DNA from: Muribaculaceae bacterium
Lineage (GTDB): Bacteria; Bacteroidota; Bacteroidia; Bacteroidales; Muribaculaceae
Reading direction: 5' to 3'
DNA: 32,923 bases
Assembly (NCBI GenBank): GCA_017483645.1
Contig: JAFUWD010000066.1
Span: forward strand, 1-32,923
Under the pieces are notes generated by a model. That model did no database searches. It was not told where the DNA came from and saw only the letters and a program-made list of their open reading frames with translations. Below are positions 1-32,923 of this stretch, piece by piece. The stretch's first letter is position 1. Each line of letters begins with the position of its first letter. Made by a program: the position numbers and the translations under genes.

Positions 1-46
1 CAATAGGCAATATATAGCCCAACAGTTTTTTATAAGCGTTTTCCAT
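1..46 (-). CDS. 5' fragment of a leftward gene, product unknown
   Basis: An ATG on the minus strand at 46 opens a frame that runs off the window edge, coding for about 15 residues (MENAYKKLLGYILPI). It is supported by an upstream TACCTTTG box on the same strand and a GAGG-like stretch just before the ATG. Only the extreme N-terminus is present, so no function is assigned. A chance open frame is possible. Confidence 0.4.
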   Translation of the reverse strand, partial: MENAYKKLLGYILPI

Positions 47-68
47 ATCCTCTGCGTTTTTGAACACG

Positions 69-76
69 CAAAGGTA
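69..76 (-). promoter_or_regulatory. Bacteroidetes -7 box for the leftward edge gene
   Basis: The minus strand reads TACCTTTG, matching TAnnTTTG, about 23 nt before the ATG at 46. No clear TTTG is seen at the -33 position, so the assignment rests on the -7 box and spacing alone. Confidence 0.4.
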
Positions 77-182
77 CAGTTTTTTGCTCTAACCGATGCA
101 ATAAATAAAATTTAACACACATATTTTTGCAGGTGGCCCGATTTTTCAAAAAAATGATAATTATCGGGTTGTCGATTTGAGG

Positions 183-190
183 TAATTTTG
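183..190 (+). promoter_or_regulatory. Putative -7 box for the lipoprotein/BspA unit
   Basis: TAATTTTG fits the Bacteroidetes -7 consensus and lies 35 nt before the ATG at 225. The -33 region has no TTTG, but the palindrome GATAATTATC (156-165) and the flanking pair CCCGAT (137-142) / ATCGGG (163-168) lie immediately upstream, so an activator or repressor site is possible. Confidence 0.45.
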
Positions 191-224
191 CAAAAAAGAA
201 TATCTCAAACAATTCAAAATTATC

Positions 225-1142
225 ATGACTATGAAGAAAACCCTTTTGATGGCTGCCCTGGTAGCCCTGACAACGATGAGTTGTGGCAACAACAGTGAGA
301 ACAATGCTAACGGTGCCGACAGCGCCGTGGTGGAAGCAGGCGAGGCTGTGGCTGAGGCTGAAGTTGACAAGGCCGCATATCCGTGGGACTTCCCCCGCGA
401 GGTGGCTCTCGATGCGAAAGAAGGTCAAATCGTGCTTGCGGCATGGGATTATGAGAGAAGGCTCAAAGAGGGCAAAGACCTCTCCAAGCAAGGCATGAGC
501 CTGCTGCAGACCGAAATGGCCGTCGTCGGAAAAGATTTCAGCCAAGTGAAGCGTGGTGACTACAAGGTTCCCAACCTCTATATCATTCCCATTCCGGAAG
601 GGCAGACTGCCAAGAAAGGCGACCTGATTGTTACCTGGAACATCAAGGGTGGCGGTGACTTGCAGCGCGCCTATGTGACCGACGCCAGCAACCCAGCCGA
701 GCCCAAAGTGAACTATATGGACATGATGTGGAACGACGACCCCGAAAAGCCCGGTTTCGGCAACCGCTTCGCCGACACGCAACTGCCCGCCAACTCGTTC
801 TATGTGCTCAAGGACGGTGAGTGGATGCCCGGCGCCCAGGTGGCTGTGAAAGAAGGCACCGAGTGGAAGAACGGCCGCATCATCAGCATTGCCGGCGACA
901 AGTTGTTCCTGCAGATGTTTGCCAATGCGCCCGCTGTGGCCAAGAAATCCGACTGCCGTCTGATTCCTGTCAACGAGGATTTGAAGGCCGGCGACGAGGT
1001 GTGGGCATTGTTCACCAGCACCTACAAGCCCAATTGCAAGATTGAGAAGGTTGACAAGGCACGTGGCCTGATCACCGTCATCAACACCCTGGGCAAGCCC
1101 GACCTGCTGCCGTGGTTCGAAGTGACCAAGGTGCTTGACTAA
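225..1142 (+). CDS. Lipoprotein of unknown function
   Basis: The 305-residue product starts with a short basic N-terminus, a hydrophobic stretch and a lipobox ending LTTMSC, so it is predicted to be an exported lipoprotein. A second ATG six bases downstream (231) would give an MKKTLL start and is equally plausible. After an acidic, Ala/Glu-rich linker (about residues 21-45) comes a soluble domain. Its C-terminal part (GDEVWALF, then CKIEKVDKARGLITVI) resembles small SH3/Tudor-like beta barrels, but this is only an impression. It is followed after 43 nt by the BspA-like gene in the same direction with no terminator visible between, so the two are probably cotranscribed. No enzymatic motif was recognised. 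Confidence 0.8.
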   Translation: MTMKKTLLMAALVALTTMSCGNNSENNANGADSAVVEAGEAVAEAEVDKAAYPWDFPREVALDAKEGQIVLAAWDYERRLKEGKDLSKQGMSLLQTEMAVVGKDFSQVKRGDYKVPNLYIIPIPEGQTAKKGDLIVTWNIKGGGDLQRAYVTDASNPAEPKVNYMDMMWNDDPEKPGFGNRFADTQLPANSFYVLKDGEWMPGAQVAVKEGTEWKNGRIISIAGDKLFLQMFANAPAVAKKSDCRLIPVNEDLKAGDEVWALFTSTYKPNCKIEKVDKARGLITVINTLGKPDLLPWFEVTKVLD

Positions 1143-1185
1143 TCACATTAATTGAATTGAAAATCATCAACTAAAGGAATTAAGA

Positions 1186-4100
1186 ATGAAAAAACTTCAG
1201 ACAATCATCCTGCTGCTGTGCCTGGGATTCTCCATGGCGCATGCCGACAGCGAATACTGGGACGGTGATTTGATTTACCGGGTGCTCAGTGCTCCCACGT
1301 CGTCGGACTACGGTACGGTGACCGTGACGGGCCTGACGCCACAGGCCCAGAGCAAAAGCACGATGTCACTTAAAATCCCGGCCATCATCGATGTCCCCGA
1401 CGGTGACACCCAGACCTACATGCAATATCAAGTCGTGGGCGTTTCGGCCACCGCATTCCGTTATGCGACAAACATCTATGACGTGACCATGGAATACGGC
1501 GTTCAGTATATCGCCGCCAATGCTTTTCAGGGCTGCACACAAATGGTGCGTGTGCGGATGCCCAGTTCTGTGACAACCATAGCCGGCAAGGCATTTGCCG
1601 GCTGCACCGCCTTGACCGACGTGTACATAGCATCGACCACCCCGCCCTCGGATCTTGATTGGGACGCGACGGCATTCTCGGCATCAACCCAAACAAAACT
1701 CCATGTGGCCAAAGGCAACACCAGCGGTGTGAGCCAGTGGAAATCCGCCATCAGTTCCTGGTCGACCTATTTCACCAGTATCGACCAGTCCTCGCTGGCA
1801 TACGATTTCAGATGGTATGGTAGCAGTGACGATGGTTACAGCGAGAAATATTATGTGGTGACCAAGCCGGCCAAGAAGGGTGTCAGCGGCGATTTGACTC
1901 TGGTGGGAGTTGCCAGCAATGCCCCTTCCCTGACCGAGAATGGCAATCCACATGCAGTGGCCGGCGGTCTTTATAACTACTACACCCGCTCGGTGGCTCC
2001 CTACGCATGCTATCAACACGCAACCCTTACAAAGGTGGACCTCTCAGCGACCACGCTGAATCAAACAATCGGTCAAAAAGCCTTTGCCGAATGTCCCAAA
2101 TTAAAGACTGTGCTTACCGGTGGCTCCAAGATAGGCTTAGAAGCATTCTATGGTAATTCCGCACTGTCGTCGTTGACGCTTCGGGCGGGCATACAGATGA
2201 TAGAAAGCCAGGCTTTTGCCGGCTGCAAGCTGCTGAAGTCCATCACCATACCCTCCACCGCCACCTCGGTGAACAGCTATTTTGTGGATGACTGTGAGGC
2301 CATGACCGCGATAAACGTGGCGACCGGCAATACCGCCTATTCGTCGAAAAACGGTGTCCTGTACAACAAGGCACAGACTTATTTGTTGCGAGTGCCGTGC
2401 GGACACACCACCCAAACCTTTGAATTCCCCGGCACCTTGAAGAATGTGGGCAGTTATGCCTTTGAAAACTGCAAGACCGTGAAGCGGGTGTTTTTCAATT
2501 ATGGAATAGGGCTGATTGGCACGGGGGCATTCAAGGGATGCTCATCGCTCGAGCAAGTGCACATTCCCAGCTCCATCAAAACACTGGGCAATAATATGTT
2601 TCAAAACTGCACATCGCTGAGCCTTGTGTCCATCAACGCGCTGACGGCGCCCAGCATCGTTACGTCCACATTCTTCCAGGGCGCCAAATCGCCCATCGAC
2701 AATCTTTTTGTGCCGCGCAGTCAGGTTGCCAATTACATAGCTGCAGGGTGGAGTGGATTCTCCGCTATCAATCAAGACAGCAAGACTGCCTATGATTACG
2801 CTGGCTTTACCACCAATATCAGCGACCTTGCGCTTGCCTATACGGTGACCGACCCCACGGCCAAAACCGTGGAACTGGTTCCCGGCTACGGCATTGGCGG
2901 TATTGACCAAGCGTCGACTTCCAGTCCGAACGAGGGTGGTGGAACTGTGGTGCAAACGGTACGAGTTCCGGAAATCGTCAAAATTGAGGGAGTGAATTAT
3001 ACCCTGAATAGCGTGGATGAGTATACGTTTGCCGAAGCCACCAATCGATTCAGTATGGAACTTCCGACCACTGTGAAGCGAATCAAAAATCACGCCTTTG
3101 CCGAAAGTGGCATTGTCGACTGTCTCATTAAAGGTGTGACCACTATCGACGAATTTGCTTTCTATAACAGCACGCTGTCGGGCATCCAGTTTTCTCCCGA
3201 TTTGAATTATATCGGTGATAACGCTTTCGAAGGCGTCAATGTCAAGGAGATGGTGCTTCCTTATGGTGTGACAAGCATTGGCAATTCCGCTTTCGCCAAT
3301 TCGAAGATTGAAAAGCTGGTGATTCCGTCGAGTGTGGAATACCATGCGTTGATATTTAACAACATGACCATGCTCAAGAATCTCTATTTCAATAAGCCGC
3401 TTCAACAAGCACCTACCGAAGTTCTGAAAAAGTTGACGAGTCTCCAAAATTTATATGTGCCCGTCGAACATGAGCTAATATATTGTCAAAGTGATTGGAA
3501 GAGCAGCTCGTACACCATTAGCCGCGGCTCATACGATTTTGCCGAAAAGGCCGATTCGAAATCCTATGTGCATTATTCGGTGACCAGCACCACGCCCCCG
3601 GAGGGCACCTCGCTCGCCGGCACGGTGAAAATGGTGTATAATCCTGAAAAAGCCAAGTGCCCCACCAACTTGATACTCAGCAGTGAAGTGGCTGATGACG
3701 CATATGGGGGCACCAAGCGTTACCAGGTTACAAAGATTGCCGACGATGCTTTTCACGGTTGCACATCAAAACTCATTTACAGCAATGGCTTGTTTGAGCC
3801 CGGGTCGCCACTGAAGAGTATCGGCGATCAAGCATTCCGTAACTGCAAGGCCTCGTTCACTCGCAATGTGACCGAAGACGACGAGGTTCCCGCCAATTTG
3901 CTCTACATTCCTGAATCAACCACATCAATCGGCGCATGGGCTTTTGCCGACATGTCTAATCTTGACGGAATTTTCGTTTCGCCTTCCACGCAAGAACGCA
4001 CCTACGATTGGGTGGGGTTCTTCTCTGGCAATGACCCCGCCAAATTCACCTGCTGGATGACCTGGGAAGACCGCCTTGACATTAGGGGGGTGTTCGGCAG

Positions 4101-4749
4101 CAACACCGACTCGTACGGCAAATATATGGACCGGATTGCTCCTTATTATAATAACAGGCACGACTACGACACCGATGTGATAACCACGCATTTCAACACC
4201 GTGGATTATCAAGCGGCCGGCCTCGATGCCTACCTCCTTGCCTCCAATGGCGCCGGTCATTTGACCCCCACGAAAGTGGATTATTACAGCAATCCGGTGC
4301 TCATTAAAGGGTTGCTCAATCACCCCGAGAATTTCATCTGGCTGCCCCTGACCACTGAGGCCTCGCAGCCAGGCACGAATATGTTGGCCTACGCATTAAA
4401 CAGCTTTACCGACTTGCGCAATATCAGTGATGGCGCATGCTACTACGACCGAGAGCAAGCCAAGTTTGTCCGTCCCACCGATGTTTATCCTATTAAGCTC
4501 GGCCGTCCCTATTTGCGTGCCGATGACGCGACCGTGGCCGAGTGGACGGTGGACTTCTTCAAGCGCGGCGATGTGAACCTGGACAACGAGGTGAGCGTGG
4601 CCGACATTACCTCGCTCGTGAACATTGTGCTGACCAATGAGTCGCCCATTGATGCCGTCGATTTCCCGTCGGCCGACCTGAATGGTGACGGCGAGGTGGG
4701 TGTTGCCGATGTGACCTCACTGGTGAACTTGCTCCTTGAGCAGGAATAA
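1186..4749 (+). CDS. BspA-like leucine-rich-repeat secreted protein with C-terminal dockerin-like module
   Basis: The 1187-residue protein has a clear signal peptide (MKKLQTIILLLCLGFSMAHA). Most of its length consists of BspA/TpLRR-type (LRR_5) repeats of the form AFxGC..L..V.IPSSV..IG..AF, seen for example around residues 105-160, 290-360, 420-480 and 640-730, separated by less regular beta-rich stretches. The last 60 residues (from about 1128) contain two copies of a Ca-binding dockerin-type motif, GDVNLDNEVSVADITSLVN and DLNGDGEVGVADVTSLVN. In the family, such repeats act in surface adhesion or host/polymer binding; the function here is inferred only. An AAAGGAATTAAGA stretch precedes the ATG as a plausible ribosome site. 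A large hairpin lies 31 nt after the stop. Confidence 0.9.
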   Translation: MKKLQTIILLLCLGFSMAHADSEYWDGDLIYRVLSAPTSSDYGTVTVTGLTPQAQSKSTMSLKIPAIIDVPDGDTQTYMQYQVVGVSATAFRYATNIYDVTMEYGVQYIAANAFQGCTQMVRVRMPSSVTTIAGKAFAGCTALTDVYIASTTPPSDLDWDATAFSASTQTKLHVAKGNTSGVSQWKSAISSWSTYFTSIDQSSLAYDFRWYGSSDDGYSEKYYVVTKPAKKGVSGDLTLVGVASNAPSLTENGNPHAVAGGLYNYYTRSVAPYACYQHATLTKVDLSATTLNQTIGQKAFAECPKLKTVLTGGSKIGLEAFYGNSALSSLTLRAGIQMIESQAFAGCKLLKSITIPSTATSVNSYFVDDCEAMTAINVATGNTAYSSKNGVLYNKAQTYLLRVPCGHTTQTFEFPGTLKNVGSYAFENCKTVKRVFFNYGIGLIGTGAFKGCSSLEQVHIPSSIKTLGNNMFQNCTSLSLVSINALTAPSIVTSTFFQGAKSPIDNLFVPRSQVANYIAAGWSGFSAINQDSKTAYDYAGFTTNISDLALAYTVTDPTAKTVELVPGYGIGGIDQASTSSPNEGGGTVVQTVRVPEIVKIEGVNYTLNSVDEYTFAEATNRFSMELPTTVKRIKNHAFAESGIVDCLIKGVTTIDEFAFYNSTLSGIQFSPDLNYIGDNAFEGVNVKEMVLPYGVTSIGNSAFANSKIEKLVIPSSVEYHALIFNNMTMLKNLYFNKPLQQAPTEVLKKLTSLQNLYVPVEHELIYCQSDWKSSSYTISRGSYDFAEKADSKSYVHYSVTSTTPPEGTSLAGTVKMVYNPEKAKCPTNLILSSEVADDAYGGTKRYQVTKIADDAFHGCTSKLIYSNGLFEPGSPLKSIGDQAFRNCKASFTRNVTEDDEVPANLLYIPESTTSIGAWAFADMSNLDGIFVSPSTQERTYDWVGFFSGNDPAKFTCWMTWEDRLDIRGVFGSNTDSYGKYMDRIAPYYNNRHDYDTDVITTHFNTVDYQAAGLDAYLLASNGAGHLTPTKVDYYSNPVLIKGLLNHPENFIWLPLTTEASQPGTNMLAYALNSFTDLRNISDGACYYDREQAKFVRPTDVYPIKLGRPYLRADDATVAEWTVDFFKRGDVNLDNEVSVADITSLVNIVLTNESPIDAVDFPSADLNGDGEVGVADVTSLVNLLLEQE

Positions 4750-4780
4750 CCCCGGTTATATTACTTGTCCACAATCAATA

Positions 4781-4820
4781 CCGGCGACGCGGTGAGCATT
4801 GTAAGCTACCGCGTCGCCGG
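4781..4820. terminator. Bidirectional hairpin between convergent genes
   Basis: A 13-bp perfect stem (CCGGCGACGCGGT at 4781-4793 pairing with 4808-4820) with a 14-nt loop sits between the 3' end of the BspA-like gene and the 3' end of the minus-strand operon. U-tracts are weak on both sides, but the position and stem strength support a shared terminator. Confidence 0.75.
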
Positions 4821-4835
4821 CTGTATTTGTTGGCA

Positions 4836-5339
4836 TCAATATTGTCCCACGGGGATGTCGTAGCCCAGCAGCCAATAGCTCACTGTGAACGGGGTGGCCT
4901 GCTTGCGTGGCTTGGGACCGGCGTGGTAGTAGTAGAGGCGTTGGGTGTCGAAAGAGCGCACGTCGACCATCTGCGTGCCTCCGGGCTTGAGCGTGACGGG
5001 CAGTGTCAGCTTGCGCTCGTGGATAATGGCTCCGCCGGTGCTGCTATAACGCAGCAGGAGCCTCACGGCGCTGATGGGGTGATGGGTGTTGTTGGTGACC
5101 ATGAACGACTCCTTGGTGTCGCCGGCACGCTTGGCAAAGCCCCTGATGGTGATGGCCGCCTGATCGACGCCGGCATCGTCGACCCAAGTACTGTCGGCCT
5201 GCTGCAGTTGCAGCGGCTGCACAATGAGGGCCGTGCCGCGGATTTGCGACTGCGTGGTGCGTGTGCGAGCCGATGCGATAATGCTCAGGGCGACTGCACC
5301 GGCCATACCGATGGTGACAAAGCGTGCTGTGGCGTTCAT
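4836..5339 (-). CDS. Exported or membrane-anchored protein of unknown function
   Basis: The 167-residue product has one N-terminal hydrophobic segment (about residues 6-24) acting as signal peptide or anchor. A beta-rich domain follows without recognisable catalytic motifs; its middle (FMVTNNTHHPISAVRLLLRY) looks like an immunoglobulin-like fold strand pattern. The start overlaps the stop of the upstream gene by 4 bp, indicating translational coupling. It is the last gene of the minus-strand run that begins at yidC. No function is proposed. Confidence 0.75.
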   Translation of the reverse strand: MNATARFVTIGMAGAVALSIIASARTRTTQSQIRGTALIVQPLQLQQADSTWVDDAGVDQAAITIRGFAKRAGDTKESFMVTNNTHHPISAVRLLLRYSSTGGAIIHERKLTLPVTLKPGGTQMVDVRSFDTQRLYYYHAGPKPRKQATPFTVSYWLLGYDIPVGQY

Positions 5340-5926
5340 AAATAGCGAATGGTATTGAAACGGTTTCCGTTTCCCCCTTCGGGGTAGATTTTATTGAATC
5401 CGATGGGGACTTTCTCTTCCACCTTTTCGGGAACAACCGAGATGGAGCGGAAAATGGAAGGCAGGAAGCGGGCCAGGTTCACCCTGACCTTGACGCGCCA
5501 GTGCGGCGGGTCGAAGGTGAGGGTGGAGGCATCGGCGCTCAGTGTGGCCACGCACTCCATGGGCTTGAGCAGGGTGATGCGGTCGCGCTGGCTGTAGAGC
5601 CACAGCTGCAACTTGCTGGCCACCGCTGTGTGGGCCATATAGCCGATGACCGTTCCCGGCAGCAACTCAATGTCGTCGCCCGCCAGATAGATAATGCGAT
5701 AGTCAACGCCATGCACCTCGGTTTGGCGCTCGATGGCCAGCGTCATGTGCTCGGTGGGGTAGTTCCAGATGCCTTCGAGCGGCTGCAGGTCGGTTTCGTC
5801 GAGGCGCACACGCATGGAGTCCTCGTCAATGCCAGGCAAATAGGTGGATTGCGCAGGCACTGTGCCGGCCCATGCCGCGGTGGCGAGCACGAGCGTTGTG
5901 ATGAGCGAGGAGAGGCGTCGGGTCAT
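5336..5926 (-). CDS. Secreted protein of unknown function
   Basis: The 196-residue product has an N-terminal signal peptide (MTRRLSSLITTLVLATAAWAG). The mature domain starts with an LEGIWNYP stretch that looks like a lipocalin-like or small beta-sheet opening, followed by alternating hydrophobic strands. Four-bp overlap with the next gene and a 4-nt gap to the preceding DUF3078 gene put it in the same operon. No catalytic motif is visible. Confidence 0.75.
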   Translation of the reverse strand: MTRRLSSLITTLVLATAAWAGTVPAQSTYLPGIDEDSMRVRLDETDLQPLEGIWNYPTEHMTLAIERQTEVHGVDYRIIYLAGDDIELLPGTVIGYMAHTAVASKLQLWLYSQRDRITLLKPMECVATLSADASTLTFDPPHWRVKVRVNLARFLPSIFRSISVVPEKVEEKVPIGFNKIYPEGGNGNRFNTIRYL

Positions 5927-5930
5927 GGTG

Positions 5931-7169
5931 TCAGGTGGTGCTGAAGCGGTAGGTGAGCCCGAAGCTCAGGATTTCCTTGAATTGCCAGTAGCGCCAGTCG
6001 GGGTCCCAGGGGTGCGACTTGTCGAATCGCAGGTGGGTGTAGATTTGGGTGTTGAGGTAGCGTGTGACCGAGAAATCGAAGGTGTTTTCCCAGTCGCCCT
6101 GCACATAGCGGTAGTTGGTGAATACATAGAGGCGTGACGTCCATGAGATGTTGGGATGCAGTTTCCACGAGAGTTTGGCTTCGAGGTTGCTACCGAAACT
6201 GTGCTTGGTGTGATGTCCCTCGTCGATGCCGAAGTTCACCGGGTTGAGGCGCGTGATGTCGCGGCAAATCTTCAGGTTGTAGGACAGCGGTGCGATGGCC
6301 AGGTTGAAAGTGCGGTTGCCGTCACGGTCTTTTCTCTCGTAGGTCATACCAAGACCCAGATTCAGCTCGCCGGGCGACAGGAACGACGCTTTCATGGTGC
6401 GTGTGTTCGACTTGTAGTTGTTGAAGAACTGCGTCTGGAACTGCAGCATGGCGCTGTAGTACCAGTTTTTCACCGCTTTGTAACCCAGCTGCGACGAGAA
6501 GAGGAAGTTGTCCTCGTTGATCATGTAGTTGCGCAGCGAGTCGTTGTGAGCGGTGGTGACGCCTAATTTGTACTGCAGCGAGTTGTTGAACAGCCAGTTG
6601 GGATGCACGTTTTGGTTGAGGTTGCATTCCCACTTGATGTCGGCCAAAATGTTGAGGTTGTTTTCACCGCCCTGATACCAGTTGCCGCTGATGTAGGCCT
6701 GCGTGAAGTGCAGCGAGGCGTTGAACAGGTGGAGCCAATTGTGGATTTTGAGCGGTGTGTCGTCGACCGGAGCCTCGGTGGGTTGCGACACCTCGGGTGG
6801 TGCCACGACGAGCATGCCCTGCGAGGGATTGGCTGTGATGAGATACTGCTTGGGCGGCTCGGGCAGGGTGTTCACATTGTAGTGAACGCTGGCCGGGCGT
6901 GCCATCATGGCGCGGTAGCGCAGCATGTTGACGCGCTGCGACTCCTGTGTGGCATCGTCGAGCCATTGCTGGTCGGTGTCGAGCGTGAGTGGCCGGCGGT
7001 TGTCGATCGTCAGCTCGGGCATTTGCAGCGCCTGTGGCTCGGTGGTTGTTTGGCTCTCGTAGATGAGCGGCAGCAGCAGGGCGCTTGCCTGTTGAGGCTG
7101 TGGCTCTTGTGCCGTCGAGAAACTTGCTGTTGCCAAGGCAGTGATGAGTGTGAGTGACAATTTCTTCAT
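5931..7169 (-). CDS. DUF3078 family outer-membrane-associated protein
   Basis: I chose the ATG at 7169, which gives a 412-residue protein with a good signal peptide (MKKLSLTLITALATASFSTA). The frame stays open further upstream, but that extension is basic, low-complexity and overlaps the previous gene. After an N-terminal region of about 150 residues comes a segment matching the Bacteroidetes DUF3078 family, with the characteristic WYQGGENNLNILADIKW followed by many amphipathic beta strands with aromatic residues and a terminal aromatic strand (LTYRFSTT). This suggests a beta-barrel-like envelope protein. It lies 46 nt downstream of the 208-aa coiled-coil protein and 4 nt upstream of the next gene. 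Role unknown. Confidence 0.82.
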   Translation of the reverse strand: MKKLSLTLITALATASFSTAQEPQPQQASALLLPLIYESQTTTEPQALQMPELTIDNRRPLTLDTDQQWLDDATQESQRVNMLRYRAMMARPASVHYNVNTLPEPPKQYLITANPSQGMLVVAPPEVSQPTEAPVDDTPLKIHNWLHLFNASLHFTQAYISGNWYQGGENNLNILADIKWECNLNQNVHPNWLFNNSLQYKLGVTTAHNDSLRNYMINEDNFLFSSQLGYKAVKNWYYSAMLQFQTQFFNNYKSNTRTMKASFLSPGELNLGLGMTYERKDRDGNRTFNLAIAPLSYNLKICRDITRLNPVNFGIDEGHHTKHSFGSNLEAKLSWKLHPNISWTSRLYVFTNYRYVQGDWENTFDFSVTRYLNTQIYTHLRFDKSHPWDPDWRYWQFKEILSFGLTYRFSTT

Positions 7170-7215
7170 AGCGGGTGAATTGAGGTTTGTAATGATATCA
7201 CGGCAAAGTCGGGGG

Positions 7216-7842
7216 TCATGCGTCGTGCAGCTTGCCGGCTTTGCGCTCTTGCAGCAGTTTTCGTTCTTTTTCTTGCTCTTTTTTCTGCTGTTCCAGTTGC
7301 TGGCGCTGTTTGTCGGCATCCTCTTTGCTTTGGATGCGTTGTTGCTTTTTCTCCTTGGGCTCGGTTTTCTTGCCCTCGGTGAAACTCTCAATCATGTCGT
7401 CGACCACCTCCCGGTTGCCGTAAAGGTAGTTGACGGTGACTTCGATGATGAGGTCCTGACGCTTGGAAACCAGGTCGGCGATGACGCATCGCGAGCCGTC
7501 GGGCATGGTGCCCTCGATGCTGTAGGTCTTGAATCCCTTGACCTTGACCTTAGCGTCGTCGGTGTCGTACATATTGTAGCCGGCCGCTTTGCGCTGCAGG
7601 TTGTTTTTCAAGATTTTTTTCTCGTCGCCCTTTTCTTTGGCGTAGAGTTGGACGGTCATCACCATGTCGTCCCACTGAATCTCGAAATGCGTTCCCGATG
7701 AGTAGGTGACCCATCCGTCGTCGGGAGTTTCAAAGGCGATGTTGTGCTGGCTCCAGGTGTAGGTGGCGGCGTGTGCCGCGATTGCCAAGCCTGTGCACAG
7801 GATGCCTGCAAATAGTCGGTTCAGGAAATTGCTCATCGTCAT
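7216..7842 (-). CDS. Exported protein with charged C-terminal coiled coil
   Basis: The 208-residue product has a signal peptide ending near AAHAATY, a globular domain of about 130 residues, and from about residue 145 a highly charged Lys/Gln/Glu helix (repeats like EQQKKEQEKERKLLQERK), predicted to form a coiled coil. A start two codons later is possible (MTM). Its ATG overlaps the 3' end of the GH25 gene by 4 bp, so expression is probably coupled. No family was recognised. Confidence 0.78.
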   Translation of the reverse strand: MTMSNFLNRLFAGILCTGLAIAAHAATYTWSQHNIAFETPDDGWVTYSSGTHFEIQWDDMVMTVQLYAKEKGDEKKILKNNLQRKAAGYNMYDTDDAKVKVKGFKTYSIEGTMPDGSRCVIADLVSKRQDLIIEVTVNYLYGNREVVDDMIESFTEGKKTEPKEKKQQRIQSKEDADKQRQQLEQQKKEQEKERKLLQERKAGKLHDA

Positions 7843-8606
7843 TTGTTGCTGTTTAAAAAGTCATTCCATTGCTTTGCAGAGCCGCAAAACACATTCAGGT
7901 CGACCTCTCCGTCGATTCCTTTCACCTCGCCCCAATGGCTGTATTGCTGGAAGGTGACAGGGTAGTTCGATTCGAGTTTCTGCGGGTCGGTGAAGGAGCA
8001 CAGCCACAGGTGTTTGCCTGCAAAATTAGGCTTGTAGTATTTCTCGTAGCCGTGGCCATTGGTGTAAATCATGATTTGGTAGCCCTTGCTTTCGAGCGTG
8101 CGTGCCATGTGTGTGAGGCGGCGCTTGATGTCGGCATCGGTGACGAAGTGGTCGTTGTCCCAGTCCTCCACATCGATGACCAGAGGCAGGTCGAGTCGTC
8201 GCCCCGCCACTGCCTTCAAGAGGTTGTTGGCTTGGGCGTCGCCCTCGCGGTTTTTCCTGAAGAAGTGATAAGCGCCCACCTTGAGCCCGGCCTTGACGGC
8301 GGCCTTGTGGTTGACTATGAAATTCGGGTCGTGGAAAGTGGCTCCTTCCGATGCCTTGATGAAGACGAACTCGAATCCCTGGTCGCGCACCTGTTCAAAG
8401 TCGATGTTTCCGTTGTGCTTCGACACATCAATGCCCGCCACCGGGTAGTGCTTGCGGTCGATGTCCACATGATGGTGAAACAGGTGCTGGCGCTTGGCCA
8501 CAAGCACAAGCAGGACAGCGGTCACAACCACTGCCCCTGCAATGAGCATCCACTTGATGTAATCGGGACGCCCCTTGCTTCGCTTGCTGCCGTTTCTTGC
8601 CGCCAC
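7839..8606 (-). CDS. Membrane-anchored glycoside hydrolase family 25 muramidase
   Basis: The 255-residue product has a basic N-terminus, one transmembrane helix (about residues 18-38) and then a GH25 lysozyme domain. Family hallmarks are GIDVSKHNG with Asp60, FVFIKASEG, VGAYHFF, and the catalytic DxE pair in VIDVEDWD (Asp145, Glu147). GH25 enzymes cleave the beta-1,4 bond between N-acetylmuramic acid and N-acetylglucosamine. The anchor suggests it works in the periplasm from the inner membrane, for peptidoglycan remodelling rather than as a released bacteriolysin. It sits 7 nt downstream of the TM2 gene and overlaps the next gene by 4 bp. Confidence 0.9.
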   Translation of the reverse strand: MAARNGSKRSKGRPDYIKWMLIAGAVVVTAVLLVLVAKRQHLFHHHVDIDRKHYPVAGIDVSKHNGNIDFEQVRDQGFEFVFIKASEGATFHDPNFIVNHKAAVKAGLKVGAYHFFRKNREGDAQANNLLKAVAGRRLDLPLVIDVEDWDNDHFVTDADIKRRLTHMARTLESKGYQIMIYTNGHGYEKYYKPNFAGKHLWLCSFTDPQKLESNYPVTFQQYSHWGEVKGIDGEVDLNVFCGSAKQWNDFLNSNK

Positions 8607-8613
8607 TGAACGG

Positions 8614-9117
8614 TTAGAACAGTGGAATCGACGATTGGGTGTAGACGTACTTCTTTTCGAAGTCCTCTTGCGACATGACGAGCATCAGGATGCCCTGGAT
8701 GAGAGTGATGATGCCAAGCAATCCGCATGAGAGGAGACCCAGGATGAGGAACAGAACACCTGCTCCCGTCTTGCCCAGGTAGAAGTAGTGAACGCCCAGC
8801 CCGCCCAGCAAGATGGCCAGTAGTCCGGCCACGCCGCGGCTTTTTCCCGACGGGCCGTTGGAAAACAGGTCAGTATTCTGCTGCGGTTGCTGTCCATAAG
8901 CATTTTGCTGCCAGCCCTGCTGTTGATTGCCCTGTTGCTGCCAGCCTTGCTGCTGATTGCCGTATTGGGGTTGCTGCTGCTGTTGGGGTTGCTGCTGTTG
9001 CTGCTGTCCTGCATAGGTGAGGTCAACGACATTGCCGCAATAGGGGCAGCGTGCGCGCGGTGTCGAATCTTGTGTGGTGAATGGCCGCCCACACTGCGGG
9101 CACTGATAAGTAAGCAT
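8614..9117 (-). CDS. Zinc-ribbon, Gln-rich, TM2-domain membrane protein
   Basis: The ATG at 9117 gives 167 residues; a TTG two codons upstream is a less likely start. The N-terminus is a CxxC...CxxC zinc ribbon (Cys6, Cys9, Cys24, Cys27). Next is a low-complexity Gln/Gly/Trp linker (about residues 34-80) with repeated QQGWQQ units, and then a TM2 domain with two membrane helices (GVAGLLAILLGGLGVHYFYLG and a second helix with a polar turn). TM2 proteins are widespread but poorly understood. The gene lies 67 nt after yidC and 7 nt before GH25, in the same direction, consistent with an envelope-biogenesis operon. Confidence 0.85.
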   Translation of the reverse strand: MLTYQCPQCGRPFTTQDSTPRARCPYCGNVVDLTYAGQQQQQQPQQQQQPQYGNQQQGWQQQGNQQQGWQQNAYGQQPQQNTDLFSNGPSGKSRGVAGLLAILLGGLGVHYFYLGKTGAGVLFLILGLLSCGLLGIITLIQGILMLVMSQEDFEKKYVYTQSSIPLF

Positions 9118-9184
9118 AGTCAAAACAATTTATAAAGTTAGATAATCGAATCACAAAGTTTGCAACAATCGTGCCAAATCATTC

Positions 9185-11275
9185 TCAACGGCGCTTGCCG
9201 CCTTTCTTCTGCTGCTGGCGCAAGGCCTCTTGCTGCTGGCGCTGAGCCTCCTCAAGGCGTGCCATGAAACCGCTCTTTTTCTTGGGCTTGGCGCGGTTGG
9301 CGGCAATGGTGGCGCGCACTTTTTCCTCGCTCACGAGCAGCCGGCTGCTGTAGGTCTGGGCGATGGTGATGAGCAGCGAGATGAAGTAGTAGTAACTCAG
9401 TCCGGACGCGTAGTTGTTGAAGAACACGAGGAACATGAGCGGCATGAGGTACATCATCCACTTCATGCCCGGCATCTGCTGCGACGACTGCTGCGACTGC
9501 ATGGTGAGCCAGGTGTAGATGATGTTGGTGGCCGTCATGAGCAGGCAGAACAGGCTGATGTGGTTGCCGAAGTAGTTGGTGATGAACGGAATTTGGCCCG
9601 TCCACGACACAATCTTGTCGGGAGCTGAGAGGTCTTGCGCCCAAAGGAACGACTGGCCTCGCAGTTCGATACACGACGGGAAGAAGGTGAACATGGCAAT
9701 CAGGATGGGCATTTGCAGCAGCATGGGCAGGCATCCTCCAAACGGGCTGGCGCCTGCCTGGCTGTAAAGTTCCATGGTCTTCTGCTGACGCTTGATGGCA
9801 TCCTCCTGATTGGGATATTTGGCATTGATAGCCTCAATGTCGGGCTTGAGGAAACGCATCTTGGCCTGCGAAATGTAGGTCTTGTAGGTGAGCGGCGAGA
9901 GCACCAGCTTGATGATGATGGTGAGAATCAAGATGATGATGCCATAGTTGCTCAGGAATGTGCCCAGCCAGTTGAACACCGGAATAATCACACCCGTGTT
10001 GATCCAGCGGAACAGTTTCCATCCCAGCGGGATGAGGCGGGTGAGTTTCAGGTCCTCGGCGGGTGAGTACTTGTCGTAGCTCGAGAGCACCTTGTAGCGG
10101 TTGGGCCCCAGATAGAAATAGAACGATGCCGGCTGCGCCTTGTCGCTGGCGTAGGGCATGGTGGTGTGGATGGTGAGTTGTTTCAAGTATTTTTCGTAGT
10201 CGGGTGTTTCCTTTTGGATTTCGCGGCTGGTGAGCTGTGCGCCCGACATCACGCTGTCGGCAATGAGCACGGCGCTGAAGAACTGGTTTTTGGTCGAAAT
10301 CCATTTCAGCTTGTCTTTGATTTCCTTGTCGTCGTCGCCATTTTCCTTGGTGTACTCCACGTCGCCGCTCGCACCGGAATACTTGTAATAGATGGCCGAG
10401 TTACGCTCCTCAAACATCTTGCCCTCCTCGTGACGGCTCATTTTCTGAGTCCAGTCGAAGTCCACCGTGTTGATGTTGAGCGGAATGACTTGGGTCATGC
10501 CTTGCTGCACCATCTGCATGCGCACCATGTAGCTGCCCGGCACCAGCGTGTACTGCAATCCCCAGCTGGCTCCGTTTCCCAGGTCGATTTGCATGAGCAC
10601 GGTGCTGTCGTTGATTTGGCGCGGGGTGAAGAAGAAATTGCGGGTGTCGAAGCGCTGGGAGTTGTTGCTCAGCGTGAAGCCGTACATATTTTCTCCCGGA
10701 GTGAATACCTCGACCTGCGGGGCGTTGAAGGCCTTGTAGCCCTTGAGCGAGGCCCGGCTGATGATGCCGCCTTTGGTGCTCAGCTCGATGGCCAGTGAGT
10801 CGTTTTCGAGTTTGATGATTTGCTCGGTGCCGCTGAGTGCGCCAGCAAACGAACCGTTCTTGGCATAAACTTCCAAAGCCCGTTTCACAGCTGCCACGGC
10901 CAGGTTGTGAGCTTTGGGATTGGCGCTGGTGTTGGCTGTCGCCTCATCAATGTTGACCGTGGTGTCGCCTGCCACAATGGTGCCCGTGAGCTGCCCGTCG
11001 GTCAGGGCCAATTTCACCTCATTGTTCTCAATCTTTTGCGACTCGGCGGGCATGGCCGCCATGATTTCTCTCAGTTGAGCCACCTCGGTGGTGGTGAGTG
11101 TGTCCACATCGCCCTGCGTGGCATCGAGCTTCTGGGCTTGTGCCTCAACCTGGGCGATGGAGTCCTGAATGCGTCGCTGCTCGGCCAGCTGGGCCTCGGA
11201 GGGTTTGTTCAGCCACATAAAGCCGAAAATCACCGCACACATCAGCAGCATTCCTGTAATCGAATTTTTGTCCAT
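9185..11275 (-). CDS. yidC: Membrane protein insertase YidC
   Basis: The 696-residue protein has the layout of Gram-negative YidC. An N-terminal membrane helix (residues about 6-22) is followed by a large periplasmic beta domain (to about residue 420), then a C-terminal conserved core of five membrane helices including YKTYISQAKMRFLKPDIEAIN and GGCLPMLLQMPILIAMF. The tail is basic and Gln-rich (ending KKGGKRR), as is common in the family. YidC inserts and folds inner-membrane proteins with or without SecYEG. It follows pyrG, a gene order frequent in Bacteroidetes, but has its own promoter, and it heads the run of small envelope genes. Confidence 0.97.
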   Translation of the reverse strand: MDKNSITGMLLMCAVIFGFMWLNKPSEAQLAEQRRIQDSIAQVEAQAQKLDATQGDVDTLTTTEVAQLREIMAAMPAESQKIENNEVKLALTDGQLTGTIVAGDTTVNIDEATANTSANPKAHNLAVAAVKRALEVYAKNGSFAGALSGTEQIIKLENDSLAIELSTKGGIISRASLKGYKAFNAPQVEVFTPGENMYGFTLSNNSQRFDTRNFFFTPRQINDSTVLMQIDLGNGASWGLQYTLVPGSYMVRMQMVQQGMTQVIPLNINTVDFDWTQKMSRHEEGKMFEERNSAIYYKYSGASGDVEYTKENGDDDKEIKDKLKWISTKNQFFSAVLIADSVMSGAQLTSREIQKETPDYEKYLKQLTIHTTMPYASDKAQPASFYFYLGPNRYKVLSSYDKYSPAEDLKLTRLIPLGWKLFRWINTGVIIPVFNWLGTFLSNYGIIILILTIIIKLVLSPLTYKTYISQAKMRFLKPDIEAINAKYPNQEDAIKRQQKTMELYSQAGASPFGGCLPMLLQMPILIAMFTFFPSCIELRGQSFLWAQDLSAPDKIVSWTGQIPFITNYFGNHISLFCLLMTATNIIYTWLTMQSQQSSQQMPGMKWMMYLMPLMFLVFFNNYASGLSYYYFISLLITIAQTYSSRLLVSEEKVRATIAANRAKPKKKSGFMARLEEAQRQQQEALRQQQKKGGKRR

Positions 11276-11333
11276 TTAAATATGTTGTTGTACTATTTTG
11301 TCGAATATATATTTATGTGCACAATATGCCATG

Positions 11334-11365
11334 CAAAGTTACGGAAAAACGAGCGAAAAGACAAA
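11334..11365 (-). promoter_or_regulatory. yidC promoter (-33/-7)
   Basis: On the minus strand TTTG (11362-11365) is followed after exactly 20 nt by TAACTTTG (11334-11341), a full match to the Bacteroidetes consensus. The predicted leader to the yidC ATG at 11275 is about 50 nt. Confidence 0.75.
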
Positions 11366-11465
11366 TATTGTGCCATGCAAATACAATGCCAAACAAGGTT
11401 TGCCAATTTTCGAGAGTGAAGATGCTTGACGGTATGAAGGCAGATGGACCAGGACTAATGGGTGA

Positions 11466-11508
11466 AAATCGGCCCGGGGCGCTGCTTGGGTGCGCTCCGG
11501 GCCGATTT
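11466..11508 (-). terminator. pyrG terminator hairpin
   Basis: A 17-bp stem (11466-11482 with 11492-11508, one G-T pair) closes a 9-nt loop, 17 nt after the pyrG stop. On the minus strand it ends in a short U-rich stretch. It separates pyrG from the yidC promoter. Confidence 0.8.
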
Positions 11509-11524
11509 AGGTCGTTGTCGGGTG

Positions 11525-13189
<1,665 letters not shown>

Positions 13190-13239
13190 TTATTTGAGCA
13201 TTTCCGAGGCGCCGCCTAATTTTCAAAACAATGATTGAA

Positions 13240-14505
13240 TCACGTCACACCATACAACGTGAATGTGATGGCGAGGACAAGGCCGGCAATGATGAGCCCC
13301 AAGAATATGTAGGTGACGTACTTTCGGTTTCTGAACCATAAACGGTGCAAAATCTTAAACAGTTTGAACACCAAACTTGCCAGGTAGGTGAGCAATGCTG
13401 TGAGTAGGGTGGTGAGCAAGAACTGGCGTGCGTTTTGAGCATTCTCCATTTGTGGAAATGAAATGTGCACTGTAAGCCCTTGGTCGCGTATCTGGCGCAA
13501 TTTTGCGGCATTTTTATAGCAAAAACCTCCTTCAATGATGGTGTCCGGCTCGATGGTGGCATAGTCAATCTTCAGCACCGACCCGTAATAGAAACGAAGG
13601 CTGTTCAGCTTGTCACCCTCGAAGTGGAAACGTTCCGTGATTTGTGACAGGTCGCCTAAGGAGAAAAAAGACAAGGCGTCCGTCGTCGACATGAAGGCTG
13701 TGCCACATTCGTAGCTGCCTATGGTGTCGGTGAAAGCAAACAATTGGTCCCACGATAACGTGATGGTGTCGGGATTGATGTTGCCTTCGGCGAATGTGAC
13801 TACTGCGTTTCTGGGCTTCTGGAGTGTGATGGTGGTAGATGTGTGCCCGTCGTCGTGCTGGGTGGTGGTTGTTATGGTGTCGGAGGGTATTGCCGGGTCG
13901 AAATGGAAATGGTTTATTTGCCCCTTTTTGTAAACTCGGTAAGCGTTGAGAACATAAGCCGGACGATTACTCATCGTTATTTCGGTGTGTAAAAGCGAGT
14001 TGTAGTCACTGATGTTGATTCCGCCTGCCATCAAGGGGTCGTGATACAGAGAATCGGCTTTGCGCTGCAACTTATCAAATTGAATGGGTTTGTCCGGTCG
14101 GGTAAATGGGCGATAGCGGCCCACCTCGTCGGCGGTGGTGCTCATCAGCGTGTCGTGTCGGCTCAGCCACAGGCCAGGCTGCCTTCCGATGGTGTCGCCC
14201 CACTGGTCGACCCGGGGGCGGATGTACTTGTGGCGTTTGGGAGGGAAGATTTGGAATCGGGAAAAATCGCGTGCCACCTCAATGTCGTAGCCACTTTTTG
14301 ACAGAGTGCAGGTGGCCAGAGGCTCGGGCTTGATGTGCGTGTCGTACTGGTGGATGATAATAGATTGATACCAAAAATAACCTAAAAAATAGGTTGCAAG
14401 CAGTACGGCAATGATTTTTAAACTGACGATGGCCAGGTTGGCCGAGCCATGCCGGGAAAATAGCTTTGAAAAGATGATCAGTGAATTGGAGCTGAACAGA
14501 TTCAT
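13240..14505 (-). CDS. Membrane protein of unknown function, downstream of the GlpR-like regulator
   Basis: The 421-residue product has one N-terminal membrane helix (about residues 24-48), a long extracytoplasmic region rich in beta strands and Thr/Asp, and two C-terminal hydrophobic helices (about 355-378 and 395-416). I do not recognise the family. It starts only 6 nt after the stop of the DeoR/GlpR-like regulator and is almost certainly cotranscribed with it. That could link it to the G3P locus, but no motif supports a specific role. Downstream, towards pyrG, there is no clear terminator. Confidence 0.75.
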   Translation of the reverse strand: MNLFSSNSLIIFSKLFSRHGSANLAIVSLKIIAVLLATYFLGYFWYQSIIIHQYDTHIKPEPLATCTLSKSGYDIEVARDFSRFQIFPPKRHKYIRPRVDQWGDTIGRQPGLWLSRHDTLMSTTADEVGRYRPFTRPDKPIQFDKLQRKADSLYHDPLMAGGINISDYNSLLHTEITMSNRPAYVLNAYRVYKKGQINHFHFDPAIPSDTITTTTQHDDGHTSTTITLQKPRNAVVTFAEGNINPDTITLSWDQLFAFTDTIGSYECGTAFMSTTDALSFFSLGDLSQITERFHFEGDKLNSLRFYYGSVLKIDYATIEPDTIIEGGFCYKNAAKLRQIRDQGLTVHISFPQMENAQNARQFLLTTLLTALLTYLASLVFKLFKILHRLWFRNRKYVTYIFLGLIIAGLVLAITFTLYGVT

Positions 14506-14511
14506 GGCGTT

Positions 14512-15276
14512 TTACTTGGCTATGATGAGGTCGATGCCCCGTTCCTCGAGGGCCATGACATCCTTGGGCGACACGCCGGCGTCGGTGATGATGGTGTCCA
14601 CGTCCTCCATGTTGGCAATTTTGGCGAATCCGCGTCGCCCGAATTTGCTGCTATCGGCCAGCACGATGGTTTTTTGCGCCGCCTGCATCATCTTCTGGTT
14701 GAGCTCGGCTTCTCTCATGTCGGTGGTGGTGATGCCATATTCGAAGTCGATGCCGTCCACGCCCATGTAAAGTTTGCTGAACGAGCAGTCTTTCAGAATC
14801 GACTCGCTGTATTGGCCCACCACCGAGAGGCTGCTGTGCCTGAGCATGCCTCCGAGCTGGATGATGTCGACCGACTCATTTTGGCTCAGGATTTCGCTCA
14901 CCGGCAGCGACGCGCTCACCACGGTGAGCCGGTGCAGAGGCACGATGCTCCTGGCCAGGGCGTGCACGGTGCTCCCCGACGCGATGATGATGGAGTCGTC
15001 GGTGTTGATGAGCTGTGCCGCCACGCGCCCGATGGCCCGTTTTTCCTCGGTGGCGAGTTTCTCTTTCTCGCTCACGGCCCGGTTGTTGATGTAGGGATTG
15101 ATGAGGATGGCTTTTCCGTGGCTGCGATAGAGCTTGTCCTGCTTTTCGAGCTCGGTGAGGTCTTTGCGGATTGTGACAGACGACACATTGAGCAGGTTCA
15201 CCAAGTCGGAAACCTGGATGGAGCCATGCTTCATGAGCAGTTCCATGATGGTGTTGTGCCGCGATTCTTTGGTCAT
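14512..15276 (-). CDS. glpR: DeoR/GlpR family transcriptional regulator
   Basis: The 254-residue protein is a standard-length DeoR-family repressor. An N-terminal winged helix-turn-helix (about residues 6-57, with VSDLVNLLNVSSVTIRKDLTELE) is followed by the DeoR C-terminal sugar-phosphate sensor domain (IIIASGSTVHALARSI and VLADSSKFGRRGFAKIANM). Family members bind phosphorylated intermediates and derepress nearby catabolic genes. It is divergent from glpABC across 526 nt, so control of that operon by G3P is the natural inference. The gene symbol is by context; the ligand is not visible in the sequence. Confidence 0.85.
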   Translation of the reverse strand: MTKESRHNTIMELLMKHGSIQVSDLVNLLNVSSVTIRKDLTELEKQDKLYRSHGKAILINPYINNRAVSEKEKLATEEKRAIGRVAAQLINTDDSIIIASGSTVHALARSIVPLHRLTVVSASLPVSEILSQNESVDIIQLGGMLRHSSLSVVGQYSESILKDCSFSKLYMGVDGIDFEYGITTTDMREAELNQKMMQAAQKTIVLADSSKFGRRGFAKIANMEDVDTIITDAGVSPKDVMALEERGIDLIIAK

Positions 15277-15313
15277 GGTTTTGAGTTTTTAAATAATAGC
15301 TTATAAATCGATA

Positions 15314-15321
15314 CAAAAGTA
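15314..15321 (-). promoter_or_regulatory. Putative -7 box for glpR
   Basis: The minus strand reads TACTTTTG, matching TAnnTTTG, 38 nt before the glpR ATG. The -33 position lacks a clean TTTG; an A/T-rich stretch is there instead. Confidence 0.5.
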
Positions 15322-15667
15322 ATGAAAAGTTTCGAAGTTAAAAAGATTGGGGGATAAAAAGTTTTGTTTTGTACCTAAGGATTGTGGTTCTGTTTCACAA
15401 TTTCTAACTATACAAGACGATGCCGTGAAGCGACAAGCCCTAAGCCATGTTGGTCGTAAAATATATTAAAGGTGAAAGTAGAGTGATGTGGTGGGTTCGT
15501 GGATGAGAAAAACGAAAGTTAAGGTTTGCGAAACGAAATCTATGAAAGGCTGTTGCGTAAGGAATTTTTTGTCTCTTGGAAGAATATGGGCTTCGTTGTC
15601 GGGGTATTAGAAATCAATAGATTAAATATTTTTTTGCGAATTTTCATGTAAAAAAAACATTAAAATA

Positions 15668-15699
15668 TTTGCTTATAAGAAATATAGTATATACTTTTG
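15668..15699 (+). promoter_or_regulatory. glpABC promoter (-33/-7)
   Basis: TTTG (15668-15671), 20 nt, TACTTTTG (15692-15699): a full consensus match. The predicted transcript would start near 15706, giving a leader of about 95 nt before the glpA ATG at 15803. Confidence 0.75.
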
Positions 15700-15802
15700 C
15701 AGCGAAACTAATTCCATGAATTGTTTCTTCATGTTGAAATGAAAGAGTATAAGAAACTCAATCGTGTCAGATGACAACATAACGCCTTAAAAATAAAAGG
15801 TA

Positions 15803-17428
15803 ATGAACAAAATATACAGCACTCACTACGATGTGATTGTGATTGGTGGTGGAGCCACAGGAGCCGGCACGGCGCGTGATTGCGCGTTGCGTGGGCTGAA
15901 AGTTCTTTTGGTGGAGCGTAACGACTTCACTAATGGCGCCACGGGTCGCAATCACGGATTGCTCCATAGCGGTGCGCGCTATGCCGTGACCGACGGCGAG
16001 AGCGCCACGGAGTGCATCAAGGAGAATATGATTCTGAGGCGCATTGCACGCCATTGTGTGGAAGAAACTGACGGCTTGTTCATTACTCTCCCCGAGGATG
16101 ATTTGGCCTATCAATCGACTTTTGTGGAGGCCTGTCGCAAGGCCGGCATCCGGGCCGACGTGCTCGACCCCGCCGAGGCTCGTCGACTGGAACCTGCAGT
16201 GAATCCCACGCTGATAGGTGCCGTGCGCGTGCCCGATGCCTCGATTGACCCGTTCCGCTTGACGATGGCCAATGTGTACGATGCGCGGTTGCATGGCGCT
16301 CACTGCCTCACATATCATGAGGTGGAAGGATTGATTATCAATCAAAACCGTGTGGAAGGGGTGAAGTTGCTGAACAAGTTCACCGGCGAGCGTGCTGAAG
16401 TCCGTGGCCATATCACCATCAATGCTGCCGGCATTTGGGGGCAGCGCATCGCCTCGATGGCGGGTGCCAAAATCAACATGTTCCCAGCCAAGGGCGCATT
16501 GCTCATTTTTGGTCACCGTGTGAACAACATGGTGATTAACCGCTGCCGCAAGCCGGCCAATGCCGACATTCTGGTTCCCGACGATGCCGTGTGTGTGATA
16601 GGCACCACCAGCGACCGCGTGCCTGTGGAGACCGTCGACGATATGCGTGTCACCGACGAGGAGGTGCAGGTGTTGCTCACCGAGGGCGAGAAACTTGCTC
16701 CTGCGTTGGCCACAACACGCATCTTGAGGGCTTATGCCGGTGTCAGGCCGTTGGTGGCCTCTGACGATGATCCGAGCGGCCGAAGCATCAGCCGTGGCAT
16801 TGTTTGCCTTGACCATGAGAGCCGCGACGGTATCGGGGGCTTCATTACCATCACCGGTGGAAAGATGATGACCTATCGCCTGATGGCCGAAGAAGTGACC
16901 AATATGGCATGTCGCAAACTTGGCCGTGACGTGGCTTGCACCACCGCCGAGACGCCGCTGCCTGGTTCGGAACCGCAACAAGAAAAGAGTATAGAGAAAA
17001 CAATAAGTTTTGCCAGTCGGGCGGCACAGGGCCGCCATGGCGCGCTTGCCGACGAAATCAAGGCCGACCGCCCCTCGGACCGCGCGTTGGTGTGCGAATG
17101 TGAGGGCGTGAGTGTGGCCGAGGTGCGCTATGCCGTGGAGAAGCTGCATGTTCACAATTTGGTGAACCTGCGTCGCCGCACCCGCGTGGGCATGGGCACC
17201 TGTCAGGGCAAGTTGTGCGCTTGCCGGGCCGCGTCGCTGCTCGGACGCTTCGAGGGAGACCCCGAACGGGCCAAACAGCAACTGGCAGGCTTTTTAGATG
17301 AGCGATGGAAGGGCGTGAAACCTGTGGCATGGGGTAGCACCCTGCGTGAAGCCCAACTCACCGCAACAATCTATCAGGGATTATGTGGCATTGACCATGC
17401 CGTGACACGAAAGGAGGGAGAGCAATGA
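15803..17428 (+). CDS. glpA: Anaerobic glycerol-3-phosphate dehydrogenase subunit A
   Basis: The 541-residue flavoprotein starts with a Rossmann FAD motif (VIVIGGGATGAG, residues about 12-22) and the DAO-type fold of G3P dehydrogenases, including GATGRNHGLLHSGARY. Its C-terminal extension carries a BFD-like [2Fe-2S] domain with Cys431, Cys433, Cys467 and Cys472 (CEC...CQGKLC), which is what distinguishes GlpA from aerobic GlpD. GlpA is the catalytic subunit that oxidises sn-glycerol-3-phosphate to dihydroxyacetone phosphate. Its stop overlaps the glpB start by 4 bp. The length matches the E. coli enzyme. Confidence 0.96.
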   Translation: MNKIYSTHYDVIVIGGGATGAGTARDCALRGLKVLLVERNDFTNGATGRNHGLLHSGARYAVTDGESATECIKENMILRRIARHCVEETDGLFITLPEDDLAYQSTFVEACRKAGIRADVLDPAEARRLEPAVNPTLIGAVRVPDASIDPFRLTMANVYDARLHGAHCLTYHEVEGLIINQNRVEGVKLLNKFTGERAEVRGHITINAAGIWGQRIASMAGAKINMFPAKGALLIFGHRVNNMVINRCRKPANADILVPDDAVCVIGTTSDRVPVETVDDMRVTDEEVQVLLTEGEKLAPALATTRILRAYAGVRPLVASDDDPSGRSISRGIVCLDHESRDGIGGFITITGGKMMTYRLMAEEVTNMACRKLGRDVACTTAETPLPGSEPQQEKSIEKTISFASRAAQGRHGALADEIKADRPSDRALVCECEGVSVAEVRYAVEKLHVHNLVNLRRRTRVGMGTCQGKLCACRAASLLGRFEGDPERAKQQLAGFLDERWKGVKPVAWGSTLREAQLTATIYQGLCGIDHAVTRKEGEQ

Positions 17429-18666
17429 GATACGACACCGTGATTATGGGAGGTGGCCTGAGTGGCCTGATGTGCGGTATTGCCTTGTGCAAGGCCGGCC
17501 AGCGTGTGGCGATTGTTACCAGCGGACAAAGCTCGCTTCACTTCAACGGAGGCTCCTTGGAACTATTGGGCTACGTTGACGGACAGCCCGTGACTCATCC
17601 CCTTGAAAGTATCAACCAATTACCTGCCGGACATCCTTATCAGAAGTTAGGCGCCGAGCGCATTGCCGCTTTGGCTCATGAAGCGGCCCTCGTGCTTGCT
17701 GATGCCGGTCTGCACACCACAGGCAACGCCAATGAGAACCATTGCCGCATCAGTCCCATGGGGGTGATGCTTCCCGCTTGGCTCACGCTCGAAGGCTATG
17801 TGGCGCTTCCCATGGGCAAGGACTGCCCGTGGCGTCGTGTGCTGATGGTGAACGTGGAGGGTTATCTTGATTTTCCCGTGGATTTTGTGGTTTCGGGCTT
17901 GCGTAAGCAGGGGCTTGACGTGGTGGTGGCCGATGTGGTGACCGACGAGCTCGAGCAGCGCCGTCACACCCCCTCGGAAATGCGTGCCACACAGTTGGCC
18001 AAGGTGCTGTCGACCCGCGTCGCCACCGAGCATCTGGCCGATGCCATCAATGTGGCGGCAGTCGATGTCGACGCCATCTTGTTGCCCGCTATCATCGGTC
18101 TGACCGACGACTCACTCGAGCGACTGCGCCAGCTGGTGAAACTGCCGTTGCATCTGGTGGCCACCCTGCCTCCAAGCGTGGCCGGCACCCGCATGCAGGC
18201 GCAGCTCCGCCATTACTTCCAGATGCTGGGCGGCACCTATCTGTTGGGCGATACTGTCACTTGCGCTTCCTTCAACGGAGATGCCGTGGCAAGCGTTGAA
18301 ACCGAAAAATTGGGCGATATGCCCCTGCGTGCCACACACTTTGTGTTGGCCACCGGCTCGTTCATGAGCAAAGGGCTTGCGGCCAACTTTGAGCGAGTTT
18401 ATGAGCCCGTAATGAACCTTGATGTGGATGCCGATGGCTCTCGCAGCGAGTGGACCCGTTACGATGTGCTTGAGCCTCAGCCCTATATGACTTATGGTGT
18501 GGCCACGACGGCCGATTTCCACGTTGTAAAAGGCGGCAAGCCCGTGCCCAATGTCTTTGCCATTGGCAGTGTGCTGAGTGGCCACGATGCCGTGAAGAAT
18601 CACGACGGCACCGGTGTGTCGGCACTCACCGGCTTGGCGGTGGCTCATAACATTTTGGGTAAATGA
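17425..18666 (+). CDS. glpB: Anaerobic glycerol-3-phosphate dehydrogenase subunit B
   Basis: The 413-residue protein begins with a nucleotide-binding GGGLSG motif (residues 9-14). It matches GlpB in layout, including SSLHFNGGSLELLG near the N-terminus and the C-terminal NVFAIGSVLSGHD segment before a GTGVSALTG flavin-domain end. In the E. coli enzyme, GlpB is the FMN-containing subunit that passes electrons from GlpA to GlpC. The 4-bp overlap with glpA indicates tight coupling. A 62-nt gap follows before glpC. Confidence 0.94.
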   Translation: MRYDTVIMGGGLSGLMCGIALCKAGQRVAIVTSGQSSLHFNGGSLELLGYVDGQPVTHPLESINQLPAGHPYQKLGAERIAALAHEAALVLADAGLHTTGNANENHCRISPMGVMLPAWLTLEGYVALPMGKDCPWRRVLMVNVEGYLDFPVDFVVSGLRKQGLDVVVADVVTDELEQRRHTPSEMRATQLAKVLSTRVATEHLADAINVAAVDVDAILLPAIIGLTDDSLERLRQLVKLPLHLVATLPPSVAGTRMQAQLRHYFQMLGGTYLLGDTVTCASFNGDAVASVETEKLGDMPLRATHFVLATGSFMSKGLAANFERVYEPVMNLDVDADGSRSEWTRYDVLEPQPYMTYGVATTADFHVVKGGKPVPNVFAIGSVLSGHDAVKNHDGTGVSALTGLAVAHNILGK

Positions 18667-18728
18667 CGGCCATCAACAGAGAATATTAAGATTACACGAT
18701 AAGATTTGATTTATGATTTTTTAGGGTT

Positions 18729-19982
18729 ATGGCAGAAGAAATGCAATTAACCAACACCAGCGCAAACAATTTTGAGCAATGCCTCAAGTGCTCGATTTGC
18801 ACGGTGTATTGTCCAGTGTCGGCAGTAAACACCGCCTATCCCGGCCCCAAGCAGGCCGGCCCCGACGGTGAGCGCTACCGCCTAAAGGACCCCGATTTCT
18901 ATCAGGAAACACTGAAGCTGTGCTTGAACTGCAAGCGTTGTGAGGTGGCCTGCCCCAGTGGCGTGCGCATTGGTGACATCATTCAGCAGGCCCGCATGAA
19001 TCACTTCACCCACCGCCCCAAGTTGCGCGACGTGATGCTCGCTAATACCGACTTTGTGGGCTCAATGGTAACGCTGGTGGCACCCATCACCAATTTTACG
19101 CTGGGTCTGAAACCCGTGAAAGTGGTGATGGATGCTGCCCTGGCCATCGACAAACATCGCACATTCCCGGCTTATTCGGGCACCAAATTTGAAAGATGGT
19201 ATAAGAAGCATGCCGCTGCCGAGCAAGATACTTTTGCAAAGCATGTAAGCTACTTCCACGGTTGCTATGTGAACTACAATTTTCCCAAGCTGGGCCAAGA
19301 TTTGGTGAAACTGATGAATGCCGTGGGCTACGGTGTGCGGCTGCTTGAGAAAGAAAAGTGCTGCGGCGTGGCGCTGATGAGCAATGGCCTCTACAAGCAG
19401 GCCCGTCGCCAGGGTGAGACCAATATGGCCTCGATGCGCCTTGCCATTGAGCGCGGCGAGGAAGTGCTCACCACCAGCAGCACCTGCACCTTCACCATGC
19501 GTGATGAATATGCCCACCTGCTGGGCATTGCCAACGATGATGTGCGCGCTCACCTGACGCTGGCCACCCGTTTCCTCTACCGTCTCATCGACGAGGGCAG
19601 TGTGCAGCTGGCTTTCCGTCCCGACTACAAAAGGCGCTTGGCCTATCACACCGCTTGCCACATGCAGCGCATGGGATGGGCCATCTACAGCATTGAGTTG
19701 CTGCGCATGATTCCGGGGTTGGAACTTGACGTGCTGGAGAGCCAGTGCTGCGGCATAGCGGGCACCTATGGTTTCAAGAAAGAGAACTACGCCACATCAC
19801 AAGCCATCGGCGAAAGTTTGTTCCAATCCATAGCCGACGCCAATGTTGAGGCTGTGGTGACCGATTGTGAAACCTGCAAGTGGCAGATTGAGATGTCGAC
19901 GGGTGTTCCGGTGGAGAATCCCATCAGTGTTCTCGCCGACGCTCTCGATGTGGAAAAAACCAAAAAATTAAATGGTTTGTAA
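18729..19982 (+). CDS. glpC: Anaerobic glycerol-3-phosphate dehydrogenase subunit C (Fe-S, membrane-anchoring)
   Basis: The 417-residue protein has two 4Fe-4S motifs (Cys18, 21, 24, 28 and Cys65, 68, 71, 75) and then two CCG cysteine-rich domains, each ending in a CCG signature (EKCCGVALMS and SQCCGIAGTYG). This is the GlpC architecture. GlpC links GlpAB to the membrane and passes electrons to menaquinone, supporting anaerobic respiration, for example to fumarate. It is third in the operon. The palindrome that forms the left inverted repeat begins 20 nt after its stop. Confidence 0.95.
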   Translation: MAEEMQLTNTSANNFEQCLKCSICTVYCPVSAVNTAYPGPKQAGPDGERYRLKDPDFYQETLKLCLNCKRCEVACPSGVRIGDIIQQARMNHFTHRPKLRDVMLANTDFVGSMVTLVAPITNFTLGLKPVKVVMDAALAIDKHRTFPAYSGTKFERWYKKHAAAEQDTFAKHVSYFHGCYVNYNFPKLGQDLVKLMNAVGYGVRLLEKEKCCGVALMSNGLYKQARRQGETNMASMRLAIERGEEVLTTSSTCTFTMRDEYAHLLGIANDDVRAHLTLATRFLYRLIDEGSVQLAFRPDYKRRLAYHTACHMQRMGWAIYSIELLRMIPGLELDVLESQCCGIAGTYGFKKENYATSQAIGESLFQSIADANVEAVVTDCETCKWQIEMSTGVPVENPISVLADALDVEKTKKLNGL

Positions 19983-20001
19983 AAAAAATTACATGGCATA
20001 T

Positions 20002-20030
20002 TTTTTCCTTAAAGGGCACGCTTAAGGAAA
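20002..20030 (+). repeat. Left inverted repeat, candidate recombination site (IR-L)
   Basis: The core (20004-20030) is TTTCCTTAA, spacer AGGGCACGC, TTAAGGAAA: two perfect 9-bp arms around an asymmetric 9-nt spacer. A 29-bp block including this core is found in reverse complement at 28041-28069 with no mismatch, and similarity stops abruptly outside. Arms plus a directional spacer are typical of tyrosine-recombinase crossover sites, and a tyrosine recombinase gene starts 155 nt away. Confidence 0.88.
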
Positions 20031-20045
20031 CCGTGTAAAGGGTTG

Positions 20046-20087
20046 TGCCGACCTCGTATCCAAGAGAAAGCGAAGTCGGCATTTTTT
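20046..20087 (+). terminator. Rho-independent terminator after glpC
   Basis: TGCCGAC (20046-20052) pairs with GTCGGCA (20075-20081), plus three inner pairs after one mismatch, followed by six T residues (20082-20087). It would end the glpABC transcript. It lies just inside the segment bounded by the inverted repeats, so it would move away if that segment inverted. Confidence 0.85.
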
Positions 20088-20185
20088 GTGTCATTATGCT
20101 AAATTTATCCTTCGAAACGACACACAATTTTTTGTTGTCATCGGCCGTTAGTTCAGAAAACAAACCATCTAAACGATTCGAAAAA

Positions 20186-21124
20186 ATGAAGAATACTTTT
20201 GAGATTTGGGCCAGAAAATGGAGTACGCATAAAAAGACTTTTGTCAAGTCATCGACCCATGCCATGTACATTTTTATTATAGAAAAACATCTCATACCGT
20301 TTTTCAATGCTCGTGCCACCATCATGGAGAGCAACGTGCAGGAATTTGTGGACCGTCAGCTCGAAGCTGGCCACAGTGTGAAGACGGTGAAAGGCATGGT
20401 GACGGTGCTGCGCATGATTGCGGTCTACGCCAGCAAGCAGAAAGGATGCTTGCCTCCTGTTGGATGGGAGTTGCATTACAATGCCGGTGCGCCTCACCGC
20501 AGGACGACCGAGAATGTGCTTAATGTGAAAGACTACAAGGCTCTGGTGAACCATGTGAGCAAGCATGTCACTTGCTTGAACCTGGGCGTGCTTCTCGCAC
20601 TCACCACAGGGATGCGAATTGGCGAGTTGTGTGCTCTGCAGTGGCAAGACATCAATGTGAAACATGGCGTGGTTGACGTCTATAAAACATTGGAACGCAT
20701 CTATCTTGTCGATGGTGACCACCGCGGCACCCAAATCATCATTAACACGGCCAAAACGCCGGCTTCGGTGCGGCAAATTCCGTTACCGAAGCAAACCCTT
20801 AGTGTGGTCAAGACGTTGTGCAAGGATGCAAACCCCGAATGCTATATGCTCACCAACTCAAGCAAACCCACCGAACCCCGATCGTTTCGCAATCATTTCA
20901 ACCGCATGGCGCGGGAATTAGGATTGACTGGAGTCACTTTTCACGGATTGCGTCACAGTTTTGCCACCCGATGCATAGAAAGCCGTTGCGACTACAAAAC
21001 GCTGAGCACCATCTTGGGGCACTCGTCGGTGAGTGTCACGATGAATTACTACGTCCATCCCGACAATAATCAGAAAAAGAAGTGCATCGAGAATATGCTG
21101 GGTCACGTGCTACCCAAGACATAG
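20186..21124 (+). CDS. Tyrosine recombinase (phage-integrase family), candidate DNA invertase
   Basis: The ATG at 20186 gives 312 residues; an upstream GTG frame would run through the terminator and is rejected. The N-terminal SAM-like core-binding domain covers about residues 1-100. The catalytic domain holds the full active set: Arg144 (TGMRIGE), Lys190 (TAKTPAS), His253 and Arg256 (HGLRHSFATR), His279 (LGHSS) and the nucleophile Tyr289 (NYYVHP). These enzymes cut and rejoin DNA through a covalent phosphotyrosine. It lies alone between the left inverted repeat and the convergent transporter unit, with no other phage or element genes. This supports a local inversion role rather than element integration. 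Target specificity is inferred. Confidence 0.9.
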   Translation: MKNTFEIWARKWSTHKKTFVKSSTHAMYIFIIEKHLIPFFNARATIMESNVQEFVDRQLEAGHSVKTVKGMVTVLRMIAVYASKQKGCLPPVGWELHYNAGAPHRRTTENVLNVKDYKALVNHVSKHVTCLNLGVLLALTTGMRIGELCALQWQDINVKHGVVDVYKTLERIYLVDGDHRGTQIIINTAKTPASVRQIPLPKQTLSVVKTLCKDANPECYMLTNSSKPTEPRSFRNHFNRMARELGLTGVTFHGLRHSFATRCIESRCDYKTLSTILGHSSVSVTMNYYVHPDNNQKKKCIENMLGHVLPKT

Positions 21125-21133
21125 AACGCCGGC

Positions 21134-21832
21134 TTATTGCTGCTCAGTGAGCAGATAATCGGCGTAAATGTTAAGAAACATCGTGGGGTCGCGCTCCACC
21201 ATGTTACAGTTGGTCTTCATTTTGAACTGGCTCTTCAGATAGCGCACCAAACGGGCTGTCTTGCCACCCTTGAGATGGTGATAGAGCGCTCCCATGTCCA
21301 TATGGCCGTCGGTGACAATGGGATAAACCACGGGGTTTCCTTTGAACATGACGCCATACTGCACCGCCTCATAGGTTTCGTTGTCGCCCACAGGTGCCTT
21401 GAGCACCACTGGGCACTTGAAAATGGTGGCAGTGGTGTCACCAGCCACCACACACATGAACTGATAAGTGAATTTCTCGAGCAGTTGCATGAGTTTCTCA
21501 TGCTCGAACTGCGCCACTTTGCATGCGCGCCAGTGTGCGTCGGTCACCGAGGGACTGTCGAAATCGATGGCCATGATGTCATTGAGTGTATACTCGTCTT
21601 TTTCTTTCTTATTGCTGTCGATTTTCGGCACAATGGATAGTTTGTAGTTTTGCCGTCCACCGTAATAAATACCCCGGAACCAATGGTCATAGAGATAGCC
21701 GCTCACCTTCGAACCATCGTAGAATGTGAGAGTCACATGGTCGGCCTCGGTGATGTGCTTCTTTTTAGCCTGGAGCGTAACGGGCAACATAAGTGCCACA
21801 CTCATCATCAGTGCAATCAAAATCTTGTTCAT
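21134..21832 (-). CDS. Secreted protein of unknown function
   Basis: The 232-residue product has a clean signal peptide (MNKILIALMMSVALMLPVTLQA). The mature part begins with a short beta-rich segment (VTLTFYDGSKVSGYLYDHW) and continues as a mixed alpha/beta domain with a helical, basic C-terminal third. I do not recognise the family. It is the last gene of the six-gene minus-strand unit and ends 9 bp from the recombinase stop, without a visible terminator between the convergent genes. Confidence 0.78.
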   Translation of the reverse strand: MNKILIALMMSVALMLPVTLQAKKKHITEADHVTLTFYDGSKVSGYLYDHWFRGIYYGGRQNYKLSIVPKIDSNKKEKDEYTLNDIMAIDFDSPSVTDAHWRACKVAQFEHEKLMQLLEKFTYQFMCVVAGDTTATIFKCPVVLKAPVGDNETYEAVQYGVMFKGNPVVYPIVTDGHMDMGALYHHLKGGKTARLVRYLKSQFKMKTNCNMVERDPTMFLNIYADYLLTEQQ

Positions 21833-21909
21833 GGCATCAAAAATTTAAAAACCCAGGGAGTACCTCAACCCATAAGAAATACCCCCCGGGAGAAAATCAA
21901 GATGATAGA

Positions 21910-22875
21910 TTATTTAACTTTTTCATAGATGTAGAGCTCGTGCACCTCGCCGGTGTAACCCTCGTCGGTGAACGGACCTTGCGACATACCCAGGATGATT
22001 TGAGTGCCACGGTTGTTGAGCACCACCAGGTCATCGTTGGTGGGGTCAATGGCCAGACCCTCGATTTCACCTGCGCGCTTGAAGTCGGTCATCTCACGGA
22101 AGAGCTCAACCTTGCCAGCCTTGGCGCCACCAGCGATTTTGCCGGTACGTTTCACGACCTTGCCGTTCTCGAGCTTCACGCTGAATGGGGTGTCTTTCAC
22201 AACCTCGGTGCCGTTGACCAGACCGGTGTAAGGCAGCTCGGTGATATCAGCCATGTAGATGTTGTCGGCAATGTGGAAAGTCGATTCACCATCATCGGCA
22301 GTGAAGAGAATCTTGCCGTCGCAGATAAAGATACCTTGGCACCAGTAGGGAGTGGGGCGGCACTGCATCTTAGTATAGTACTTGCCAGTTTCCAGGTCGT
22401 AGCAGTAGACATAACGGCTGTCCACCCAGTCACTGATCCAGACCATGTTGCGCTCGCGGTCTACAGCCAGACCAGAGCACTCCACTCGTCCACTCTCAGG
22501 AGCCCAAGGCAGTGAGCGTTTGTACTTCAGCGTCTCAGCATCAAAGATGTCAATCATGATGTTGTAGCCACGGCCATACTCAAACTTCTCATTACCGGTG
22601 TAGATTTCACCTTTCCACACGTCGATGTCACCAAAGTGGTTGGCGAGTTCGGGCTTTTGGAAGGGCTTGTCATTCTTCATCACCATCTGACCGTCCTTGG
22701 TGTACTTGTAAAGCACGCGCGTGTCGGACACATAGTAGTACTTGTCGTCAATAGCGACACCCTGGCGACCAGCAACGGGGATGATTTTTTTCAAACGATA
22801 CTGAGTACCGAGGTGCTGTGCGCTCACGGTCATGCCGAGGCAGCAAACAGCCAGAAGAACTAATAATTTTTTCAT
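21910..22875 (-). CDS. Secreted beta-propeller protein (NHL / phytase-like style)
   Basis: The ATG at 22875 gives 321 residues with a signal peptide (MKKLLVLLAVCCLGMTVSAQ). Repeated blade-like units follow, such as GVAIDDKYYYVSD, CSGLAVDRERNMVWISDW and EIEGLAIDPTNDDLVVLNN. These fit a six-bladed propeller of the NHL/SMP-30 kind; the EGLAIDP stretch also recalls esterase-like phytase-like domains. No definite catalytic site could be assigned. The position between the porin and the last unknown gene suggests an extracytoplasmic partner in phosphate-ester use. Confidence 0.75.
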   Translation of the reverse strand: MKKLLVLLAVCCLGMTVSAQHLGTQYRLKKIIPVAGRQGVAIDDKYYYVSDTRVLYKYTKDGQMVMKNDKPFQKPELANHFGDIDVWKGEIYTGNEKFEYGRGYNIMIDIFDAETLKYKRSLPWAPESGRVECSGLAVDRERNMVWISDWVDSRYVYCYDLETGKYYTKMQCRPTPYWCQGIFICDGKILFTADDGESTFHIADNIYMADITELPYTGLVNGTEVVKDTPFSVKLENGKVVKRTGKIAGGAKAGKVELFREMTDFKRAGEIEGLAIDPTNDDLVVLNNRGTQIILGMSQGPFTDEGYTGEVHELYIYEKVK

Positions 22876-22928
22876 TTTGTTTTGTTTTAAAAGGTTGTTA
22901 AACAAAAGGTTTAATATAGCTAACCAAT

Positions 22929-24110
22929 TTAGAATTTAAACAAACCCATGATTTGGATTTGGTCGCTGGTGTTGTAACCCAAAGCCTCCTTGGCATCGCT
23001 CTTGTACATGAAGTGACCCCAGTTGACCTGAATCTTCACGTTCTTGAACAGCTGATAGGTGCAGCCCAGCAACAGACGGTCGTAGTTGTTGGCAGTGGTC
23101 TTGTTAATGTCGTCCTTGTACATGTCCCAGCGAACCATGGGCAGGAACTTGCCGGCATGGTAGCCTGCGAACACATAAGCGCCCAGCTCATCGACGTACT
23201 TCACATCGTTCTTCTTCGACTTCATCAAGCCAATCTCAGCACGCAGGTCGAGACCGTTGGGATTGTTGTACCATGCGCCGGCCACAAAGCGGGTCATCGG
23301 CATGTACTTCGACACGGGGGCACCGTCGGCATCGAAGCCAACACCTGTTCCACCGGCCAGAGCGGTAGGATTGTACTCGCCCCAGTTGAAGGTGGCCTTC
23401 ACATTGAAGTTCTTGAAGGGACGGATGGTAGCGCTCACATAGAGGTCTTTGGTTTTGTTACGGTCATCCTTGCAGGGGATTGAACCGTTGGTCAAAGCCA
23501 CGTCATAGTGGAAGTAGCGGAAACCCTTGCCACTGTCACCGATGTCACCCATGAACATCAAGCCCAAGTCACGACCGTAATCAACCAGGTTGTACTCATA
23601 GGGGTTGCGGCAAGCCATACGGTAAACAATGTTCGAGAAGTCGACGGTCTCGAGGGTAGCCGGCGAGATGTCGTAGTTCTCATAACCCAGCGGGGTGTAG
23701 AATTGACCGGCGCGAATCTTGAACTCGGGAATAATCTTCCAAGTTGCAAAAGCGTCCATCACTTGGAGGTTCTTCTGACCGTTGCCGTTGGTCGATCCAG
23801 CGATTCCGTTGAAGGCCTCGATTTGCAGACGGAAGTCCACTTTCTCACCCACCTTGCCATCCATAATCAGACGCAGGCGTTTAGCCTGGAACGAAGACGA
23901 CGAAGCGTTTTTGTTGTGAGTCCAGTTCCAACCGGTTTGCAGATAGCCCGAAATTTTGGGCATGTTTGCCACAATCTTATCGAGCGTGGTTTCCGATTGA
24001 GGAGCAGGTGCAGCCACGGGTTCGGGTGCAGCCTCTGGAGCAGCTGCGTCGGCGGCATAAAGAGCCGGGCACATAGCTGCAATCATTGCTAATGTCAATA
24101 ATTTTTTCAT
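22929..24110 (-). CDS. Phosphate-selective porin O/P family outer-membrane protein
   Basis: The 393-residue product has a signal peptide (MKKLLTLAMIAAMCPALYA) and an Ala/Pro-rich linker. A beta barrel follows with the features of OprO/OprP-like porins (PF07396), including ISGYLQTGWNW, FQAKRLRLIMDGKVG, IRAGQFYTPLGYENY and a terminal aromatic strand ending GLFKF. In this locus it probably lets G3P or other phosphate esters cross the outer membrane; the exact substrate is inferred. It lies 68 nt after the HAD gene and 53 nt before the propeller gene. Confidence 0.85.
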   Translation of the reverse strand: MKKLLTLAMIAAMCPALYAADAAAPEAAPEPVAAPAPQSETTLDKIVANMPKISGYLQTGWNWTHNKNASSSSFQAKRLRLIMDGKVGEKVDFRLQIEAFNGIAGSTNGNGQKNLQVMDAFATWKIIPEFKIRAGQFYTPLGYENYDISPATLETVDFSNIVYRMACRNPYEYNLVDYGRDLGLMFMGDIGDSGKGFRYFHYDVALTNGSIPCKDDRNKTKDLYVSATIRPFKNFNVKATFNWGEYNPTALAGGTGVGFDADGAPVSKYMPMTRFVAGAWYNNPNGLDLRAEIGLMKSKKNDVKYVDELGAYVFAGYHAGKFLPMVRWDMYKDDINKTTANNYDRLLLGCTYQLFKNVKIQVNWGHFMYKSDAKEALGYNTSDQIQIMGLFKF

Positions 24111-24178
24111 AATAAAAATAATTGAATTGATAATAAATATGGGTTAATAAATCTATCACATATCTTTTTAAATTGGGG

Positions 24179-25045
24179 TCAGCGGTGAGCCCGTTCCAGC
24201 AGACGACCGAATTCCTCAACATTGAGCGCCGTGATGTCGGGCTGCGGGTCACTGGCAAGTGCGGTTTCAAGAGTAGTCTCGCCGCTGAGAACCAGCACAC
24301 CCAGCGAGCCGGCATTCTGTGCGGTGGCCACGTCGGTGTAGATACGGTCGCCACACATGGCAATCTCGTTGCTCTGCAGTCCGCGCATGTCGCGGATGCA
24401 ATAGAGCATGTTGGGATTGGGCTTGCCGATGACCACGTCGGGCTTGCGCTTGCATGCTCCCTCAATGGCCTTGCAGATGGAGCCACAATCCACCAGAATC
24501 ACCTCCTGGTCGGTGGGACAGACCCAGTCGGGATTGGTGGCGATGTAAGGAATCTCGCGCTTCGACGCCCACCATGTGGCTCGGCACAGGCGCTTGTACT
24601 CCAGTGTGGTGTCGAATGCCACCACCACAATGTCGGGCCGGTCGGCCGGGTCGTCGGCCGTGAGTTCAAACCCCGCTTTGACAAATTCCTCCTGCATGCT
24701 GGGCGTGCCCAGCGTGAACAGACGCTTGGCCTCGGGATAGTGCAGGCGAATGTAGTCGATGGTAGCAAGCGACGAGGTGTACATCTGGTCGTCAGTGGCA
24801 TGGATTCCCAGCCTTTCCAATTTCAGCAAATAGTCCTTGTGGCTGCGAGTTGGATTATTGGTAAGGAACGAATAAGTGATTCCCAGGCTCGTGAGCGTGT
24901 CAAGGAAATGGTGCGTATAGGGGAACAGCGTGGATCCCATGTAGATGGTTCCGTCCATGTCGAGCGCCACATGCTTGATGCGTGCGCAGGCCTCGAGCAA
25001 CTGCAGCTCGCTCATGGGCGACATGTATTTATCAAATTTTTCCAT
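24179..25045 (-). CDS. HAD-IIA family phosphatase (NagD-like)
   Basis: The 288-residue protein has the HAD motifs in order: DMDGT with Asp29 and Asp31, a threonine motif in FLTNNPTRS, Lys in GKPNPNMLY, and GDRIYTD for the metal site. The cap region between motifs II and III is of type IIA. Relatives include NagD and eukaryotic glycerol-3-phosphate/phosphoglycolate phosphatase. Between transporter and porin genes, hydrolysis of G3P to glycerol and phosphate is an attractive role, but the family is broad in substrate. No signal peptide is seen, so it is cytoplasmic. Confidence 0.88.
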   Translation of the reverse strand: MEKFDKYMSPMSELQLLEACARIKHVALDMDGTIYMGSTLFPYTHHFLDTLTSLGITYSFLTNNPTRSHKDYLLKLERLGIHATDDQMYTSSLATIDYIRLHYPEAKRLFTLGTPSMQEEFVKAGFELTADDPADRPDIVVVAFDTTLEYKRLCRATWWASKREIPYIATNPDWVCPTDQEVILVDCGSICKAIEGACKRKPDVVIGKPNPNMLYCIRDMRGLQSNEIAMCGDRIYTDVATAQNAGSLGVLVLSGETTLETALASDPQPDITALNVEEFGRLLERAHR

Positions 25046-25090
25046 TTTAATGAAGTCTCAATGTTAATTCATGTGTGGGAGAGAGATTGA

Positions 25091-26578
25091 TCAATCTTCA
25101 TCATAGTTAATGGAATTGGCACGAGCGTAGCCGTCGCGAGGAGCCTGCCACATCGAGATGAGGACAAACATGCCAATGATGGCCACGATGATGATAGCCT
25201 CGAACACAGCCGTCCAGCCAAAGTAGTCGGCCACATAACCAACAAGCAATCCGGCCAAGCCCGAGCCCAGATAACCGAGGATACCGGCGATGCCATTAGC
25301 ACGTGCACTTGCTTCCTTGGTTGCCTGGTTGCCCAGCTCAATGCCGATGAGGGCTTGCGGGCCGTAGATGAAGAAACCTGCGCCCACCAGCACCAGTGCT
25401 GTGACAGTAATACCAGCCGTTTGTGGAAGGAAACGGAAAATGGTCATGAACAGGGCTGCTCCGGCCATGCACACCACGCACATGCGGTGACCTTTTCCCT
25501 TGAACAGGTGGTCGGTGGCCCATCCGGCAAACAGCGTGCCTACAATACCGGCTATTTCGAATGCTGCAGTCGTCCAGGTCGCACTCTTGATATCAAGTCC
25601 GCGAGCCTCGGTGAGGAACTTGGGTCCCCAATCGAGAACGCCCATGCGCACCACATAAACAAACAAGTTGGCCACGCAGAAGGTCCATACCCAGCGATTG
25701 CGCCACACCATCACTTTCTCAAATTTGCGGCGGTTCTTGGCGCTCATGTTGTCTTTGAGACCTCCCAGACCGGTGTCGGGCAGGTCGGGCAATCCAGCGT
25801 CCTTGGGCTCATCGCGCAGGCCGACAAAGATAAAGATGGCACCTGCCACAGCCAGGCATGCAGGCACAAAGAAGCACCACTTCCAGGCCCCCACATGCTG
25901 TGCGTAGACAAGGGCTTGCGATGTGGCGTCGGCCACCTTGTTGTTAGTCAGGTTTTCTGTGATTCGCGCCACCACATCGGCATTAGCGCTCATGTCGGTG
26001 CCCAGGGTGCCCATCAGATAGCCGCACACAACAACGGCCAACGCGGCACCAATCGAGTGCGACGTGTTCCAAATCGACATTTTGGTTGCAAGCTCGCTGG
26101 GATGAATCCAGTGAGGCAAGATACGGGCGCAGGGGGGATAGCCCATGCCCTGGAAATACTGGTTCAGGATGATAGTCACACCCATTACCAGAATCAGAAT
26201 GCTGATGAAATCAGGACCTTGGTCAACGCCAGTGATGAGCGAACTGAGATTGGCCCCGAAGCCAAACGTGAAATTGGCCAGCGCGCACAGCAGAAGCCCC
26301 ACCGCCATGACAATGCGTCCCTTTACCTTGTCGACTAGATAACCGTTGGCAAAGCGTGAGAATCCATAAGTTATCGACCCGAAGAAGATTATCCAGCCGA
26401 AACTCTTGTTGGTGATTCCATACTCGGCCGTCATGCCCGGCATGGCCACCGAGAAGTTCTTCCTCACAAAGTAGAAAATGGCATACCCAATCATGGTGAC
26501 GAGAATAGTCTTCATCTGCCATGAGAGGAATTTTTTCTTTTGCTCACCCAGTGAGCTGTAAACATCTTGCTTAGTCAT
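25091..26578 (-). CDS. OPA-family (MFS) organophosphate:phosphate antiporter, divergent copy
   Basis: The 495-residue protein has about 12 membrane helices and the OPA signatures: GYAIFYFVRKNFSVAMP (Arg39), QGMGYPPCARILPHW, WNTSHSIGA and VVRMGVLDWGPKFL. Arg and His residues that bind substrate in GlpT (Arg45, His165 and Arg269 in E. coli) have counterparts. It is clearly different from the two near-twin GlpT genes next to it and may import another sugar or glycerol phosphate. An extra loop of about 30 residues lies after helix 6. It lies 26 nt after glpT copy 2, in the same operon. Confidence 0.88.
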   Translation of the reverse strand: MTKQDVYSSLGEQKKKFLSWQMKTILVTMIGYAIFYFVRKNFSVAMPGMTAEYGITNKSFGWIIFFGSITYGFSRFANGYLVDKVKGRIVMAVGLLLCALANFTFGFGANLSSLITGVDQGPDFISILILVMGVTIILNQYFQGMGYPPCARILPHWIHPSELATKMSIWNTSHSIGAALAVVVCGYLMGTLGTDMSANADVVARITENLTNNKVADATSQALVYAQHVGAWKWCFFVPACLAVAGAIFIFVGLRDEPKDAGLPDLPDTGLGGLKDNMSAKNRRKFEKVMVWRNRWVWTFCVANLFVYVVRMGVLDWGPKFLTEARGLDIKSATWTTAAFEIAGIVGTLFAGWATDHLFKGKGHRMCVVCMAGAALFMTIFRFLPQTAGITVTALVLVGAGFFIYGPQALIGIELGNQATKEASARANGIAGILGYLGSGLAGLLVGYVADYFGWTAVFEAIIIVAIIGMFVLISMWQAPRDGYARANSINYDED

Positions 26579-26604
26579 ATTGATTAGTGGATTTTAAATG
26601 TCCT

Positions 26605-27987
26605 TTATTTCCTGTTCTTGACCAGATACTGCTCCTCCTTGTAGGTGAGCGCCATGAACACGATGGCCAACAAGCAGGCACCCATCAGCAGGTAGAAGGT
26701 CCATTCCCAGCCGGCATTCTCGGCCACATAGCCAATCACGATATTGGCCAGGATGGCCGTGCCCAGCACGTAACCCATGAAGCCCGTGAGGCCGGCTGCA
26801 GTGCCTGCCGCGTTTTTCGGGGCCAGGTCAAGAGCCTGCACGCCGATAAGCATCACCGGGCCGTAAATCAGGAAACCGATGGCTATCAGGCAGCCAATCA
26901 CCACACTCAGATTGTCCAAATTCATCATGTAGACCCAGATGGCCACAATCAGCAGTGCCATGAACAAGATGGTGGGCAGGGCGCGGCGTCCCTGGAACAC
27001 CTTGTCGCTGAGCCAGCCACAAATGATGGTGCCGGGGATGGCCGCGATCTCGTAAGCGAAATATGCCCAGCCGGCATCCTTCAAGTTCACACCTTTCTCG
27101 GTGAGGATGGTGGGAGCCCAGTCGAGGCATCCGTAGCGCACCATGTAGACGAAAGCGTTGGCCAGGGCGATGTACCACAGGAATTTGTTGGAGAGCACAA
27201 TCTTGAAAATCTCCCCGGTGGAGAGCACCTGCTCGGCCTTTTCGCTATAGTTTTTCGACGCCGACCCACTCCATTTCTCAATGGCCGGCAGGCCACATGA
27301 CTGCGGGGTGTCGCGAATCATCAGGTAAGCAATCACAGCCACCAGAATGGCCACTGCGGCGGGGAAGGCATAGGTGCCGATGAGGAAGTACATCTTCTCG
27401 TCGGCGCCGTAGAACCACGAGCCGAACCACACGGCGCCATAGGCCGCCATGGGGCCCACCAACGCGCCGCCCACGTTATGGGCGCAGTTCCAGAACGACA
27501 TCCACGTGCCGCGCTCCTTGATAGAGAACCAGTGCGTCATCACGCGTCCGCACGGAGGCCAGCCCATGCCGTTGAACCAGCCCACCAGGAAGTTGAGTGC
27601 TGCCATTATCACGATGGCCAGCGTCTTGTTCTGAGCGCCGATCCACTGAATGGGCACTATCATGAACAGCATCGAAAGTGCAGCGCACACAAGGCCCAGA
27701 GGTAGAAACCGGCGGGCGTCGCTACGGTCGCTGATGCTGGCCATCAAGAACTTCGAGAAGCCATAAGCAATGGCGTTCATCGACAGCACAATACCCAGCT
27801 CACCCTTTTCGAAGCCGAATGGGGCGAGGGCGGGGATGGCCATCGAGAAGTTTTTACGAACAATATAAAATCCGGCATATCCAATGAAAATGCCGATAAA
27901 AACCTGCCAGCGCAGTCGTTTGTACCTAACGTCGGCCTCGGCACCCGTTTGCTCGGGCTTATATGCCGGTGGAGTTAAAAATGCCAT
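26605..27987 (-). CDS. glpT: Glycerol-3-phosphate transporter GlpT, copy inside the invertible segment
   Basis: The 460-residue OPA-family antiporter closely follows GlpT: GFYIVRKNFSMAIP (Arg44), NGMGWPPCGRVMTHWFS, WNCAHNVGG (His170), YMVRYGCLDWAPT and FLIYGPVMLIGVQALDLAPK. It exchanges external G3P for cytosolic phosphate. It is the first gene of the minus-strand six-gene unit, with its start 53 nt from the right inverted repeat. About four in five residues match the glpT copy on the other side of the repeat, which reads the opposite way. No consensus promoter was found for it in the present orientation. Confidence 0.93.
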   Translation of the reverse strand: MAFLTPPAYKPEQTGAEADVRYKRLRWQVFIGIFIGYAGFYIVRKNFSMAIPALAPFGFEKGELGIVLSMNAIAYGFSKFLMASISDRSDARRFLPLGLVCAALSMLFMIVPIQWIGAQNKTLAIVIMAALNFLVGWFNGMGWPPCGRVMTHWFSIKERGTWMSFWNCAHNVGGALVGPMAAYGAVWFGSWFYGADEKMYFLIGTYAFPAAVAILVAVIAYLMIRDTPQSCGLPAIEKWSGSASKNYSEKAEQVLSTGEIFKIVLSNKFLWYIALANAFVYMVRYGCLDWAPTILTEKGVNLKDAGWAYFAYEIAAIPGTIICGWLSDKVFQGRRALPTILFMALLIVAIWVYMMNLDNLSVVIGCLIAIGFLIYGPVMLIGVQALDLAPKNAAGTAAGLTGFMGYVLGTAILANIVIGYVAENAGWEWTFYLLMGACLLAIVFMALTYKEEQYLVKNRK

Positions 27988-28040
27988 GATAGTTCAATTT
28001 TTATGCGATATTTGTTAAAGTTTCTTTAATTCTTCATTTT

Positions 28041-28069
28041 TTTCCTTAAGCGTGCCCTTTAAGGAAAAA
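28041..28069 (-). repeat. Right inverted repeat, candidate recombination site (IR-R)
   Basis: Exact reverse complement of 20002-20030, including the asymmetric spacer, which reads GCGTGCCCT here. It sits in the 276-nt gap between the divergent glpT copies, 53 nt from one start and 194 nt from the other. Its right arm overlaps the region just upstream of the -7 box of the + strand copy. Confidence 0.88.
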
Positions 28070-28077
28070 TAAATCAC

Positions 28078-28085
28078 TATTTTTG
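28078..28085 (+). promoter_or_regulatory. Putative -7 box of the glpT-glpQ-porin unit
   Basis: TATTTTTG matches TAnnTTTG. The -33 position would fall inside the right inverted repeat and is not TTTG, so the promoter may need an activator or use the palindrome. The leader to the ATG at 28264 would be about 172 nt and contains an inverted pair TTTCGTT (28119-28125) / AACGAAA (28158-28164), candidate repressor half-sites. Confidence 0.5.
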
Positions 28086-28263
28086 CGCCATGATTGTTTT
28101 GTTTGGAAATTTATTTAGTTTCGTTATGATAATTTTTTGGGTTTTCAAAAGAGCGGAAACGAAACTTGTGGTTTTCAAAATCAATCAAAAATTGTAACAA
28201 GACTAATAGTTAAAGAATATTATCATTTACTATAAACCTTCAATTAACAATTAAAACCAATTT

Positions 28264-29682
28264 ATGGCAAGTTTTTTAGCCCCTCCGGCCTTTAAACCCG
28301 AACAGACGGGTCCCGAGGCCGACGCGAAGTACAAGCGACTTCGCTGGCAAGTGTTTATCGGCATCTTTATTGGATATGCCGGTTTCTACCTGGTGAGAAA
28401 GAATTTATCGATGGCCATTCCGATGCTTGAGCCCTTTGGCTTCACAAAGGGCGAGTTGGGCACCGCGCTGGCCATGAATGCTGTGGCCTATGGCGTTTCC
28501 AAGTTTGTCATGGCGAGCATCAGCGACCGCAGCAATGCTCGTCGTTTCCTGCCCTTAGGACTGATTCTGTCGGCTGTGGCTATGATGTTCATGATTGTAC
28601 CCATCCATAGCGAGTACATTCGTGAGAACAAGGGTCTTGCAATCACCTTGATGGGCCTGTTCAACTTTTTGGTGGGCTGGTTCCAAGGAATGGGCTGGCC
28701 TCCGTGCGGCCGTGTGATGACGCGCTGGTTCTCCATCAAGGAGCGTGGCACATGGATGAGTGTGTGGAATTGTGCCCACAACGTGGGCGGTGCAATGGTT
28801 GGCCCCATGGCTGCCTATGGCGCACTCTGGTTCGGTTCGTGGTTCTATGGCGCCGACGAGAAGATGTATTTTCTCATCGGCACTTATGCCTTCCCGGCTG
28901 CAGTGGCTGTGCTGATAGCCATCATCGCCTATTCGATGATTCGCGACACCCCTCAGTCGTGCGGCTTGCAGTCGATTGAGAAGTGGAGCGGCTCGGCTTC
29001 AAAGAACTACGATGAGAAGAAGAGCGAGCAAGCTCTGAGCGTGAAGGAAATCTTCCGCACGGTGCTCACCAACAAGTTCTTGTGGTACATTGCACTTGCC
29101 AACTCCTTTATTTACATGGTGCGTTACGGCTGTCTTGACTGGGCTCCCACCATCTTGAGCAATCAGGGTGTGGATATCAAGAGTGCCGGTTGGGCCTATT
29201 TTGCCTATGAGATTGCCGCCATTCCCGGCACGCTGTTCTGCGGCTGGCTCAGCGACAAGGTGTTCAATGGCCGTCGCGCCCTTCCCACGATGCTGTTCAT
29301 GGCATTGATTATCATTGCCATCGTGGTCTACTGGCAGAACATGACCAACCTGACGGTGGTGATTTGCTGCCTGATAGCCATCGGCTTCCTGATTTACGGC
29401 CCGGTGATGTTGATTGGTGTGCAGGCTCTCGACCTGGCTCCGAAAAATGCCGCCGGAACCGCTGCCGGCCTGACGGGCTTCATGGGCTATGTGCTGGGTA
29501 CTGCCATTCTGGCCAACTCGGTGCTGGGTTACGTTGCCGACCACACTGGCGGTTGGGATGTTCCCTTCATCCTGCTGATAGTGGGTTGTGTGCTGGCCAT
29601 TGTGTTCATGGGCATGACCTATAAAGAAGAGCAATATCTCGTTGCCGACCGCAAGGGTGAAAGCGTGAAGAAAGAGAAATAA
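28264..29682 (+). CDS. glpT: Glycerol-3-phosphate transporter GlpT, copy outside the invertible segment
   Basis: The 472-residue protein has the full GlpT signature set: FYLVRKNLSMAIP (Arg45), QGMGWPPCGRVMTRWFS, WNCAHNVGG (His172), YMVRYGCLDWAPT and GFLIYGPVMLIGVQALD. It is predicted to be a 12-helix inner-membrane antiporter of G3P for phosphate. The mature sequence is close to the copy at 26605-27987, apart from small differences around residue 115 and a longer, basic tail. It leads a + strand unit with the GDPD lipoprotein (36 nt away) and a porin, which fits coupled hydrolysis and uptake. Confidence 0.94.
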   Translation: MASFLAPPAFKPEQTGPEADAKYKRLRWQVFIGIFIGYAGFYLVRKNLSMAIPMLEPFGFTKGELGTALAMNAVAYGVSKFVMASISDRSNARRFLPLGLILSAVAMMFMIVPIHSEYIRENKGLAITLMGLFNFLVGWFQGMGWPPCGRVMTRWFSIKERGTWMSVWNCAHNVGGAMVGPMAAYGALWFGSWFYGADEKMYFLIGTYAFPAAVAVLIAIIAYSMIRDTPQSCGLQSIEKWSGSASKNYDEKKSEQALSVKEIFRTVLTNKFLWYIALANSFIYMVRYGCLDWAPTILSNQGVDIKSAGWAYFAYEIAAIPGTLFCGWLSDKVFNGRRALPTMLFMALIIIAIVVYWQNMTNLTVVICCLIAIGFLIYGPVMLIGVQALDLAPKNAAGTAAGLTGFMGYVLGTAILANSVLGYVADHTGGWDVPFILLIVGCVLAIVFMGMTYKEEQYLVADRKGESVKKEK

Positions 29683-29718
29683 ACTAATTATACTATTCAT
29701 TTTAAACAATTGACATTT

Positions 29719-31341
29719 ATGTTAAAAAATCTCGTTAGAGTAGGCCTGTTGAGCACCGCTATGCTCCTTGCCTTTAGTTCTTGTGAAAAAGAACAGCAGT
29801 TTACCAATGAGAAACTTGATGCCAAGCGTGTTGATCTGCAAGTGCTGAACGCCGACCTGGCAAAAGTTCGTGACTATGTGCCCCTCTACGCAGTGATTGC
29901 CCACCGCGGTTCCACGTTCTGGGCTCCCGAAGAGACAGAGGCATCGTGGCGCTGGGCCCGTGAAATGGGTGCCGACTATCTGGAGAGCGATGTGCAGTGC
30001 ACCAAGGACGGTATCGTGCTTGCCAACCACGATGAGAACCTGAAGCGCACCACCAACATCGAGAATGTGTTCAGTGAGACCGTTCCGCCGAGCCGTGCGG
30101 ACTTCTACATGAGCCTGGGCTTTAGCCGCCAAGACGCCGAGGAGCAATATGGCCGCGATGTGGCCGCCTTCCGCCCGTTCTACACGCTGAGCTATTACTA
30201 TGCCGAGCTGCTGATGCTGGATGCCGGCAGTTGGTTCAACGAGAGCAGTCTGGAGCAGGCACGTCCCGCTTTCTCAGCTACCGAGAACGGCCGTTTTGAG
30301 AATGGTAGGATTGTGTATAGCAACGGTCTGTACATCAGTGCTATCCAAGACCAAATCGCTTATGCTCAGGGCAAACGCTTGGTGCGTGACGCCGAGGGTC
30401 GCCGCGTACTTACCTATAAAATCAAGGACGAGTACAAGGGCATGACGCTGGCGCAAATCTACGACGCCATCAAGGCCAAGGGCCAGTACAACGCCAAGTA
30501 TATGGATTTCCTGGAGTATGACTTCGCCCACGCTTATGAGGCTGACCCCGAGGACACCGGCAACCGCCCTGGCATCTATGTTGAGTTCAAGGAGAGCTGG
30601 CTTAACCCCGGCAACATGGAGCAGCGTGTATATGACGTGCTGGCCGAGCAGGGTTGGAACATCATCACCAATGACCCGGGCGAGCAACCCTTCTACAAGA
30701 ATGGCAAGGTTAACGTGGGTAACACTCGTGGCCGCGTGATTCTGCAAACCTTCTCATTCGATGCACTGCGTCGAGCCAACGACGTTTTCAAGGGCCGTAT
30801 CCCCATGTGCTATCTGTTGTGGATCAGCGATCCGGCTTATGCCACCGATATCGCTTACGACACCCCCACCGGCTATGCAGCCTTCATCAAATGGGCACAG
30901 GACAATGGCGCCCACATCATTGGCCCGGCTATCAGCGGTGCCCCCAACAACTATCCCGAGATGAACGCCCCCTGGCAGGCCTATATGATTCGCAAGGCCG
31001 GAATGATTAACCATCCTTATTCGTTCGACTCATGGGCACAGATGACCAAGTACATGGGCTACTACAACTACAATTGGGAAACTGAGTTCGACGACCTGCT
31101 GCGTCTGACCATTCCTCCCACGGACTATACCGTAGAAGGGTATCCCAGCAGTGTGCCCGTCTACATGGACGGTTTCTTCACCAACCGCACCGAGATGTCG
31201 CTGCGCTACATGATTGAGAACGGTTTCCGCGGCAACCCCGCTCTTCCCAACCCGTTCCATGCCGGACAAAAATATGACAACTCTCAGGCCAACGTCGTCG
31301 TTCCCGATGCCGTAGCCACACTGAAACGCCTGGGTTACTAA
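29719..31341 (+). CDS. glpQ: Glycerophosphodiester phosphodiesterase lipoprotein with large insertion
   Basis: The ATG at 29719 gives 540 residues. The lipobox ends AFSSC (Cys22), so it is an anchored lipoprotein. The GDPD catalytic core is clear: His62-Arg63 in AVIAHRGS, Glu89 and Asp91 in YLESDVQ, and His104 in LANHDENLKRTTN. Then an atypical stretch of about 170 residues (starting near ENVFSE) separates this part from the second half (IYVEFKESW, VILQTFSF and YLLWISD). The enzyme releases G3P from glycerophosphodiesters such as glycerophosphocholine. It is longer than the usual 330-360 residues. Context with GlpT and porin supports the role. Confidence 0.9.
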   Translation: MLKNLVRVGLLSTAMLLAFSSCEKEQQFTNEKLDAKRVDLQVLNADLAKVRDYVPLYAVIAHRGSTFWAPEETEASWRWAREMGADYLESDVQCTKDGIVLANHDENLKRTTNIENVFSETVPPSRADFYMSLGFSRQDAEEQYGRDVAAFRPFYTLSYYYAELLMLDAGSWFNESSLEQARPAFSATENGRFENGRIVYSNGLYISAIQDQIAYAQGKRLVRDAEGRRVLTYKIKDEYKGMTLAQIYDAIKAKGQYNAKYMDFLEYDFAHAYEADPEDTGNRPGIYVEFKESWLNPGNMEQRVYDVLAEQGWNIITNDPGEQPFYKNGKVNVGNTRGRVILQTFSFDALRRANDVFKGRIPMCYLLWISDPAYATDIAYDTPTGYAAFIKWAQDNGAHIIGPAISGAPNNYPEMNAPWQAYMIRKAGMINHPYSFDSWAQMTKYMGYYNYNWETEFDDLLRLTIPPTDYTVEGYPSSVPVYMDGFFTNRTEMSLRYMIENGFRGNPALPNPFHAGQKYDNSQANVVVPDAVATLKRLGY

Positions 31342-31388
31342 TCAGGACAGAACGAAGTATTATAAATCTTTAAACGAACAATAAATTT

Positions 31389-32717
31389 ATGAAGAAATAT
31401 ATTTTAATGCCCGTTTTGGCAGTATTTGCCCTGGCAGCAGGCGCTCAGGATTTCGACAACGACCCGACGCTGAAAATTGAAAACAAAGAGAAGGAAGTGA
31501 AGTTCACAGTGGGTGCCCGCATGATGGCCGACGCTGCGCTCTATCACAGCGACTTCACGCCGATGCAGAGCGGTGCCTCGATTACCGATGCCCGCATCCG
31601 CACTTCGATGACCTACAAAGACTGGTATTTCTATGCCGACTTCGGTTTCGGTGGCGGCAAGTTCTCGCAGAAGAACATTTTCTTGCAGTACAGCAAGAAC
31701 AACCATGCCGTGAAGGTGGGTTACTACAACGACCCCGCCGGCTCCATGGCCCGCAATACCTCGCTGGGCAGCTATCACTTCATCTCGCGCGCCGGTAGCA
31801 GCATGGCACTGGGCGAGGGACGTGAACTGAGCCTTACCTACAAGTTCGCCAACAAGAATTTCATGGCCTATCAGGGCATCTTCACCGAGAATGCCTATAA
31901 CAAGATTGAGTCGGGATTCAACGGCTTGGGCATTTCCGGTCGTTATCTGTTCCGTCCCATCATCGACGAGCACCAGACGTTGCACGTGGGTGTGAGCGGA
32001 CGCTTCGTCCACATGGGCGGTGGCACCGTTTATAAGAATGTGCTGAAGAAAACCCTGCATCTGGGTCAGCCGCTGGAAACTTACGTTGATGAGGACGAGC
32101 AGTTTGTGAGCGCCGACCTCGACTGGGCCAACAATGTGATTAACGTGGGTGCCGAGGCTCTCTACCACAACGACAAGTTCTTCCTGCGTGGTGAGTTCTT
32201 CTACAAGAAAGTGACCAAGAAGCGCGACAGCTATTCGCTCTTCATCGATGCTCAGGACAACATTGACGGTTGGGGCGATATTGGATGGTGGGAAAACGCC
32301 AACAAACTCAAGGACAACAAGTTCCTGGGTGGTTATGTCGAGGCAGGCGTGATGCTGCTGGGCAAGGGCTACAAATACAATTGCCAGGAAGGTCTGCTTG
32401 GCGGTCTCGACGGCAAGGCGCTGGAGCTTGTGGCTCGCTACAACTACACCGGCTTGAACAACCTCACCGATGGTGAGTACTACAACGCCGGTCGTGGTCA
32501 CTACTATGCCAACGGCTATATGGAAGACTGGCCCGGCACCGGCGCAACGAGTGTTGGCGGCGGCGACGTGCACAGCGTGACCGTGGGCCTGAACTACTCG
32601 TTCAACAAGTATGTGCAGGTGATGCTCGACTACACCTACCACAAACTCGACAAGCCGTTCTTGCCTCAGGACAAGAACTTCCATGTGGGTCAAGCCCGCG
32701 TGCAGTTCACCTTCTGA
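31389..32717 (+). CDS. Outer-membrane porin, phosphate-selective porin-like
   Basis: The 442-residue product has a signal peptide (MKKYILMPVLAVFALAAGAQ) and a beta-rich barrel with typical stretches: VGARMMADAALYHSDF, ITDARIRTSMTYKDWYF, AVKVGYYNDPAGSMARN, then long amphipathic strands and a terminal aromatic strand (ARVQFTF). It resembles the OprO/P porin group, though the N-terminal linker seen in the other porin of this locus is missing. It probably admits G3P or its diesters through the outer membrane. It is the last gene of the unit, 47 nt after glpQ, with a strong terminator after it. Confidence 0.82.
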   Translation: MKKYILMPVLAVFALAAGAQDFDNDPTLKIENKEKEVKFTVGARMMADAALYHSDFTPMQSGASITDARIRTSMTYKDWYFYADFGFGGGKFSQKNIFLQYSKNNHAVKVGYYNDPAGSMARNTSLGSYHFISRAGSSMALGEGRELSLTYKFANKNFMAYQGIFTENAYNKIESGFNGLGISGRYLFRPIIDEHQTLHVGVSGRFVHMGGGTVYKNVLKKTLHLGQPLETYVDEDEQFVSADLDWANNVINVGAEALYHNDKFFLRGEFFYKKVTKKRDSYSLFIDAQDNIDGWGDIGWWENANKLKDNKFLGGYVEAGVMLLGKGYKYNCQEGLLGGLDGKALELVARYNYTGLNNLTDGEYYNAGRGHYYANGYMEDWPGTGATSVGGGDVHSVTVGLNYSFNKYVQVMLDYTYHKLDKPFLPQDKNFHVGQARVQFTF

Positions 32718-32754
32718 TGAACGGCGCATGAGCTGAATGAATGTAAATAAAGAG

Positions 32755-32789
32755 AATCCGCGGCCTGGAAATCGGGTCGCGGATTTTTT
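32755..32789 (+). terminator. Terminator of the glpT-glpQ-porin unit
   Basis: AATCCGCG (32755-32762) pairs with CGCGGATT (32778-32785), extended inward by GCC/GGT-type pairs, and is followed by T residues to 32789. A classic rho-independent terminator, 38 nt after the porin stop. Confidence 0.88.
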
Positions 32790-32790
32790 G

Positions 32791-32923
32791 GTATGACGGG
32801 CATGTTATACATCTGTGGTGAAAGTCCACACGGGGCGTAGTCACCGACGAACCCTATAGCGACTTGCAAGTTTCAAGCGGTGACGCTTGGGAGAGAAGAA
32901 GCAATAGCGAAATCGTGGCTTGA
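32791..32923 (+). mobile_element. 5' part of a putative group II intron, cut by window edge
   Basis: The stretch has the look of group II intron domain I: a GTATGACGGGCATG-like beginning, GGTGAAAGTCCACAC, TAGTCACCGACGAACC, TATAGCGACTTGCAAG and AGAAGCAATAGCGAAATC. Similar phrases are seen ahead of intron-encoded reverse transcriptases. The inferred 5' end falls right after the T-tract of the terminator, the preferred target context of bacterial class C introns. The 5' boundary (GTATG rather than GTGCG) and the missing body make class and edge uncertain. Confidence 0.6.

Follow-up and report, generated by a model that had tools for sequence, protein, structure and literature searches.

Genes and repeats at the glp locus

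The window analysed here, the whole stretch of 32,923 nucleotides from a Muribaculaceae bacterium (contig JAFUWD010000066.1, assembly GCA_017483645.1), carries glpA, glpB and glpC on the plus strand (15803–19982), each of which passes an NCBIfam cutoff, and a DeoR-family regulator gene on the minus strand (14512–15276), for which the NCBIfam matches were sub-cutoff, the best being AgaR. The glp genes lie 5' of a 29-nt palindromic sequence, site 1 (20002–20030, plus strand), which has glpC on one side and a tyrosine recombinase gene on the other. Its exact inverted copy, site 2 (28041–28069, minus strand), stands between two GlpT-like transporter genes, glpTa and glpTb. The recombinase gene (20186–21124, plus strand; 312 aa, Pfam PF00589, Phage_integrase, E 9e-30) is complete, as the first-pass annotation had stated. 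All other genes of the segment lie on the minus strand, and two of them have no Pfam match (21134–21832 and 21910–22905); these two share 92% and 98% identity with their counterparts in the related genome G012. The rest are a porin of the phosphate-selective O/P type (22929–24110; PF07396), a HAD-IIA family phosphatase (24179–25045; TIGR01460, above cutoff), an MFS transporter of the organophosphate type (25091–26578; best model PgtP, below cutoff) and glpTa (26605–27987). The transporter/porin/phosphatase unit previously placed between the repeats is therefore present, and the segment additionally holds the two genes without a Pfam match.

Outside the segment, beyond site 2, the plus strand carries glpTb (28264–29682), a glycerophosphodiester phosphodiesterase (GDPD) family gene (29710–31341; PF03009) and a gene that we named porin-like (31389–32717), which has no Pfam match and is found 3' of GDPD in those M2-type loci that reach it. 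Both glpTa and glpTb score under the curated glpT cutoff (548 and 545 bits, respectively, vs 633 for TIGR00712). We refer to glpTa, the MFS transporter, the HAD phosphatase and the O/P porin as M1, and to glpTb, GDPD and the porin-like gene as M2.

An inverted-repeat search of the 32.9-kb window recovered sites 1 and 2 as a pair of 29 nt, 100% complementary and 8010 nt apart, which confirmed the mismatch-free repeat noted previously. Of the 41 inverted pairs in the window, no other among the 25 longest exceeds 94% complementarity; the three longest (I1–I3) consist of the two glpT paralogs matching each other. Assuming uniform bases, we calculate that about 2e-9 inverted pairs of 29 bp without mismatch would arise by chance in 32.9 kb. 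Each site consists of the arms TTTCCTTAA / TTAAGGAAA, 9 bp each, and an asymmetric 9-nt spacer, AGGGCACGC, that is identical in the two window copies (9/9); the palindromic arms and the conserved spacer are as they were first described. In the window's own assembly (G000; 2.11 Mb, 101 contigs, 79% complete) the 27-bp core of the site has two copies only, with up to three mismatches allowed. The first-pass annotation had named copies elsewhere in the genome, lacking a recombinase or having varying spacers, as evidence against a crossover site; G000 holds no further copies, and spacers differ between species only.

From site 1 toward the recombinase lies a terminator-like hairpin with a T run after it (20045–20087, plus strand), with an RNA fold of −17.3 kcal/mol and a z of −2.44; a simple scan for terminators did not pick it up. 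A hairpin in the same position in a second related genome, G112, has a z of −3.46 and is without a clear T run. Immediately beyond site 2 and 5' of glpTb, there is a TATTTTTG box of the TANNTTTG type (28078–28085, plus strand), presumably a promoter element, the term being the one used for Bacteroides promoters, and G112 has the same box. Boxes of the TANNTTTG type occur at 0.70 per kb in the window and about 0.2 would be expected in the glpTb gap, so that one could be there by chance. The box was found in none of nine M2-type glpC-glpTb gaps, six of which span 53–93 bp, and no TANNTTTG box was found upstream of glpTa on the minus strand. The promoter and terminator scans gave nothing helpful above shuffles.

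The recombinase and its relatives

Against NCBIfam the recombinase gave sub-cutoff Xer matches only, and by sequence the closest solved structures are Int proteins (6en0, E 2e-12). Residues R144, K190, H253, R256, H279 and Y289, which we take to be the R-K-H-R-H-Y catalytic set of tyrosine recombinases, do not vary among the filled rows of an alignment with 55 rows, from which L033, L126, L127 and L128 were left out. Matches at E ≤1e-30 were obtained in 40 of 297 family genomes, the window's own genome counted. An HsdS gene, as detected by a profile built from two HsdS proteins, is found in 15 of the 58 loci with a recombinase homolog; Pfam confirmed Methylase_S for four ORFs at two of these 15. 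Exact inverted repeats of at least 16 bp in two hsdS frames are present at nine of the 15 (L037, L075, L078, L079, L083, L084, L090, L092 and L093). The presence of homologs at hsdS loci with repeats in hsdS indicates that the enzyme is, judged by sequence, related to recombinases of inversion systems, which need not mean that it derives from an hsdS shufflon. In a quick tree of 57 rows the window recombinase pairs with that of G112 (support 99), whose row has 47% of columns filled. All 15 hsdS-linked rows fall in a clade of 37 rows (support 81) to which this pair does not belong.

We also searched for the palindrome beside the recombinase homologs. Across 43 recombinase loci a clean copy was found in G112 (locus L074) only; L104 has a weak match, and we treated the other matches, which carry 2–5 mismatches, as noise. 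No clean palindrome was found beside the more distant recombinases. When inverted repeats of at least 12 bp were sought near 13 recombinases (12 without hsdS and L113), those at L113 (13 bp, at a contig edge) and L080 (15 bp, AT-rich) were possible sites, and the remaining repeats in this search look like chance. Viral contigs yielded one distant relative (25%) and two palindromes, with which no recombinase, glp or hsdS match was found. In a phage collection, the matches among the best 10 of 1434 records were all below 60% identity.

Segment orientation and gene order in related genomes

Inversion between the two sites would interconvert two arrangements. In the detached state A, which is that of the window, glpABC is followed by a site, the hairpin and the recombinase, with M1 pointing back at it, and then by the other site and M2. 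In the attached state B, glpABC and the site would be followed by M1 and two more genes, then the recombinase, a site and M2. Among 101 genomes of the genus, both glpC and glpT are matched (E ≤1e-60) in 66; by hand count, 61 of these have a glpT on the same strand that begins no more than about 265 bp beyond glpC. Those that depart from this order are the window, G022, G030, G063 and G088, with glpC and glpT on different contigs in G030 and G063. Given this adjacency, the window shows the detached state, which is the unusual one. We mapped 22 loci (20 of them hand-picked and therefore non-random, plus L033 and L074), in which glpC is followed by an M2-type glpTb in nine, by glpTa in six and by the second MFS gene in five; G090 is mixed and G112 is without glpC. 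The full arrangement of the window, M1 and M2 around two sites with a recombinase, recurs in none of these 22 loci.

The orientation of the segment differs between species. G012 carries it at 93.6% identity in the opposite orientation, with the order glpC-site-glpTa and the breakpoint on the site. Window positions 20989–28073 align to 10459–17541 of its locus L033 (93.6%), and positions 17540–20030 align to 17510–20000 (84.6%) in the opposite sense to the former block; the two blocks overlap at 17510–17541, which corresponds to the site and a few bases. The site of G012 is kept in the same place as site 1 of the window. The other end of its segment has a 44-bp glpTb remnant, eight bases and then the start of a recombinase copy without its middle, and a search of G012 at E ≤1e-60 gave no GDPD match. 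These features fit state B at both ends of the segment, followed by the loss of site 2, of nearly all of M2 and of a portion of the recombinase.

In G112 the order is porin-like gene, GDPD, glpTb, site and recombinase, which is the glpTb-site-recombinase junction predicted for the inverted state. Its site has one arm mismatch and a spacer unlike that of the window, its recombinase is 60% identical to the window's over 150 aa, after which the contig ends, and neither a glpC match nor the M1 MFS gene was found in the assembly (96% complete). The first-pass annotation had proposed comparing orientation among relatives, and this comparison returned both alternative junctions, one in G012 and one in G112. 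In G013, glpC is followed by a decayed site and the glpTa, MFS and HAD genes up to the contig end; this assembly (83% complete) has a single recombinase match, a weak one (E 2.6e-6) that belongs to a different type. The comparison covers one genome per species, and each species is seen in a single state; a whole state-B locus with both sites intact was not among the loci found.

The flanks of the sites were compared in the same way. The sequence on the glpTa side stays with glpTa (46/58 columns vs 27/62 for the wrong flank) and that on the glpTb side, shared with G112, stays with glpTb (134/214 columns). The glpC-side flank matches in 15 of 22 columns; on the recombinase side 103 of 183 columns match, which is no better than the control (35/59). 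Counted by hand from the sequences, the arms agree with those of the window at 18 of 18 positions in G012 and 17 of 18 in G112, and the spacers, read from glpTb to the recombinase, at 7 of 9 and 5 of 9, respectively. Kept arms, spacers that differ between species and identical spacers within the window are more in keeping with a recombination site than with an operator.

Taken by itself, the palindrome is no rarer than a backward control. With up to two mismatches the palindrome occurs in 7 of the 101 genus genomes, vs 20 (22 matches) for that control, and with up to one mismatch in 6 of 397 family genomes, vs 15 (17 matches) for the control; the control is the commoner one, and a palindrome of this sort carries little weight without further evidence. 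The argument for a putative recombination site is its position and not the rarity of the palindrome: within the genus, no more than one mismatch is seen in three genomes (the window, G012 and G112), all of which have the site at this locus with a recombinase or its remnant. Further one-mismatch sites in the family are those of G347, G371 and G433, with no recombinase match within the 3 kb fetched.

A proposed switch and its relation to known inversion systems

Taken together, the data make it likely that the 8 kb between the two 27–29 bp sites is a self-encoded, site-specific invertible segment and that the recombinase at 20186–21124 inverts it. The earlier proposal that a tyrosine recombinase turns the unit between facing glpC and following it gains support from the junctions of G012 and G112. 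We infer that this particular recombinase is the one that acts, that inversion would be reversible within a population and that expression would change with it. In state B the glp transcript would continue into M1; in state A it would hit the terminator-like hairpin, leaving M1 without a promoter that we could recognise. The promoter-like box of M2 would stay with it in either state. Inversion would thus attach or detach M1 (glpTa-MFS-phosphatase-porin) while M2 stays constant. The presence of glpTb and GDPD directly beyond the second repeat changes the logic of the switch from that first suggested, in which the segment was described as controlling glycerol-3-phosphate uptake: a transporter module would indeed invert, but "controlling" is too strong, as one of the two glpT-like genes is not part of the segment. 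It is also conceivable, and in our estimate rather doubtful, that the operon gates its own re-attachment, the glpABC transcript reaching M1 in state B or its own recombinase behind the hairpin in state A, where read-through under strong glp induction could increase the recombinase and so return the segment to state B.

The difference between species could also go back to a one-time ancestral inversion at the sites that is now fixed, the recombinase being present and the segment no longer flipping here. Each species was seen in one state only, and the broken recombinase of G012 and the decayed site of G013 indicate that locking does happen; in the window, however, the recombinase gene is unbroken and retains its catalytic residues, and the sites are identical including a spacer that does vary between species, and we regard a fixed inversion as unlikely. 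It is very improbable that a glp regulator uses the 29-bp palindrome as its operator and that the rearrangement between species has nothing to do with this sequence. Its palindromic form, its position next to glp genes and the abutment of site 2 on the promoter-like box of glpTb would suit an operator, but, of the matches with up to two mismatches whose surroundings were examined, those at other glp loci of the genus are in G012 and G112 only; the remaining four matches have two mismatches. Moreover, the genome holds just two copies with the same asymmetric spacer, the inversion breakpoint falls on the palindrome, and the motif is decayed in G013, where a comparable recombinase was not found; G012 keeps its site beside the broken recombinase. 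We disfavoured the operator on its distribution, the identical asymmetric spacers and the breakpoint; among the copies so placed, the motif does not recur at glp promoters without a recombinase.

A tyrosine recombinase at one end of a repeat-bounded segment might suggest a mobile element that inserted here and has the repeats as its ends. Integration normally leaves direct repeats, whereas those of the window are inverted; M1, moreover, follows glpC in G077, G062, G089 and G091, where no clean site was found. The inverted ends, together with the fact that no other mobility gene was recognised in the segment, led us to disfavour an inserted element, which we consider extremely unlikely. The same degree of improbability applies to an assembly artefact in which the contig wrongly joins two orientations. 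Inverted repeats of 29 bp can confuse short-k assembly and several homologous loci do stop at contig edges, but the separately assembled G012 and G112 show complementary junctions with the same flanks, and an error at these repeats would itself need both orientations to be possible.

An invertible segment at this locus suggests that a metabolic operon of a gut bacterium may be attached or detached by DNA inversion, and that rewiring of a catabolic operon is within the reach of a related recombinase, with an M1-type module behind glpABC or not. The related genomes form a natural series, in which the window is intact, the recombinase of G012 is broken and the site of G013 is decayed, and the locus offers exact junctions suited to PCR or read mapping, as well as a compact intergenic site for testing the specificity of this recombinase family. 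Phase variation of glpK in Mycobacterium tuberculosis arises by repeat-tract slippage, and it differs from the window in gene, organism and mechanism, not being an inversion. It is likewise a case of phase variation in glycerol metabolism (PMC11868660). No inverting glp operon was found in searches of open-licence papers on inversion, and, in the parts of that literature considered here, the described inversion switches mainly vary surface structures or restriction specificity.

Shufflons of hsdS with PsrA-type tyrosine recombinases are described for the cod locus of S. pneumoniae (PMC7096588), and R-M shufflons for Bacteroides fragilis (PMC5729914). These shufflons have in common with the window a tyrosine recombinase encoded in the locus and inversion between inverted repeats, the latter predicted for the window. 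The likeness extends to the window recombinase, which is homologous to ones beside hsdS (15/58 loci). Unlike an hsdS shufflon, the window segment is a metabolic module with no hsdS (transporters, phosphatase, porin and two genes without a Pfam match), its sites are intergenic 27–29 bp palindromes with a spacer, it would change gene order relative to a catabolic operon and not protein specificity, and its recombinase lies outside the hsdS-linked clade of the quick tree. Inversion-driven switching of nutrient outer-membrane proteins is also known (PMC5729914, PMC11868660), and there too the inversion of large segments alters which nutrient-related genes lie 3' of a promoter; those switches vary surface proteins, whereas inversion in the window would attach a module of cytoplasmic-membrane transporter, phosphatase and porin to glpABC or detach it. 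As with Hin of Salmonella, the recombinase gene lies within the inverted segment (PMC5903667), but Hin is a serine recombinase (PMC3798978) that switches flagellin (PMC11868660) and the window's is a tyrosine recombinase. Tyrosine-recombinase inversion, hsdS shufflons and a recombinase within its own segment are already known.

Genes of the window
Two GlpT-like genes, glpTa (26605-27987, minus strand) and glpTb (28264-29682, plus strand), lie in the window at 26605-29682 as inverted paralogs, one on each side of site 2, the right-hand copy of the 29-bp inverted pair that bounds the putative invertible segment. The inverted-repeat search of the window returned arms of 290-495 nt within this gene pair that are 75-80% complementary. 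Flipping of the segment would turn glpTa and glpTb into direct repeats, and because of this arrangement deletions might be favoured in the inverted state.

Elsewhere in the window, at 1186-4749, the reading frame encodes by eye a secreted-type protein of 1187 aa, with leucine-rich-type repeats and a dockerin-like pair at its C-terminus.

Inverted repeats beside related recombinases
Among the loci around homologs of the window's tyrosine recombinase, L104 has its recombinase tightly bracketed by an exact 55-bp inverted repeat (9317-10842), the outer arm of which is the exact contig end. The recombinase of L113 (Bacteroidales bacterium UBA4360, 1-1174) is located between the arms of a 13-bp inverted repeat and the outer arm forms the contig start. 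In L080 an AT-rich 15-bp inverted repeat (9068-9326) is found immediately upstream of the recombinase, whose neighbours, judged by eye, are MFS transporter-like and TonB-type receptor-like genes.

Methyltransferase-like and hsdS loci
Inverted repeats of 18-19 bp, spaced by ~370 bp, were identified beside the related recombinases of L103 (12646-13033) and L106 (2066-2441). By eye, one arm is close to the 3' end of an adenine methyltransferase-like gene in both loci, and each pair may mark an invertible gene end. In the window's family, L078, L083, L084, L090, L092, L093 and three further loci carry what look like hsdS shufflons, and the recombinase there is homologous to that of the window.
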